IMG/VR virus record: IMGVR_UViG_3300033182_000984 | Span: 1-48,901 of that record | Direction: 5' to 3' (one strand) | Source of the DNA: a virus | DNA: 48,901 nt | Notes under the pieces: generated by a model | Databases searched by the model: none | The model's input: the letters and a program-made list of their open reading frames with translations, nothing else | Told to the model about the DNA's origin: nothing | In this document: positions 1-48,901 of the stretch, one piece after another | Position numbering within the stretch: position 1 is the stretch's first letter | Layout: each line of letters opens with the position of its first letter | Program-made: the position numbers and the translations under genes

Positions 1-140
1 CCAGTGATGATTGACGATCCAGCAGGCCCCTGCGCCCCCAACAGCGAAACATAGGCAGTAAGCCGATCTTCGCTGACAGTTACAGTATTTTTCAGCTCTG
101 TAACTTCTACATCAATCTTGGAGCCGAGCACCTCGCTCAT
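1..140 (-). CDS. Tail fibre / receptor-binding protein, N-terminus only (cut by window edge)
   Basis: Partial gene running off the left edge; 46 codons are visible. It begins at an ATG whose first bases overlap the stop of the gene at 137-484 (ATGA). The peptide starts MSEVLGSKIDVEVTELKN and reaches GAQGPAG, the beginning of a collagen-like Gly-X-Y stretch, which is common in phage tail fibres just after the tail-attachment segment. Its position at the distal end of the baseplate operon fits a fibre or adhesin. The body of the protein is outside the window, so receptor-binding function is inferred from the collagen-like start and gene order only. Confidence 0.6.
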   Translation of the reverse strand, partial: MSEVLGSKIDVEVTELKNTVTVSEDRLTAYVSLLGAQGPAGSSIIT

Positions 141-484
141 CTCGTGACCTCATAATCAAGACGCACAGCGCCTTTCAGAAGCCTGTTCACAGCCCCAGAG
201 TTATTGACGATCTCCAAGTCGTACACGCCGTCATACTGAAGAAGAGCCGTGTCATCGGCATCAATCGTCAACCCGATCGTGCCGTTCGTGCCGCCAAGAG
301 CGATTCGCCCGTTCTCGGTCGTGAGTTCAATCATCACGTCGGTAGCGTCTACCTCTGACCGGATCTGCATGCGGGCAGTGTGATTTGTGAAGTCGTACAG
401 GGATCCGTCAGGGTTTTTAACCACGATGGAACGGGAAAACGTCGCACCCTGCTCTAAGTTGATGTTATAGATCCCTGCGATCAC
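137..484 (-). CDS. Small baseplate/fibre-associated virion protein
   Basis: 115 aa, predicted all-beta and soluble. It starts at a GTG with GGAAGG seven bases upstream. The N-terminal pattern (EQGATFSRSIVVKNPDGS followed by a T-A-R-MQIR element) resembles a family of small phage proteins usually encoded beside tail-fibre or baseplate genes. I know no biochemical role for it; a fibre-attachment or adaptor role is a guess from position. The gene follows the holin-side terminator and is coupled by ATGA to the fibre gene. A TAAAAT hexamer lies upstream on the minus strand near 515-520, but no clear -35 element accompanies it. Confidence 0.6.
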   Translation of the reverse strand: MIAGIYNINLEQGATFSRSIVVKNPDGSLYDFTNHTARMQIRSEVDATDVMIELTTENGRIALGGTNGTIGLTIDADDTALLQYDGVYDLEIVNNSGAVNRLLKGAVRLDYEVTR

Positions 485-549
485 GACATTGCCTTCCGAA
501 CAGCGCTGCTACTAGATTTTAGCCTGTTTCCGTGTGTTTCACGGGTACA

Positions 550-587
550 AAAAGCGAAAGCGAGGCGGCCCTAGCGGCCGCCTCGCT
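550..587 (-). terminator. Intrinsic terminator after the holin gene
   Basis: A perfect 12-bp GC-rich stem (559-570 pairing with 576-587) with a five-base loop. Read on the minus strand it is followed within a few bases by a run of five T. It lies just after the stop of the gene at 612-815 and separates the baseplate-holin operon from the 137-484/fibre pair, which therefore probably has its own promoter. Confidence 0.8.
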
Positions 588-611
588 CACGCCTTGTCGG
601 GAGGTTGTTGT

Positions 612-815
612 TCAGTCGTCCTTTTTCTTGTTGTCAAAGAACGAAGCGATCGCGGGATCACCGATCTTCGACGAGGCGACGGCCAGAACCGCACCCACGA
701 GTGGCAACAGCAGGGCGATGAGCTCCGGGTCCATGTCCCACTTCGCGGCGAAGTAGACAAAAAGGCCCATGACGCCGCCCTTGGCGCCCTGATCAAGAGT
801 CTGGGTCTTGCTCAT
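612..815 (-). CDS. Putative holin
   Basis: 67 aa with an N-terminal charged segment, one clear hydrophobic span (about residues 36-50, LIALLLPLVGAVLAV) and possibly a weaker one (about 14-24, GVMGLFVYFAA), ending in a basic/acidic tail (FFDNKKKDD). Small size, one or two membrane spans and a charged C-terminus are what small phage holins show. No dedicated endolysin gene lies beside it in the window; peptidoglycan-cutting motifs are seen only in the tape measure. It is coupled to the upstream gene by ATGA and followed by a strong terminator. It could also be another small membrane protein. Confidence 0.55.
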   Translation of the reverse strand: MSKTQTLDQGAKGGVMGLFVYFAAKWDMDPELIALLLPLVGAVLAVASSKIGDPAIASFFDNKKKDD

Positions 816-1042
816 TCTTCATCTCCATCTTGTTCGGCGTATCCCTGGTTTAGGATAACTTCACTAGCACAGTTTAGCATTCCAGTTGCTAGCCAAGTTG
901 TCATCCCATCGCTTGCTGACACATGTAAATCTTTTGTGTCTGCTGACACACTCTCCGCAACAATTATGTAATTCGTAATCATGCGATCAGGAAAAGCATC
1001 GTTCATTATGGATTCAAAATCAATTTCTGGTTCGTCGGCCAT
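812..1042 (-). CDS. Small acidic protein of unknown function
   Basis: 76 aa when started at the internal ATG at 1042, which has AGGAG six bases upstream and avoids overlap with the preceding gene; a longer reading frame to 1078 exists but is less likely. The protein is acidic (starts MADEPEIDFESIMNDAF, ends AEQDGDEE) and has no membrane span or recognisable domain. It sits between a gpI-like baseplate gene and the holin candidate and is ATGA-coupled to the latter. A role in the tail tip or in lysis control is possible but not shown by the sequence. Confidence 0.6.
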   Translation of the reverse strand: MADEPEIDFESIMNDAFPDRMITNYIIVAESVSADTKDLHVSASDGMTTWLATGMLNCASEVILNQGYAEQDGDEE

Positions 1043-1059
1043 GACCGCTCCTGACTTGT

Positions 1060-2511
1060 TTACAGCGAAGCCACACATTCGTGAGTGACTAAAACCCCGA
1101 CCGGACGTGCCAACTCAATGGCTTCCAGAATGTAATCAGAGGCTGTGCCAGTAGTACCGCTCCTCGTCTCAGCCGTCAACGTTTCAACATGGATGGTGAA
1201 CGGACCGGAATAGTTAGGTGTGATTCGAACAGATTTGGTGTTGGTCAAGAAAAACTTGATCGTTTCCTCTAGAGCCTCATTCGTCCCAGAAAGCATGGCG
1301 TTGTACCGAGTGCGGATTTGCCAGCGCCAAAACAACTGGACGTTGGCCACAACCAAGTCGTAGCCCTCAATTTCCAGCCAGCTGTTATCAACTTGATCAA
1401 CTGTGCCGGAAGATTCAGAACTGGACGCATTAGTACTGCTGTCAAAGTACGTAAACGAATTTGTTCCCCCGCTGACCGACAGGACTTCAAACTGGCCGTT
1501 GTAGTCCGTCGTCCCACCGATATCAACAACGACACCCGCAATCAGCCAGCCTGCAAGCGATGAACTTGTAGTGACCGTGACTGTTCCTGATCCGTCGTTG
1601 GAAATTGAACTGATGGACATTTGTGTTGGCGTGCCGGCATCAATTTCCGTCAGCCAGTCCTGCCACGCAGTCGGGAAGTTTTCCCAAGGCGTCGTCGTCG
1701 GGCTGTCGCCCGTCAACACGTTTCCGGTAGCCGAGGCAAGCCACGGCAAATATTCCTCATGGGCATAGTCAGGGTTGATGAAATGGCTACTGGTAGCGGC
1801 GTCACCTCGGTATCCTGCCTCAGCGTCACGGAATCGGAATTCTTTGTACTGCTCAAAACCGAGCGCCGCATAGCCACTGCCTACATCCATTAGGCGGAGC
1901 AGTGGGTAAGTCGGATAGGTCTGCGCTTTATCCTGCCGGATAAGGAAATCTGGCATGTACTGGATAGTTTCACGCAGGAACGTGTTACGCCTAAACCCGT
2001 ACTCTGGGTAAATGTTCGGCAGATAAAGATATAACGTTGCGCCTTGGTGGTTTGAAAACGTAATCGTGGGTGTGATGTAGTACGGCACCACGTCTAACGG
2101 CAAAAACAAAGGTTCCGATCGAAGAACCGTCCACCGATCGGCAGGAGCAACCACGGTGCGTGACGTGCTCAACGGTGCCGCACCTTTGTCTCGTGCGACA
2201 ACCATCGTTGTCGTCACATCTTTCGTTGACTTGATCTGAAACGACAGCGACATTGAGTCCCCAGCGTCATGCGTTTCAGTTGCCACTGTCGAACACGTCA
2301 ACGTGATGTCATTCGTGTCTGTCGGGGTGACAACCAAAACGTTCCAATCGCCGTCGGCTACCGGTTGCATGGAAAAATCAATTGACAGTGTTGCGTTTCC
2401 ACTTGTGACGTTCCACGACCCCGACGTGGTCCCAGTGATCTGATCCACCGTTGGCAAATGATTTTTTACCGACCTCGGAAGAATGTTTGCCGGGTTTGGC
2501 TGATGGCTCAC
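1060..2511 (-). CDS. Baseplate wedge protein, P2 gpI-like (tail protein I family)
   Basis: 483 aa. Two parts are visible. A central region (about residues 185-260: YMPDFLIRQDKAQ, LLRLMDVGSGYAALGF, HEEYLPWLASATGN) resembles the P2 gpI/'phage tail protein' family, in which a short 'LPWLA' helix follows the start of the wedge fold. It is flanked by beta-rich segments, including an Ig-like stretch rich in S, T and G (about 295-375). It follows the gpJ-like gene with a GTGA overlap, the normal gpJ-gpI order in contractile tails. gpI family proteins join the baseplate wedge to fibres. Its length is about twice that of P2 gpI because of the added beta domains. Confidence 0.7.
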   Translation of the reverse strand: MSHQPNPANILPRSVKNHLPTVDQITGTTSGSWNVTSGNATLSIDFSMQPVADGDWNVLVVTPTDTNDITLTCSTVATETHDAGDSMSLSFQIKSTKDVTTTMVVARDKGAAPLSTSRTVVAPADRWTVLRSEPLFLPLDVVPYYITPTITFSNHQGATLYLYLPNIYPEYGFRRNTFLRETIQYMPDFLIRQDKAQTYPTYPLLRLMDVGSGYAALGFEQYKEFRFRDAEAGYRGDAATSSHFINPDYAHEEYLPWLASATGNVLTGDSPTTTPWENFPTAWQDWLTEIDAGTPTQMSISSISNDGSGTVTVTTSSSLAGWLIAGVVVDIGGTTDYNGQFEVLSVSGGTNSFTYFDSSTNASSSESSGTVDQVDNSWLEIEGYDLVVANVQLFWRWQIRTRYNAMLSGTNEALEETIKFFLTNTKSVRITPNYSGPFTIHVETLTAETRSGTTGTASDYILEAIELARPVGVLVTHECVASL

Positions 2512-3938
2512 GTCACAACTCCGACAGTCGCAATGGCAGTCGGCAGCGTCCCCTCATGAACAAACTCAATGTCACCGGTAGTTCCGTTAACGGTCGCCAA
2601 AAGCTCGCCCGCATCCAACGTCAAGGTGACGCTCTCCACATAATCAACACCACTGGTTTGTGACGCCAACGACAAAATGTTGTTTTTACGAACAACCGTT
2701 CCCCACTGCCAGTTCGTCGGCGAAATCGCTGTTTCAATGGCTGACTCCACAGCAGCACGAACCGTCAACTCGTCAAAACCTGGCAGAACTTGAATGATGA
2801 CCGCAACGTTGATGTTGAACGTCAACGGATCCATCAAGGAAAATTGAATGCCTGCTACAAGGCGATCTGTTACAGAACTCACCGCCTCAGTCTTTGATGC
2901 TGAGGTCACATTCCCTCCAGAGGCATCCGCAACAACAGTTGTGAAATAGCCTGCCGTGTCCGACGCATCAGTCTCAATCGTGTTGAGGAACTCCAGCAGA
3001 TATGAACCAGTGAACGTTTCGCCAGTTGACGCACCTGATGTGTCCGCAAGGAACACTGTTGAACCTGACGGATCGGAGCTGCTGTCAATTTCGTACACCT
3101 TGTTGAACTTGGTGTCTGACGCCCCAGAGATCCTTACGTGATCTGGATTCGTGCCGAGGGATGTGACCGTCCCAGTTACCGAAGCGTTCAGGACTCCAGC
3201 CGACTCAAAAATTTGGACTCCCGTAAACGCATTCAACTTTCTCAGATCCAACGTCTTCACTCGCTGAATTTCAGGAATTGAAGTCAACAGGTACGACGAG
3301 ATCTGATCGCGTGTCGTCAACGCTTGCGACAAACTACGAATATGTGTGGCCCCTCGAGTGAAATACGAGTCGTCGCTTTCACCTGCCTCGCCTTGGGTCA
3401 GCGTGCCAGAGAACGCCACCGACAAAATTCGGTTTGATGCCGTGAGCAGAAGTAACGGGTCGCCGTCGTCAATGACGGGCAACACGCCGGTAGACGCAGC
3501 CGTGATTGGCGTTGCAGCAGACACGCTTGAACCCGGAGCGATCACTACCTGCTCATCTGTGGAAAAAATGTGCTGGACCTGAGTGCCGTCAATGTTTTCC
3601 ACGTACGCAATTCGTGTGCCGGCCTCAATAGTCAAACCCGAGGTATCAACGGCGGTGATGATCGCCGCTCCAGTAGCAAACGTTGCTTGCTGACGTTCAA
3701 AGCCCAAAAGCTGCAGTAGACCTTCCATCAGCCCGTTCGGTAACCTGTTAATTCCACCAGTCACAAGACCAGCAACAAGCGAAATTGCCTGAAGGACAGC
3801 GTCTTCCACGGTTCCTTCCCTTGGTGAGAAGTCAGGCATTGCCTCGCGGGCGTAGTCAACGGCATCATCGTAAATATCCGTCGGCTGAACGTCGTTGATT
3901 GTGAGGTCAACGTACTGGGAGAAATCTGGCGAGGTCAT
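2508..3938 (-). CDS. Baseplate J-like wedge protein (gpJ / T4 gp6-like)
   Basis: 476 aa. The N-terminus (AMPDFSPREGTVEDAVLQ, then a long helix LVAGLVTGGINRLPNGLMEGLLQLLGFERQ) is the hallmark of Baseplate_J family proteins. A beta domain beginning 'ATFATGAAIITAVDTSGLTI', the usual position for the J-family insertion, follows. The C-terminal half has the conserved helix-strand pattern ending in a 'VESVTLT' strand. In contractile tails this protein forms the inner baseplate wedge and triggers sheath contraction. Gene order (gp25-like, gpJ, gpI) and its 1-bp gap and GTGA overlap with neighbours agree. Confidence 0.88.
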   Translation of the reverse strand: MTSPDFSQYVDLTINDVQPTDIYDDAVDYAREAMPDFSPREGTVEDAVLQAISLVAGLVTGGINRLPNGLMEGLLQLLGFERQQATFATGAAIITAVDTSGLTIEAGTRIAYVENIDGTQVQHIFSTDEQVVIAPGSSVSAATPITAASTGVLPVIDDGDPLLLLTASNRILSVAFSGTLTQGEAGESDDSYFTRGATHIRSLSQALTTRDQISSYLLTSIPEIQRVKTLDLRKLNAFTGVQIFESAGVLNASVTGTVTSLGTNPDHVRISGASDTKFNKVYEIDSSSDPSGSTVFLADTSGASTGETFTGSYLLEFLNTIETDASDTAGYFTTVVADASGGNVTSASKTEAVSSVTDRLVAGIQFSLMDPLTFNINVAVIIQVLPGFDELTVRAAVESAIETAISPTNWQWGTVVRKNNILSLASQTSGVDYVESVTLTLDAGELLATVNGTTGDIEFVHEGTLPTAIATVGVVT

Positions 3939-3939
3939 A

Positions 3940-4239
3940 TCAAGTCCTCAAACTGAAAGAGATGTCAATGGCGGCGTTACCCAGATCGTCGTCAACGATT
4001 TGAACGTCAACGAGTTCTACTTCAGGGAAGAACGAGGCTGCGGTGAAAACCAGTTTGCGTTTTGCTGCTTCGCTGAACGTTGGGTCTTCGCATCCAAAAC
4101 TGGGCGATAGGGGGAGTTCGCCGGGAATGGTTTGCGCAGCGAACGAAAGCATTTGGGCGTACTGTTCAGACGACTCGGAGGCGTGTTTCGCCATGCCTTT
4201 ATCCGCAGTGAATTTGATGGGGAAGACGATCGAGTCCAT
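3940..4239 (-). CDS. Baseplate wedge protein, gp25/gpW-like
   Basis: 99 aa, the usual length for T4 gp25/P2 gpW wedge proteins. The pattern is typical: an N-terminal 'IVFPIKFTADKG' strand, a helix with alternating acidic residues, a 'PGELPLSPSFGCEDPTF' segment matching the family's loop before the helix, then strands ELVDVQIVDDD and AIDISFSLRT. gp25-like proteins nucleate sheath assembly at the baseplate. It is followed after one base by the gpJ-like gene. Confidence 0.85.
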   Translation of the reverse strand: MDSIVFPIKFTADKGMAKHASESSEQYAQMLSFAAQTIPGELPLSPSFGCEDPTFSEAAKRKLVFTAASFFPEVELVDVQIVDDDLGNAAIDISFSLRT

Positions 4240-4265
4240 TGTACTATTTTGCCATCATTTTGGCG

Positions 4266-4285
4266 TAGCCACGGGCACGTGGCTA
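4266..4285 (-). other. 8-bp hairpin at the end of the small coupled ORF
   Basis: TAGCCACG pairs with CGTGGCTA around a four-base loop (4266-4273 / 4278-4285). It overlaps the stop codon of the 34-codon ORF. There is no T-run after it on the minus strand, so it is more likely an mRNA-stability or spacing element than a classic terminator. Confidence 0.35.
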
Positions 4286-4387
4286 GCTGTTCGGCGATGG
4301 GGTCGGTGACCCTTTGGGCGGAGGAACATTTGATGGATCTTCCTGCTCATCATCTGACGGGGGCGGTGGTTTTGGGCTGTTTGTCAT
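4283..4387 (-). CDS. 34-aa proline-rich peptide, translationally coupled
   Basis: A very short ORF in the otherwise empty gap between the gp25-like gene and the tail protein at 4387-5124. Its ATG overlaps the upstream stop as TGATG. The peptide is Pro/Ser/Asp-rich (MTNSPKPPPPSDDEQEDPSN onward, with a second PPP) and ends at a TAG covered by an 8-bp hairpin. There is no good ribosome binding site of its own, so any expression would rely on re-initiation. It may be a real small virion peptide or a remnant of a longer C-terminal tail. Confidence 0.35.
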   Translation of the reverse strand: MTNSPKPPPPSDDEQEDPSNVPPPKGSPTPSPNS

Positions 4388-5124
4388 CACATTATGACTA
4401 TTGAAAGAGCGGACATTGATCCGGTTGGTGTTTTTGAAAATGTTCCCACATTGTCGTTGGCGTTGTCTACATCGGGTTCAATAACGCGTCCTACTGACTG
4501 GAACCAGTAGCTGTCATTTTGTGTTCTAAAATATCCACCTCCGGTGTACGACATGGTCGGCATGGCCGTGTTGCCATACGCTCCACACACGGTATACCGG
4601 CAGTATCCGAACACTGGGCATTCCAGATCTGGCCCGACTGTTGTTACGGCCAAAGATGTTACGTCTCCGTCAGATAAAAACTGTGTGGTTCGCAGGCGAC
4701 CGCTATGTGCCCGATAGAAATCTGCGTTGTTGTGGGGCTTAACTTGGGTCTGATTGGGGTTTTTTATTACATCCACCATGCAGGCAATTGCGTAGTTTGT
4801 TCCGTACGTTTTCAATACAACTGTGTCTCCAATGTCCTCTGCTTCGCAATGTTTTATAAAAATACAGCACGAGTTCCAATATGTTCCTTGCGCGTATTGT
4901 GAGTACCAGTAACCCCATTTGCTTCCCCGCGTATAAGAATCATCAAAAAATGGTACTCCTACCGACCCAATTATGATGTAGTCACCAACCTGTGCGCTTG
5001 ACGGAATAGTTAAACTGTGTGTTGATGGAACAGGGTTGGCGTCGCTAGAAACAGCAGGGCCTTCAACTCGAAGTTCTGGGCTTGGTCCGACAATGTTTGC
5101 TGGCGCTGCAGCTCCAAAAATCAT
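4387..5124 (-). CDS. Baseplate-associated beta-sandwich protein, possibly a tail appendage
   Basis: 245 aa from an ATG that overlaps the upstream stop as ATGA; an upstream in-frame start at 5151 is less likely. The sequence looks like a jelly-roll adhesin of actinophage tails: a strand 'THSLTIPSSAQVGDYIIIGS' (a 'vpsGD-iii' motif), aromatic-rich loops (WGYWYSQYAQGTYWN), about ten cysteines and a closing strand 'SALSIVIM'. Base composition looks more AT-rich than the neighbouring hub and wedge genes, as often seen in host-range genes that have been exchanged. It lies directly after the spike gene. A receptor- or glycan-binding role is inferred. Confidence 0.5.
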   Translation of the reverse strand: MIFGAAAPANIVGPSPELRVEGPAVSSDANPVPSTHSLTIPSSAQVGDYIIIGSVGVPFFDDSYTRGSKWGYWYSQYAQGTYWNSCCIFIKHCEAEDIGDTVVLKTYGTNYAIACMVDVIKNPNQTQVKPHNNADFYRAHSGRLRTTQFLSDGDVTSLAVTTVGPDLECPVFGYCRYTVCGAYGNTAMPTMSYTGGGYFRTQNDSYWFQSVGRVIEPDVDNANDNVGTFSKTPTGSMSALSIVIM

Positions 5125-5699
5125 ACGACAAGATCCCCGTATGCGGTCCACGTATTTGACGCAGTTTTTACCACCGTTCCAACCGAATACTGTGTGCGCA
5201 GATACGGCCCCGGACTAGCATTTATGGTCACACCACTATCCGCATAAAACAAATGGGATCCAGTTCCAATAACCTGATAGGTGAAATAACAGCCTACAGC
5301 TATGTCCGCAGTGGAATCGCTAGGCACCCCAGCAGAAATAGATGAACCGTTTCCGAGGTGAAGTTTTCCCGAGTCCTCTTCCGCAAACCAAAAACCGGAT
5401 GTGACCTCTTTAATGCCAACTGTGATTGGCGCCGGATCGGGTTCGGGAACTTTTCCGATAACAACAACCTCATCAAGCGCATTGTTCAGGAAGCCACATA
5501 TAACCTTTTGCCCGACCGTCGGGATCTGACCGTCGGTATAACCAGAGAAAACACACGGTCCAAAACTGAAATTGTTCAGAATGGCTGGAATCTCAACAAA
5601 CGGCGCACCCTCGTCGTCCAAACGAGTGATCGTGCCGATGTACAAACCGTTCTGCGTTAACGGTACTGACGCTGTTTTTGATGGTGCGGTGAACTCCAC
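5121..5699 (-). CDS. Baseplate spike / gpV-like OB-fold protein
   Basis: 192 aa from a GTG with GGGAG upstream. The N-terminal ~80 residues (GLYIGTITRLDDEGAPFVEIPAI, then VGQKVICGFLNN and EVVVIGKV) have the pattern of the OB-fold of gpV/gp5 spike proteins (a strand, 'vGd.V.v.f...  ..p.vlG.l'). The C-terminal half (about 95-192) is beta-rich with Ser/Gly/Ala-rich turns and does not show the usual gpV triple-helix repeat, so the tip may be unusual. It follows the hub gene, as gpV follows gpD in P2-like tails. It is coupled by ATGA to the next gene. Confidence 0.6.
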   Translation of the reverse strand: MEFTAPSKTASVPLTQNGLYIGTITRLDDEGAPFVEIPAILNNFSFGPCVFSGYTDGQIPTVGQKVICGFLNNALDEVVVIGKVPEPDPAPITVGIKEVTSGFWFAEEDSGKLHLGNGSSISAGVPSDSTADIAVGCYFTYQVIGTGSHLFYADSGVTINASPGPYLRTQYSVGTVVKTASNTWTAYGDLVV

Positions 5700-5702
5700 G
5701 GG

Positions 5703-7265
5703 TTACTCCCATTCCCACCTGATCGCCAGCAACTGATCCAAACTACCCAAATCAGGCTTGTAAACGATCAAATCTTCCACTGCGGCAAGCGCCTGATAAC
5801 TGATATTAGTTGCGCCATACTGGGTCTGGAAGCGTCTCAGCGTGGCTGCCTGCTGACTGCGTGTCGTCTTTCGGAACACCTCCAATGCGTCACTTTTTGC
5901 GGCATTCAGCAACGCATTGAAAACGTCTCCTCCGGCTTGACCGGATCCGAACCGGCCAGCGAAAAAGTTGTACAAACTTTGATTGATGACACGGATCGCT
6001 GAAGTTTCTCCACCACTTACCGTTTCACGATCAATAATGTTTGCCTTCAGATCTTCTTTGACATGCAGCAACGCCAAGTAGTACACGCTGGTTCGACCGT
6101 ACCGTGTCGCCAACTCCTCAATTTTCGCTTCCTTGGACTCCAGCGTGGTCAACGCCCACACTTTCTCGGCATGATCCACGACAGCAGCCGATGCCGCTTC
6201 AACCGCACGAGAGAAAGCACCAGGAACGGCGTCAAAGTCTCGGGCGTCAAAGTTTCTTGTGTCCCTACGAATGTTGCGTCGCACATACTCAGAAATTTTC
6301 GTGGCGATCGCCGTCGGCATCGCATTGCTACTTGAAGAAGGGGAGGCACCTCCACCACCGCCCGAACTACGTGGCTCGTAAGGCACCGGCGTCCGGAAAC
6401 TGACACGCACCCCGTTCGGAGTACCTTCCTCAAATTCAACCGACGTGATCAGGTAATAATCTGTAAAGTCTGGAATGCCGTACAGATAAATGGTCATACC
6501 GGGCCTGAGCTCAACGCCGTTGGTTTTCTCCACGACCATTGATCCCTCGGCTTGCATGGCGTCGTCGTCCGACTTTCTCAACGTCGGCATGTCCAGCATG
6601 ATCCACCGCTCACCAGATCCGGGGAACAAGTTGTCGTCGTTGTTGGGCCAGCCGAACGGCACAAACGTTTTGCCTTCATACTGGTACTTCGGGTCGCCCC
6701 ATTTGCCGAGCAGATATTCCTGCGACGTGAAGAACAGCGTGTTGTCTACCTCAAACATCACGAACTGTTGCTCTCCGGCCGACCGTCGCAACACATCCCA
6801 CACGGATTCGTCAGTGTTAGCGCTGGACGCTTTAACGATCGTCTGCTTCTCTGGCGTATCTTCACCGAAGAAATTCATCCCGTATCTCTCGGCGACCTGT
6901 TCAGCAAATCGAGTGCCCGAGATGCGCGTGTACGCCTCAGGCGACTTGTCTCGTTTCATCAACTGAACATTTTTATTTCGTGCGCTGATTTGATATTGGG
7001 GGTCAAACGCTGGGCTACTCGTCACTTCGGTGGCAGCGATCTCAAACATCAACTCTCGGTAGTAGACATCACGGCGGATCTGCCATGTGTTTGCGTTCGC
7101 ATACTGGAAACTTGGATCAATAACCTCAAACCGCAGTTCGGATGAGGCGTCCATCGTCAACGACACATCGCAACGCGTGACGAGTTCAGCAATTTCTTGA
7201 ACTTTTGAACTATTCAAGCCCAAGATTCGCAACAGGTTGCCATTAATTGGCCTGAAGTTAATCAT
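5703..7265 (-). CDS. Baseplate hub protein, gpD/gp27/XkdQ-like
   Basis: 520 aa. The N-terminal part fits hub proteins: 'CDVSLTMDASSELRFEVID' followed by 'YRELMFEIAATEV' and 'YQISARNKNVQLMKRDKSPEAY', then 'GTRFAEQVAERYGMNFFGE', 'SVWDVLRRSAGEQQFVMFE' and 'LFFTSQEYLLGKWGD', the usual gp27/XkdQ order of two barrel domains with a helical insert. After a Gly/Ser-rich linker (about 305-315) comes a helical C-terminal third (SEYVRRNIRRDTRNFDARD onward), not usual for gpD and possibly an extra hub or tape-measure contact. Hub proteins sit between tail tube and spike. The next gene encodes the spike. Confidence 0.78.
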   Translation of the reverse strand: MINFRPINGNLLRILGLNSSKVQEIAELVTRCDVSLTMDASSELRFEVIDPSFQYANANTWQIRRDVYYRELMFEIAATEVTSSPAFDPQYQISARNKNVQLMKRDKSPEAYTRISGTRFAEQVAERYGMNFFGEDTPEKQTIVKASSANTDESVWDVLRRSAGEQQFVMFEVDNTLFFTSQEYLLGKWGDPKYQYEGKTFVPFGWPNNDDNLFPGSGERWIMLDMPTLRKSDDDAMQAEGSMVVEKTNGVELRPGMTIYLYGIPDFTDYYLITSVEFEEGTPNGVRVSFRTPVPYEPRSSGGGGGASPSSSSNAMPTAIATKISEYVRRNIRRDTRNFDARDFDAVPGAFSRAVEAASAAVVDHAEKVWALTTLESKEAKIEELATRYGRTSVYYLALLHVKEDLKANIIDRETVSGGETSAIRVINQSLYNFFAGRFGSGQAGGDVFNALLNAAKSDALEVFRKTTRSQQAATLRRFQTQYGATNISYQALAAVEDLIVYKPDLGSLDQLLAIRWEWE

Positions 7266-7267
7266 GG

Positions 7268-8002
7268 TTAGATTTCGCCCAGAGCGTCAAGTTCCCGATA
7301 AACGCTTCCCCACGCCAAATCGGCCGGACCCGCAACGTTGACGTAATCACGCAGCTCCTCGGCCGGTTCATCATCCGGCAACGGATTCTTAATCGGCACC
7401 AGTTCCGTGTACTCAATTGGCGCCAACTTGACGACATCCAACTGTGGGTTCGTGTTTTCCACAAGATCAATCGTGCATCGAGCCGACGTGATTCTTTGCG
7501 CAGCGTTTCGCCGTTGCGAGTCAAACGACAAATCAAAAATTGTCCAGAACGTCAACGACCCACCACCGTACGAACCGGGGGCGCCAAGAAAGTTGTCGGC
7601 ATTCGTGAAAAACACTGGCCGAGCCGACTGGGCAATCTCAGACAACGTTTTCAATGCGTCTTCCACGTCAATGAACATGCCGTCGTTCGGTAACGCCACC
7701 AAAAACTGAAACCTCACCCGCTTCGCTTTCGGACCAGCCCACAACACGAGCGGCTTACGACCCGGCCGAGGAATCTCCACCATTTCAGGTCCGACAGCGC
7801 TGTAGGACACCTGCTCTGGAGGGAACGGAAACTGGAACACCAAATTGTCCGAGTTCGGCGCCAGTTTGACGGCTTCCATGATCGGATACACCGGCGACGA
7901 CGACGTGGTTGACTGCCGTGAATCACCGGCCGCTCCGATGGAACGACGCCACCTGCTGGGTGACACCCTGATTGTTCTGAGTCCGGAAATGCTGTCAGCC
8001 AT
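7268..8002 (-). CDS. Tail tube initiator / baseplate hub adaptor, XkdP/CIS-tube-like
   Basis: 244 aa. The core (about residues 54-175) reads as the beta-sandwich of LysM-less XkdP/gp53-gp54-like adaptors: 'LVFQFPFPPEQVSYSAVG' then 'GRKPLVLWAGPKAKRVRFQF', the typical 'P.w.W.G...k.v.f' signature of contractile-injection tube adaptors, and 'GGSLTFWTIFDLSFDSQRR'. No LysM motif was found at the C-terminus. The gene lies between tape measure and hub genes, the usual position. The stop of the tape measure overlaps its start as TAATG. It probably joins the tail tube to the baseplate hub. Confidence 0.6.
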   Translation of the reverse strand: MADSISGLRTIRVSPSRWRRSIGAAGDSRQSTTSSSPVYPIMEAVKLAPNSDNLVFQFPFPPEQVSYSAVGPEMVEIPRPGRKPLVLWAGPKAKRVRFQFLVALPNDGMFIDVEDALKTLSEIAQSARPVFFTNADNFLGAPGSYGGGSLTFWTIFDLSFDSQRRNAAQRITSARCTIDLVENTNPQLDVVKLAPIEYTELVPIKNPLPDDEPAEELRDYVNVAGPADLAWGSVYRELDALGEI

Positions 8003-11000
8003 TACGAACGCTCCCTAGCGTCACGATTCGCCTGCCTGATGCGCTCCATCACCATCGTGGCGACCTGCTGTTCGTTCATGCCTTCGGAGGCGTACACGTT
8101 GATCGTGTAACTGTCGTTGCTGGACGAACCTCCAGCCATGGCCATTCCGCCCCCGACAAGGCTTGGGGTTGCGGTGTCGCCGACCGGTCCGCCCTGCGGG
8201 GGGACGACATGCAGGTGGCGGCTTCCGCCTGCGCCATGGAAATCGGCGTATCCACCGGAGGCAAGAATGAGAGACTTGTAGCCACCCAAGTTTTGGCCGA
8301 TCAGATCGTAGGCTCGACCGGCGGCGTGATCTGACATGCCGGAGCCGAGACCGCTCGTGCGGAATGCTGATGTGACGGTACGCCGTCCTGACAGCATCAT
8401 GTCAAACTTGCGGTGCGATGACATAGTGTCAACAAGGTTTCGACGTGGCGAGAATGTGTCGCCACTGTCACCCTTCACGGCGTCAACTAGCGCATTAATA
8501 TTCTCGTTGAACGTGATCATTGCGTCTTCAAGCGGTTGGAAGGCTTCTCCGACGCCTTGAACAATTTCATCAGGCAATGCGTCTAAGAAACGATCATTTT
8601 CGCTTTGCTGAACAGTTATTTGAGTGCCGAACGTCGTCTCAAACGCCTGCTCCATGCCCAACGCTTCAAGGAAACCCTGCGCACCCTGCATTCCAAAAAG
8701 GTTCAGAGCCGCCGCACTAAAACCTTCCGGAGAAATATTTCCGGCATTCCATTGCCCTTGAAGTGCCCGCAACCCGGCTTGAGCCAAACCGGTCGTTTCA
8801 GCAAGCGCACGTCGAACAAACTCAGGATCTTGATCCCTCATCAGCGAGGCGGCTGCCGCCTGAGAGAAAGAACCAAGATTCGGCCCAAACTGAGGCATCC
8901 GACCAGCAGCGAGCTCTGCCGCAAGGTAAGCAAACTGCTCGGAGTCATAACCTTGCTCTGCGCCCATCCTGCCGATCGCTTCCATCATCTGGGAACGGTT
9001 GACGTTGTAACCCTGCTCCGCCATGATGGAGACGGCGTTGTCAGTCAACTGGGTAACCAAACCAGCCGTGGACTCCGCCATGAAGTCATCCCAGAAGCCG
9101 TACTTGAAGAAGTCGCTTTGGGTGCCTTCTAGCGAGCCACCCGCTTGGAACTGAAGTCCCGGTGCGCCAGAGCTACCGATGTTGCGAGTCAACGACAAAT
9201 AGGTGCGAAGCGCATCACCGCCAGTGGCAATGCTGGTCTGGGTGATGATGTCCTGCATGAAGCGAGCCGTGTCCTCCGCCGTCTGCTCGCCCGTCTTTAC
9301 CAACTCCACATAGTTCTGCTGAGCCTCGGTGATCGCCTGTGGCGCCAAGACTTTTTGTAGCGCTGTCTCCATGTTGGCGGTCGCATCAGCAAACACGCCG
9401 TTCATCGCAGCGTCAAAATCGGTGCCGAACTTGCCGACAGCGATACCCATCTCAGTAATCAACTCGGTCACCGTCATCAGGTTTGAACTGAGATCAATGT
9501 CCAATGACTGGGCCAACGCAATGAGTTCGTCATCGGTGCGACCACTAATCCGAGCGAGATCTGCCAGATTTCGATCAAACTGATCAATCGCTGGGTTCAG
9601 TTCTTCCATAATTTTGGCCTTCTCTTCAAGGCCGGCTTGGTATATCTCTTCCTGATTGTTCGTGGTGTTAGCAAACTTGATTAGTTCTGCTTCATATTCG
9701 TCACGCAATCGTTTGGCTTCGTCAATGCCGCCCGCCTGCAACGCACTCTTAATGCCGTCACCATAAATTTCAGCGAACTTACGTCCGTTATCTTTCGAAG
9801 CGTTCTTCACCTTGTTGCTGTTGACGAAACCCACCACTCCGCCAATAACGAGACCGGCAGCGGCACCAATAGCGGTACCGACACCGGGCAGGATTGAGCC
9901 GACCATCGCACCGGTCACCGCCCCAGCGAGCGCACCGCCAGCAGCCGTCCCAGCTGTGCTCCAGCCGTTCTCTGCCATTTTTCTGGTGAGTATGTCTGTG
10001 CCAACAAGTCCGGCGCCGGCGATAGCACCCGCAGCGCCGAGCCGCATCATTCCGGGGGCGGCAGCCCCAACGCTCGCCGCGCGTTGCGCTAAAGCACCTC
10101 TCAGGAACGGCGAAGCAACAATGCCCATGCCGGCGCCCTGAACAATATTGCCGGTTGTCCCTCCGATCATTCCACCCAAACCAGCAACACCGGCTCCCGC
10201 GGCCATGGCGCCAACACCCGCCATGACCGGTACGCGCCCGATTGCACCTCGAGCGCCTTTACCTGCTCTACCGGGAAGCAGGCCACCCGCCAGCATCAAA
10301 CCAATAATTGACGAGACGCTTCCAGGGATCGCTCGGAGCACGCTCAAAAGTTCGGTGAAACCGTGAACGAGGCTGGTGATGCCACCCAAGATTGCGTTGA
10401 TCGCTGGCAACGCATCAAAGAACACTTTACGGATTTCGCCGAACAAGTTGAAGATCTCCGCAATGAGATCACCAAGGCGGCGTCCAAATTCTTGGAACGC
10501 TTCATTATTTTCATCAATTAGTTCGGCAAGGCTTCGGAAGTTATCTCCAACACCAGAACCGATCGCACGAAGGATTGTGCCGAGGAACTCGTTGACCCGA
10601 GAGGATGTCTCGGAAAACTTTTTCAAACCTTGAGAGAAAATCTGGAAATACTTGCCGAACCAGTTCGTCATCCGACCCCATTTGTCAACGAAACGGTCAA
10701 GGAATTCGTCGGTGCGTGGAAGCCACTCGTTGATCAGTGTCGCAAGGAACCCTGTCAGTTTTTCAAACGCTCCGACCATGAAGTCAATGAAGTTGCCGCG
10801 CGCAAAGTTTGACAGGCTTCCGCTGATTTCAATAACGAATCGTCGGATCGTATTTCGAATTTGGTGAAACGCTTCTTGAACTGGACCAATGAATGTCTGT
10901 CCGATGTCAGCAAAAATCGTCTGCATTTCTGTGGCGAACGCCTTCAACTGGCCCATCAACGTGCCACGAACATTGCCTGATGTGCCCGACACACCTGCGG

Positions 11001-11955
11001 CTTCTGCCAGTTCACCGCTGGCAAACATCTTCAACAACTCTTCGTTAGTTTTTCCGCCAGTCTTCAAGACCTCTTTGAACGCCTTCTCAAACTGTGGTCC
11101 GAGTTCACCGGCTGCTGTAAGCACCTCTTCACCGCCAGCAGCTTTACCGGCTTGAAGCAACGACACTAGGTTCGCGGCGGCCGCCAAACCCTTCTCCATG
11201 TCACCGGAAGCCACAGCGAAGTCGGCGAGTCCTCGCAACGATTGAACTGTCGTGCCGGTAACCCGAGCGTTCTTGGAAGCAGCCGAGAACGCTCCGGTCA
11301 AACTCTGCAAACCGAACGTGGCCAGCGTCGCATCGGTCTGCATCATGCGAAGCGCACGGCTAGATGAACGGAAATCGCCACCGTAGTTTGCCGACGCTTG
11401 AGCAGCGGCGAACTGGCGTTGCGCCTGCGTGAAGAGTGCGACTGCCGTGAAAATACCTGCCGCAGCATTGGCCGCCGCAATACCGAGAGCGTTGACGGTT
11501 GCCGTCCATGCTCGTGACAGCGCCTGCCCAGTGCGCAACAGCAAGTTCACCGATGACAGCGCAGCGATCAAACCGATCGTTTCTAGGGCGGCACCCTTGA
11601 TGGCCAACGAGAACACTTTGCTAAAAATGTTGCCTGTGCGACGAGCATTCCTGCCCAATCGGTTCATCCGATCGTCACTGTCCTTGAGGCGCTTATTTAG
11701 CCTCTTGGTTCTGTCGTCGGAGTCCTTAGTTTTCTTGCCGTGATCGTCAAGATCATCGTTGAAGTCACGCAGTTTTCGGCCACTTTTATCCAGCCGATCA
11801 TCAAAGTCTTTGTGGGCATCGGCGAGGTCACGGAAACGCTTTTCGCATGCATCTGCTTGGGCACACAGGGCTGCGAGGCGACGTTGAACCTTATCAATTT
11901 CTTTAGTGTCAGCATTTACACGGATGCGTATTGTGACATTTTCATTGTCTGCCAT
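8002..11955 (-). CDS. Tape measure protein with C-terminal M15-type peptidase motif
   Basis: 1317 aa. The N-terminus (residues 1-110) is a heptad-rich, highly charged coiled coil; hydrophobic Gly/Ala-rich spans lie around 540-720, with helical regions on both sides, as in tape measures. Near the C-terminus a segment matches zinc D,D-carboxypeptidase/L-Ala-D-Glu peptidase family M15: SDHAAGRAYDL with ligands H1210 and D1217, then RHLHVV with H1247/H1249. Such built-in peptidoglycan hydrolases help the tail penetrate the cell wall. By the common rule of about 1.5 angstroms per residue the tail would be up to roughly 190 nm, less if the peptidase does not span the tube. It follows the frameshifted chaperone gene. 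Confidence 0.92.
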   Translation of the reverse strand: MADNENVTIRIRVNADTKEIDKVQRRLAALCAQADACEKRFRDLADAHKDFDDRLDKSGRKLRDFNDDLDDHGKKTKDSDDRTKRLNKRLKDSDDRMNRLGRNARRTGNIFSKVFSLAIKGAALETIGLIAALSSVNLLLRTGQALSRAWTATVNALGIAAANAAAGIFTAVALFTQAQRQFAAAQASANYGGDFRSSSRALRMMQTDATLATFGLQSLTGAFSAASKNARVTGTTVQSLRGLADFAVASGDMEKGLAAAANLVSLLQAGKAAGGEEVLTAAGELGPQFEKAFKEVLKTGGKTNEELLKMFASGELAEAAGVSGTSGNVRGTLMGQLKAFATEMQTIFADIGQTFIGPVQEAFHQIRNTIRRFVIEISGSLSNFARGNFIDFMVGAFEKLTGFLATLINEWLPRTDEFLDRFVDKWGRMTNWFGKYFQIFSQGLKKFSETSSRVNEFLGTILRAIGSGVGDNFRSLAELIDENNEAFQEFGRRLGDLIAEIFNLFGEIRKVFFDALPAINAILGGITSLVHGFTELLSVLRAIPGSVSSIIGLMLAGGLLPGRAGKGARGAIGRVPVMAGVGAMAAGAGVAGLGGMIGGTTGNIVQGAGMGIVASPFLRGALAQRAASVGAAAPGMMRLGAAGAIAGAGLVGTDILTRKMAENGWSTAGTAAGGALAGAVTGAMVGSILPGVGTAIGAAAGLVIGGVVGFVNSNKVKNASKDNGRKFAEIYGDGIKSALQAGGIDEAKRLRDEYEAELIKFANTTNNQEEIYQAGLEEKAKIMEELNPAIDQFDRNLADLARISGRTDDELIALAQSLDIDLSSNLMTVTELITEMGIAVGKFGTDFDAAMNGVFADATANMETALQKVLAPQAITEAQQNYVELVKTGEQTAEDTARFMQDIITQTSIATGGDALRTYLSLTRNIGSSGAPGLQFQAGGSLEGTQSDFFKYGFWDDFMAESTAGLVTQLTDNAVSIMAEQGYNVNRSQMMEAIGRMGAEQGYDSEQFAYLAAELAAGRMPQFGPNLGSFSQAAAASLMRDQDPEFVRRALAETTGLAQAGLRALQGQWNAGNISPEGFSAAALNLFGMQGAQGFLEALGMEQAFETTFGTQITVQQSENDRFLDALPDEIVQGVGEAFQPLEDAMITFNENINALVDAVKGDSGDTFSPRRNLVDTMSSHRKFDMMLSGRRTVTSAFRTSGLGSGMSDHAAGRAYDLIGQNLGGYKSLILASGGYADFHGAGGSRHLHVVPPQGGPVGDTATPSLVGGGMAMAGGSSSNDSYTINVYASEGMNEQQVATMVMERIRQANRDARERS

Positions 11956-11985
11956 GCACAGACCCCGAGCTCGCTAACAGCGGTT

Positions 11986-12183
11986 TTAGCCGCGTTTCTT
12001 CTCCGCCTCGCGCTTTTGATCCTCGCGATCTTTCTCAATAACTTTAGCACAGGCTATACGGATGAACCATTCAGTTTCCGTGCTATTGAGAATGGCTATC
12101 GGGTCAGTGCCCCATAACTCGCCTAGGCGTGCGGCTGTCTGAACTCGGGGATCAGACGCTATTTCTCCTAGGACTTCGTCGTA
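11986..12183 (-). CDS. -1 frameshift extension of the tail assembly chaperone (T part)
   Basis: An open frame of 65 sense codons ending at TAA (11988-11986) directly before the tape measure. It contains no ATG, GTG or TTG before its conserved part, so it cannot be started independently. It lies in the -1 frame relative to the upstream chaperone gene and overlaps its end; the slip must occur between the -1-frame stop at 12198-12196 and the 0-frame stop at 12170-12168. The peptide (ELWGTDPIAILNSTETEWF, then a charged helix KDREDQKREAEKKRG) looks like the T domain of gpGT-type chaperones, which bind the tape measure while the tube assembles. The product would be about 237 aa. Confidence 0.75.
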   Translation of the reverse strand, partial: YDEVLGEIASDPRVQTAARLGELWGTDPIAILNSTETEWFIRIACAKVIEKDREDQKREAEKKRG

Positions 12184-12198
12184 GGGTCCACGATATCA
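12168..12198 (-). promoter_or_regulatory. Programmed -1 frameshift window
   Basis: The region between the last stop of the -1 frame and the stop of the 0 frame. The most likely slip site is at GAC CCT (12188-12183), where the proline tRNA on CCT can re-pair with CCC after moving back one base. A canonical X-XXY-YYZ heptamer is not present, so the exact slip codon is uncertain. No strong downstream pseudoknot was recognised by eye. Confidence 0.5.
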
Positions 12199-12698
12199 AC
12201 CGAATCTCCATATCCGGCAGCATCAAGGATCGCCAGAGCCGCAGCCTCAACATGCGGATCAATGCCAAAAAACGCAAGAACACAGTCAGGAATCGGTCGA
12301 GTCGTGTTCGTCAAACGCAGAATCTCATCAGATCCAAACGTAAACGGCACACCGTCATCGTCAACAGCAGGCTCACCGTTGACAGAAATACCGATCGTCG
12401 TGTGACCGACCACCGTAGCCGCAAACTTCGTGGCATCCATGCCGCTCTTGGTGTCCTCACCGGCCTGCTTACGCCAAGAACGCATCTGATGCTGGGTGAT
12501 GTTCGGAGAAACCTCAATAGTCAAACCTGGGCGCTCCGGAACCTCAATAAACACGCTGGCCCGCTCCACCTTCTTAGAAAGCGTGGCCTGCAACTGCTCA
12601 AGCACAGTCGGCTCCTTGACGTTCTGCAACTTTGACGCAGCCGGACGAGCAGGCGCCTTGGCCTCAGTGTCCTCAGGGGTTGAAGTGTCTTCACTCAT
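12168..12698 (-). CDS. Tail assembly chaperone (G part)
   Basis: 176 aa. The N-terminal 50 residues are a Pro/Ala/Glu-rich flexible segment; the rest is a compact acidic domain (VFIEVPERPGLTIEV, 'HTTIGISVNGEPAVDDDG', 'IPDCVLAFFGIDPHVEAAAL'). Position between tube and tape measure genes, small size and the start-less -1 frame after it identify it as the gpG-type chaperone. Both forms are expected to coat the tape measure during tail assembly and to be absent from the virion. A weak terminator stands between it and the tube gene, which may lower its expression. Confidence 0.82.
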   Translation of the reverse strand: MSEDTSTPEDTEAKAPARPAASKLQNVKEPTVLEQLQATLSKKVERASVFIEVPERPGLTIEVSPNITQHQMRSWRKQAGEDTKSGMDATKFAATVVGHTTIGISVNGEPAVDDDGVPFTFGSDEILRLTNTTRPIPDCVLAFFGIDPHVEAAALAILDAAGYGDSVDIVDPTTKS

Positions 12699-12718
12699 AA
12701 AGCGAACCCTAGCATGAC

Positions 12719-12741
12719 AAAAGGGGCGCCAGCGGCACCCC
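12719..12741 (-). terminator. Terminator / attenuator after the tail tube gene
   Basis: On the minus strand an 8-bp stem (12734-12741 with 12723-12730, one G-U pair) with a three-base loop is followed by TTTTG. It sits 28 bases after the tube stop. A short U-run suggests partial read-through, consistent with high sheath/tube and lower chaperone/tape-measure expression. Confidence 0.65.
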
Positions 12742-12769
12742 CTCAGTCAGTTTAGGTTGCTTTGTTTTG

Positions 12770-13225
12770 TCAGGCGACGGTCTGAACGCTGAAGGTCAGC
12801 GAGTACGTCGCAGGCGCCCCTGAAGCGGCGTCACCCTCAGGCTCGGTGAGACCGACCATGAGGCACATCGGGTACTTGCGGGTACCCTGCGGGTTCTTGA
12901 TGTCACAGTTGAACTCCTCAATCGTGACGTCATAGTACGCGCGGCCAACGAGCTGACGGGCCGACTTCAGGAAGTCACCATCAACATCCTTGTCGTAGTG
13001 GCGGGTGAGCGTGATGTCACCGATCTCAGCAGGTGCGCACAGCACCTCTGGGAACAACTTGCCACCGATGTAGATCTTCTCAACCGAAGCCGTGATCTCA
13101 CCACCGGACACCTGAGCGAAGTACGAGAAGTTGCCGTCGTTGCCGACCTGAGGAGGGGTCTCAACGTTCCCCGTTGAAGACGGGGTGATGGAAGCAACAA
13201 TCTGCCTCTGAGCCAACTTTGCCAT
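12770..13225 (-). CDS. Tail tube protein
   Basis: 151 aa, the usual size of a contractile-tail tube subunit. It is beta-rich: 'FSYFAQVSGGEITASVEKIYIGGKLFPEVL' spans the first strands (here quoted in meaning, residues about 33-62), then 'GDITLTRHYDKDVDGDFLK', 'YYDVTIEEFNCD' and a closing strand 'ATYSLTFSVQTVA'. The 'GDITLTR.yd' element is common in gp19/FII-like tube proteins. It follows the sheath gene by 12 bases with GGGAG before its ATG and is followed by an attenuator, fitting a protein needed in many copies. Confidence 0.85.
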   Translation of the reverse strand: MAKLAQRQIVASITPSSTGNVETPPQVGNDGNFSYFAQVSGGEITASVEKIYIGGKLFPEVLCAPAEIGDITLTRHYDKDVDGDFLKSARQLVGRAYYDVTIEEFNCDIKNPQGTRKYPMCLMVGLTEPEGDAASGAPATYSLTFSVQTVA

Positions 13226-13237
13226 TTTTTAACTCCC

Positions 13238-14698
13238 TCAGACTACCGATGCGGTGAGGTTGGACTTGGTGACATCAACTTGGATCTGATCGCTAGTGGA
13301 CGACACGCGGATGCCGACCTTCGCCTTGACCAGACCGCCCGCCAACTGGGTGAGCGGGTTGATGGCGTCGTTGACCTGCACTGAGTAGCCGTAGTCAATA
13401 CGGCGTCCAGTGGTGTCAAACGCTTCGTAAAGGCCGCCAGCGATGCGGATTGGCTCCAGCATGTTGACGAGGCGGGCCTCCACCTTGGAGAACAGCGACG
13501 AACGGCCGTCAATCGGAGCGAAGATGAGATCCTCAAGCACCGTCTTGGCACGATCCACCACGTAGTTCAACATCTCCCGAGCAGTGGTGAACCTGTAGTT
13601 GTCCTCATCGCTAGACAGCGAGCGAGCACCGTAGACGCGCACTCGACCGTTGATGACGCGAAGGGCGTTCACCTTATTGTCGTCAAGGTCGTCGCCGGTT
13701 TCCGAGTTCACCGAAGCCGACAGGCCGGTAATGAACTTGGACTCCGAGATCGCTCCGGCGTAAGCCGCCCACGAACCGACGGTGTTGTGAGCAACCGCAC
13801 GCTTAGCCGCCACATAACCCTCAGGCGAAATCGTGAGGGTGGTGCCGGCGTCGTTCACCATCTTGACGTACGGGAAGAAGTACGCGGCGTACTCAGCATT
13901 GTCAGCCGAGGTGACATCCGCAGCATACGACTTAGCGGTGGTAGCGGAGTCCGACGACTCACCGGCAAGAAGGGCGAACCTGTTGTTAGCCGCAGCATGC
14001 GCCACAAGAGCCGCATGGATCTGACCGACGTCAGAGAAACTGCCGTCGTTCGGAATCGCAACAGAACCCGGTCCGAGATCGTCAGTGAACTCGGAGGTCA
14101 GAGCCGACGTGTAGTCGGTATCTACAATGTTGCCCTCGTCGGCGTCACCAGCGCTGAACGCAGCCTTAGTGAACACAGCCAGAGTGTCGGCACCGGCTGT
14201 CGCCGAAGCGTAGTTCTGCGCAATCGTGGAGGCGTTGATCTTCTGAACGGCGGTGGCAACGTTCGCAACCTCGCCGGTTGAGTACACAATTGAGTCATCA
14301 AGGTAGAACCTGACGTTGAATCCCGATCCAAGAGCGACAACTTCGGCATCCAGATTGGACGACCATGAACCCTGCCCAATAGCGGTGAGAGTCATGGCGG
14401 TTCCGGCAGTGCCACCGGTGACATCAAGCGTGCCGAACGTGGCGCTCGGTCCAACCACTCGGGAGACGTACACCTGAGCGCCGCCCTCCTCAAAGAAAGT
14501 CTGAACCTGCTGATGGATCGCACCGCTGGCGATGTAATCGCCATAGATGGTCTCGTAATCGGCAAGACTGCCAACCAGCTTGGCGGTGCCCTCAGGGCCA
14601 CGCTCCGTACGGCCCACGACAAAAAGGGTGGCCGTCGGGTTCTGGTTGACGGTAGACGGTCCTGAGCGAACCGAAGTGTTTACGACGATACCGGGCAT
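13238..14698 (-). CDS. Tail sheath protein
   Basis: 486 aa. It begins MPGIVVNTSVRSGPST, followed by 'ATLFVVGRTERGPEGTAKLV', 'SLADYETIYGDY' and 'VQTFFEEGGAQVYVSRVVG', the characteristic N-terminal domain of phage sheath proteins. The C-terminus (about 375-480) has the conserved 'TAREMLNYVVDRAKTVLEDLIFAPID' helix and closing strands that link neighbouring subunits by strand exchange. The start has a strong GGAGGGA ribosome site, and a -10-like TATACT lies about 50 bases upstream. It forms the contractile outer tail. Confidence 0.93.
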   Translation of the reverse strand: MPGIVVNTSVRSGPSTVNQNPTATLFVVGRTERGPEGTAKLVGSLADYETIYGDYIASGAIHQQVQTFFEEGGAQVYVSRVVGPSATFGTLDVTGGTAGTAMTLTAIGQGSWSSNLDAEVVALGSGFNVRFYLDDSIVYSTGEVANVATAVQKINASTIAQNYASATAGADTLAVFTKAAFSAGDADEGNIVDTDYTSALTSEFTDDLGPGSVAIPNDGSFSDVGQIHAALVAHAAANNRFALLAGESSDSATTAKSYAADVTSADNAEYAAYFFPYVKMVNDAGTTLTISPEGYVAAKRAVAHNTVGSWAAYAGAISESKFITGLSASVNSETGDDLDDNKVNALRVINGRVRVYGARSLSSDEDNYRFTTAREMLNYVVDRAKTVLEDLIFAPIDGRSSLFSKVEARLVNMLEPIRIAGGLYEAFDTTGRRIDYGYSVQVNDAINPLTQLAGGLVKAKVGIRVSSTSDQIQVDVTKSNLTASVV

Positions 14699-14745
14699 TT
14701 GGATTCCCTCCGCGCTCTTGCGAGAGTTCTCGTGTTACTGATACG

Positions 14746-14782
14746 AGTATACCTAAGAACCCTCGCTAGTTTAGGAACTAGC
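14746..14782 (-). promoter_or_regulatory. Candidate late promoter with palindrome upstream of the sheath gene
   Basis: On the minus strand TATACT (14751-14746) lies about 50 bases before the sheath start. There is no -35 consensus; instead a perfect 7-bp inverted repeat (GCTAGTT/AACTAGC, 14765-14771 and 14776-14782) sits where the -35 element would be. This could be a binding site for a phage activator or sigma factor, or the repeat may merely end the connector operon. Confidence 0.45.
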
Positions 14783-14810
14783 CCCTACTTGGCTCTCGTT
14801 ACTCAACGGT

Positions 14811-15410
14811 TTATGATAAATCTTTAAGCAGCGGTTCCAGTGGATTAACCTCAGTCTGGATTTCGTCGGCTGAATCAGCAATATCCACCGAGGTAACCAC
14901 TTCTTGAATTCGCAGGTTGTAAGCCAAATACGCACCCGCCAACATGCGCTCACCTTTGATCTGCGTCAAATCAGAATACTCTTCACGAATCGTGGACTCA
15001 TCAATAAAAACTTCCAAATTATTTGGTTGCGCATAAAGGTTCAAACAGGGATCATCCAAAATGGCCGAACGAATCACCGTCGTAAGCCGATCCCGCTTGG
15101 CCGTGCACTGCTCAGAATCATCATCTTTGACCCAGATATATGTACGCATGGAGTACTCCACGAAATACATCGGATCCATCCTTCGTGTGTAATCCTCACG
15201 AGTGATGGAGTTCATTGAAATCGCAACCGTGATCAGTGTCGGCCAGCGATCAAGAGCAATCGGCTCATACACCAAATACCGGACTGGGTCCGGAAGATTC
15301 TCGTCGTCCAGATTCCACTCATTCCGGTACTTCAACAGTCGAGCCGGGAGATCATCTCGGAGATAGTCGTTGACGAAATTTTTCGCTTTGTACGCGCCTT
15401 GCATTGTCAC
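14811..15410 (-). CDS. Tail terminator / neck protein
   Basis: 199 aa, soluble, alpha/beta. 'VNDYLRDDLPARLLKYRNEW' and 'RWPTLITVAISMNSI' are followed by 'YSMRTYIWVKDDD' and 'RDRLTTVIRSAILDDP', the usual layout of minor tail terminators that cap the tube and contact the head (helix, strand, strand, helix). It overlaps the tail-completion gene as ATGA and stands between connectors and sheath, the expected place. Sequence similarity alone is not enough for a firm family name. Confidence 0.55.
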   Translation of the reverse strand: MTMQGAYKAKNFVNDYLRDDLPARLLKYRNEWNLDDENLPDPVRYLVYEPIALDRWPTLITVAISMNSITREDYTRRMDPMYFVEYSMRTYIWVKDDDSEQCTAKRDRLTTVIRSAILDDPCLNLYAQPNNLEVFIDESTIREEYSDLTQIKGERMLAGAYLAYNLRIQEVVTSVDIADSADEIQTEVNPLEPLLKDLS

Positions 15411-15835
15411 GGCAGATCACCATCCACGACCCATCGGCCGGCTTTCTTTGCCGCTTCCTGCGAGAAACCTGTCGGATCAAACACGATCTTTCTTGCAGCC
15501 ATCTTTGACGTTCCATACTGATGGAACTTGGCGTACTCCACGTCCGTGCCGAATTGAGCCATGGTCGGCGTAATGACGTTCGGGTTACCTATGAGATTCG
15601 TAAGGCTGTTGAACAGCTTTCCGGTGCGACGCATAATCGGCCAGCCGTACTCACGCTTACGGGGATCCCATCCGCCAACTGGCAGACCGCCAGTCGTGAA
15701 GTTTTCAGCGTTGGCTCGTTCCAGTTCGCCTCTCGCCCAACGGAACACAGGCGTGAATGTCTGCGCTCGAGCGTCCATCGCCTGAAGTCGAGCGATCACC
15801 TTGGTGGCGTCGCAATCAATATCAACTCGGATCAT
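15407..15835 (-). CDS. Tail completion / virion morphogenesis protein (gpS/gp10-like)
   Basis: 142 aa. The C-terminal pattern 'YAKFHQYGTSKMAARKIVF' is the signature of the phage virion morphogenesis/HK97 gp10-like family ('.hqyG......paR.fl'). The N-terminal helix and the central 'GGWDPRKREYGWPIMRRTGKL' segment also fit (family members commonly have 'l..tG.L..si'). Such proteins join the completed tail to the head. It overlaps its neighbours by TAATG and ATGA. Confidence 0.8.
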   Translation of the reverse strand: MIRVDIDCDATKVIARLQAMDARAQTFTPVFRWARGELERANAENFTTGGLPVGGWDPRKREYGWPIMRRTGKLFNSLTNLIGNPNVITPTMAQFGTDVEYAKFHQYGTSKMAARKIVFDPTGFSQEAAKKAGRWVVDGDLP

Positions 15836-16464
15836 TACGACACCCGGACGCGCCGGTAGCGACGCAACGACTGGATCTCTTCCGGAGTAAAGCCAGTGGT
15901 GAGCGGCGCCACGTTCCGAGTCTCCAAGTCTTTAATACCGACAACATCGTCGTGCATGTTCTGCATCTCACGCGTTGCGGCTCGCAGAATCAGCAATTTG
16001 AAGAACGGGATATTGGTGCCATCAAGACCCGCCGTGTACGTGATCGTCAGCGTGTCATTCAGGAACGTGCGGTAAATATCGACGCCATATTTCTGAACAA
16101 CAAAGTCGGTTCCCTCCACCAGCGTCTTGGAGTCGGCGCCGGGTTCCGGACCTGTTGCCGTCAGCGAAGTGACTGACGAGACGGGCGAGTTGTTCAGATA
16201 CAGGGTGTACGGAGGCTGAATGAACGAAGTCGTGTTGCCGGTCGTGTCCAGCGAGTAGTCGTAAAAGAACGACGAAGTCGGCATTCCGACAGCGGTGTAA
16301 TCAACTTTGTACACCTCAGTGAAGGATTGCGACTCCACTGGCCGACGAAGGAGCGCTTCCATTTCGCCCTGCAATCCGGCCAGCACAAAGTCTGCGGCAT
16401 GCGACTGCCGGTTCGTGAACTTGATGTCCATGTAACGCTCAAGGTCAATTTTCTCAACCAGCAT
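15835..16464 (-). CDS. Head-tail connector protein (gp6-like adaptor)
   Basis: 209 aa from the ATG at 16464, which has GAGGT five bases upstream; the longer frame begins with a TTG at 16482 and is less likely. Helices at both ends surround a beta-rich insert (TLYLNNSPVSSVTSLTA, 'DFVVQKYGVDIYRTFLNDTL', 'TITYTAGLDG'), the pattern of adaptor proteins of the gp6/gp15 connector type, in which the insert has a 'P...i.sv' strand. The helix 'KLLILRAATREMQNMHDD' and the C-terminal basic tail fit contact with portal and terminator. It opens the connector-tail operon. Confidence 0.65.
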   Translation of the reverse strand: MLVEKIDLERYMDIKFTNRQSHAADFVLAGLQGEMEALLRRPVESQSFTEVYKVDYTAVGMPTSSFFYDYSLDTTGNTTSFIQPPYTLYLNNSPVSSVTSLTATGPEPGADSKTLVEGTDFVVQKYGVDIYRTFLNDTLTITYTAGLDGTNIPFFKLLILRAATREMQNMHDDVVGIKDLETRNVAPLTTGFTPEEIQSLRRYRRVRVS

Positions 16465-16483
16465 CGGAAACCTCACTTGCAAG

Positions 16484-16516
16484 TGGCGCTTACATGATTT
16501 TAGATTATTAGCGCCA
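16484..16516 (-). promoter_or_regulatory. Inverted repeat upstream of the connector operon
   Basis: TGGCGCT and AGCGCCA (16484-16490 and 16510-16516) flank 19 AT-rich bases. It lies between the glycosyltransferase stop and the connector start. -10-like hexamers occur in the spacer, so it may be an operator over a promoter; a role as an mRNA hairpin is also possible. Confidence 0.35.
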
Positions 16517-16529
16517 TGTGGAGGTTCAC

Positions 16530-17597
16530 CTAGACAAAATCTGAAAGCACCTCGTCCCAGCGTTCCGCCATCCGCCGAACGTCTAAATGTTCACGAACCA
16601 AATCTCGTTGCCGTTTCGCTTCCTGTGATCTCGTCGTAAAGTCTCGTAATTCGCTCAGATGTGCAGTCCATTCCTCGTCCGACGAGGCCAGACGCCCGAT
16701 TCCGTACAGTTCTTGAAGTCGCTTGTACTCTCCGACGTTTGACCCAACAAACGGAACTCCTGCGGCAGCGTACTCAATTCCTTTGATCCACGACTTGGCA
16801 TGGTTGAACGGAATGTCGTTCAGCGGTGCGACGCCTACGTCAAACTGAAATGACAACTTGCAATATTTGCGCGGATCGTGCATCGCTGTTTTCGCCACTC
16901 GTTCTTCAGGCAAACCCACTTTGGCTGCGAACGTCGTGGCGCCGTGCACATGACCGGAATGGTGAAAGCGGAAGTTGGAATCTTGAAGCACGTTGGACAA
17001 CAGTTCTAGATCTCCGGAGCGATGACTGGTTGAGCCAACCCATCCAACGATCGGCTTCCTAGATTTGTGGTGACGTCGTTGAAAATCGTCAACTGAAACA
17101 CAGTTATGAATTCGGTACACCTTTTTGATCTTGAAGTCTTCGGCCATTCGTTCTTCAAGGAACGGCGTTGACACTGTGACCGCATCGGACATCTGAAGAA
17201 TTGTTTTGTAGAACTCAATGTTCTCTTCGTTGTTGTGATCTGGGTGCGTCAACTTGAACGCAGCGTTGTCCTTGTGGAGACCCCAGTACCAGTCGTCAAC
17301 GTCATTGATGATCGGCTTGTTGCGATCTGCGGCCATGTTCTGGATCAACGCGCCGAACATCGCTCGTTGCATCACGATGACGTCAACGTCGTAGTGAGCT
17401 TTACGACGCCAATCCATCACACCGAATCCCTGTTTCGGATGATGCATCAGCAACCCAGTTACAGAATCAAACTTTGAATATTTTCGATGTTGCTGAATTC
17501 TGATCCAGTTAGAACCGCCGGGGACAGGTCCGTCGTTGACTGTCATTGAACGCGACCAGTCCGTGGTCGCATAACCGATTTTGATTGGACGGGCCAT
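16530..17597 (-). CDS. Glycosyltransferase, GT-B fold, GT4-like
   Basis: 355 aa. The C-terminal half has the GT4/group-1 pattern: 'IVGWVGSTSHRSGDLELL' (residues 183-200, nucleotide-sugar domain start), 'FDVGVAPLNDIPFNHAKSW' (252-270) and 'KGIEYAAAGVPFVGSNVGEY' (272-291). The N-terminal half has an alternating strand-helix layout with a DVDDWYWGL element (99-107). It transfers a sugar from an activated donor to an unknown acceptor; virion protein, host surface polymer or modified base are all possible. It stands between an accessory cassette and connector genes. A small hairpin covers its ribosome site region. Confidence 0.82.
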   Translation of the reverse strand: MARPIKIGYATTDWSRSMTVNDGPVPGGSNWIRIQQHRKYSKFDSVTGLLMHHPKQGFGVMDWRRKAHYDVDVIVMQRAMFGALIQNMAADRNKPIINDVDDWYWGLHKDNAAFKLTHPDHNNEENIEFYKTILQMSDAVTVSTPFLEERMAEDFKIKKVYRIHNCVSVDDFQRRHHKSRKPIVGWVGSTSHRSGDLELLSNVLQDSNFRFHHSGHVHGATTFAAKVGLPEERVAKTAMHDPRKYCKLSFQFDVGVAPLNDIPFNHAKSWIKGIEYAAAGVPFVGSNVGEYKRLQELYGIGRLASSDEEWTAHLSELRDFTTRSQEAKRQRDLVREHLDVRRMAERWDEVLSDFV

Positions 17598-17603
17598 AGT
17601 TCA

Positions 17604-17617
17604 CCAGCTTTCGCTGG
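17604..17617 (-). promoter_or_regulatory. GAAA-tetraloop hairpin before the glycosyltransferase start
   Basis: On the minus strand CCAGC-GAAA-GCTGG ends six bases before the glycosyltransferase ATG and takes in the only weak ribosome-binding sequence (GGTGA). A stable GNRA hairpin here could reduce translation of this gene. Confidence 0.4.
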
Positions 17618-17632
17618 CGATCTTAGTACGTA

Positions 17633-17839
17633 TCAGCCGGGGATAATGTCTCCGCCTCGCCCACCGCCACCGAAGCGACGTGGGAGAAGGTCTCGGCCGG
17701 CACCCGAGTCGTTACCGACACCGCCAAGGACGCCACGGTTGATTCCACGCAGGGCAAGCGCAACAGCACGTCGCCACCATGAGGGTCGGCGAGCCTGCGA
17801 TCCTGGTTCAACGTCCGGTGGGAAAATTGGGCTTGGCAT
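17633..17839 (-). CDS. Small basic Gly/Pro/Arg-rich protein
   Basis: 68 aa. It has a very good start: ATG with GGAGG four bases upstream. The protein starts MPSPIFPPDVEPGSQ, carries a basic amphipathic helix (WWRRAVALALRGINRG) and ends with a Gly/Arg-rich tail (RRFGGGGRGGDIIPG). No known domain. The basic helix and the Gly/Arg tail suggest nucleic-acid or membrane contact, which is not shown. It stands between the IbrB-like gene and the glycosyltransferase. Confidence 0.55.
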   Translation of the reverse strand: MPSPIFPPDVEPGSQARRPSWWRRAVALALRGINRGVLGGVGNDSGAGRDLLPRRFGGGGRGGDIIPG

Positions 17840-17871
17840 CGGGCCTCCGTAGAATCAAGCCCATAATACCA

Positions 17872-18444
17872 TCAGCGATCTTCATTCGGGGGGCGTTCAA
17901 TAAATTCGGTTGTCTCCGATGCTGAAGGTGCCTCTACCGGAACCCATGCACGTGAATACTTGTGCTGATCAATCTTCCGATGCTTCAGCAACGTCCCATC
18001 CAACATCACATCAATCTCATCCGAAGTCATCGCCATCTTTTTCCGCAACTCGTCCTGACTCAACTTCCCAGCCATGATCAAATCCCTCATAACTTTAGAA
18101 ACCTGTCGGGCGGCGCTATGACCCTTAGAGCGGTTGAGGCGAATGTGCATGAACGCAGCGTCCAAATCGGAGACGTCCTGAAAAATGACTGGCACATGAC
18201 TCTTCACCGTCTTTTTCACGGCTCGAGAACTTCCAGCAATTTCCCATCGGACGTTCCCATCAATGATGTTCATCGTGGACGTCTGAACAATGATCGGTTG
18301 CAACCAGCCGTACTCGGCCATTGATCGTGCCAGCACTTCTAGGTCCGGCTTCAACAGATAGCTTGATCGCCACGGACCCGGTTGCAACGTTTCACCCTTC
18401 ACCCATTCAATGTCGGTCATCATGTTTTTGTTCAGGCTAAACAT
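17872..18444 (-). CDS. ParB/sulfiredoxin-fold nuclease-like protein, IbrB-like
   Basis: 190 aa. The N-terminal ~110 residues have a ParB/Srx fold pattern: 'LEVLARSMAEYGWLQPIIV' then 'NIIDGNVRWEIAGSSRAVKK' (the position of the GEHR-type box) and 'HVPVIFQDVSDLDAAFMHIR'. The C-terminal part is a short helical extension. It overlaps the stop of the PAPS-reductase-like gene as TGATG. A ParB-like protein coupled to a PAPS-reductase/DUF3440-like protein is the arrangement of IbrB and IbrA in mobile elements of enterobacteria. Whether it cuts, hydrolyses NTPs or only binds DNA cannot be told from sequence. Confidence 0.75.
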   Translation of the reverse strand: MFSLNKNMMTDIEWVKGETLQPGPWRSSYLLKPDLEVLARSMAEYGWLQPIIVQTSTMNIIDGNVRWEIAGSSRAVKKTVKSHVPVIFQDVSDLDAAFMHIRLNRSKGHSAARQVSKVMRDLIMAGKLSQDELRKKMAMTSDEIDVMLDGTLLKHRKIDQHKYSRAWVPVEAPSASETTEFIERPPNEDR

Positions 18445-19607
18445 CAGCGTGAATCGTCAATGCTGTCGTAGGCGTCAAGGTTTGCCATTTGCTCTTCTTC
18501 TTTCTGTTGGACCGTAAACGCACGGGTTTTGGGACCCATCGGGTTCACTGACTGAATGTTGAACTCTTTCATCAGGATGTTTCTGATCAGCCAGTGCGTC
18601 GGATATGACGACGGATCCTTTGCCTGCTTCTTCCGGAACTCCGAAGCGAACGCCATCGCTCGACGGTGCAACCCTGGCGTCAGAACGTTGTCGTCAATAC
18701 ATCGCTTGACGCCTTTCCATCCCATCTCAGAATAGTTAGCGATCAGTTTCTCCATGTCAAAATCTGCCCACAGCCTTCGCTGGGCATCAATGTGAGGGAA
18801 GCATTCGTAAAGCCGATCGTAGAACTCTGGTTCGGTTGCTACGACGTCACCGATCCGACGGATAGCAACACAGTGCAAAGGGATCCCGACCCGAGTGTTT
18901 GACCCGCTGATTGCGGCAAGGTCGTAGTACTCGCAGTACGAAGCGTTGTGTTCCTCGCTGATGAACTTCAACACGTCGTCCGTAGTCCAGTCGTAAATCA
19001 CTTTTGCGAACCGCAACGGAATTGACTTCTTCATTCGGAACGGAACGTTGATGTAGTTCTCGTGCAACTTTTGGACGCACGACCGATACCGCACCATTGA
19101 CTCGTTGGCTCGGACACCGGTAAGGAACGCCACCCTTCCGGCTTTGCCCTGCATCGTGTAATAGTCAATTGACTCAGGGATCGCCGTGTTTGTGTCAAGC
19201 CCGAAGTGCTCGGCGGTGATGGCGCCCGGAGGAATGTCCCTGTACAGACGTCCTTCTAACTCGCGTTTCTTGCTCCACAACAGCACGTACTCTCTGCGAC
19301 CGAGCACCCAAATTTCTTGTCCTTGGGGCAGGCAGTACCACTCCATATCCACCCAGTCGTAGTCACGTACCTCTTCTATGTATTTGATGACGGCTGGGGA
19401 CACCATCTCTTCGTCACGGAAAATGACCTTTACTGGGCCAAGGCCACGTTCTTCGTGGATTTCCTTGGCCAAGTAAAGAACCGCTGTTGAATCTTTGCCT
19501 CCAGAGAACTGGACGCACACAGTGTCAAACGTGTCGTAGACATGTCGGATGCGTTCACGGGCGGCGTCTACGCATGAGATGTCTAGGAACATTCGTTGAC
19601 GGGTCAT
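18444..19607 (-). CDS. PAPS reductase-family / IbrA-like ATP-pyrophosphatase
   Basis: 387 aa from an ATG that overlaps the deacylase stop as ATGA; the frame continues upstream but the junction and length favour this start. The PP-loop SGGKDS (residues 35-40) binds ATP; 'IFRDEEMVSP' and 'FLTGVRANESMVRYRSC' (161-177) are the usual downstream motifs of the PAPS reductase/DndC/IbrA superfamily. The C-terminal half ('YDWTTDDVLKFISEEHNASY') fits DUF3440-type proteins rather than true sulfate assimilation enzymes. Such enzymes adenylate a substrate for sulfur or amine transfer. Together with the ParB-like partner it suggests nucleic-acid modification or regulation. Confidence 0.82.
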   Translation of the reverse strand: MTRQRMFLDISCVDAARERIRHVYDTFDTVCVQFSGGKDSTAVLYLAKEIHEERGLGPVKVIFRDEEMVSPAVIKYIEEVRDYDWVDMEWYCLPQGQEIWVLGRREYVLLWSKKRELEGRLYRDIPPGAITAEHFGLDTNTAIPESIDYYTMQGKAGRVAFLTGVRANESMVRYRSCVQKLHENYINVPFRMKKSIPLRFAKVIYDWTTDDVLKFISEEHNASYCEYYDLAAISGSNTRVGIPLHCVAIRRIGDVVATEPEFYDRLYECFPHIDAQRRLWADFDMEKLIANYSEMGWKGVKRCIDDNVLTPGLHRRAMAFASEFRKKQAKDPSSYPTHWLIRNILMKEFNIQSVNPMGPKTRAFTVQQKEEEQMANLDAYDSIDDSR

Positions 19608-20530
19608 GCGAAAAGCAACCCTCGTCGCATCACGCTTTGCTGAACCGCACACGATCTCATCTCGGTAATCGTAGTCATGTGCGCATCCGTGATGTCTTCC
19701 ATCGTGAAGTCGCCCCATGTGTATCCGCCTGCCATCGTGACGACGACAGGAACGTCTTGCTCAGCGAGCCAGCCTGACATCAACTTCTCACGCGTGTGGA
19801 GTTGCATCTCAAGCAACCCGTCGTTCAGCGGATCCACGCCAGCGTTGTAGATGATGATGTCGGGGTTGATGTCCGCCATGTCCACGGTGTTCAGCATTTT
19901 GATCAGTGACGTGATGTACTCGTCGGTATTAGCAATGACCAGTTGGTCAAACTGATCTTCGGGGACGTACGAGTCAAATCTGTTGGTGGACATGTCCCAC
20001 TGGTAGGTGGTGTCGTGGTTGATCATTGAGTAGGTGCCTCCACCGCAGTGGGCGTCCAGATCAATGACGAGCGATGTTAGACCTTTGCTTTCGGCGTACC
20101 GTGCGGCGAGTGCCACCCCGTTGAACGTGCAGAAGCCGACACCGTTTTCTCTACGGGCATGGTGAAGTCCGGATGACAAGGTGACGGCTACGTTCTTGTG
20201 CTGGCATGCCTCGTCAACAGCGGCGAGACATCCGGCGACGTGAGCTCGTGCCATCGGATAGATGTATTCGTCCCACGGGAAGCCTTGAGATCCAGCAAGA
20301 CGCGTGTCAGATCCGGTGCGGACTGCTTCCACATAGTCGTGATCGTGGAAGCGTCGAATATACTCGTCTGCGACGGCGTAGTGAGTGTTCGGATTGGCAA
20401 GTTCCAAGCGTTGGCGGTCAGCCACAAAGTTAGGGTCTGACGCAACTCGCTCAGCGATGTGCGCAGACTTACGGGTAGTGTCAAATGCGTACCCGCTCGC
20501 AGTGTAATCAGGGTTCCAAAATATCTTCAT
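19604..20530 (-). CDS. Histone deacetylase-family (HDAC/AcuC/acetylpolyamine) hydrolase
   Basis: 308 aa, near the usual length of bacterial HDAC-like enzymes. Catalytic motifs are intact: SSGLHHARRENGVGFCTFNG (H123, H124), VIDLDAHCGGGT (zinc ligands D159 and H161), NAGVDPLNDG (third ligand D233) and MAGGYTW (Y270, transition-state tyrosine). It should remove acyl groups from an amine, such as acetyl-lysine, acetylpolyamine or a modified nucleic acid; the substrate is unknown. It is the first gene behind a consensus promoter (AGGAG before its ATG) and is coupled to the IbrA-like gene by ATGA. An HDAC-like gene is unusual on a phage. Confidence 0.9.
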   Translation of the reverse strand: MKIFWNPDYTASGYAFDTTRKSAHIAERVASDPNFVADRQRLELANPNTHYAVADEYIRRFHDHDYVEAVRTGSDTRLAGSQGFPWDEYIYPMARAHVAGCLAAVDEACQHKNVAVTLSSGLHHARRENGVGFCTFNGVALAARYAESKGLTSLVIDLDAHCGGGTYSMINHDTTYQWDMSTNRFDSYVPEDQFDQLVIANTDEYITSLIKMLNTVDMADINPDIIIYNAGVDPLNDGLLEMQLHTREKLMSGWLAEQDVPVVVTMAGGYTWGDFTMEDITDAHMTTITEMRSCAVQQSVMRRGLLFA

Positions 20531-20557
20531 AAATCTCCTCTCGGTAGTACTTGATTG

Positions 20558-20584
20558 ATGTATACATTATAGGGCGATACGCCC
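20558..20584 (-). promoter_or_regulatory. Operator-like palindromes in the cassette promoter
   Basis: Two inverted repeats lie in the promoter: ATGTATACAT, a perfect 10-bp palindrome overlapping the -10 end and start region (20558-20567), and GGGCG-N3-CGCCC (20572-20584) in the spacer between -10 and -35. Either could bind a repressor and block RNA polymerase. Confidence 0.5.
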
Positions 20585-20594
20585 GTAATGTCAA
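20566..20594 (-). promoter_or_regulatory. Consensus sigma70-type promoter of the deacylase cassette
   Basis: On the minus strand TTGACA (20594-20589), exactly 17 bases, then TATAAT (20571-20566): a full match to the housekeeping-sigma consensus. It lies 36 bases before the deacylase ATG and just after the ParB-like gene's stop. No other promoter in the window is this good, suggesting early or constitutive host-polymerase transcription of the cassette, unless repressed. Confidence 0.88.
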
Positions 20595-20596
20595 CT

Positions 20597-21361
20597 TCAG
20601 AAGTCGGCGTGAGACTCAACAAACTCAAGCAAACGCTGAGCCGTCGTCGTCCCTTTGTACGCTACATCGTGACGTAGCCAACGCACAAATTCGTACCATC
20701 GCCTCTGCTGATCCGCATCGTCAAACACCAGCGTGTATTGGACGACCGCCTGCTTTGATCCGGACTGTCCAATGCTGGTACTGCCTGTGGCAGCAACGCT
20801 TTTAGCGTCAACTTCACCAGTCGGCACGATCCGCTCTTCGCCATCCTCGTCAATTTCTCGAGTGACGGGCGGAGGTGCTGGTTCAACAAGTTGTGGTGCG
20901 ACATATCCTGGGGTGTCGTCAATTGTTCCGAGACGCCACGCCTGCTCGTCAAGCGCCGCCAACTCAAACACATCCCATCCGAGACCGTCCAGCAGATTCT
21001 CGTAGTCATCTGTAACTGTTGTCAAAATTTCGTTGAGCAACTCGGGGTCGGAATGACCGACTTCGGACGTACGGTTGTCTGCGAGCGCAAACGCCACCGC
21101 CTGCTTTTCGTCAACCTCATACTGAACTGCGGCGATCTTGTCCCAACCCAAACGTTTCGCAGCCTCAAGCTGGTGGTTGCCGGCGATCACAGTTGACGTG
21201 CCGTCGCCATTGGGTCGAACAACAATCGGTTTGACTTGACCGAACTCTTTGTACGAAGCCATGATCGCTTCAACGTTGCCTTTGCGCGGGTTGCCAGGCA
21301 ACGGCACAAGTTTGTCAATGTCCACGCCGAACGGTTCTAGGGTCGGATCAATGCGGTTCAT
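20597..21361 (-). CDS. ParB-like nuclease domain protein
   Basis: 254 aa. The N-terminal ParB domain is clear: 'KLVPLPGNPRKGNVEAIM', 'SYKEFGQVKPIVVRPNG' and 'VIAGNHQLEAAKRLGW' (the GxHR-type box appears as GNHQ), then 'DEKQAVAFALADNRTSEVG', the usual end of this domain in phage proteins. The C-terminal half (about 150-254) contains a Pro/Glu linker and a basic helical domain. Phage proteins of this kind have been linked to DNA binding, nicking or as partners of modification enzymes. It is ATGA-coupled to the gene at 21358-21696. It is not closely similar to the IbrB-like protein. Confidence 0.82.
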   Translation of the reverse strand: MNRIDPTLEPFGVDIDKLVPLPGNPRKGNVEAIMASYKEFGQVKPIVVRPNGDGTSTVIAGNHQLEAAKRLGWDKIAAVQYEVDEKQAVAFALADNRTSEVGHSDPELLNEILTTVTDDYENLLDGLGWDVFELAALDEQAWRLGTIDDTPGYVAPQLVEPAPPPVTREIDEDGEERIVPTGEVDAKSVAATGSTSIGQSGSKQAVVQYTLVFDDADQQRRWYEFVRWLRHDVAYKGTTTAQRLLEFVESHADF

Positions 21362-21696
21362 GTTTGCGCCCTCACGTTCGCTGCGAGTGTTCGCAGGGCG
21401 TCAATGGAAGTTCGCAACGAGGACAATCTTTCTCGTTTTGACTTCACCAACGCCTCTGCGATTTTGTGGCTGTGGATCTGAATCTCCAGTTTGTAGTCAG
21501 CCCACGCTTCTCGTTCTCGGATAGAGCCTTTCGCAGAAAGATATTCTTTTGCCCACGACGCCTTGTAGTCGGCTTCTTTTTCTGCTGCGTCTACAGCGAG
21601 CGACTCAAACGTTTCTGTCTCATCTTCCAGCATTGACGTAAGCCGGATGATTTCCTGCTCAATCTCTACTTGTGAGATTGGACGGGTTCTATTCAC
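21358..21696 (-). CDS. Small helical protein of unknown function
   Basis: 112 aa when started at the GTG at 21696, which has GGAG seven bases upstream and overlaps the resolvase stop by eight bases; a longer frame to 21915 overlaps the resolvase by 227 bases and is unlikely. The protein is almost entirely helical and charged ('QVEIEQEIIRLTSMLEDETE', 'AWADYKLEIQIHSHKIAEAL'). Proteins of this kind occur near recombination genes in actinophages, but I know no function. Gene context suggests DNA metabolism. Confidence 0.65.
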   Translation of the reverse strand: MNRTRPISQVEIEQEIIRLTSMLEDETETFESLAVDAAEKEADYKASWAKEYLSAKGSIREREAWADYKLEIQIHSHKIAEALVKSKRERLSSLRTSIDALRTLAANVRAQT

Positions 21697-22213
21697 AGTA
21701 TTTCTCCAGTTCTGACCAGTCGAAAATGTTGAGGGCGAGCCGGTTTGTTTCCGGCCAGTCGTGTCGTTCCCGACCGAGTGCGGCACGCCCCATCTCCTCA
21801 AGGATGTAGGCGTCGCACCGGTCGTTACCTCCGGCACCGTCCCAAACAATCCCTGTTCTTGCCGATATTGCTGAAACAACCTCGTTTTTTCCGGCATTTC
21901 CTTTTCCTGTAGCAAATTTCGCTCTCAACGTTGGAGGCACCTCAACATAAGGGATCTCCATTGTGTACAGCAGAAGTCTTATAACTCCGCCGAGTTCACC
22001 AATGCTGTGCGCACGACTTTGTCGGCTGGCGAACGAGTATCCCTCAATGACCACACCCGGATGACCGTGAGCAGCAAGTTCTGCTCGCACCGCCGCCTGT
22101 ATCTCGTACAGTCGTTCGGCACCCTTGGACTTCACCGCAATCGTGGACGTTCTGCCATCACACGACACACCTGTAGAGGTGAGCGACAGGTCCAAGCCCA
22201 TGATGCTTCTCAT
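21689..22213 (-). CDS. RuvC-like Holliday junction resolvase
   Basis: 174 aa. The RNase H-like fold of RuvC is visible with all four acidic residues: MGLDLSLTSTGV (D8), VVIEGYSF (E57) and GGNDRCDAYILEE (D131, D134). The length matches RuvC (about 170 aa). It should cut four-way junctions during recombination or resolve branched DNA before packaging. It works with the annealing protein and the Cas4-like nuclease encoded in the same operon. It is coupled on both sides by short overlaps. Confidence 0.88.
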   Translation of the reverse strand: MRSIMGLDLSLTSTGVSCDGRTSTIAVKSKGAERLYEIQAAVRAELAAHGHPGVVIEGYSFASRQSRAHSIGELGGVIRLLLYTMEIPYVEVPPTLRAKFATGKGNAGKNEVVSAISARTGIVWDGAGGNDRCDAYILEEMGRAALGRERHDWPETNRLALNIFDWSELEKYCE

Positions 22214-22410
22214 TGACGTCTGGCACTCTCGTATGCGCTAATAGCATCATCCGCTCTGCGACGATGTGCCTCACTCGGCTCTTCAGTCAGGAGGTACAGT
22301 GCCTCGGCAAGATTGTCGGCAACGTAGCGCCACTCTTCGGCACGATCTATCAGATCAAGCGCAGCGTTTGCGTTTTCCTCATGCCAGCGCTTGCGTTTCT
22401 TACTTCCCAT
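22210..22410 (-). CDS. Small charged protein of unknown function
   Basis: 66 aa, ATG start, ATGA overlap with the resolvase gene. It begins with a basic cluster (MGSKKRKRWHEE) and is otherwise helical with alternating acidic and basic residues. No domain recognised. It overlaps the end of the HNH gene by eleven bases. Placement inside the recombination block is the only functional hint. Confidence 0.6.
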   Translation of the reverse strand: MGSKKRKRWHEENANAALDLIDRAEEWRYVADNLAEALYLLTEEPSEAHRRRADDAISAYESARRQ

Positions 22411-22786
22411 GATCTTTCTCCCACCCGTGCTTTGCGAGACCTAACGAGAAAGCCAGCGCAGGATAATCGCCGATACGACGATGGCAGCTACGGCAAACAG
22501 CGAGAAGATTAGCCTCGTCAAGAATTGACCCACCCTGACTCCGCCTGACGACCTCATGGATGTCAACACTAGCGCGTCGGACATACGTGGCGAGACCATC
22601 GTGTCCGGCGAAAACTGGGCACGCCTCACAGTACGGCCTCTCCGAGAGAAGTCGTTCCACAAGGGGTCTACGCTCCTCATATTTTTGAACTGTTTTTTTG
22701 GAACGATGGTTGAGCCTCCCCCCACGTTTCAACGGTGTTTTAGCTTGAAGCGGTTTCCTCTGCTGAAGCGGCTTTTTACGCTTCAC
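22400..22786 (-). CDS. HNH endonuclease
   Basis: 128 aa from a GTG overlapping the upstream stop as GTGA; a second GTG at 22822 is an alternative start. The N-terminus is basic (KRKKPLQQRKPLQAKTPLKR), as in phage HNH and NinG-like proteins. The HNH core follows: 'CEACPVFAG' (first zinc cysteines), 'VDIHEVVRRSQGG' (catalytic H), 'DEANLLAVCRSCHRRIGDYP' (N and second cysteine pair). In phages such enzymes assist packaging, recombination or act as homing nucleases. Here it lies in the recombination operon rather than beside terminase or portal. Confidence 0.85.
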   Translation of the reverse strand: MKRKKPLQQRKPLQAKTPLKRGGRLNHRSKKTVQKYEERRPLVERLLSERPYCEACPVFAGHDGLATYVRRASVDIHEVVRRSQGGSILDEANLLAVCRSCHRRIGDYPALAFSLGLAKHGWEKDHGK

Positions 22787-22941
22787 GACGAAACTTTGGC
22801 CTTCTTCCTGCTCTGCCTCCACTTCTCCATGTAGCGACGCTGATACTCACGGTTCGCCTCTACGCAAACGTTGCAACGGCAGCCTCGGCTGGTGTAGCCG
22901 GTTCGATTATGAACGAGCGGTTTATCTTGTTTCTCAGGCAT
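22783..22941 (-). CDS. Small zinc-binding protein
   Basis: 52 aa from the ATG at 22941, eight bases inside the upstream gene. The motif YTSRGCRCNVCVEANREYQR (Gly-Cys-Arg-Cys-x-x-Cys followed by a helix) belongs to a family of very small proteins frequent in actinobacteria and their phages. Three cysteines and a nearby histidine can bind one metal ion. The basic C-terminus (KWRQSRKKAKVSS) suggests nucleic-acid binding. Its exact role is not known. Confidence 0.7.
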   Translation of the reverse strand: MPEKQDKPLVHNRTGYTSRGCRCNVCVEANREYQRRYMEKWRQSRKKAKVSS

Positions 22942-23449
22942 CAACCAGATCCTCACTTCGCACCGAGTCAAACGTCCACGCACCGTCAAGTGACGACCAC
23001 AGCGCTTGATCAATCGGGGTCGGTTCAATGTCAAACGACACCATCATTTCCTTGTGCTTCTTGATCGCCTTCTGAAGCAACATCATGCGCTCCAAAACGT
23101 CGTCGGCCAATGGAACGTCGGTCTCAATCATCCGACTGACATCTACCAGCCGGTTCTCAACGTGGAACTTAAACCGTTCAATCTTCTTCTTGCGTGACTC
23201 GTACACGGCAAGAGACTCGGTAAGAAGGATGTGTCCGTCCTCAATGCCGGTGTAGCGCTCGGTGTCCGCTTCAATGGACGACGCAATTTCCTCCAACTGG
23301 TTGTTCAGGTTTTCCACTAGAGCGACTAGCGCTCGCTCCCACCTGTTCCAGTTGTCCTTCTCCATCAAATACTGCTTGTTGGCTGGGCTGACCTTATTTT
23401 TGACCTCCTCTGCGACAAGTTTCGCAAAGTTGTCATCCGTCATCTTCAT
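22934..23449 (-). CDS. Helical protein of unknown function, recombination block
   Basis: 171 aa. It consists of long amphipathic helices ('ALVALVENLNNQLEEIASSI', 'YESRKKKIERFKFHVENRL', 'RMMLLQKAIKKHKEMMVSFD') with coiled-coil character between about 35 and 145. No catalytic motif was found. It is transcribed between the Cas4-like nuclease and the zinc protein. I recognise only that similar proteins accompany Cas4/Rad52-type genes in other actinophages; a structural or adaptor role in recombination is a guess. Confidence 0.65.
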   Translation of the reverse strand: MKMTDDNFAKLVAEEVKNKVSPANKQYLMEKDNWNRWERALVALVENLNNQLEEIASSIEADTERYTGIEDGHILLTESLAVYESRKKKIERFKFHVENRLVDVSRMIETDVPLADDVLERMMLLQKAIKKHKEMMVSFDIEPTPIDQALWSSLDGAWTFDSVRSEDLVDA

Positions 23450-23465
23450 TTATTTACTCCTTTTA

Positions 23466-24224
23466 TCATGCCCATGCAGGGCAATTTTTTTTGAAATAAC
23501 ACCAGTCACACAAGCGTGACTTCTTTGTCTCAAACGTTTCCGTCTCGCATCGCTCATCAATCTGGTTCTTCACACTAACGACTGTGTCTACAGCACTCTC
23601 CAAGTGTTCTGCCGACACTGTTCTGTTCAGCACCTTCGGCCCCTTCAGATAGATGAGCTCCACCTCTGACACCTCGCCGATACCCAATTCTTGAAGCAAC
23701 GCAGCGTAGATGTACAACTGGAAAAACTTGTCGTCTTCCCAGTTCTTTCCGGGCACCTTTCCGGTCTTGTAGTCGCCGACAACAATCTTTCCGTTCTCGT
23801 CGTAACTGAATCTGTCCACGAAACCTTTCAGTCGAACACCGCCGAGGTCGCCGTTGAGTTCGTACTCAATTTCGTCAACTGTCGTTGTTGTCGGATCCTC
23901 CAGCGCCCACAGGTTCTCAATGCAGAACCATGACCGCCAACGAAACTCGTTCTGTTTCTCTTGGCGAACAACTCCGATGGCTTCATCAGAGTATTTGTCG
24001 TTCCACAGAGAACGCGCCAAGTTTTTCGCCAACTCCGGTGTGCGAAGTTCGTAGTCTTGGGCATACAGCAGTTCCAGCACTTCGTGAACGAAGTTGCCCA
24101 TCAACGTGGCTTCGGTTGCTGGTTCTCGTATCCCGTCAATCTTGGAGTACTTGAACTTCAGCGGGCACGTCAGGAACGTGTTGAGCGACGACGGTGAAAG
24201 ATGTGGTGGTGGCTCGTAGGCCAT
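23466..24224 (-). CDS. Cas4/RecB-like exonuclease with iron-sulfur cysteines
   Basis: 252 aa. PD-(D/E)xK nuclease motifs are in order: 'LSPSSLNTFLTCPLKFKY' (9-26, RecB N-motif), GNFVHEVLE (H47), GFVDRF (D137), VGDYKTGK (D151, K153) and QLYIYA (Q169). Four cysteines placed as in Cas4/AddB proteins (C20 with C239, C242 and C248) should hold a 4Fe-4S cluster. It is a 5'-3' exonuclease candidate giving single strands to the Rad52-like annealing protein encoded just upstream (TGATG overlap). No cas1/cas2 or CRISPR array is nearby, so it is a phage recombination enzyme. Confidence 0.88.
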   Translation of the reverse strand: MAYEPPPHLSPSSLNTFLTCPLKFKYSKIDGIREPATEATLMGNFVHEVLELLYAQDYELRTPELAKNLARSLWNDKYSDEAIGVVRQEKQNEFRWRSWFCIENLWALEDPTTTTVDEIEYELNGDLGGVRLKGFVDRFSYDENGKIVVGDYKTGKVPGKNWEDDKFFQLYIYAALLQELGIGEVSEVELIYLKGPKVLNRTVSAEHLESAVDTVVSVKNQIDERCETETFETKKSRLCDWCYFKKNCPAWA

Positions 24225-24904
24225 CAGTTGTCGGTCTCGTCCGGCTTGACGACAACGGTTCCACCCATCTTGATGGCGAGCGTTTGAACGTGCATGTCCT
24301 GCAACTCTTCAATGGTCATCTCGCTGCGCTTCGGCACTGGGCGCCCACCGGCATAACCCTCCCACCACTCACGCAACTGCTTCACCTGATCATCGTCAAG
24401 CGATTTACGGAGACTCATGAACTTCTCGTACTGCTCATCAAATTCGGTGAGCGGTTCCGGCTCGGCGTACTCCGCCATCTCCATCTCAATTGCGTCGGCG
24501 TCTCGCGCTAGGTACAGGCCGATCCCGAACTGCTGTGCCGCCTTCTTCAACGCATCGGACACGGCGCCTTTCATCTCGTCTCCAAGATCTACGATGTCGC
24601 CGTTCTTGGTGCGCTTGATCTTCTGGCCGCCAACTCCGTCGTGAGTCACCCATCCTTGGTACTCGTCATCCTGCTCAAAAACGCGTGCGGTGATGGAGAC
24701 TTGAGCGACGATGTAGTCGGGGTCAAGTTCATCACGCTTGCAGTAGGCGATGTTTGACGTCCAACCGCTGACACCGAAAACTCGGTTGAGGCGAGTGATC
24801 ACCTCGGACACGGGGATGTAGGTGAGACGGGTGCCACCCTTGTTGAGGGTCTTCTCCATCTCGGGAGGGAACGGCTCAGTCAGTCGATCATACAACTGTG
24901 ACAT
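24224..24904 (-). CDS. Rad52/Rad22-like single-strand annealing protein
   Basis: 226 aa. The N-terminal domain (about 1-155) matches Rad52-family annealing proteins: 'TRLTYIPVSEVITRLNRVFG', GVSGWTSNI, 'YIVAQVSITARVFEQDDEY', 'THDGVGGQKI' and 'GDEMKGAVSDALKKAAQQFG' with the closing GIGLYLARD. These proteins form rings that anneal complementary strands. The C-terminal ~70 residues are an acidic helical tail. It pairs with the Cas4-like exonuclease in a Red-like recombination system. Confidence 0.9.
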   Translation of the reverse strand: MSQLYDRLTEPFPPEMEKTLNKGGTRLTYIPVSEVITRLNRVFGVSGWTSNIAYCKRDELDPDYIVAQVSITARVFEQDDEYQGWVTHDGVGGQKIKRTKNGDIVDLGDEMKGAVSDALKKAAQQFGIGLYLARDADAIEMEMAEYAEPEPLTEFDEQYEKFMSLRKSLDDDQVKQLREWWEGYAGGRPVPKRSEMTIEELQDMHVQTLAIKMGGTVVVKPDETDN

Positions 24905-25413
24905 TATTTATTCTCCTTTGGCTTACGCAGTACAACTGATGCTTTGCTTTCTCCGGACTCACAGTACTCGTCGGCACTGATGCCCACCGAATCAAGTGCG
25001 GTGATCCTCCAGTACGACGGCTGTACGAAGTCCAAGACTTTCGTCATCATCTCTCGTGACGACATCGTTCGTTCGCCGGTGTCCAAGTCAATGGCCATCT
25101 GATCAATTCGGTCGGCGACCGCCTCAATCAGATCTTTGTGTCGCCAGCCCTTCCGATCCTTGGACCAACGCTTCTCCAGCGTGGCGCCGTTCGGCAAAGA
25201 CACGGACTCCACGTTATCCATCACCTCGCCGGCGGCAGCCAAAACTGCGCCGTAGATGTAGGACACTTGGGCTTTGATGTCGTTCAGTTCCAACAGCAAC
25301 TCGCCGACGTCCTCAATAGACGGTTCAGACAAGATGACTTCGTTGGCCTTGAAGTCCAGCTCAATAAGGGATTTCTTGAATTCCCCGAGCCACGCCATAT
25401 CGTTATCACTCAT
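24904..25413 (-). CDS. Actinophage-type protein of unknown function next to Rad52-like gene
   Basis: 169 aa. The N-terminal half is helical and acidic; the central element 'GATLEKRWSKDRKGWRHKDL' and following 'RIDQMAIDLDTGERTMSS' are like a conserved protein often placed next to Rad52 or Cas4 genes in phages. The C-terminus has a 'QPSYWRITALDSVGISADEY' segment. No active site can be named. It overlaps the annealing protein's start by one base, so it is likely part of the same replication/recombination machine. Confidence 0.65.
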   Translation of the reverse strand: MSDNDMAWLGEFKKSLIELDFKANEVILSEPSIEDVGELLLELNDIKAQVSYIYGAVLAAAGEVMDNVESVSLPNGATLEKRWSKDRKGWRHKDLIEAVADRIDQMAIDLDTGERTMSSREMMTKVLDFVQPSYWRITALDSVGISADEYCESGESKASVVLRKPKENK

Positions 25414-25442
25414 AGGTTCTCCTTGTTGTAGGTAGCAGTACG

Positions 25443-26747
25443 TTAGATGATGATAGCGGCCCGCTTGCGCTGCGGCAAGCCCAACCCCGTCAACATCGTG
25501 AACGCTCCTACAGCGGAGTCCACTTGATCGTCGTGGTTTGCGGCCTCAGGGAACGAGGCGAATTCGTCAAGCCACTCGGTAAGCCACGGCGCTCGCACGA
25601 CCCGAATGTTGCCGTTTGCGACAGCGGCAGCGAACGGACGAGCACGCGTAATTTTGTCGCCGGTCGCTCTGACTCCTTGGAAGTCGTATCCGGGAACGAC
25701 GTAGCGGGCGTACTGATCAATCAGCGCTTTTCCTGACGAGCCGGGTTCCTGCTCCATGCGGATGGAAACGTGGTGACCGTCCTCGTAGGCGGTTTGAGCG
25801 ATGAGTTGTTCAACCTGATCGCTCTTTACGCGAGCTTTTTTGACGTCCAACACGTACCCGATTCCTTGATCAAAAAGCATCAGTGTGCCGACCGTCCAGT
25901 CGGGATCTGGGTTTGACTGACTCGGTTCCGTTGCGGCGCAGTCCCAGAATCGGATGGCTCGAGCCATGCTCGTGACTTCAGGAATTTCGTGTTGGTCAAG
26001 AAGCACGAACGACTCTCGTTCAAACATTGAGCCGAGCGTGGTGGACCACCAGTCGCCTTCCTCTAGTCGGCGTCGCTCAACCGGATCAAGCGCTTGAAGT
26101 GACTGACGGTAGGAGTCGGCGTCAATGCCGGGGTTATCAGTCAATCTAGAAGGAACAAAAATTCTGCCGTAGTTGCGTCCCTCCACGATGAATCGCTGAC
26201 GCACCCAGTTCGGCGCAGGGTTTGACGCAGCCCGCATCCGAAGCGGAACTTTTGCGAGTGGACCTGATGCCGGACGACGAAGTCGGGAGAACAGATATCG
26301 GTAATCCGATTCTCGAATTTCCGTGACCTCATCCATTCCGATGAACTGGAACTCGGCGCCCTTGTAGCGGAGGTAGTCCTGACTATTATTGAGGTATCCG
26401 AATGAGATTCGAGCACCTGACGGGAACTGGGCGGTGTAGTTGTTGGAGTTCCATCGAACGTTGTCGTAGGGGGCCATCCATGTGACAAAGCGATCCATGA
26501 TGGCGCCGGGGAGAGCGAGGTCGGCGTAGGTGCGACGGAAAAGGATGGCGCTGTAGTTGGGTATGTCAACGAACTGTAGAGCGGCCATGAGTAGCGCCGA
26601 ACTTTTGCCACCGCCAGCCGCTCCACCAAAAAGTGCTTCTAGGGCGTTTGTTCGAAGAAAAACTTTTTGGGTTATAGATGCTTCTTCAGGGCAAAATTCC
26701 GGAGCTTTCGGTTCTAGGTACTCAAGTACCTTCTGCCAATCCGACAT
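25443..26747 (-). CDS. terL: Terminase large subunit
   Basis: 434 aa. The packaging ATPase has Walker A at 41-50 (GGAAGGGKSS), 'ILFRRTYADL' (68-77), and Walker B with catalytic Glu at 135-140 (FIGMDE). The RNase H-like nuclease domain has WDCAATE (268-274), MEQEPGSSGK (331-340) and HDDQVDSAVGAF (405-416), the usual three acidic sites. It is the first gene of the leftward operon and is transcribed away from the portal gene, which is unusual. No small terminase was recognised in the window. Confidence 0.94.
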   Translation of the reverse strand: MSDWQKVLEYLEPKAPEFCPEEASITQKVFLRTNALEALFGGAAGGGKSSALLMAALQFVDIPNYSAILFRRTYADLALPGAIMDRFVTWMAPYDNVRWNSNNYTAQFPSGARISFGYLNNSQDYLRYKGAEFQFIGMDEVTEIRESDYRYLFSRLRRPASGPLAKVPLRMRAASNPAPNWVRQRFIVEGRNYGRIFVPSRLTDNPGIDADSYRQSLQALDPVERRRLEEGDWWSTTLGSMFERESFVLLDQHEIPEVTSMARAIRFWDCAATEPSQSNPDPDWTVGTLMLFDQGIGYVLDVKKARVKSDQVEQLIAQTAYEDGHHVSIRMEQEPGSSGKALIDQYARYVVPGYDFQGVRATGDKITRARPFAAAVANGNIRVVRAPWLTEWLDEFASFPEAANHDDQVDSAVGAFTMLTGLGLPQRKRAAIII

Positions 26748-26775
26748 GCTCTCTCCGAACTCCTCTATGTAGGTT

Positions 26776-26783
26776 AGTATAAA
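26776..26783. promoter_or_regulatory. Possible overlapping divergent -10 elements
   Basis: Between the divergent terminase and head operons, AGTATAAA contains a plus-strand TATAAA (26778-26783) and, on the minus strand, TATACT (26781-26776). Neither has a good -35 box. The ~57-base intergenic space must hold or connect to both operons' control, but the promoter assignment is weak. Confidence 0.35.
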
Positions 26784-26803
26784 GATTGGAAAACGAGGTG
26801 TAC

Positions 26804-26983
26804 GTGGCTCGGAATCGTGAAAATCGGAAAGTGACGGATCTGCGTGGATTCACCGCCAACGCATTGATGTTTTCATTTATACTGTTTACATCTGCGGGTG
26901 CAGCTTTGCTTTTGCCCGCCGCAGGTTTAATCACCGCCGGCATCGCCTGCGGCATCTTCGGCTACCTATTGGGGTCTGACTGA
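26804..26983 (+). CDS. Small two-helix membrane protein
   Basis: 59 aa from a GTG with GAGGT four bases upstream; a TTG further up is less likely. After a basic start (ARNRENRKVTDLRG) two hydrophobic helices follow (about 19-35 and 37-55: NALMFSFILFTSAGAALL, then GLITAGIACGIFGYLLG), separated by a Pro turn. Similar peptides precede the portal gene in other actinophages. It could recruit capsid assembly to the membrane or be a lysis or exclusion protein; function unknown. It ends two bases before the portal start. Confidence 0.65.
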   Translation: MARNRENRKVTDLRGFTANALMFSFILFTSAGAALLLPAAGLITAGIACGIFGYLLGSD

Positions 26984-26985
26984 AA

Positions 26986-29202
26986 ATGGCATGGAACTCA
27001 AGGGAGACAAAGAGCGCCGCTGGGGCTGAGGAAAAAGTTGCCCGTATCGGGCCTGGCGCCCCTATTGCGCTCAGCCCGACGCTTGCTGGTCGTGCGTATC
27101 GTGATGCGTGGGATATTGAGCGTGCTTATCGAGAGGGCATGCAGAAGGTTGTTTGGGTCAACCGCTGTATTGATGTTATTTCCGGCAACCAAGCACGCCT
27201 GCCAGTAATTCTACGCAAAGATAATAGCCCTAATGGCGAAGAAATTTCTCGCAAACATCCGTTGCTTGACATTCTCAATAGTAAAACCAATATGGGCGAG
27301 AACTCGTTTATTTTCCGGTATCGCTTGTCAAGTCAATTGTTGATGTCCACTCGTGGCGTGTTCATTGAGAAAGTTTTCGGGCGTGGCGGACAGGTGATTG
27401 CGCTCAACCTTCTTCCTCCGCAAAACACGTCACCGATTCCTGACGCACGCAAATTTGTTGGTGGCTACGAGGTTGATCTTCCTTTCGGACAGAAGATGAC
27501 GCTCCCTCCGGAGCGGGTTATCTGGCTGCGCCGACCTCATCCGCTGGACCCGTACCTGTCGCTGACCCCGATGGAGTCGGCAGGAATCGCCATTGAAATT
27601 GAAAACTTGGCCCGCCTCTACAACCGCAACTTTTTGCTAAATGACGGTCGTCCGGGTGGCCTGCTCGTCATCCGAGGCGAAATTGATGAAGAGGACAAGG
27701 ACGAACTGCGTAGCCGGTTCCGTGGCAACTTGAACCGTGCTGGATCTGTCGGTGTCATCTCTTCAGATGACGGCGCTGACTTCGTGGACACGGGCGCCAG
27801 CCCGCGTGACGCCGCATACGTGCAGATGCGTCAGTTGACCAAGGAAGAGATCCTTGCTGCGTTCGGTGTCCCTGAGTCCGTAATCGGTAATGCCGCTGGT
27901 CGCACGTTTTCCAACGCCGCTGAAGAACTCCGAGTGTTCTGGACAGAGACCATGTTGCCTCATTTGGAGCCGATCGCTCGAGCGCTGGACGATCTGGAGG
28001 ACGAACTGTACGTGGACTTTGACACGAGTTCTGTCCCAATTCTCATTATCGCCAAGCAGGAACGTCACCGGTATGTGATGGAAGAGTTCCAGCAGGGTCT
28101 GATTAGCGCCAACGAGTACCGTGACAGGACTGGGCGGAACGAGGTTGACTCTGAGATCGCTGACCAGTTGCTGTCCAATCCGAGTCTTGTTCCGATCGCA
28201 AACACCAAGAAACCGTTTGCCGTTGAAGAGCAGGTTCCTGTCGCTGAGGCTGGCGGAGAAGTTCCTGTTGCCGGTGGCGATCAGATGGCGCCGGGGATGG
28301 AAGGCCAGATGCCGCCCGCTGGAGGTGCGCCCGCCGAGGGTGCCCCACCGGCCGCTCCGGGCGGAGCCGCCCCTACCGCAGCAGTGGAGCCGGTGCCGGA
28401 AGGCCAGTTGTCGGCTTCCGCTGATGGCATCCAAGTGAAGTCGGCGCAGGATCTGGAAGACGAGTGGCATGAGAAAGCGGAGAAGGTTTCTGAGCGATGG
28501 TCAGAAATTTTTGATCGCTCTCTTGAACGGTTCTTTGATCGTCAGCAGCGTGTGATCATTGAAAAAGCGCTCGGCGCAAAGTCACGCAAGGCGTTGTCAA
28601 ACGGAACGTTTGACCCTGACTTCGTGTTTGACTCCGAGGCGTGGAACCGTCAGTTGGCTGACGACATCCGACCGCTGCTGAAAGCGATGATGGTAGAGGC
28701 TGCTGAGGAAGTGGCGACGAAGTCCGGTCTGGATGCCACACTTGAAGAGGATGAGGTTGACGAATATCTAGATGCTCAGGTTGCTCGTGCGCAGAAAGTG
28801 AATGAGAGCACGAAGGGTGAAGTGGTTGCGGCGTTGACTGTTGCTGCTGCGATGTCGGGTGAGGACGAGGATCGTTCATCAGTGCTGAAGACGGCTCTGG
28901 TTGCTGTGTTCGCCAATTTGTTGGGGCGTCGTCGCCGAGTGATGGCCGACCATGAGACGCAGACTGCGCTAAACGCTGGCACGTTTTTTGCGAGTCAAAA
29001 AGTTGGCGCTACCCATAAGCAGTGGAAAACTCGACGAGATGAGAAGGTTCGTGATGTGCATCGGTCGCTTGAGGGTAAGCGTGTTGGATTGACGGAGAAC
29101 TTTGTCGGTAAGAGTGTCGGCATTCTGAGGTTCCCCGGTGATCCGTTGGCTCCGCCGGCGTTGACGATGAATTGCCGTTGCCGACTTCGTTTTACTGATT
29201 AA
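26986..29202 (+). CDS. Portal protein fused to a MuF-like head morphogenesis domain
   Basis: 738 aa. Residues 1-400 fit HK97-type portals: 'WVNRCIDVISGNQARLPVI', 'RYRLSSQLLMSTRGVFIEKV', 'WLRRPHPLDPYLSLTPMESA', NRNFLLNDGRPGGLLV and 'AAFGVPESVIGNAAGRTFSN'. A Pro/Ala/Gly-rich linker (about 420-480) follows. The C-terminal 250 residues end with the MuF/SPP1 gp7 signature: 'THKQWKTRRDEKVRDVHRSL' then 'LRFPGDPLAPPALTMNCRCR'. The portal forms the DNA entry ring; MuF proteins are minor capsid proteins often ejected. The fusion makes them equimolar at one vertex. Confidence 0.9.
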   Translation: MAWNSRETKSAAGAEEKVARIGPGAPIALSPTLAGRAYRDAWDIERAYREGMQKVVWVNRCIDVISGNQARLPVILRKDNSPNGEEISRKHPLLDILNSKTNMGENSFIFRYRLSSQLLMSTRGVFIEKVFGRGGQVIALNLLPPQNTSPIPDARKFVGGYEVDLPFGQKMTLPPERVIWLRRPHPLDPYLSLTPMESAGIAIEIENLARLYNRNFLLNDGRPGGLLVIRGEIDEEDKDELRSRFRGNLNRAGSVGVISSDDGADFVDTGASPRDAAYVQMRQLTKEEILAAFGVPESVIGNAAGRTFSNAAEELRVFWTETMLPHLEPIARALDDLEDELYVDFDTSSVPILIIAKQERHRYVMEEFQQGLISANEYRDRTGRNEVDSEIADQLLSNPSLVPIANTKKPFAVEEQVPVAEAGGEVPVAGGDQMAPGMEGQMPPAGGAPAEGAPPAAPGGAAPTAAVEPVPEGQLSASADGIQVKSAQDLEDEWHEKAEKVSERWSEIFDRSLERFFDRQQRVIIEKALGAKSRKALSNGTFDPDFVFDSEAWNRQLADDIRPLLKAMMVEAAEEVATKSGLDATLEEDEVDEYLDAQVARAQKVNESTKGEVVAALTVAAAMSGEDEDRSSVLKTALVAVFANLLGRRRRVMADHETQTALNAGTFFASQKVGATHKQWKTRRDEKVRDVHRSLEGKRVGLTENFVGKSVGILRFPGDPLAPPALTMNCRCRLRFTD

Positions 29203-29287
29203 GCAACCTTTTCAGTAAAATAGGTTGTTACCCTAGGCGTGTCTGCCGATCGGTATCATTGGTTCATCCCATCTGTAGAGGTGAATC

Positions 29288-30961
29288 ATGCCGAACGCTC
29301 TTGCTCATGCCACGGAATTCAAAGCAATCTCGGGCCAAATCAACGTTGACGAAGCTGAAGGCATCGTTGAGTGTTTCGTTTCCGGTGTCGGAAACAAAGA
29401 CAGTGTTGGTGACATCGTCCTACCCGGTGCTTTTACTGAAAGTCTGAAGCGTCGTAAGCCGCGCGTTGTTTGGGGTCACGACTGGAACCACCCGATCGGC
29501 AAGGTGTTGGAAATTTACGAGGTCGGACCCGAGGATCGACGCCTGCCCGCCAAGATGAAATCTGCTGGCATCGGCGGTTTGTACGCTCGTGTCCAGTTCA
29601 ACCTGAAAGCCGAAAAGGGCCGTGAAGCATTCAATAATGTTGCTTTTTACGGCGAGGAGCAGGAGTGGTCAATCGGCTATAAGACTCTTGACGCCATCTA
29701 CGACAATCAGCGTCAGGCCAATTTGCTGCGAGAAGTTGAACTTTACGAAGTTTCGCCAGTGCTTCATGGCGCTAACCAATTGACTGGTACCATTTCGATT
29801 AAGGCGGACTCTAAAGAGGACGACGAAGTTACATCTTTTGGCAAAAGCAAATGGAAGATGTTTGATCGGAAGTTTGCTGCACGAATCAAAGAGGACTATC
29901 CGGAGATTTGGGCAAAAGGCGGGAACATCAAGGGCAACGCCCAGTACAGCATCCTCACCAAAATCGCCGAAGGGGGTGGCACGGCGACCACCCAGGATCA
30001 GATCAACGCCTTAGAATTGCGCGAGGCGTGGGTGGCCCGGCACGCGGGAGACTTTCGCCTCCCCGGCGTGATCGCCCAGATCAAGTGGCTGGCGGTGGGC
30101 AGCAGGGGCGAGGACTACATGAAGAACGTAGTCCGCGAAGCGATTGAAAAAGTTGAGGAGCGGAAAAAGAAGGGTCTCTTTGATCCTGACGCTGACTTTG
30201 ACCCGGCTGGCGATCTAGACGAGCTCCCCACTGAGGACGACTCCGATGAATCCAAGGGCTACGCCGGAACCGGCATGTGGCGCAATCTCCTAGCCGCTTT
30301 GAGCGAGCGGTTCGGTGGATCCGTCAAGATCCGTGAGATCCGTGGTGGCCGTGTCGTGTTTGATCACATGCACGACGGCGAGAAGATGACAATGCGGGTT
30401 GCCTTCCGTTTCATTGATGGCGAGTGGCTGTTTGGTGAGCCTGACCGAGTTGTCGTGCGCACTATTTATTCCACGATTGAGGACGGGGATGAAGAGGGCG
30501 GCTACGAAGCCAACGAGCCGATGGTTGCGATGCCCCCAGAGAAGGACAAGGATTGTGGTTGTGGTTGCGGAGGCAAGGGCGGTTGCTCCCCTCCGTCTGA
30601 TCCACTTGCTCGAATTCGTGAATTGATGAAATCCGTTTTTGATGATGACGTGCAGGAAAAGGTTGGTCGAGTTATCTCGTCCAGCAACTTGGAGAAACTC
30701 CAGCGGGCTATGGACATTCTTCAAGAGGTCATCGCCGCTGGCGGTCGTGCCGAGATTGAGATGAAAGAGAAAGGACTTGAAGTCCAGGCGCCAGTGCAGG
30801 ATCTTTTTGATCTAAAGTCGCACATTGATCCTGTTTTGGAGCATTACGGTGCGGACACCGAGATCACCGAAAACGGCATCTTTGTGAAATCCGTAAATGA
30901 TACTTCTGGGATGTTTGAAGATGCGTTGCGTAATGCGGTGTCTTCATTCGCGGCGAAGTAA
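29288..30961 (+). CDS. Prohead protease (HK97 family) with extra domains
   Basis: 557 aa, much longer than the usual ~200. Residues 1-170 are the serine protease: 'DIVLPGAFTESLKRRKPRVV', GHDWNHPIG (catalytic H64), EWSIGY (S128) and LYEVSPVLHGAN. Residues 185-290 form a second conserved domain (WKMFDRKFAARIKEDYPEIW, GGNIKGN, LREAWVARHAGDFRLPGVIA, IKWLAVGSRG) that I know from other phage head proteins but cannot name. Next come an acidic linker, a beta domain (about 325-400), a Cys cluster DCGCGCGGKGGC (422-433) and a helical end. It should trim the capsid and scaffold; the added parts may be scaffold or virion domains. Confidence 0.85.
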   Translation: MPNALAHATEFKAISGQINVDEAEGIVECFVSGVGNKDSVGDIVLPGAFTESLKRRKPRVVWGHDWNHPIGKVLEIYEVGPEDRRLPAKMKSAGIGGLYARVQFNLKAEKGREAFNNVAFYGEEQEWSIGYKTLDAIYDNQRQANLLREVELYEVSPVLHGANQLTGTISIKADSKEDDEVTSFGKSKWKMFDRKFAARIKEDYPEIWAKGGNIKGNAQYSILTKIAEGGGTATTQDQINALELREAWVARHAGDFRLPGVIAQIKWLAVGSRGEDYMKNVVREAIEKVEERKKKGLFDPDADFDPAGDLDELPTEDDSDESKGYAGTGMWRNLLAALSERFGGSVKIREIRGGRVVFDHMHDGEKMTMRVAFRFIDGEWLFGEPDRVVVRTIYSTIEDGDEEGGYEANEPMVAMPPEKDKDCGCGCGGKGGCSPPSDPLARIRELMKSVFDDDVQEKVGRVISSSNLEKLQRAMDILQEVIAAGGRAEIEMKEKGLEVQAPVQDLFDLKSHIDPVLEHYGADTEITENGIFVKSVNDTSGMFEDALRNAVSSFAAK

Positions 30962-31008
30962 CTGTTCCGCCACAATGTCTACACGTTAGATAAACTGGAA
31001 GAATCAGA

Positions 31009-32655
31009 ATGGACGACCCAAAGTCGCTAGAAAAAGTCACAAACAAGTACCTGTGCATGGTTTCCGGACAGAAACGGATGGAACCATGTGACGGGTGCTC
31101 CAATCCAAAAGGCTGCCTGTCGCGCGGCATGCAGTACAAGGAGACGGAAGAGATGGATCAGCAGGAAGAAAAGGCAATCCTCAAGGTCAGTGCCGACGGC
31201 GACGTCGTTTCCTGCGCCAAAGGCATGGAAGCCAAAGAGTGTGGCTACAAGGGCGGCAAGGTTTGCGGCGCTTGCGGTGCGATGGTCGTGAAGTCCAAAG
31301 AGGCCGACGAGATGCCGATGGACGTTGAAGACGACGAAGAGGACATGTCGGAAGACATGGAGAAGAAGAAGAAGGCTATGCCTGGCTCTCCCGTCATGGG
31401 CACCGATGCGGACGAGGTTCGTGCTCAGGCCGCGCGTGGCGACAACGAGGACGAGGAAGAGGAAGAGGACGAGGAAGAGTCCGACGATGAGTCTGAGGAT
31501 TCGGCCGAGATGTCCATGAAGAAAAAGGCCGCCAAGGAGAAAATGGCGGACATGCCTGAGGGCGACATGCCTGACGCCGAGATGGACGAAGAGGACGAAG
31601 AGGACGAAGAGATGGCGGAGCCTAAGGGCTACGGCATGATGAAGCCCAGCAAGGAGTCTCGTCGTCGTGCGCTTCAGATGGCCGGTGGCAAGAAGGCCGC
31701 CGACATTGATCTGGAGGACGCCTACCTCTGCCAGTTCAGCCGCAAGGTGCTCCCGAACTCGTCGCCCGTTTGCGAGAACTGCCCCGGTGGTTGCATGGCT
31801 GAAGGCGAGCTCGTCGGTATCGCCGATGTTGAAGGCATGGCGCTCGACATGTTCGGTGGCAAGGTTCTCGCCTCTGGCTACACCGGCACCGAGGAAGATG
31901 ACTTCGGCAACCTGTTCGTCGTGGACATCCTCTCAAAGGACGGCCATGCGATTGAAATCATCGCTGACGGTGACACTGGCGAGTTGATGAACTTCCATCG
32001 TCTCAACACCGAGAACTTGGACATTGAGATGTCGCAGAAGTCGCTCGAGGATCAGGACGACTTCGCTCCCAAGTATGTGGACATCAAGACCGCCGAGGCA
32101 ATCGCCATGGGCGTGCTTGAGAATGAGATCGGCACGAAGGGTGAGACCCAGCAGGCCGACTCCGACATCTTTGAGGGATACGACTCTTGGGTGTTTGAGA
32201 TCAACGCTGTGTCCGGCAAGTCCTATGACGTGTTCGTCGGTCTTGACGGAACCGTTCTCGGATACGACGAGTACGACTCGGCTGAGGCTGAGGACATTGA
32301 GGCTGAGGCCGCCGAGCTTGCGCTCAAGCGTGCCTACTCGGAGGATGAGCGTGAGGCTCTTGCTAAGCGTGGTCAGGCCCTGCCCGACGGATCGTTCCCG
32401 ATCAAGGACGTTGACGATCTGAAGAATGCCATTCAGGCGTTCGGTCGCGCCAAGGACAAGGACAAGGCCAAGGCTCACATCATGAAGCGAGCCATGGATC
32501 TCGGCAAGGAAGATCTGATTCCTGAGTCGTGGGTGCCGAAGAAGGTGCAGGCCGAGGCCGCTGGCGAGAAGTCTGACGAGGACAGCCAGTTGCTGAAGGA
32601 TCTCATGGAGTTCCAGATGCTTGCCGCCGAGCAGGATCTTGATGGCCTGATCTGA
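31009..32655 (+). CDS. Acidic Cys-rich head protein, possible scaffold
   Basis: 548 aa. It has three Cys groups (residues about 16-38, 67-92 and 240-265) of which the first and third look like copies of one pattern: YLC then PC or PVC, x-x-C and GC. A long Asp/Glu/Met-rich segment (about 100-215) is likely disordered. Then two PepSY-like beta units ('AIEIIADGDTGELMNFHRLN', 'YDVFVGLDGTVLGYDEYD') and a C-terminal helical motif ('FPIKDVDDLKNAIQAFGRAK', HIMKRAMDLGKEDLIPESW) known from other actinophage head proteins. Acidic, placed after the protease, it could serve as scaffold; that is inference. Confidence 0.65.
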   Translation: MDDPKSLEKVTNKYLCMVSGQKRMEPCDGCSNPKGCLSRGMQYKETEEMDQQEEKAILKVSADGDVVSCAKGMEAKECGYKGGKVCGACGAMVVKSKEADEMPMDVEDDEEDMSEDMEKKKKAMPGSPVMGTDADEVRAQAARGDNEDEEEEEDEEESDDESEDSAEMSMKKKAAKEKMADMPEGDMPDAEMDEEDEEDEEMAEPKGYGMMKPSKESRRRALQMAGGKKAADIDLEDAYLCQFSRKVLPNSSPVCENCPGGCMAEGELVGIADVEGMALDMFGGKVLASGYTGTEEDDFGNLFVVDILSKDGHAIEIIADGDTGELMNFHRLNTENLDIEMSQKSLEDQDDFAPKYVDIKTAEAIAMGVLENEIGTKGETQQADSDIFEGYDSWVFEINAVSGKSYDVFVGLDGTVLGYDEYDSAEAEDIEAEAAELALKRAYSEDEREALAKRGQALPDGSFPIKDVDDLKNAIQAFGRAKDKDKAKAHIMKRAMDLGKEDLIPESWVPKKVQAEAAGEKSDEDSQLLKDLMEFQMLAAEQDLDGLI

Positions 32656-32691
32656 AGCCCGCTCCTCGGAGCATAAAAAGGAAGTGTTGCT

Positions 32692-32964
32692 GTGAACGTT
32701 CGTGAGGCTGCTTTGCGCATTGATCGTCGCAGTCACTGGGCGTCAAATGCTCGTTCGGCTGCTTTCGCCAACTCGTCACACATTGATATGGTTCCCCACA
32801 GCATTGGATACGGCGGGAAAAGCGGGGTCCACGTTCGTCGTGTGACGTTTGATCGTTACAGCGATGACTACGTCGGCAAGTTGCGAGCGAAGTTTGCGGA
32901 TTCACGTATGCGTCTGTATCAGCGGATCGCTGCGGGAATCAATAACGATTGTGGATGTGACTGA
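32692..32964 (+). CDS. Small head-operon protein with Cys tail
   Basis: 90 aa, GTG start with AAGGAAG upstream. Basic and helical, it has a central 'DMVPHSIGYGGKSGVHVRRV' segment and ends NNDCGCD. The CGC tail recurs in the next protein and in the protease, suggesting metal or disulfide links among these head proteins. No known domain. The stop overlaps the next start (TGATG). Confidence 0.6.
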   Translation: MNVREAALRIDRRSHWASNARSAAFANSSHIDMVPHSIGYGGKSGVHVRRVTFDRYSDDYVGKLRAKFADSRMRLYQRIAAGINNDCGCD

Positions 32965-33566
32965 TGGAAGAAAAAGCGCCGAAACCCGCGGCAGTTGAAA
33001 CTCTTCTTGATCTTCCGCAGGAGCGCATCACCGGCGACATTCTTCGTGGGTACGGTCCTCGTAGAGGGAACCTAGAACGCCTGTTGCGTTATTGGCGTCC
33101 GATTATGCGTAAGCCGGGCGGGTTTCGTCGTTGCATGGTGATTCTTGCCGATCATCCAGAGTTGTATCCGTTGGAGCGTCTGTGCGCATGGTTGCATCAC
33201 GAAACGACAGGGTTGTGGCCGAACGAGGGATGTCATCATCCCGGCATGCGGAATTGTCGTGGCAAGCCACGTAAAGGTCGGCGTGGTTCTATCTGGACTG
33301 ATCGTGAGTGGAACCGTCGTCTGGCTCGACGTTTCCGTCGTGGGAAGAAAGACGGCATGGGTGGCATGGTGGAGAACTATGTGGTCACCCAGTCGGATTG
33401 GGATCACGCACAAAAAGTTCTGTCTGATTTTGTTGAGATGGAATCGGATTTCGTGAAGTACATCAATGACTCTGCGAACTGGATGCATGAGGGTCAGGAC
33501 GAGGCCGGCAACTGGGTTGAGCATGAACGCGCCAAGGGTGACGGGGATTGCGGCTGTGGCTGCTGA
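32964..33566 (+). CDS. Basic head-operon protein with Cys tail, unknown function
   Basis: 200 aa. The sequence has an Arg-rich N-terminal half ('GPRRGNLERLLRYWRPIMRK', 'RLCAWLHHETTGLWPNEGCH', HPGMRNCRGK) with a possible metal site made of His/Cys residues, and a helical C-terminal half ending GDGDCGCGC. Similar proteins lie beside portal and MuF genes in other actinophages, though I know no function. The end overlaps the start of the 688-aa gene by eleven bases. Confidence 0.6.
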   Translation: MEEKAPKPAAVETLLDLPQERITGDILRGYGPRRGNLERLLRYWRPIMRKPGGFRRCMVILADHPELYPLERLCAWLHHETTGLWPNEGCHHPGMRNCRGKPRKGRRGSIWTDREWNRRLARRFRRGKKDGMGGMVENYVVTQSDWDHAQKVLSDFVEMESDFVKYINDSANWMHEGQDEAGNWVEHERAKGDGDCGCGC

Positions 33567-35622
33567 AATTCGCCGCATCCGCACTGTCTTCTTGCGCCAC
33601 GTCAAAGCGTTGGAAGAGCCGGTTCCAACCAATCTGTTTTACGAGCCGTTGAATGGATCCGACGAGTTGTTGCGGTACAAGGGAATGTTGTATCGCTCTG
33701 GTGCTTTGAAGCGTGGCGAAGAAAAAGTTGTTGGTGTTGTCGGTTCGTCTAGTCGTGCCGGTCAGGCTGCGCAGGCGGCGGGTTCTATTGCGCTTCCGGG
33801 CAACATCAGCCCTGTCCGTAGCCCTGTGCGGTCCGGTATTGCTCGAGCGTTGACGCCAGGCGGTGGTCGTGGCCGAGGAAGCGTTGGGATTCCGGGTAAG
33901 CCTGAGCGTGGCTGGCGGTGCCCTGAAGGCTTTCAGTTCGGTGGACGTTTCACTGATGAAAACTTTTCTACGTGCGGTAAACAGTTGTTTGATATCCCGT
34001 CGCTACGGGAAACGATTGGGCAGGCGGTATACCGCACGCGTGGTTACCGTGGCACTGGCGGCGCACCTGAAGCTCGTGGTGGTGAAGCACGAAAGTTGAC
34101 TGCCGCTGAAGCCCCTGATGTTGACATCATGGTTAGACGTGCCGCCAACGTTCCGGTGGTCGGCGACGAGGACAAAAAGCAACGTTCGGCGTCAATCAAA
34201 AATGCTGTTGAGGCTGTCCAAAATCAAGATGGCACTTCGGCTTTGCTGGTTCGTCGTGACGGTTACGTCATGGTTCCGGTCGTGTCTTCTGAGGAGTTGC
34301 GTGGCGTTCCGGATAACCGCAACATGGAGCAGGCTGCGTGGGTTCAGTCGGTTCGTGATCCTGATCAGATCGGCCGTGACGAGTTGGGTTTCTTGTCCAA
34401 CACGGGTGTCACCACGCTTACTTACGTTACGCCTAATGGTGTACAATTGACGTTGGATCGCACACGCGATTTATCAACAGGTGAACGTCGGCAATTAGGT
34501 AAGGATGTAAACAAAGCCGCCGACATGAGCGTGGATGACGATCCGGCCGCAAGATTGAAGTTTCTCGCTGAGAAGTCCGACGGCGCTTTTGAATTCTCTC
34601 AGGATTTTGGCGACGTGAAAGACCCAGAGGGTGAAGTGACTTCGGGCGAGGGTGAGGGGAAGGCGAAATGGGTTGTTGGGGCATTCATTGATCCACCCGA
34701 GGAACGTGTTGAGGAAGTTGCGGAACCTGACGAGCAGTCTGATGCTGGTGCTGCTGACGCTCCTGTCGTTGAGCGTGTCACTGCTGCTGACGGCGAACGA
34801 ATTGACTCCGTTAAGGAGGCCGTGGAGCACATCAACAAGGGTGGGCTACTGGCGGATATTGATCCGTCGATTGTTATTGAGGCTCTGAAAAAGTCTGACA
34901 GGTACAAGGCTCGTAAGCTCAACGACGACATCACCTTGTATGAGTCTGAGGACGGACAGCGCATCCTGTTGAATGAAAACGCCGAGCGGTTTGAGCATTT
35001 GAGCGCTCATTTCTCGTCGGAGGTGTTGCGTGAGATGGGTGTTCAAGCGCCGGCGGTGCGTTTCGCTGGCGAGGGTGACACTCGTCCGTTCTTGTATCGG
35101 TCTCCGGATGGCGTCATTGAAGGCGCCGAGTTGTTGGACGACGTAGACCCAGAAGAGTTGCCCCCGGACGTAATCTTGGGCACACAGTTCGCTGACTATT
35201 TGACGGACACTAGAGATCGTTCTAACGCTTCGGTTCTGGGTGTTCAGGTTGGTGACACGACAGAGGCTGTTGTGACGGTCGGTCCGATGGCTGCGCTTAT
35301 CGGTTTGGACGAGGATGAACTTGAGGCTCGTCGAAACATCGGTCCAGAAGAGTTCTTTGAGCAAACCACTGAAGCGTACGGTCGTAACTTTGAAGGCGCC
35401 GATGAAGAAACTCGGTCATTGATGCTTCAGGTTGTTGAAGGTTTGCTTGAGCGTGCCCGAGAGTTCAACTTTGATGAGTACCGCCAGAAACTTGAGTCAG
35501 ACGGTATTCTTAGTGAAGCCGAACTACAACATCTTGAGATTGTTCAAGAAATTTTTGAAACTCGGCTTGAGGCTTTGAATTCCTCAAAAGACACCATTCT
35601 TCATATCTTGGGTCTGTCATGA
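33556..35622 (+). CDS. Large virion protein with degenerate kinase-like domain
   Basis: 688 aa if started at the GTG at 33556; ATG at 33523 or GTG at 33538 are alternatives. Residues 119-142 hold the motif GWRCPEGFQFGGRFTD...CG, shared with the 2484-aa protein. A globular domain lies at about 190-330. The C-terminal ~270 residues look like a diverged protein- or PI-kinase fold: 'DDITLYESEDGQRILLNENA' (N-lobe strands), 'SSEVLREMGVQAPAVRF' (helix), 'ADYLTDTRDRSNASVLG' (catalytic-loop-like, D554 and N557). The usual DFG/IDHG is replaced by VTVGPM, so it is probably inactive or altered. It is likely a minor capsid or ejected protein. Confidence 0.6.
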   Translation: MAAEIRRIRTVFLRHVKALEEPVPTNLFYEPLNGSDELLRYKGMLYRSGALKRGEEKVVGVVGSSSRAGQAAQAAGSIALPGNISPVRSPVRSGIARALTPGGGRGRGSVGIPGKPERGWRCPEGFQFGGRFTDENFSTCGKQLFDIPSLRETIGQAVYRTRGYRGTGGAPEARGGEARKLTAAEAPDVDIMVRRAANVPVVGDEDKKQRSASIKNAVEAVQNQDGTSALLVRRDGYVMVPVVSSEELRGVPDNRNMEQAAWVQSVRDPDQIGRDELGFLSNTGVTTLTYVTPNGVQLTLDRTRDLSTGERRQLGKDVNKAADMSVDDDPAARLKFLAEKSDGAFEFSQDFGDVKDPEGEVTSGEGEGKAKWVVGAFIDPPEERVEEVAEPDEQSDAGAADAPVVERVTAADGERIDSVKEAVEHINKGGLLADIDPSIVIEALKKSDRYKARKLNDDITLYESEDGQRILLNENAERFEHLSAHFSSEVLREMGVQAPAVRFAGEGDTRPFLYRSPDGVIEGAELLDDVDPEELPPDVILGTQFADYLTDTRDRSNASVLGVQVGDTTEAVVTVGPMAALIGLDEDELEARRNIGPEEFFEQTTEAYGRNFEGADEETRSLMLQVVEGLLERAREFNFDEYRQKLESDGILSEAELQHLEIVQEIFETRLEALNSSKDTILHILGLS

Positions 35623-38600
35623 GCGTAACCATCAATGTCATAACGGATGATTTGGCGCAAAACCTGCACAGCGTCACTCTCGACGATGGTGTCAACATCA
35701 AAGCCTACGGAATCACGAAGAACGGTTCTCTTTGGGCGCACTGGGCGGAAACAAAAACTGCCGAGGTGGCGTACGAGAGTCTTCCAAAAATTATGTCGCG
35801 GAGCGGTTTTAATGCTTCGTCCAAGTCGCTAGAAGTTATTGAAGAACTCATTCCGCAAGACGTTTACGTTCAACTCGTCAAAGATCTCCCCGGAGATGTG
35901 CTGGTTGGGGATGGTCCTCGCCATGAGACGATGGGTCGCCGTTACGTGGCTCGCCACGTCGCCACAAAAACGTTGGTGGCTGCTCCTTCAACAGTTCGTC
36001 GCCCGTTGCACACGTTCTCTCCGGAGCAGAGGCGTGCCGTTGTCCAGTACAAGGTCAACCGTTTCTACACGCAACAGAAATATTCCACGCTGAATCTTGA
36101 AGTCAAAAAGGTCCGTGCGATTTTTGATCGGAACATCGGACCCGGTGGCGGTTGGCGTTGCCCTGACGGAACCATGTACGGCGGTCGTATCACTGATCGT
36201 TTTGGACGTGGTTGTGGTGGTGGACTGACTCGTCGTATCGGTCAGGCCATCATGCGGGCGGGTCGTCGTCTTGATGACATCGGTCAGGCACGTGATACTC
36301 GTCGTGCGGCACGCCGTGCGCAACGTCAAGTGAACCGAGCGAGGCGCGCTGATCGTCGTGCTTCACGTCGTGGTAGGGCGAGTAATGCTCTGGAGCGTTT
36401 GAGCCAGCGTCTCGTTGGTGATTACGTTCCGGCGGATCGCCGTATTGGCCGTGAGGCTCGAGGCGGCATGGATGTTGAGACGGGCCGAGCTCGTCGTCGT
36501 CCAACTCCTGCGCCTGATGTGGTGCCGGACGGCCCTCCGGCTCGGCCGCAGGGTGGGCGTCGTCGTCGCAGAAATGTTCCTGAGGGCGATAGGCGGCCTC
36601 GTCGTGAGAACCGGACTGGTCGTAGGCGTCGTGTGTTTGATGAGGCGACGGGCGATGTTGTTGATCCGGACACGGGTGAGGTTCCGGAGCGCCGTGAACG
36701 GGATCGTGACGGTGGTCGTGGTGGCATGCCTCGCACGATTGAAGAAGTTGATGCTCGTATCGCCGAACTAGAGCGAGAGCGTGCAGAGAATCGTCGGCGC
36801 CGAGATCCAAACAGGCGTGATGGCAACATCCGTGAGCGGGAGATTGACGACGAGATCCGTCAACTTGAATTGCAACGGGCGTTCCTACAACAAGAGGGTC
36901 GTGACGGTGATCGTGATCGGGTTGAGCGTGATCCCGATCTGATTGATGGTTCTGGATCCGGTCTTTTGCCTCGTGGACCTGATGGCCGTCGCCCTGATCG
37001 TGACGGCCGACGTCCTCGCCCTGATGGCGACGGCCGACGTCCTCGCCCTGATGGCGACGGCCGGCGCCCTGCTCCTCGTCCGCGTCCTGACGGAGATGCA
37101 CGCCCGGCGCCTCGTCCAAGACGTGAGCAGACCGGTGAGCGCCCTGATCAGCGTTTGTCTTTGCGGGAACGTGTTGCTGACGCTATTGAGCGTGCTGTCC
37201 AAAGACTGATCGGTAACTATGTTCCAGCTGATCGTCGTACTGGCCGTGAGGCCCGTGGCGGTTTGCCTGTTGATCGTGAGCGTCGTAACCGGCGTGCACA
37301 GTTGTCTAATGCGTTGGAGCGTGCCGCTCAGCGTCTTCTTCGCCGACGTGATGGACGTTCTCGTGAACGTCGCCGTGAGGACAACCGTCGTCGGCGTCGT
37401 CGTGATGAGCGGACGATCACTGATGAGGAGATGACGAACAGGCTGGAACGTGAACTTCGTGAGGAGTTGAACCTCACACCTGAGCGTGATCCGGACGCCG
37501 CCCCTGAGGATGCTCGTCGTGACGATGAGATCCGTGAGGATGTGGAAGAGTTCGTTGAGGCAATTTCTGCTGAACGTGATGCCCCTGACGCACCCGATGC
37601 AGATGAGGCTGATGATCCGTCCGAGGCCGCCATCCAAGAGTCAATTGATCGTGCCGCTGAGGTAGACGGCAATTACTTTGACATGACTGACGAGGAACTT
37701 CAAGAGATTCTTCGTGACGTTGATGCCCGTGATCAAGCCGGTTATCCCGACGAACTTGATGCCGGCCGCGAGATGGGCGCTGAGCGAGAGTTGGACAGGC
37801 GTGGCGTTCAACCCCGTGCCACCGAAAGGGAGCGCCCAGATCCCGCTGACGTTGACCGTCGTCTCATTGCGGAGGCAGAGGAGCGTCGCCGTAACGGCGA
37901 GCCGCCAACCCGTGAACAGCAGGCCGCGATTGAACGGCAACGCGACCGTGACATTGTGGAGGCGGAGCGTGAGGCTCGTCGTCGAGTTTCTGAAGAAGCC
38001 GCTGGACCGGATCGTGACGATGATGACGATCGTTCTCCGGAAGAGATTCTGGATGATGATCAGTATCTGATTGACGAGGCTGAAGCTCGTCGTCGTGAGG
38101 GTCAGCCGCCGACTCGTGAGCAGCAGGCTGCGATTGAGCGTCAACGTGAACGTGAGATGCAACGTATAGCAGGAGACGCTGAGGAGCGTCGCCGAGAGCG
38201 TCTCGGTGCGGAAGATGAAGAGGAGCGTCGAGTCGCTGAAGAAGTTGAGCGGGAAGGTGACGAGATTGACGACCTCGTTGGATGGGATAGTGAAGAGGTC
38301 GCCGAAGAGGTCGCAGAGGTTGAACGAGTCGTCTCTCTGCGTGCCCGTAAGGATCGTTGGGTTGACGATTCCGAAATTGAGGCCGCTGACACTGAGAGCC
38401 TTGAGCGCTTGGTTGATGAGATTGACAAAACCGACATGGAAGGGTTGTCCGTGCTTCAGCGCGTGGGCCTTCTGCGAAACCGCAAACTGGCGCAACGGCA
38501 GTTGGACATCCGAGAAGGCCGAGACGGTGTTGACGTTGATCCGGTAAGTCGCCGCGATTTGACGAACGTCCGTAACCGGTTCCCGCGTCGTGGTCTACCA

Positions 38601-41600
38601 CGTCGAGCGTTCTGGCGTGACGACGATTCAATGAGCCGCTCAGACAAAGATGCCTACGAGAGGCGTTTCGGTCAGTACTACTACGACGATGAAGGCAACT
38701 TGAACCGTCGTGGTTTGCGTGTGAACCGTGAACTTGGCCGTGAGCGCCACGAGCGCTTGCAGGCTGAGCGCGACAAGGAAATGCAGGCCGCAGGGGAGCG
38801 AGGCGAGGCGGCTTCTCCTCCTGATAGGACGCCGCTGGAGCAGCGTAGCGATCGGACGGTTGTTGATCCTGACGGCGTGGAGCGCCCTGCGGTTCCTTCA
38901 GAGATTGATCCGATGGCGGAACTTGGTGCAACAGGCAACAACAGCGACGACTTCGCGCGCCGATACTTGGACCGTCAAAATCGGCGATCTGAGGAACAGA
39001 ATCTTGTGTGGCGGAATCTGGACGCTGGCTTCCGTGACAACATTGACAATCCTGAAGACCTCCGAGATTTTGCGAATGAAGTTGAAGAGGAAATGGCTGA
39101 ACTCAGAGGTCGCATCGGCGCCCGAGATTCTGATGTCGTTGAGCAGGCCGACGTCAGAAACGGCATCATTGCCCGAGAAGCAGCTCTTGCCAGAATCAAC
39201 AATCGGTTGAGCGACTTTGAGACTGAAAGCGTCATCAGCGGTCGTGATACGGACGACGATTTCCCAGCGGCCCGTGCCCGAAACGCTTTGGATGATCTGG
39301 TTATGGAGGCTGTCGGCGCCGATCGTGAAGCCGCTTTGGATGAGCGCCTTGAAAAGTTGATGGATTCCGAGCAGGGCCGTGAAATTGTTCGTGAAGCAAT
39401 GCGTGAACGGCTGGACAAACTGCAACAGCATTTTGAACGTCCTGATGAGAACCCAGACACGCTGGTTGAGACGGACGAGTTTTTGGACACGATGGCTCGT
39501 GCCGCCAAGCGTCGTGGTGAAGGCGATCTGGATCAGTTGTTCTACAACACCCTCACGGAAATGTTCGGCAACACCGCTGCGGGAGAAAACCTTTACCCCG
39601 GTGACGATGGGGATGGCCGAATCACGCCAACGGGTCGCTTGCGTGTGTTGAACCAGTACGCCCGTGCGCGTAAAGACATTCGTGATCGTCTAGATCGTGG
39701 CAATCAACTGCCCGGTCACATTTTTGCTTTGGCCGATATTGAGAATCAGCGTTTCGGCGATCGTGACCCCGATCCGATCGCCGAAGTTGTTCAGCGACAG
39801 CTTGTTTCTGCCTTGTTGAAGAACACAATTCCGAGGCTTGTTGCGGATGATCGTGGTATCGGTGAAGGAACTGTTCGCCGAATGATTGACCTTGAACGCA
39901 ACGGGGGTCTTGAAAGAAATCTAAACCAAATGTTGGACAATCTTCAGCAGGTTGAACGTTTCGACGTTGATCAAAACTTTGCGAACGTGATTGTTGCGAT
40001 GCTGCAAGAGGCGCGTGATGCGAGACGTCGTGGGGACAGCGATGTCGCCAACGAACTCACAGAGGAACTTGATCGATTCGGTGCTGCGTTGGGTGCTCGG
40101 CTGCGAGAGCAGAACGGTACCGAGTTCCCGCCTGATCTTCGTGCAGACGATTTTGCTGGAATGGGTGGCGTCCTTGATAGGGCTGATAATTATCGTGGCT
40201 TCGGTGTGGACATGCCGGGCAGTCCGCGTGAAATGGGCGACGATGCGCTTCAAGAGCAGTTTGAGTTCCTTGAGCGTCTACATAACCCAGAACTGCTACG
40301 CCAGTATGTAGGCGAGCGAGGTTTTGAAAGCCCGCTTGAGCAGGCGCTTGTTTTCCAGCGGATCAATCAGCTTCACGGTCGTGGCCGTGTCCAAGAAAAC
40401 CGACGTATTGAACTTGCCGAGGAAATGAATCGCCGTGGCTTGAAGGCGTTTGATGCTGATCGTGCCGCTAACCGAGTTCAGCGTCAACGCATGGAGGCCG
40501 CTCAAGGTATCAATGATCCTCTTGACGGCAGTCCGGCTCGCCGCATGGAGAAGATGGTTGACGAAGCATTTGATCGTCGTCGTGATCAGCTTCAGCGAAT
40601 TGATGGTTTTGATCCTGCGAACCCGCCGTGGGAAAACCTTTCCGACGACGACTTGTTGATTGACCCCGACAATCTTCGGGCGATCTTGGATGGCAGTGAT
40701 CCAACACTTGGAGGCATAGAGCGCAACCGAGACAAGATTGACGCTGCGTTCGCCAAAATGTTTGTCATTGAGTACACGGCCCCCGACGGCACCAAGATGC
40801 GGACTACGCGAGCCACCGACGACTTGGACAACGGTGTCCGCCGTTGGAGAGACACTTCGTTTGATCCGAATAACGGTGGCGACTGGTTCCACACCCAATA
40901 CAACGGTCAAGTCGTCGTTGGACTAAACATTGAGGCTCAAAACTCCCAGGGTGAATGGGTTCCTGTCGGATACTCCATCCGGAGTTTCTTCGGTGACGCC
41001 GTTGGGGACGATGACTACGCCCCGCGTGGCATTGAGTCCAAATATCTCGTCATTGACAGGGTTGATATTGAGAGCAAGAAGCGCTTAAGCAATGCCGGCG
41101 GTTATTACATTGACGATCGTGGCAGTTTCCGAAATGTCACTGCTGATCTGCACTATGCCGAAACGCGCGACATTGGCGGACCAGAAGCGCTTGAAGAACT
41201 TGAGCGCAGAGGACTACTGACGAAAGCAAATCAAGGTAAAACTTTTGAACTTGAAGACGGCACTCGTGTCGTCCTTACAGGAACCCCGAGAGCAAACAGT
41301 ACTGACAACGACTGGGCCTTGTATCAAGCAGCGGATCCAGACGCCAAAGTACCTAGAGACAATGGTTTTGGAACGGCGTTCAACTACCACTGGTTCAACT
41401 ACGCCAACGCCCTCGGCTACAACAAGATCACAGTTTCCGCAGGTCTAGAAGACGGCGGCTATGTGTGGGGCCGATTCGGATACAGACCTGCAACTTCTGG
41501 TGAGATTCGTAGCATGCGTGACGCCGGTGTTCGCGAGATTATGAACTTTGACGCAGGCAGAAACAGCATCATTAAAAACGCCGAGCAACGTGAACTCCTG

Positions 41601-43073
41601 CAAACCGTTCTTGACCAAATGGAAGCCGCTAACTTCAACGTCAAGACGTCGCCCGCTCACCTTGAGATGATTTTGGCTCTGGAGAACGGTGACTCGTCAA
41701 AGGGGCGTCGTCAAGAAGTGCGTGACTTCATGAGGCCGTTCAACATCCTCAACGGCCAGATTGATTTCAGCGATCCGCGCCGAGGGTTCATCCATACCAA
41801 ACCCACCAATAAGCGCGATCGAATGGATACCCGTTTTGGTAATCCTGCTCAACGTGATCCGGTTATGGGCCGAATCACTGAAGACGCAACTTCAACTTCA
41901 GGTTTGGCTCAGCCTCGTCAGATTACGAACCCGAAGATTCAGACCACTGACGCTGCGGTTGCCCATGTCCGCAACGGTGGCTCGCTCGACGAAGTTCCAA
42001 ACGAGTTCTGGCATGACGCAATCCGTCAGAACGCCTCGGATCGAGAGAATGATCCAAGCACGATGTTCTTCATCCAAGTGCAAGACTGGGATCAGACCGG
42101 CAACATGTCGTCCACGTTCATCTATCGGCGTCGCAAAGCCGACGGAACGCCTGGAGATCAAGGCTATGTGATGAAGGAATCTTTGGGCAACGCTGCTCTG
42201 GATGGCGGCTGGGACGAGCCTGCCGCTGACGTCATCGGTTATAACGTGGCGCACGCTCTTGGTCTCATGCCGGAAGGCGCCGGCTGGGACGGTGCTGGCG
42301 ACACTACCGGTCAGCCCCTTGCTGTGATCCCGTTCGCTGGCGGTTTGTTTGCTGATGGAGTGACGGACGTCAATGGCTACGGCGGAACGTTCGGTATAGA
42401 TCCAATTGATGGCACGTCACGGTTGCAGAACTACAGCCCTGAGTTGTTGGATCGTCAGCCCAAGCGTGCCCTGCCGCAGAGATTCGGCCATTTCCTGCAC
42501 AACTATCTCCTCGGTGGGTTTGACAAGCACAACTTGAACGGCATGGCGATGGTGGGCGACGACGGCAATACAGTGATTGCACCAATTGATCATGGTCGCA
42601 TGGCCCTTGATGGCTTGATGGATGGTATGGATCCGGCTCGGCAACAGCTGTTGCGCCAACAGTTCAATATGATGGTTCCTGGAGCCTCGGAACTGTATGA
42701 GGCTTTGCTACCCGACGCTGACATGCGCCGGTACGGTGACAATGCTTTCTGGCTTGATATGAACATGATGGACAAGATTCAGGACTATTACCAAAGCATC
42801 CCTGCTGTTGATCAGCGTGAGTTCCGTGAAGAAATGATCGCCATTTATGACGACTTGATGGAACGCGCCGAGCGGATCGCCGCCGAAGGCGATCAAGCAT
42901 TCATTGCTCAGATTCAACAGCTTCGTGATGCTGGGGGTCTGCCGCCTGCGGGATTCGCTTCTTGGGATGAGTATGTTGAGCGTGTGAAGCAATATCACAA
43001 TCACTTGTCCCAGAAGGTGGCGCAGGCTGATGCGAACCGTCAGATTCTGCTTGATGCGCTGGGAGGTTCGTGA
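35619..43073 (+). CDS. Giant multidomain polyvalent-like protein with kinase-like C-terminus
   Basis: 2484 aa. N-terminal domain 1-170; Cys motif GGGWRCPDG...GGRITDRFGRGCGGG (176-200); an Arg/Asp/Pro-rich region (about 210-720) with internal repeats; a long charged helical region (about 720-1900); a GNAT-like segment ('GFGTAFNYHWFNYANALGYN', YVWGRFGY, about 1915-1955); and a C-terminal domain (about 2140-2430) with PI3/4-kinase- or HipA-like motifs: YVMKES (K2186), FDKHNLNG (D2302, H2304, N2307) and IDHGRMA (D2324). These match Lys for ATP, catalytic loop and metal-binding Asp. The layout recalls phage polyvalent proteins delivered with DNA. It occupies about 15 percent of the window. Confidence 0.7.
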   Translation: MSVTINVITDDLAQNLHSVTLDDGVNIKAYGITKNGSLWAHWAETKTAEVAYESLPKIMSRSGFNASSKSLEVIEELIPQDVYVQLVKDLPGDVLVGDGPRHETMGRRYVARHVATKTLVAAPSTVRRPLHTFSPEQRRAVVQYKVNRFYTQQKYSTLNLEVKKVRAIFDRNIGPGGGWRCPDGTMYGGRITDRFGRGCGGGLTRRIGQAIMRAGRRLDDIGQARDTRRAARRAQRQVNRARRADRRASRRGRASNALERLSQRLVGDYVPADRRIGREARGGMDVETGRARRRPTPAPDVVPDGPPARPQGGRRRRRNVPEGDRRPRRENRTGRRRRVFDEATGDVVDPDTGEVPERRERDRDGGRGGMPRTIEEVDARIAELERERAENRRRRDPNRRDGNIREREIDDEIRQLELQRAFLQQEGRDGDRDRVERDPDLIDGSGSGLLPRGPDGRRPDRDGRRPRPDGDGRRPRPDGDGRRPAPRPRPDGDARPAPRPRREQTGERPDQRLSLRERVADAIERAVQRLIGNYVPADRRTGREARGGLPVDRERRNRRAQLSNALERAAQRLLRRRDGRSRERRREDNRRRRRRDERTITDEEMTNRLERELREELNLTPERDPDAAPEDARRDDEIREDVEEFVEAISAERDAPDAPDADEADDPSEAAIQESIDRAAEVDGNYFDMTDEELQEILRDVDARDQAGYPDELDAGREMGAERELDRRGVQPRATERERPDPADVDRRLIAEAEERRRNGEPPTREQQAAIERQRDRDIVEAEREARRRVSEEAAGPDRDDDDDRSPEEILDDDQYLIDEAEARRREGQPPTREQQAAIERQREREMQRIAGDAEERRRERLGAEDEEERRVAEEVEREGDEIDDLVGWDSEEVAEEVAEVERVVSLRARKDRWVDDSEIEAADTESLERLVDEIDKTDMEGLSVLQRVGLLRNRKLAQRQLDIREGRDGVDVDPVSRRDLTNVRNRFPRRGLPRRAFWRDDDSMSRSDKDAYERRFGQYYYDDEGNLNRRGLRVNRELGRERHERLQAERDKEMQAAGERGEAASPPDRTPLEQRSDRTVVDPDGVERPAVPSEIDPMAELGATGNNSDDFARRYLDRQNRRSEEQNLVWRNLDAGFRDNIDNPEDLRDFANEVEEEMAELRGRIGARDSDVVEQADVRNGIIAREAALARINNRLSDFETESVISGRDTDDDFPAARARNALDDLVMEAVGADREAALDERLEKLMDSEQGREIVREAMRERLDKLQQHFERPDENPDTLVETDEFLDTMARAAKRRGEGDLDQLFYNTLTEMFGNTAAGENLYPGDDGDGRITPTGRLRVLNQYARARKDIRDRLDRGNQLPGHIFALADIENQRFGDRDPDPIAEVVQRQLVSALLKNTIPRLVADDRGIGEGTVRRMIDLERNGGLERNLNQMLDNLQQVERFDVDQNFANVIVAMLQEARDARRRGDSDVANELTEELDRFGAALGARLREQNGTEFPPDLRADDFAGMGGVLDRADNYRGFGVDMPGSPREMGDDALQEQFEFLERLHNPELLRQYVGERGFESPLEQALVFQRINQLHGRGRVQENRRIELAEEMNRRGLKAFDADRAANRVQRQRMEAAQGINDPLDGSPARRMEKMVDEAFDRRRDQLQRIDGFDPANPPWENLSDDDLLIDPDNLRAILDGSDPTLGGIERNRDKIDAAFAKMFVIEYTAPDGTKMRTTRATDDLDNGVRRWRDTSFDPNNGGDWFHTQYNGQVVVGLNIEAQNSQGEWVPVGYSIRSFFGDAVGDDDYAPRGIESKYLVIDRVDIESKKRLSNAGGYYIDDRGSFRNVTADLHYAETRDIGGPEALEELERRGLLTKANQGKTFELEDGTRVVLTGTPRANSTDNDWALYQAADPDAKVPRDNGFGTAFNYHWFNYANALGYNKITVSAGLEDGGYVWGRFGYRPATSGEIRSMRDAGVREIMNFDAGRNSIIKNAEQRELLQTVLDQMEAANFNVKTSPAHLEMILALENGDSSKGRRQEVRDFMRPFNILNGQIDFSDPRRGFIHTKPTNKRDRMDTRFGNPAQRDPVMGRITEDATSTSGLAQPRQITNPKIQTTDAAVAHVRNGGSLDEVPNEFWHDAIRQNASDRENDPSTMFFIQVQDWDQTGNMSSTFIYRRRKADGTPGDQGYVMKESLGNAALDGGWDEPAADVIGYNVAHALGLMPEGAGWDGAGDTTGQPLAVIPFAGGLFADGVTDVNGYGGTFGIDPIDGTSRLQNYSPELLDRQPKRALPQRFGHFLHNYLLGGFDKHNLNGMAMVGDDGNTVIAPIDHGRMALDGLMDGMDPARQQLLRQQFNMMVPGASELYEALLPDADMRRYGDNAFWLDMNMMDKIQDYYQSIPAVDQREFREEMIAIYDDLMERAERIAAEGDQAFIAQIQQLRDAGGLPPAGFASWDEYVERVKQYHNHLSQKVAQADANRQILLDALGGS
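36409..37263 (+). repeat. Internal duplication in the giant gene (QRL-GNYVPADRR unit)
   Basis: A segment around 36409-36475 (QRLVGDYVPADRRIGREARG) is repeated around 37195-37263 (QRLIGNYVPADRRTGREARG), each preceded by an ALER/AIER helix. DNA copies have diverged mainly at third positions while the protein is kept, so the unit is under selection. Confidence 0.7.
37002..37078 (+). repeat. Tandem 27-bp repeat coding for DGRRPRPDG
   Basis: Two exact copies of a 27-base unit (37002-37028, 37029-37055) and a diverged third (from 37056) lie in frame in the giant gene. They encode a basic Arg/Pro/Asp-rich linker. Exact copies indicate recent slippage expansion. Confidence 0.8.
37861..38161 (+). repeat. 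Internal duplication in the giant gene (EAEERRR-PPTREQQAAIERQR unit)
   Basis: A ~31-residue charged helical unit occurs at about residues 748-778 and 817-847 of the giant protein. Both copies share the core PPTREQQAAIERQR with conservative changes around it. The spacing suggests duplication of a longer coiled-coil segment. Confidence 0.65.
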
Positions 43074-43408
43074 TGTTTTACGCAGTTGCTCGTGATCCCA
43101 AGAAGAAACCGATTTGCGCTATCCGGTTTGATCGGAAAAACAATCAGATGCTTTTGATTGGCGCAAAGACGTGGCTGGACACGTTGGAGCAGTTGTTCAG
43201 GACTGCGCCATCTATCGGGTGGATCATCGGTCAGGACGGCGACAAGCCGTTGCAACAGGGTCTTGGTGCCATCCCGCAAATGCGTTACTTCGCAGAAGGC
43301 GAAGGAGAAGACGACTTCAATCAAGCGATGTCTGAGATGGGTGGCGCCGAAGTGCGTTCGTTTGAGCCGAGGAAGGCCGAAATGCTTGGTGATTCCGATG
43401 GCAAGTAA
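43073..43408 (+). CDS. Small protein of unknown function
   Basis: 111 aa from the ATG at 43073 (GGGAGG six bases upstream, TGATG overlap with the giant gene). It is alpha/beta: FYAVARDPKKKPICAIRFD, 'NNQMLLIGAKTWLDTLEQLF', 'GWIIGQDGDKPLQQGLGAIP'. No known domain. It may be a partner or immunity-like subunit of the giant protein given the tight coupling, but this is only position-based. Confidence 0.6.
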   Translation: MFYAVARDPKKKPICAIRFDRKNNQMLLIGAKTWLDTLEQLFRTAPSIGWIIGQDGDKPLQQGLGAIPQMRYFAEGEGEDDFNQAMSEMGGAEVRSFEPRKAEMLGDSDGK

Positions 43409-43778
43409 GAAACCCGAACCCCCGAAGTCTCCAGTGGCTGTTGAGCAGGACGACGCCGTACTCACTGACGCACAGCGTGCGCAAATCACCCAGTTGTTCA
43501 TGAAGCGTGTCCGTGACCCCAAGATGCGTCGCATGATTGTCCGCTACTCCACGTTCCTTGCGGAGAGCCGTGATAACGACACGTTCTATTCGTCTTTGTA
43601 CACATTCTCGTTGTCAGAGAACTTTGACAAGCTGCGTCAGTCGTACGAGGATTTCGCTGTTGACGCCATTGATCTCAGCGAGTTTGACGAGGATGCGGCG
43701 GAAGGCGTGAAGAAACTTGTTGATGAGTCAATGACTGCTCGTCCGAAGAAGAAGCCCACTCGCAAGAAGAAGAAGTAA
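43398..43778 (+). CDS. Small helical protein with basic tail
   Basis: 126 aa from the ATG at 43398 (GGTGA five bases upstream), overlapping the upstream stop by eleven bases; a longer frame from 43158 overlaps too much. The body is helical ('LTDAQRAQITQLFMKRVRDP', 'RRMIVRYSTFLAESRDNDTF') with an acidic middle and a strongly basic end (TARPKKKPTRKKKK), typical for DNA- or nucleoid-binding virion proteins. The stop overlaps the next start (TAATG). Confidence 0.65.
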   Translation: MASKKPEPPKSPVAVEQDDAVLTDAQRAQITQLFMKRVRDPKMRRMIVRYSTFLAESRDNDTFYSSLYTFSLSENFDKLRQSYEDFAVDAIDLSEFDEDAAEGVKKLVDESMTARPKKKPTRKKKK

Positions 43779-45910
43779 TGGCTGCCGACGACGAGGACCG
43801 CAAGCGGATCGTCGCTCGGATGGCTCGTTTTTTGGGCTGCCGTGGAACACATCGATCCGAAGACGGCGAGTTGATGCCGTGTTCCAGTAACGAGGAACTC
43901 GTCCGCATTTCTCGTCGTGCGGAGCCGAAGAAAAAGGATTACATCACCGAGGATGAAAAACCGAAAAGGAAACGCAAAGGAAAGCGTCGCCGCGACCATT
44001 GGGAGGAACTTGGCGCTCGTGGCCCAGTTGGAATCGACTCGCTTCCGGCCGGAGGGTTGGTTTCCGCAGCGGTAGGAGCAAAGCAGGCGTTCGTGTTCGG
44101 GCGGGCGAAGCCACGTCTCGGCGACCCAGACGTTTTTACGAATCCTCATTCGGCTCGCCTGCGGGCAAGACAACTCGGATGTATCGGAATTGCTCGTCGC
44201 AACACACCCGAAGGCGATGTTGTTTGGACGCCATGCACGAACGTTTCTGATTACCGTCGTCGGCTGGGCATCGGCCCTCAGGCAACTCGGGATCGCCGCC
44301 GTCAAGAGGACGCTATGTTGCGTCGTTTGCGACGACGCACTCGAGGTAAAGCGGCTATTCCAGTTGATGGTGATGGCGATGGGTTTGTCAACGATGGGAA
44401 ACCCAATCAAATGCCGGCGCCTGGAATTAACTTGACGTCTGGTGCCGCAGATCTGCTTCGGCGTCAAGTTCGCTCAGCACGGGATCGTATCAACGAGATC
44501 CAGAGACGTATCGCTAAAGATTCGGACAAAAAAAAACCGAAAGTTACGCCATCACGTTCTTCTAATTCTCTTCCGGATACGTCGGCTGGTGGTCTTGCCG
44601 GAATCGCTGAACGACTCAGAGACCCAGATGGCGGGTTCACTATCAACCTGAACCAGATGAGCGATGTTCGCTCAGGTTGGGCTATTGCCCGTAACGGTAA
44701 CGGTGTCACGTTTGACGCTTCTGACATTTTTGATGACGACGGCAACGTTCGTGATGGAGCTGACGACAAGATTTTGGCGTTCATTGCGCTACACGCAGAC
44801 GAGATGTTAGAGCCTCCTACCGAGGAAGGTCATCGCGTGGCGTTCGGTGCGTGGCACAACCCAGAGGACGGCAAGATTTACTTAGACGTTACCGATGTGT
44901 ACGACAAGAAGTCAATGACAAAAGAAGATGCGGTTCTCAAAGGTAAAGAGAACGATCAGATTTCTATTGCCGATCTTGATTTGATTCGTAAGGGTGTGGA
45001 GACCGGCGAGTGGGACGACGACGCCTTCGTGGATTCCGGCGGAACCGGCCAAAGCCAACTGGACAACGATCGCTACAACGCCATCCTGGCTGCTTTACGA
45101 CAGAATCCTGATGAGCGAGATGGAAAGAGGCAGGCGCCGTCCGCTCAAGAACGGGTCGTTGAAAGTGATGATGGTGTGCCAATGATGTTCGGCGAACCTC
45201 AACGAGATCTTGCCGCCAAACACGGTGTTGAAAAAGACTGGGCCGAGGTGCGAGCCGTGGATCCTGAACGTCGCAAAGAAATTTCTGACTTCTACGCCAA
45301 CGCTCCAGATCCGACTGCCGAAGAAATTTCCGAGGAAGTACGTGAAGCGTACGAAGCGCTGACTCTTGAGGTTGAGCAACAGTTTGAGATGTTGACCAAG
45401 GAACTTGGCGTCAGCGTGGAGTTCGTTGATGATGATCCTTACGAGAATTACTTTGAGATGCTCCGAGACTTTCAGCAGAACCGTCGTTTGAAGATCATGA
45501 AGACCGAGACGACCGGATCTCATCCGTTCTTCACTGACGAGCAGAACGACAAGTTCCGAGCCGTCCACGATGCGTTCGGCCATCTGGCGACCGGCCGAGG
45601 ATTTGATCGACATGGTGAGGAGGCCGCCTATCAGGCTCACCGTTCAATGTTTTCCGAGACCGCTGGGAAAGCGGCGGCGACTGAGCTCCGTGGACAAAAC
45701 TCGTATCTGATTCAGAACGGCGAGTTCGGCCCGCAGAAACTGTTGATCATGCCGAGTGATCTCCGCAAGCGGTTGTATCTGCTTCTGGGCATGAAGGTCG
45801 GGAATGTTGACAGGATGAGGGATGCGCAGGTAGCATCTGATGCTGATAACGCGTTTGACAAAACTGGAAGTCACCATGTTTCGTGCGGACGCATAAAGAG
45901 AGGAGCGTAA
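43778..45910 (+). CDS. Large multidomain head/ejected protein with Ca-binding loop and His-rich domain
   Basis: 710 aa. The N-terminal region has a basic stretch and two Cys motifs (FLGCRGTHRSEDGELMPCSS and LGCIGIARRNTPEGDVVWTP-C). A DxDxDG loop (VDGDGDGFVNDGKPNQMPAP, D197, D199, D201) resembles EF-hand or dockerin calcium sites. Residues 300-420 form a beta domain (HRVAFGAWHNPEDGKIYLDV). The C-terminal part (about 500-690) contains FRAVHDAFGHLATG (H597, H602) and RHGEEAAYQAH (H612, E614, E615, H621), a conserved-looking His/Glu set that could be a metal or catalytic site. I cannot name this domain. It follows the giant protein and may be packed in the virion. Confidence 0.6.
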   Translation: MAADDEDRKRIVARMARFLGCRGTHRSEDGELMPCSSNEELVRISRRAEPKKKDYITEDEKPKRKRKGKRRRDHWEELGARGPVGIDSLPAGGLVSAAVGAKQAFVFGRAKPRLGDPDVFTNPHSARLRARQLGCIGIARRNTPEGDVVWTPCTNVSDYRRRLGIGPQATRDRRRQEDAMLRRLRRRTRGKAAIPVDGDGDGFVNDGKPNQMPAPGINLTSGAADLLRRQVRSARDRINEIQRRIAKDSDKKKPKVTPSRSSNSLPDTSAGGLAGIAERLRDPDGGFTINLNQMSDVRSGWAIARNGNGVTFDASDIFDDDGNVRDGADDKILAFIALHADEMLEPPTEEGHRVAFGAWHNPEDGKIYLDVTDVYDKKSMTKEDAVLKGKENDQISIADLDLIRKGVETGEWDDDAFVDSGGTGQSQLDNDRYNAILAALRQNPDERDGKRQAPSAQERVVESDDGVPMMFGEPQRDLAAKHGVEKDWAEVRAVDPERRKEISDFYANAPDPTAEEISEEVREAYEALTLEVEQQFEMLTKELGVSVEFVDDDPYENYFEMLRDFQQNRRLKIMKTETTGSHPFFTDEQNDKFRAVHDAFGHLATGRGFDRHGEEAAYQAHRSMFSETAGKAAATELRGQNSYLIQNGEFGPQKLLIMPSDLRKRLYLLLGMKVGNVDRMRDAQVASDADNAFDKTGSHHVSCGRIKRGA

Positions 45911-45915
45911 TTACT

Positions 45916-46557
45916 ATGTTTCGAAAAAAGACGGCTATCGGCACTCACACGACCCTTCCGAAGAATTGGAAGGAGATGAGTGTTGACGAGCAGCGTGCAT
46001 GGGTGAACAGCCTTTTGCGTGGCATGTCACCGAATCCCGAGGTTCGTGCAACGGCCGGTCGGACTGCGACACCGAAGAAGAAGTCCGCTTCGGATGAGGT
46101 AGAGACCAAGGCTGAGCGTACGGATGCTTCAACTCCAGCAAAGCCATCTGAGCGAATTAGTGGTTCTAGCAAGAACCCAAAACGTTCAGCTTCATCACGT
46201 ACCTCTGGAGCAAAAATTGAGGTAAACGAAGCGACTTTGGCCACGTTGAAAAACAAGGTGAAAGAGCACAACGCAAAGATGGAGGAGCAGGGTAAGCCTG
46301 CTCATACTCGTGCTTCGCTGGGTGCGTTGAAAGCGGTGTATCGGCGTGGCGCTGGTGCGTTTTCCACGTCGCATCGACCGGGTAAAACCCGAGGTCAGTG
46401 GGCATTTGCGCGGGTGAACGCCTTCCTTCATTTGTTGAGCACTGGTTCTCCGAAGAACCCAAAGTATGTGACTGATAATGACCTTCTTCCAAAGGGCCAC
46501 CCGAAAAAGCGTGGTTCAAAGTCACTCATTCAGAAAGCCATTGAACGCGACTTCTGA
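45916..46557 (+). CDS. DUF5824-like protein
   Basis: 213 aa from the ATG at 45916, with GAGGAG upstream; a GTG at 45883 lies inside the previous gene. The N-terminal ~110 residues are a basic, low-complexity stretch (KKKSAS, KPSERISGSSKNPKRSASS). The C-terminal ~95 residues match a domain known from phages and giant viruses (DUF5824, by memory): 'ASLGALKAVYRRGAGAFSTS', HRPGKTRGQWAFARVNAFL, 'KNPKYVTDNDLLPKGHP'. Its role is unknown; His, Arg and Asp conserved in this family suggest a catalytic or nucleic-acid-binding site. Confidence 0.65.
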   Translation: MFRKKTAIGTHTTLPKNWKEMSVDEQRAWVNSLLRGMSPNPEVRATAGRTATPKKKSASDEVETKAERTDASTPAKPSERISGSSKNPKRSASSRTSGAKIEVNEATLATLKNKVKEHNAKMEEQGKPAHTRASLGALKAVYRRGAGAFSTSHRPGKTRGQWAFARVNAFLHLLSTGSPKNPKYVTDNDLLPKGHPKKRGSKSLIQKAIERDF

Positions 46558-46692
46558 TACTAAATACACTGACTTCCCCTAGGGCAAGTCAACATTCTGT
46601 TATCTTTTACTCTTAGACAGAGTCGGCTGGGTGCTTACCTGAGCCTTTATGTCGTAAGAAACATCCACCCTCTCTACAGGAGTAGAAGATCA

Positions 46693-48051
46693 ATGGCAGA
46701 CGAATCTCGTCTCAGCGAACTTCAGGGCGCTCTGCGCAAGAAGATGGCTGACAACAAGGAGATTGCCGACTCGTTCAAGTACGAAGATGGCGTTCTCGAG
46801 GTCTCGAGCGAGCAGAAGGCCGCTTTTGACCGCAACATGCAGGACATCAAGGAGATCAAGAGCCTCATTGAGGGTCTTGAGGGCATGAACGACGTTCAGG
46901 CTTGGGCTGACCGCCCGGCCGGCGAGAGCGTCGGTCAGAAGGCTGACGCTCAGGCGTTCGCCGCCGAGGTTGCTGACGCCGTCCGTAAGGGCGCTTCGGC
47001 CAAGTCGCTCGGTGAGCTCTTCATCGAGTCCGACGAGTTCAAGGCTCTCCAGGGCGGACACAACGGCGCCAACATGCCGTCGCCGTGGCAGCTCAAGACC
47101 TCCGACTTCACGGGCTACAACCAGAAGGACGTCTACTCGGCGCTCCCGAGCGGCACCCCCGGATCGTTTGGAACCATCCAGCGTGATCCGATCGTGGATC
47201 AGCCGACTCGGACCCGTCGCGTGCGCGACCTCTTCCCGGCCCGCACCACCACCGCTGCGGTCATTGAGTACTTCCGCATGCTCGGCTTCACCACCCCCGG
47301 CTCGACGGCGACCAACGCCGCCTCGTCGGTTGCGGAGCGGAGCGGTTCTGCGTTTGGCCTCAAGCCGCAGTCCTCGATGCAGTTCATCGGTGAGCAGGCT
47401 CCGGTTCGGACCCTCGCCCACTGGGAGGCTGCCCACCGCAACGTCCTCGCTGACGAGCCGCAGCTCCGGTCGATCATCGACAACGAGCTGATGTACGGCC
47501 TCCGTCTTGAGGAGGACGACCAGATCCTGAATGGTGACGGCACGGGTGAGAACCTGACCGGCATCCTTCAGACTTCGGATGTTCAGACCTACGCTTGGTC
47601 GGACGGCAACTACGATGCGTCGAACGCGGCGCTGACCGACAAGAAGGTTGACGCGATTCGTCGCGCGGCCACCCTGTCGTTCCTCGCGTACTACGAGCCG
47701 ACTGGTGTCGTCATGCATCCGAATGACTGGGAGGAGATCGAGCTCTCCAAGGATGCGAACGGTCAGTACCTCGTGGCGGTTTCGGTCGCCATGGGCGGCG
47801 AGCCGCGCATCTGGCGGATCCCGGTCATCGAGACCCCGGCCATCGCTGAGGGTACGGCCCTCGTTGGTGCCTTCGGCACCGGCGCTCAGCTGTACGACCG
47901 CGAGCAGGCCAGCATCCGTATCTCGGAGCAGCACAGCGACTTCTTCGTTCGCAACGCGATCGTCGTCCTCGCTGAGCAGCGCCTCGCCCTTGCGGTGAAG
48001 CGTCCGGAGGCGTTCGTGAAGGTTTCCTTCGACGCCGCCCCCAGCTCCTGA
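46693..48051 (+). CDS. Major capsid protein, HK97 fold
   Basis: 452 aa. The first ~100 residues are a helical delta/scaffold domain ('LSELQGALRKKMADNKEIAD' to 'DIKEIKSLIEGLEGM'), expected to be removed by the protease. The HK97 core follows: 'VDQPTRTRRVRDLFPARTTT', 'IEYFRMLGF', 'HWEAAHRNVLADEPQLRSII', 'NGDGTGENLTGILQTSDVQT' (a glycine-rich loop common in this family), 'PTGVVMHPNDWEEIELSKDA' and a closing 'IRISEQHSDFFVRNAIVVLA'. Codon choice is strongly biased to C-ending and G-ending codons compared with its neighbours, as for a very highly expressed gene. It is followed by a strong terminator. Confidence 0.93.
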   Translation: MADESRLSELQGALRKKMADNKEIADSFKYEDGVLEVSSEQKAAFDRNMQDIKEIKSLIEGLEGMNDVQAWADRPAGESVGQKADAQAFAAEVADAVRKGASAKSLGELFIESDEFKALQGGHNGANMPSPWQLKTSDFTGYNQKDVYSALPSGTPGSFGTIQRDPIVDQPTRTRRVRDLFPARTTTAAVIEYFRMLGFTTPGSTATNAASSVAERSGSAFGLKPQSSMQFIGEQAPVRTLAHWEAAHRNVLADEPQLRSIIDNELMYGLRLEEDDQILNGDGTGENLTGILQTSDVQTYAWSDGNYDASNAALTDKKVDAIRRAATLSFLAYYEPTGVVMHPNDWEEIELSKDANGQYLVAVSVAMGGEPRIWRIPVIETPAIAEGTALVGAFGTGAQLYDREQASIRISEQHSDFFVRNAIVVLAEQRLALAVKRPEAFVKVSFDAAPSS

Positions 48052-48080
48052 TCATCTGATCAGACATACGGTATAGACAT

Positions 48081-48133
48081 CCCCTCGGCCTTCGGGCTTA
48101 GGGTTCAGCCCCTCGGCCTTCGGGCCGAGGGGC
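48081..48133 (+). repeat. Partial tandem copy of the terminator arm
   Basis: CCCCTCGGCCTTCGGGC occurs at 48081-48097 and again at 48109-48125. The first copy can also pair with the right arm of the terminator, giving two competing hairpins. It may be a decayed duplicate of the terminator. Confidence 0.6.
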
Positions 48134-48143
48134 TTTGTCTTTT
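48108..48143 (+). terminator. Strong intrinsic terminator after the capsid gene
   Basis: An 11-bp perfect stem (48108-48118 with 48123-48133) closed by a TTCG tetraloop and followed by TTTGTCTTTT. It ends the head operon. Confidence 0.93.
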
Positions 48144-48209
48144 ACTACACCAAGTAGAGTCTTTAGTCCTTTTGTGATTTGGTAATATGTAATAGCGTGG
48201 AGGTGGGTT

Positions 48210-48901
48210 GTGTCCCTAAAACGGTTACGTCGCAAGGGCTGGAACATCTTCGCTCCCGTCGCAATCTTGGCTGTCGTCAGCTCTGGGGGTACGGCTAACG
48301 CTGCGTCGTACACCGTTTCAGAAGAGTCGGAGTGGGAGTTCACCGTGAGTGCCACGGAAACCGTCTACATCTACGGCAACTCTAACCGTGACTGCAATCA
48401 GCCGGGCGCCGACCCGTACCTGTGGTTATACAACTCGTCAGGGACGCTCGTAACCCAGAACGATGACGGGAACCACGGCTCAGGGCAATGCGTATCATCT
48501 AAAATAGTTGCAACGCTTCAGCCGGACACCTACACGATTCGTGCTGGGTACTGCTGTAGTCAGCGAACACTGGGAACCAATCCGAGTGGATACGACTACG
48601 AGTTGGTTATTCAGGACTACGAACTGACTGGCTCCGGCACCACGACGACAACAACGACGGCCCCAACAACGACAACGACGACAACAACGACTACAACAAC
48701 AACGATCCCGCAAACCGTTGGAGATCCAACAAACCTGTCACTTTCCGTCGATTACACCAGCGGAACCGTTGCCGTCAACTGGGATGCCCCAACGGGTGGC
48801 ACTCTCAGCCCAGAGCGGTACGCCATCGGCTTCGGTCTCAACGACGAAGGCAACGCCAGCCCATATGCCGTAGCCACAGGGAACGTCGGGGACGAGAACG
48901 C
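48210..48901 (+). CDS. Secreted PPC-like / Thr-linker / Fn3 protein (cut by window edge)
   Basis: 230 codons visible, running off the right edge. Start at a GTG with GGAGGT five bases before it. A signal peptide is clear: basic n-region (SLKRLRRKGW), hydrophobic FAPVAILAVVSS and a likely cut after ANA (residue 31). Residues 34-136 resemble a bacterial pre-peptidase C-terminal (PPC) domain: 'DPYLWLYNSSGTLVTQNDDG', LQPDTYTIRAGYC, with four Cys. Then a Thr linker (7 Thr, Ala-Pro, 13 Thr; 144-165) and a fibronectin-III-like start (PTNLSLSVDY, VAVNWDAPTGG). It follows the capsid terminator, with a TAATAT hexamer at 48183-48188. It looks like a host-derived accessory gene; a virion adhesin is the alternative. 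Confidence 0.7.
   Translation, partial: MSLKRLRRKGWNIFAPVAILAVVSSGGTANAASYTVSEESEWEFTVSATETVYIYGNSNRDCNQPGADPYLWLYNSSGTLVTQNDDGNHGSGQCVSSKIVATLQPDTYTIRAGYCCSQRTLGTNPSGYDYELVIQDYELTGSGTTTTTTTAPTTTTTTTTTTTTTIPQTVGDPTNLSLSVDYTSGTVAVNWDAPTGGTLSPERYAIGFGLNDEGNASPYAVATGNVGDEN

Follow-up and report, generated by a model that had tools for sequence, protein, structure and literature searches.

Escherichia coli IbrAB are reportedly activators of the prophage eib genes, as described in a study of 2002. IbrA and IbrB were reported in environmental phages in 2015 (PMC4490671). Among deacylases, Vibrio cholerae HdaH (9GKV/9GKY, sub-cluster 5b) has been characterized as a lysine de-decanoylase (PMC11532494), and the class IV enzyme HDAC11 of Leptospira (9GZ5) as a lysine deacylase (PMC13325672). 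The literature that we found on phage deacetylases covered only the acetylpolyamine amidohydrolases encoded by giant viruses (PMC9992855). In this study, we analyzed a freshwater virus contig of 48.9 kb (48,901 nucleotides, referred to as a whole as the window), which encodes a tail sheath and a tape measure protein and thus belongs to a contractile-tailed phage. The first-pass annotation had proposed that a deacylase, an IbrA-like protein and an IbrB-like protein of this phage form a three-part system. Our preferred reading, to which we give a probability of about two in three, is that the deacylase is a moron-like host-takeover gene, co-transcribed with the conserved IbrA/IbrB pair but functionally separable from it.

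The cassette and its promoter

The features of the window are listed in Table 1. Pfam and PHROGs assignments gave the following order on the minus strand: a RuvC-like gene, a small gene at 21358-21915, ParB2, the deacylase, the IbrA-like gene, the IbrB-like gene, a glycosyltransferase-like gene and the head-tail adaptor. As read from the sequence, the deacylase and IbrA-like frames overlap by ATGA, and the IbrA-like and IbrB-like frames by TGATG. The open reading frames, the junctions and a promoter scan of the window confirmed the overlapping trio and the full consensus promoter that had been described before. The IbrA-like frame stays open to 19718, and the start at 19607 (MTRQRMFLD) is common to the relatives.

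Table 1. Positions of the phage structural genes, the cassette genes and the putative control elements in the window.
Feature	Position	Strand	Basis or remark
Tape measure protein	8002-11955
Tail sheath	13238-14698
IbrB-like ParB/Srx-fold protein, 190 aa	17872-18444	-	PF02195, phrog_2159; IIDGNVR and NRSKG motifs
IbrA-like PP-loop (PAPS-reductase-superfamily) protein, 387 aa	18444-19607	-	PF01507, phrog_2302
Zn-dependent deacylase (HDAC fold), 308 aa	19604-20530	-	PF00850
Shine-Dalgarno-like sequence CGAGAGGAGATTT ahead of the deacylase ATG	20531-20543	-	sequence reading
Sigma-70-type promoter TTGACA-N17-TATAAT	20566-20594	-	position kept in HDAC-bearing relatives
13-bp inverted repeat GGGCG-TAT-CGCCC in the promoter spacer	20572-20584	-	sequence reading
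ParB2, second ParB-fold protein, 254 aa	20597-21361	-	PF02195, phrog_723
Terminase	25443-26747		far side of the cassette from sheath and tape measure
Portal	26986-29202		far side of the cassette from sheath and tape measure

The promoter, with its TTGACA box at 20594-20589 and its TATAAT box at 20571-20566, was the sole 12/12 match within 12-30 kb and the sole match of at least 11/12 in the entire window. A TTGnnn-N17-TAnnAT sequence directly follows the ParB2 stop codon in the window and in five further loci (L086, L087, L089, L091 and L093), all of which bear the deacylase. The promoter goes together with the deacylase, as a moron-like insertion would lead one to expect. Perfect 5-bp spacer repeats were also found in L087 (GCGGC-AAA-GCCGC) and L091 (CCTGG-AA-CCAGG), and weaker ones in L086, L089 and L093; the spacer repeat is a possible operator. 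As in morons, the deacylase has its own promoter, and its insertion separates two genes that adjoin each other in relatives. A terminator of its own was not seen: no terminator-like site was present on the minus strand at the 3' end of the deacylase gene, which overlaps IbrA. The G+C content of the deacylase gene (0.549) equals that of the window (0.544), so base composition gives no sign of recent transfer.

Families and predicted folds of the encoded proteins

The deacylase matched PF00850 (Hist_deacetyl) at 3.7e-28, with 99.2 bits against a gathering score of 27.9, and had no PHROG match. Residues H123, H124, D157, D159, H161, D233 and Y270 were invariant across 31 phage homologues, so that the zinc ligands (D159, H161 and D233), the His-His dyad (H123/H124) and the catalytic Tyr (Y270) are present in 31/31. 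The assignment to the HDAC-family hydrolases with all catalytic residues was thus upheld. The top PDB match by sequence (phmmer) was 9gkv, V. cholerae HdaH, at 9e-25. An AlphaFold2 model, predicted from an input alignment built from the fetched loci only, had a pLDDT of 94. Foldseek returned 452 PDB matches for this model at E<=0.001, with HDAC-family enzymes at the top; the first ranks were taken by V. cholerae HdaH (9gky/9gkv, TM 0.80-0.82) and Leptospira HDAC11 (9gz5). By sequence and predicted structure, the window protein has the classical zinc HDAC fold and is nearest to the class-IV-like (cluster 5) bacterial deacylases. HdaH and HDAC11, its best matches in both respects, share its catalytic residues at only about 25% identity. 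The window protein reads AFD in its presumed loop 1 and has a Leu before its HH pair. Clade B deacylases have an HPFD motif in loop 1 and a Phe as foot-pocket gatekeeper (PMC13325672).

Since Foldseek ranks HdaH and HDAC11 first and HdaH is a lysine de-decanoylase, the predicted fold favours, with modest confidence, an acyl-lysine substrate over a polyamine. We also considered a role as an acetylpolyamine amidohydrolase that would supply free spermidine to phage replication. Acetylpolyamine amidohydrolases (cluster 4) are dimers with an extended L2 loop for polyamine specificity. In favour of this reading, PotA/B/D-type polyamine transporter genes adjoin about eight of the related deacylases from bacteria, all of them betaproteobacterial, and the giant-virus enzymes also count for it. 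However, these transporter-linked homologues branched apart from the window clade in a tree of 143 sequences, and none of the genes that recur near the phage deacylases was recognised as a polyamine gene. In structure, the model reached TM 0.82 with class-IV-like lysine deacylases, compared with TM 0.71 for msAPAH, the acetylpolyamine amidohydrolase of Marinobacter. We therefore regard the polyamine substrate as an unlikely one.

The IbrA-like protein matched PF01507 (PAPS_reduct) at 3e-10 and phrog_2302 at 1e-72. Its identity was 73-84% in 22 environmental phage relatives, 39% in Arthrobacter phage Kovu and 35% in mycobacteriophage Phlyer. Across 25 homologues, the SGGKDS (35-40), DEE, GxRAxES and YD motifs were kept, and C225, which precedes the YYD motif, was the sole invariant Cys. 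The PAPS-reductase/PP-loop part of the earlier family assignment therefore stood. The DUF3440 part did not: PF11922 had no match in the protein at E<=0.1, while an E. coli DUF3440 control matched at 1.6e-35. An assimilatory PAPS reductase was ruled out, as the C-terminal ECGLH catalytic Cys motif is absent. DndC was ruled out by a score of 26 bits against the TIGR03183 equivalog cut-off of 290; the resemblance to DndC and BrxP is limited to the PP-loop region in the first ~80 residues. DNA or tRNA sulfuration is possible but is not supported by the motifs.

A sequence search of solved structures with IbrA found nothing. The fold model of IbrA was weak (pLDDT 67); in Foldseek it matched PAPS reductase, FAD synthase, TtuA/NcsA and TilS, which at this quality confirms only the PP-loop fold. 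In two phages (G113 and G114), IbrA is split at the position of C92 by an in-frame insert with matches to intein-splicing and LAGLIDADG domains; this insert is in keeping with IbrA being a functional, conserved protein. The IbrB-like protein matched PF02195 (ParB_N) at 2.6e-7, with 31 bits against 26.3, and phrog_2159 at 1.5e-32, which agrees with the ParB/Srx fold given to it before. At the site of the catalytic Cys of sulfiredoxin (GGCHR-type motif), the window protein reads IIDGNVR, and a Cys was absent there in 16 homologues. A PP-loop protein with SGGKDS and a PAPS_reduct domain thus adjoins a ParB-fold gene, as in IbrA/IbrB. ParB2 matched PF02195 at 2.5e-10 and phrog_723 at 3.8e-42.

Occurrence and divergence of the deacylase in related phages

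We fetched 80 IMG/VR loci with IbrA; those of the window lineage have the order ParB2-IbrA-IbrB-(glycosyltransferase)-adaptor in common. A ParB-like gene, IbrA and IbrB also lie ahead of the terminase in Phlyer, in Kovu and in the Amycolatopsis phage-plasmid pAmyja1. The occurrence of the pair on mobile elements was borne out by these and the window-lineage phages and by the published environmental phages (PMC4490671). A deacylase gene between ParB2 and IbrA was limited to the window, L002, L005-L007 and L089; L001 and L004 start within the deacylase gene, and in L093 the contig ends after ParB2 and the deacylase. A small Cys-rich gene separates the deacylase from IbrA in L002, L004, L005 and L007, and a similar one occupies the same site in L003, L014 and L016, which lack the deacylase. 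In deacylase-lacking relatives, the gap between ParB2 and IbrA is often -1 to 20 bp or is filled by other small genes. A direct deacylase-IbrA junction was found only in the window and in L001 (where it reads TAATG); in the other members of the sublineage whose junction was read, another gene lies in between.

We next asked how often the two genes occur together. To this end, loci were collected by the terminase or the small gene at 21358-21915, irrespective of IbrA and the deacylase. Where the sequence reached far enough downstream (59 loci), ParB2-IbrA-IbrB without the deacylase was seen in 43, the deacylase with IbrA in four, and neither in 12. In the 41 records with a length of at least about 25 kb, IbrA was found in 36 and the deacylase in three, none of them beside IbrA (two had IbrA elsewhere and one lacked it), and no association between the two genes was visible. 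IbrA occurred somewhere in 20/50 other records chosen by the deacylase, and the deacylase in 6/50 chosen by IbrA; absences weigh little, since many records are fragments. By these counts, IbrA is near-core in this phage group and the deacylase is rare.

The deacylase also differs from its neighbours in divergence. Between the window and L001, it had 65.0% identity over 123 codons (pN 0.255), compared with 96.4% for IbrA (pN 0.031), 87.8% for IbrB (pN 0.091) and 91.8% for the sheath (pN 0.050), at a pS of 0.47-0.79 over the compared genes. The dN/dS values, for which dS was near saturation, were 0.16 for the deacylase, 0.03 for IbrA and 0.05 for IbrB. Against L002, L005, L007 (where IbrB came close) and L089, too, conservation was lowest for the deacylase among the genes compared, and the deacylase is thus the fastest-evolving gene of the neighbourhood. 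A dN/dS of about 0.16 and a rate unlike that of IbrA indicate a deacylase that is functional and constrained but evolves very differently; this speaks against the two proteins being parts of a single enzyme.

These data bear directly on the proposed three-part system, in which IbrA would activate, IbrB would position or transfer, and the deacylase would trim the acyl group from a modified nucleotide of phage DNA or host tRNA. Such a system would have been new, and the tight overlaps and single promoter of the window, the same direct junction in L001 and the presence of both genes in 20/50 deacylase records speak for it. The annotated acetyltransferase that overlaps IbrB in Kovu provides a precedent for acyl chemistry near IbrA/IbrB. 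However, the large majority of related phages have the pair but no deacylase (43/59 loci; 36/41 against 3/41 records), the deacylases of all other phage lineages examined lie in other contexts without adjacent IbrA/IbrB, and the deacylase and IbrA evolve at opposite rates. The condition that the first-pass annotation itself had named as a refutation, with related phages keeping just one or two of the genes in unrelated contexts, is thus what the comparison showed. The trio is ruled out as a conserved unit, a joint three-protein machine is very improbable, and what the window shows is a conserved pair beside which an optional deacylase has been placed locally.

In our moron-like reading, ParB2-IbrA-IbrB would be a conserved module of actinophage-type tailed phages, joined to the deacylase by position. 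PP-loop enzymes carry out ATP-dependent substrate activation, and such a step is likely for IbrA, which would be an ATP-pyrophosphatase-type enzyme with IbrB as its ParB-fold partner. The class-IV-like deacylase gene, together with its sigma-70 promoter, would have been inserted between ParB2 and IbrA, most simply by a single acquisition in one sublineage. The promoter and the overlapping frames would place the deacylase and IbrA/IbrB of the window phage on one transcript. The deacylase would most likely act on host proteins, taking acyl groups off their lysines (or would deacylate a small acyl-amine), as a host-takeover activity of its own; control of host acetylation, one alternative in the earlier proposal, may be exerted by the deacylase alone. 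Counting against this reading, the deacylase phages of the sublineage all keep IbrA/IbrB downstream where the contig reaches that far. Together with the co-occurrence in 20/50 records, this makes a loose functional link possible.

The phage deacylase family and comparison with known systems

A single-sequence pattern search of IMG/VR with the deacylase gave no match, but an alignment query yielded 185 relatives there (80 of them examined) and another 406 from bacterial genomes. IbrA was found within the fetched flanks of 0 of the 80 examined relatives outside the window sublineage. All nine deacylases that adjoin IbrA grouped in one clade of the 143-sequence tree (SH-aLRT 96). As the window clade lies inside a larger group with Acidimicrobiaceae sequences, the host is perhaps an acidimicrobial actinobacterium. 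Recurrent neighbours of the phage genes, named by reading their sequences only, were ribonucleotide reductase-like, ThyX-like and primase/helicase-like genes. We consider this family the most interesting remainder of the analysis: little-described, class-IV-like deacylases of tailed phages on at least 185 IMG/VR contigs, many of them aquatic and probably from phages of Actinomycetota.

A gene with an HCxxGxxRS phosphatase-like motif lies directly upstream on the same strand in 28/85 phage deacylase loci and is near 3/63 bacterial loci. The motif is almost confined to those positions in the deacylase loci. ADP-ribosylglycohydrolase or macrodomain genes are nearby in a few Actinomycetota. Together with the fast evolution of the deacylase, these observations fit an enzyme that erases a stress or defence mark of the host, an acyl group on a protein or signal, with a phosphatase as partner in other phages. 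The host-takeover reading is here narrowed to defence as the target. However, the window deacylase has no adjacent phosphatase, the 28 phage cases are mutually related, and the phosphatase call comes from the motif only, with no Pfam match; we hold this narrower reading to be rather doubtful. For the family as a whole, with one lineage paired to the phosphatase-like gene, a role in stripping host proteins or defence signals of acyl marks in the course of infection is likewise a tentative suggestion. With such a broad and poorly annotated family, the control of bacterial protein acylation by phages could be tested directly.

Among annotated phage proteins, gp202 of Rhodococcus phage E3, a 'putative histone deacetylase', belongs to the same phage-type subfamily, with 39% identity over 94%. 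Unlike the window gene, it does not adjoin IbrA/IbrB, and no IbrA was found in its genome (G016, the same as L112). The E. coli IbrA-type DUF3440 protein shares the PP-loop/PAPS-reductase domain with the window protein at 28% identity over 294 columns, but has Asn at the position of C225, and the window protein lacks the PF11922 match. Phlyer (gp4/gp5, annotated as IBrA and IBrB) and Kovu (gp6/gp7) have the pair, the order and the upstream ParB-like gene as in the window. Their loci lack the deacylase and continue with the terminase genes, in Kovu after the acetyltransferase. The conserved unit is thus ParB2-IbrA-IbrB, which is present in these two laboratory phages, where its function could be tested.

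Palindromes at the deacylase promoter and a large ORF

Palindromes were found within the promoter spacer ahead of the deacylase gene and at the same place in two deacylase-bearing phage relatives (L087 and L091). These palindromes are perhaps an operator. Elsewhere in the window, a single ORF of 2484 aa had the portal/head genes on one side and the gene for the major head protein on the other.

Locations of the features described in this part
Feature	Location	Strand
Promoter-spacer palindrome	window 20572-20584	
2484-aa ORF	window 35619-43073	plus
IbrA homologue split by an intein-like insert, G114	L418:1085-3187	
Annotated acetyltransferase gene, Arthrobacter phage Kovu	L082:5694-6116	
Fused ADP-ribosylglycohydrolase/macrodomain gene, Antrihabitans	L186:6001-9363	

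Variation in IbrA homologues and their partners

In two phages (G113 and G114), an intein-like insert that kept the reading frame and included a LAGLIDADG domain split the IbrA homologue. The insertion point was the position of C92 in the window protein, and IbrB was intact downstream. Some IbrA homologues carried a single in-frame stop codon (matches in G108, G110, G111, and G119; locus L064). In another phage group (L020, L036, and L049), no IbrB match adjoined IbrA, and a protein with a DGQHR-like stretch (LLNGQHRLSA) was encoded upstream of IbrA. In Kovu, the annotated acetyltransferase gene overlapped the end of IbrB.

Neighbors of deacylase homologues

A phosphatase-like gene with the motif HCHAG[IM]SRS was the immediate upstream, same-strand neighbor of the phage deacylase in L096, L099-L110, L115-L120, L127, L130-L132, L142, L145, L151, L159, and L160. 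A similar gene adjoined the deacylase in L182, L184, and L237. In Antrihabitans, the fused ADP-ribosylglycohydrolase/macrodomain (O-acetyl-ADP-ribose deacetylase) gene lay near the deacylase homologue. Betaproteobacterial homologues were accompanied by PotA/B/D-type polyamine transporter genes (L185, L194, L200, L207, L214, L239, and L248), which hints at polyamine substrates for this branch.

Follow-up and report, generated by a model that had tools for sequence, protein, structure and literature searches.

A giant protein encoded among the head genes of an uncultured tailed phage, probably of an actinobacterial host, ends in roughly 380 residues that, judged by family profiles and a predicted model, look like a kinase of the PI3/PI4-kinase, CtkA and HipA type. 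The DNA analysed, referred to throughout as the window, is the whole stretch of 48,901 nt that makes up positions 1 to 48,901 of virus record IMGVR_UViG_3300033182_000984. PHROG and Pfam matches to the portal, the S78 protease and the major capsid protein (MCP) set the giant gene between protease and MCP, in agreement with the original prediction of a head-operon protein, and the plus-strand order reads portal, protease, p548, p200, p718, giant gene, p206, p710, p224 and MCP. The genes that matter most for what follows are these:

26986..29202, plus strand: portal protein with a MuF-like C-terminus (PHROG 2662, E 5.2e-105)
29288..30961, plus strand: prohead serine protease, S78 (PF04586, E 1.2e-14)
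33538..35622, plus strand: p718, tagged neighbour of the giant gene (718 aa is the longest ORF, from 33466)
35619..43073, plus strand: giant slot protein, 2484 aa, 282 kDa (ORF; homologues of 2454 and 2426 aa)
43778..45910, plus strand: p710, downstream gene (phrog_3170; relatives in most loci of the clade)
46693..48051, plus strand: MCP (phrog_10, E 2.6e-64)

By comparison with homologues, we infer that p718 starts at a GTG near 33538. The C-terminal part of p710 resembles gp205 of Rhodococcus phage E3, which is annotated 'structural protein'. Pfam matches on the minus strand include a terminase.

The giant protein and its kinase-like C-terminus

Positions 35619 to 43073 had been predicted to encode a single protein of 2484 residues, and the reading frame is as described: an ATG at 35619 overlaps the stop of the upstream gene (ATGA), the stop codon ends at 43073 and there are zero internal stops. 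Across five blocks of the ORF the GC content is 0.64–0.82 at codon position 1, 0.41–0.54 at position 2 and 0.47–0.59 at position 3; position 1 is the richest in all five, as expected of a single coding frame throughout. The regions of the protein and the residues of its C-terminal domain are laid out as follows:

36138..36263, plus strand: tag, residues 174-215, GPGGGWRCPDGTMYGGRITDRFGRGCGGGLTRR... (HMM; viral-contig scan with the N-terminal region, 68 loci)
36264..37418, plus strand: Arg-rich low-complexity region, residues 216-600 (pI 11.7, net charge +40)
37419..38318, plus strand: acidic region, residues 601-900 (pI 4.2, net charge -60)
40725..41774, plus strand: conserved GNAT-like domain, residues 1703-2052 (24 clustered segments including the window)
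41919..43070, plus strand: PI3/4-kinase/HipA-like kinase domain, residues 2101-2484 (profiles, model, motifs)
42174..42176, plus strand: K2186, putative ATP-binding lysine (K in 19/21 and 80/89)
42228..42230, plus strand: D2204, putative lysine-partner glutamate position (E in 19/21 rows)
42522..42539, plus strand: catalytic loop D2302-K-H-N-L-N2307 (D and N in 21/21)
42588..42596, plus strand: putative metal-binding D2324-H-G (D in 21/21)

Searches of viral contigs with the kinase or the GNAT-like piece alone found no relatives, and p718 as query found four. A full homologue of the giant protein, of 2454 aa, stands at the same place on a 104.8 kb contig (L005), and a two-sequence profile then gave a second one of 2426 aa with the same architecture (L009). 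The N-terminus, the GNAT-like segment and the C-terminus are conserved among these homologues, and the middle matches in short stretches only. The predicted Arg-rich region is there, with 29.6% Arg over residues 216-600 at the pI given above. The single PHROG match of the giant protein, to family 14927 of unknown function (E 0.00055), covers residues 121-153.

The segment that the original prediction had called GNAT-like kept one half of its description: a conserved domain exists at about residues 1703-2052, and its likeness to acetyltransferases is weak (Eis in NCBIfam at E 0.015; an N-acetyltransferase in the PDB at E 0.11 and 0.19) and is lost with a 23-sequence profile, bigger profiles bringing no gain. 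No GNAT Pfam family was matched by the four members scanned. A calbindin match to the GNAT-like profiles (E 0.0013 and 0.0041) was taken as chance matching of helices and set aside.

For the C-terminus, the predicted PI3/4-kinase and HipA type is upheld by a profile of 17 homologues, by structure comparison and by conserved motifs. Against PDB sequences this 17-row profile placed CtkA first (E 0.0017), then PI4KB (0.004), mTOR (0.012) and PI3K-alpha (0.023), and the 60 matches listed out of 141 are to CtkA, to PI3/4-kinases or to their relatives mTOR and DNA-PK; two printed alignments span the catalytic loop, and the significant similarity is of borderline strength and belongs to the family profile rather than to the sequence of the window taken singly. 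Smaller queries returned less: the single-sequence kinase part gave nothing significant against Pfam, PHROGs and NCBIfam, a two-row profile nothing useful against the PDB, and a three-row profile nothing significant against bacterial genomes. The window domain has zero Pfam matches even at E 10, PF00454 included. Among ten homologue segments the PF00454 gathering score is reached by one (L059, 31.2 bits against a cut-off of 27.1), with near misses at 24.3 (L022) and 21.7 bits (L038) and no match in three; for PF20613 (HipA_2) the best of the ten scores 21.5 bits against 27 (L022), and the window is without a match. As the window sequence lacks a Pfam match, we claim the fold class and not membership of PF00454.

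An AlphaFold model of the window domain is of low confidence (mean pLDDT 58.5, pTM 0.56), with pLDDT under 50 over model residues 200-279, catalytic loop included, and the order of strands and helices in this weak model is that of a kinase. Structural comparison, with Z on DALI's scale, gave PI4KII-alpha at 7.7 (rmsd 4.6, 234 aligned), CtkA at 6.4, VPS34 and HipT at 5.7 each and CotH at 5.5, with PI3K also near the top; by the tool's own note a Z under 8 may be chance, and 7.7 is the highest here. A few helical proteins are intermixed among the top matches. Foldseek returned nothing at E <= 1e-3 from the PDB, where the first rows are mostly FGFR-type kinases at E 0.22 and above, and its top match among the viral structures of BFVD was A0A6J5MJB0 (E 2.6e-5), annotated as a PI3-/4-kinase catalytic domain. 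About 160 residues, mostly predicted helical, come after the DxG motif of the domain. Structure prediction and profile searches, which had been proposed as a check on the kinase assignment, bear it out in part: the family profile matches kinases, but the model is weak and the window alone has no Pfam match.

The residues that catalysis would require are conserved far beyond the window. K2186, D2302-K-H-x-x-N2307 and D2324-H-G all lie where they had been predicted (FDKHNLN, APIDHG). With near copies dropped beforehand (leaving 21 kinase rows, and 20 chosen p718 rows for the comparison below), D2302, N2307 and D2324 are present in 21/21 slot domains, window included, and the K2186 position is lysine in 19/21, both exceptions being tandem copies in one locus (L068); the position of D2204 holds E in 19, A in one, and D in the window alone. 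Among 89 non-identical slot domains from the loci listed, the D-N-D triad is intact in 85, the other four being gapped there, and the lysine and the triad occur together in 79; the profile was built from triad-bearing members, so that triad-less domains may be under-sampled among the 89. The residue after D2324 is glycine in 57 of the 85, serine in 25, aspartate in two and alanine in one. Seven residues (K2186, D2302, H2304, N2307, D2324, G2326 and R2327) are invariant in the C-termini of the window, L005 and L009, and since L005 and L009, whose C-termini are 36% and 32% identical to that of the window, have the same K, D, H, N, D and G, the motif residues are not there by chance. In a pair of relatives (L049 and L061) the kinase domain has a dN of 0.17 and a dS of 2.3, the latter near saturation (NG86), a substitution pattern that, as read from the codons, is one of purifying selection. 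Triad conservation together with this dN/dS pattern is what would be expected of an enzyme rather than a relic, and the domain looks like a catalytically intact kinase. That the motif resembles a kinase by chance, or is a decayed remnant within a structural protein, as the missing Pfam match of the window sequence and the weak model might suggest, we regard as scarcely credible; with the triad intact in all 85 domains that have letters there, purifying selection in the relative pair and a family profile that matches kinases, this reading is, on the sequences, already contradicted.

p718 and its probable pseudokinase domain

The protein encoded next to the giant gene carries two features of interest:

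33898..34041, plus strand: tag in p718 (KPERGWRCPEGFQFGGRFTDENFSTCGKQLF...; HMM)
34741..35619, plus strand: probable pseudokinase domain at the p718 C-terminus (hhalign, conserved positions, tree)

Comparison of the kinase and p718 families by hhalign gave a probability of 97.4 (E 1.1e-11) with 11 kinase against 39 p718 rows and of 98.8 (E 8.7e-17) with 18 kinase rows, the E-values being those for one comparison. An initial comparison with small alignments was weak (probability 11, E 0.0028), and four controls with MCP and GNAT-like profiles stayed at probabilities of 0.1-0.4. The C-terminal domain of p718 is colinear with the kinase-like domain, and the catalytic triad is found in 0/20 p718 rows, the position equivalent to N2307 being Ser or Thr in every one; the six distinct p718 rows that align with the kinase profile likewise show the triad in 0/6. 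In a tree, a branch supported at 100/99 has all p718 rows on one side. Being midpoint-rooted, the tree does not tell which way the change between kinase and pseudokinase went, and as drawn it places ten kinase rows nearer to p718 than it places the kinase of the window. The pseudokinase profile is matched by 40 of the 53 p718-like clusters from the loci listed; the other 13, all shorter (431-592 aa), match neither it nor the kinase profile. The AlphaFold model of p718 is poor (pLDDT 44.3, pTM 0.30), and almost only its C-terminal helices aligned in structural comparison; because the model is too poor to use, the pseudokinase claim rests on the profile comparison, the conserved positions and the tree. 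On these grounds the C-terminus of p718 is probably a paralogue of the kinase without its catalytic residues, that is, a pseudokinase.

The variable slot and the shared tag

The setting of the two genes recurs in related phages. Where gene order is visible among loci collected through the MCP (best 80 of 169 matches), it is p200, p718, a variable slot, p710 and MCP. For 49 loci of this set, counting the window and near copies, both p718 and the MCP can be seen (the others may be incomplete or without p718); the two genes are 1.3-2.0 kb apart in 28 of them and 4-11 kb apart in the other 21. A kinase-like domain is present in 10 of the 21 expanded slots, counting the window's, and in 0 of the 28 compact ones. 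One locus comparison omitted duplicate and reference loci (L001, L006, L008, L010, L011, L013-L021 and L034). The slot protein of L012 stops right after the GNAT-like domain and has no kinase, and L059 has its kinase-like domain on one protein and its GNAT-like domain on another, so the kinase part looks like a detachable module. In 32 chosen large head-operon proteins from uncultured loci, Pfam at E <= 0.01 gave 38 families, among them PI3_PI4_kinase (5), NUDIX (2) and zeta toxin (2).

This distribution bears on the idea that the kinase acts on the particle itself, by phosphorylating head or tail proteins, or by forming an assembly or scaffold complex with p718. Such a role would suit a non-catalytic paralogue that adjoins the kinase, occurs in the 49 loci visible with the MCP and carries the same tag as the giant protein. 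However, in 28 of the 49 the slot is compact (1.3-2.0 kb) and contains no kinase, and assembly there therefore seems not to need a slot kinase, the count having been made at the slot only; in addition, 13 of the 53 p718-like clusters are without the pseudokinase domain. We consider a role on the particle quite unlikely.

The tag has the consensus RCP[ED]G...GGRFTD...CG. It is common to p718, the giant protein and other slot proteins, and it occurs in 73 of the 4974 ORFs of the first locus set. A scan of viral contigs with the N-terminus of the giant protein yielded 68 tag loci from the best 80 of 93 matches, partly overlapping the contigs fetched earlier, and 61 of the 68 have a portal, protease or MCP gene. 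Across both locus sets, and among the matches listed, tag carriers amount to 294 ORFs (208 unique) in 160 clusters, with one tag copy per protein in 160/160; these counts include near-copy contigs, for example L022/L024/L025, L064/L065 and L087/L088. By their other domains the 160 clusters divide into 58 kinase-like, 19 GNAT-like, three with both and 40 p718; a further 40 have no assignment, among them the 13 short p718 relatives and some ORFs that run off the end of a contig. In related phages as many as five tagged proteins, ending in kinase-like or GNAT-like domains, follow one another, as judged from plus-strand ORFs; the array of L128 runs kinase-like, short p718 relative, kinase-like, kinase-like and GNAT-like, followed by p710 and MCP. 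The giant protein of the window, read against these arrays, looks like a fusion of two tagged proteins.

No member of the family was found in searches of 50,697 phage records, a weak match being that of a Vibrio phage protein to the kinase protein of L059 (E 4e-3, 23% identity, 14% of the query covered). In bacterial genome data the only p718 relative lies on a contig of a Phycisphaerae MAG, possibly a stray phage contig. The best 15 of 976 cultured matches to the MCP are Gordonia and Brevibacterium phages at 47-55% identity. The portal-MCP interval of cultured actinophages holds an ADP-ribosyltransferase in GMA6 and Chidiebere and RNA-ligase genes in Chidiebere, DalanDe and Cantare, besides large proteins mostly without clear domains; in Streptomyces phage Gilgamesh, found through its portal, it encodes a protein of 4624 aa. 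Searched against 32 slot proteins from five cultured phages, the kinase, p718 and tag profiles gave no significant match (best E 0.014, below inclusion), and within this set the notion that cultured actinophage slot proteins share the kinase family or the tag is unsupported.

Proposed function and related systems

The reading that we favour, at slightly better than even confidence, is that the giant protein is head-operon cargo, packaged by way of its tag and injected, and that its intact kinase acts on a host molecule. It draws on the location between protease and MCP, on the one-copy tag and on the effector-like genes in the same interval of cultured actinophages. The giant protein would be made late, as a cargo protein of the head operon; the tag would recruit it and the other tagged proteins to the assembling head, where the Arg-rich region may keep the cargo attached to the packaged DNA. 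Tagged cargo would then enter a new cell with the DNA, and the kinase would phosphorylate a host molecule in a way that favours the phage. By analogy with HipA, HipT and CtkA, on which the expectation of a protein substrate is based, the host target may more probably be a protein than a lipid.

An injected effector might also work by other chemistry, such as transfer of AMP or another group, or act on lipids or small molecules. Lipid kinases belong to the fold class, PI4KII-alpha has the top Z, and other activities are known among enzymes with a kinase fold; yet the standard set of K, E/D, D, N and D is kept, as in ordinary phosphotransferases, and we think this very unlikely. A wider version of the cargo reading may be considered, which we think less likely than not. 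Here the phages would possess a modular virion cargo system in which a cysteine-containing tag of about 45 residues sends proteins to the head, p718, mostly with its pseudokinase end, is the resident member, the arrays of up to five tagged proteins with varying kinase-like or GNAT-like C-termini are packaged and injected as an entry effector kit, and the giant protein is a fusion of two effectors.

The nearest published parallel in gene position comes from the gut 'Gratiaviridae', where the gene for a HipA-family kinase stands between those for portal and MCP; Benler et al. (2021; PMC8008677) read this kinase as a late immunity factor. The likeness, drawn from the description, is that of a HipA-like kinase in this interval; it is preceded there by genes for an AAA ATPase and a glycosyltransferase. 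A tag, a pseudokinase paralogue and a giant fusion go unmentioned in that paper's account of these phages. In the same manner, the kinase of the window could act late in the producing cell without being injected, modifying host surface or defence proteins and so blocking superinfection. The equal position and kinase type in five Gratiaviridae phages, as interpreted by those authors (PMC8008677), argue for this, as does the place of the giant gene among head genes here, but it leaves unexplained both the tag common to the kinase, p718 and other slot proteins and the fusion to a charged, helical protein of some 2000 residues, and we judge it rather unlikely.

Delivery as cargo has a proposed precedent in the polyvalent proteins, which Iyer et al. 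(2017; PMC5512222) argued are likely packaged. As described there, these are large, multidomain proteins from virion-gene neighbourhoods with enzymatic domains, kinases and GNATs among the classes. The original prediction had invoked this concept, and it fits the window protein in its size and multidomain build, its virion-gene setting and its common tag with differing C-termini; in kinase type it seems not to match. The polyvalent-protein kinases are described as a Ser/Thr/Tyr-type group that has lost its C-terminal subdomain, the terms 'HipA' and 'PI3' are absent from the main text of PMC5512222, and the window kinase, set apart by description, looks like another type. The PI3/4-kinase and HipA-type matches and the 160 or so residues after the DxG motif speak against its belonging to that group, while the FGFR kinases at E 0.22 were Foldseek's first rows.

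The best viral structural match, A0A6J5MJB0 of an uncultured Caudovirales phage, is a protein of 614 aa. CtkA of Helicobacter pylori (PDB 3akj/3akk) has a DRHNGN motif and D-x-G, as in the window's domain type, but is a small stand-alone kinase without a tag or phage context. PI4KII-alpha, PI4KB and VPS34/PI3K (PF00454) are alike in motif order and in the predicted order of elements, although the window sequence falls outside the Pfam model, which one homologue passes. In GMA6 and Chidiebere, Gordonia phages whose portal and MCP are related to those of the window, the portal-MCP interval has effector-like genes, but their slot enzymes belong to families other than the kinase.

A kinase of HipA type encoded between the portal and MCP genes is already published (PMC8008677), as are polyvalent head-operon proteins in general (PMC5512222), and a phage protein annotated as a PI3/4-kinase is already in the structure library. 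The tag, the pseudokinase neighbour and the multi-protein tagged arrays were not found in the open-licence PMC literature, and within that literature, to our knowledge, the p718 domain has not been described as a pseudokinase family in the head operons of phages. If the cargo reading is true, a large group of uncultured tailed phages would carry PI3/4K/HipA-like kinases as tag-marked cargo, often with a probable pseudokinase beside them, and the tag makes it possible to test which phage proteins enter the particle as effectors and by what means.

Internal repeats and a tandem kinase-like relative

Long peptides, read by eye, recur within the charged region of the 2484-residue giant protein (35619-43073), and its gene carries a 27-base tandem repeat at 36989-37070.

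Recurring peptides in the charged region of the giant protein
Residues about 265-283 and 529-548: YVPADRRxGREARGG
Residues about 749-776 and 817-845: PPTREQQAAIERQR

At the locus L068, a slot protein encoded at 1869-5861 carries two kinase-like domains in tandem, in which the ATP-binding Lys is replaced by Ala or Gln and the catalytic D-N-D triad is retained in both.

Minus-strand genes, p548 and the record end

The terminase gene, listed here with further features, is divergent from the portal gene.

18444-19718, minus: PAPS-reductase-like protein
19604-20530, minus: histone-deacetylase-family protein
24224-24904, minus: Rad52-like protein
25443-26747, minus: large terminase
48210-48899: protein that looks secreted and contains a Thr-rich linker, truncated by the record end

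The phage-encoded deacetylase makes a curious pairing with a possible acetyltransferase. The protein p548 (31009-32655), for which searches of PHROG and Pfam gave no significant match, contains Cys-rich clusters, CMVSGQKRMEPCDGCSNPKGC among others, which are possibly metal-binding.

A p718 relative and further recurrent motifs

A relative of p718 is encoded at 7244-9115 of L100, which was assigned to a Phycisphaerae MAG by binning and is possibly a phage contig of uncertain host. In the cultured actinophages GMA6, Chidiebere, DalanDe and Cantare (L015, L016, L017 and L019, respectively), the slot proteins share a separate recurrent motif, RRVRTxEGxxKYGxPIGSII, which was read by eye and is not matched by the profile HMM of the RCP[ED]G...GGRFTD...CG tag. 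A second recurring motif, FDPxAxDGDGDGxxQEGTxFxRPAxP, is found in a set of 21 ORFs, which mostly encode slot proteins located between p718 and the major capsid protein.

43778-45910, plus: p710, which carries this motif in the window

The FDPxAxDGDGDGxxQEGTxFxRPAxP motif may represent another address tag.
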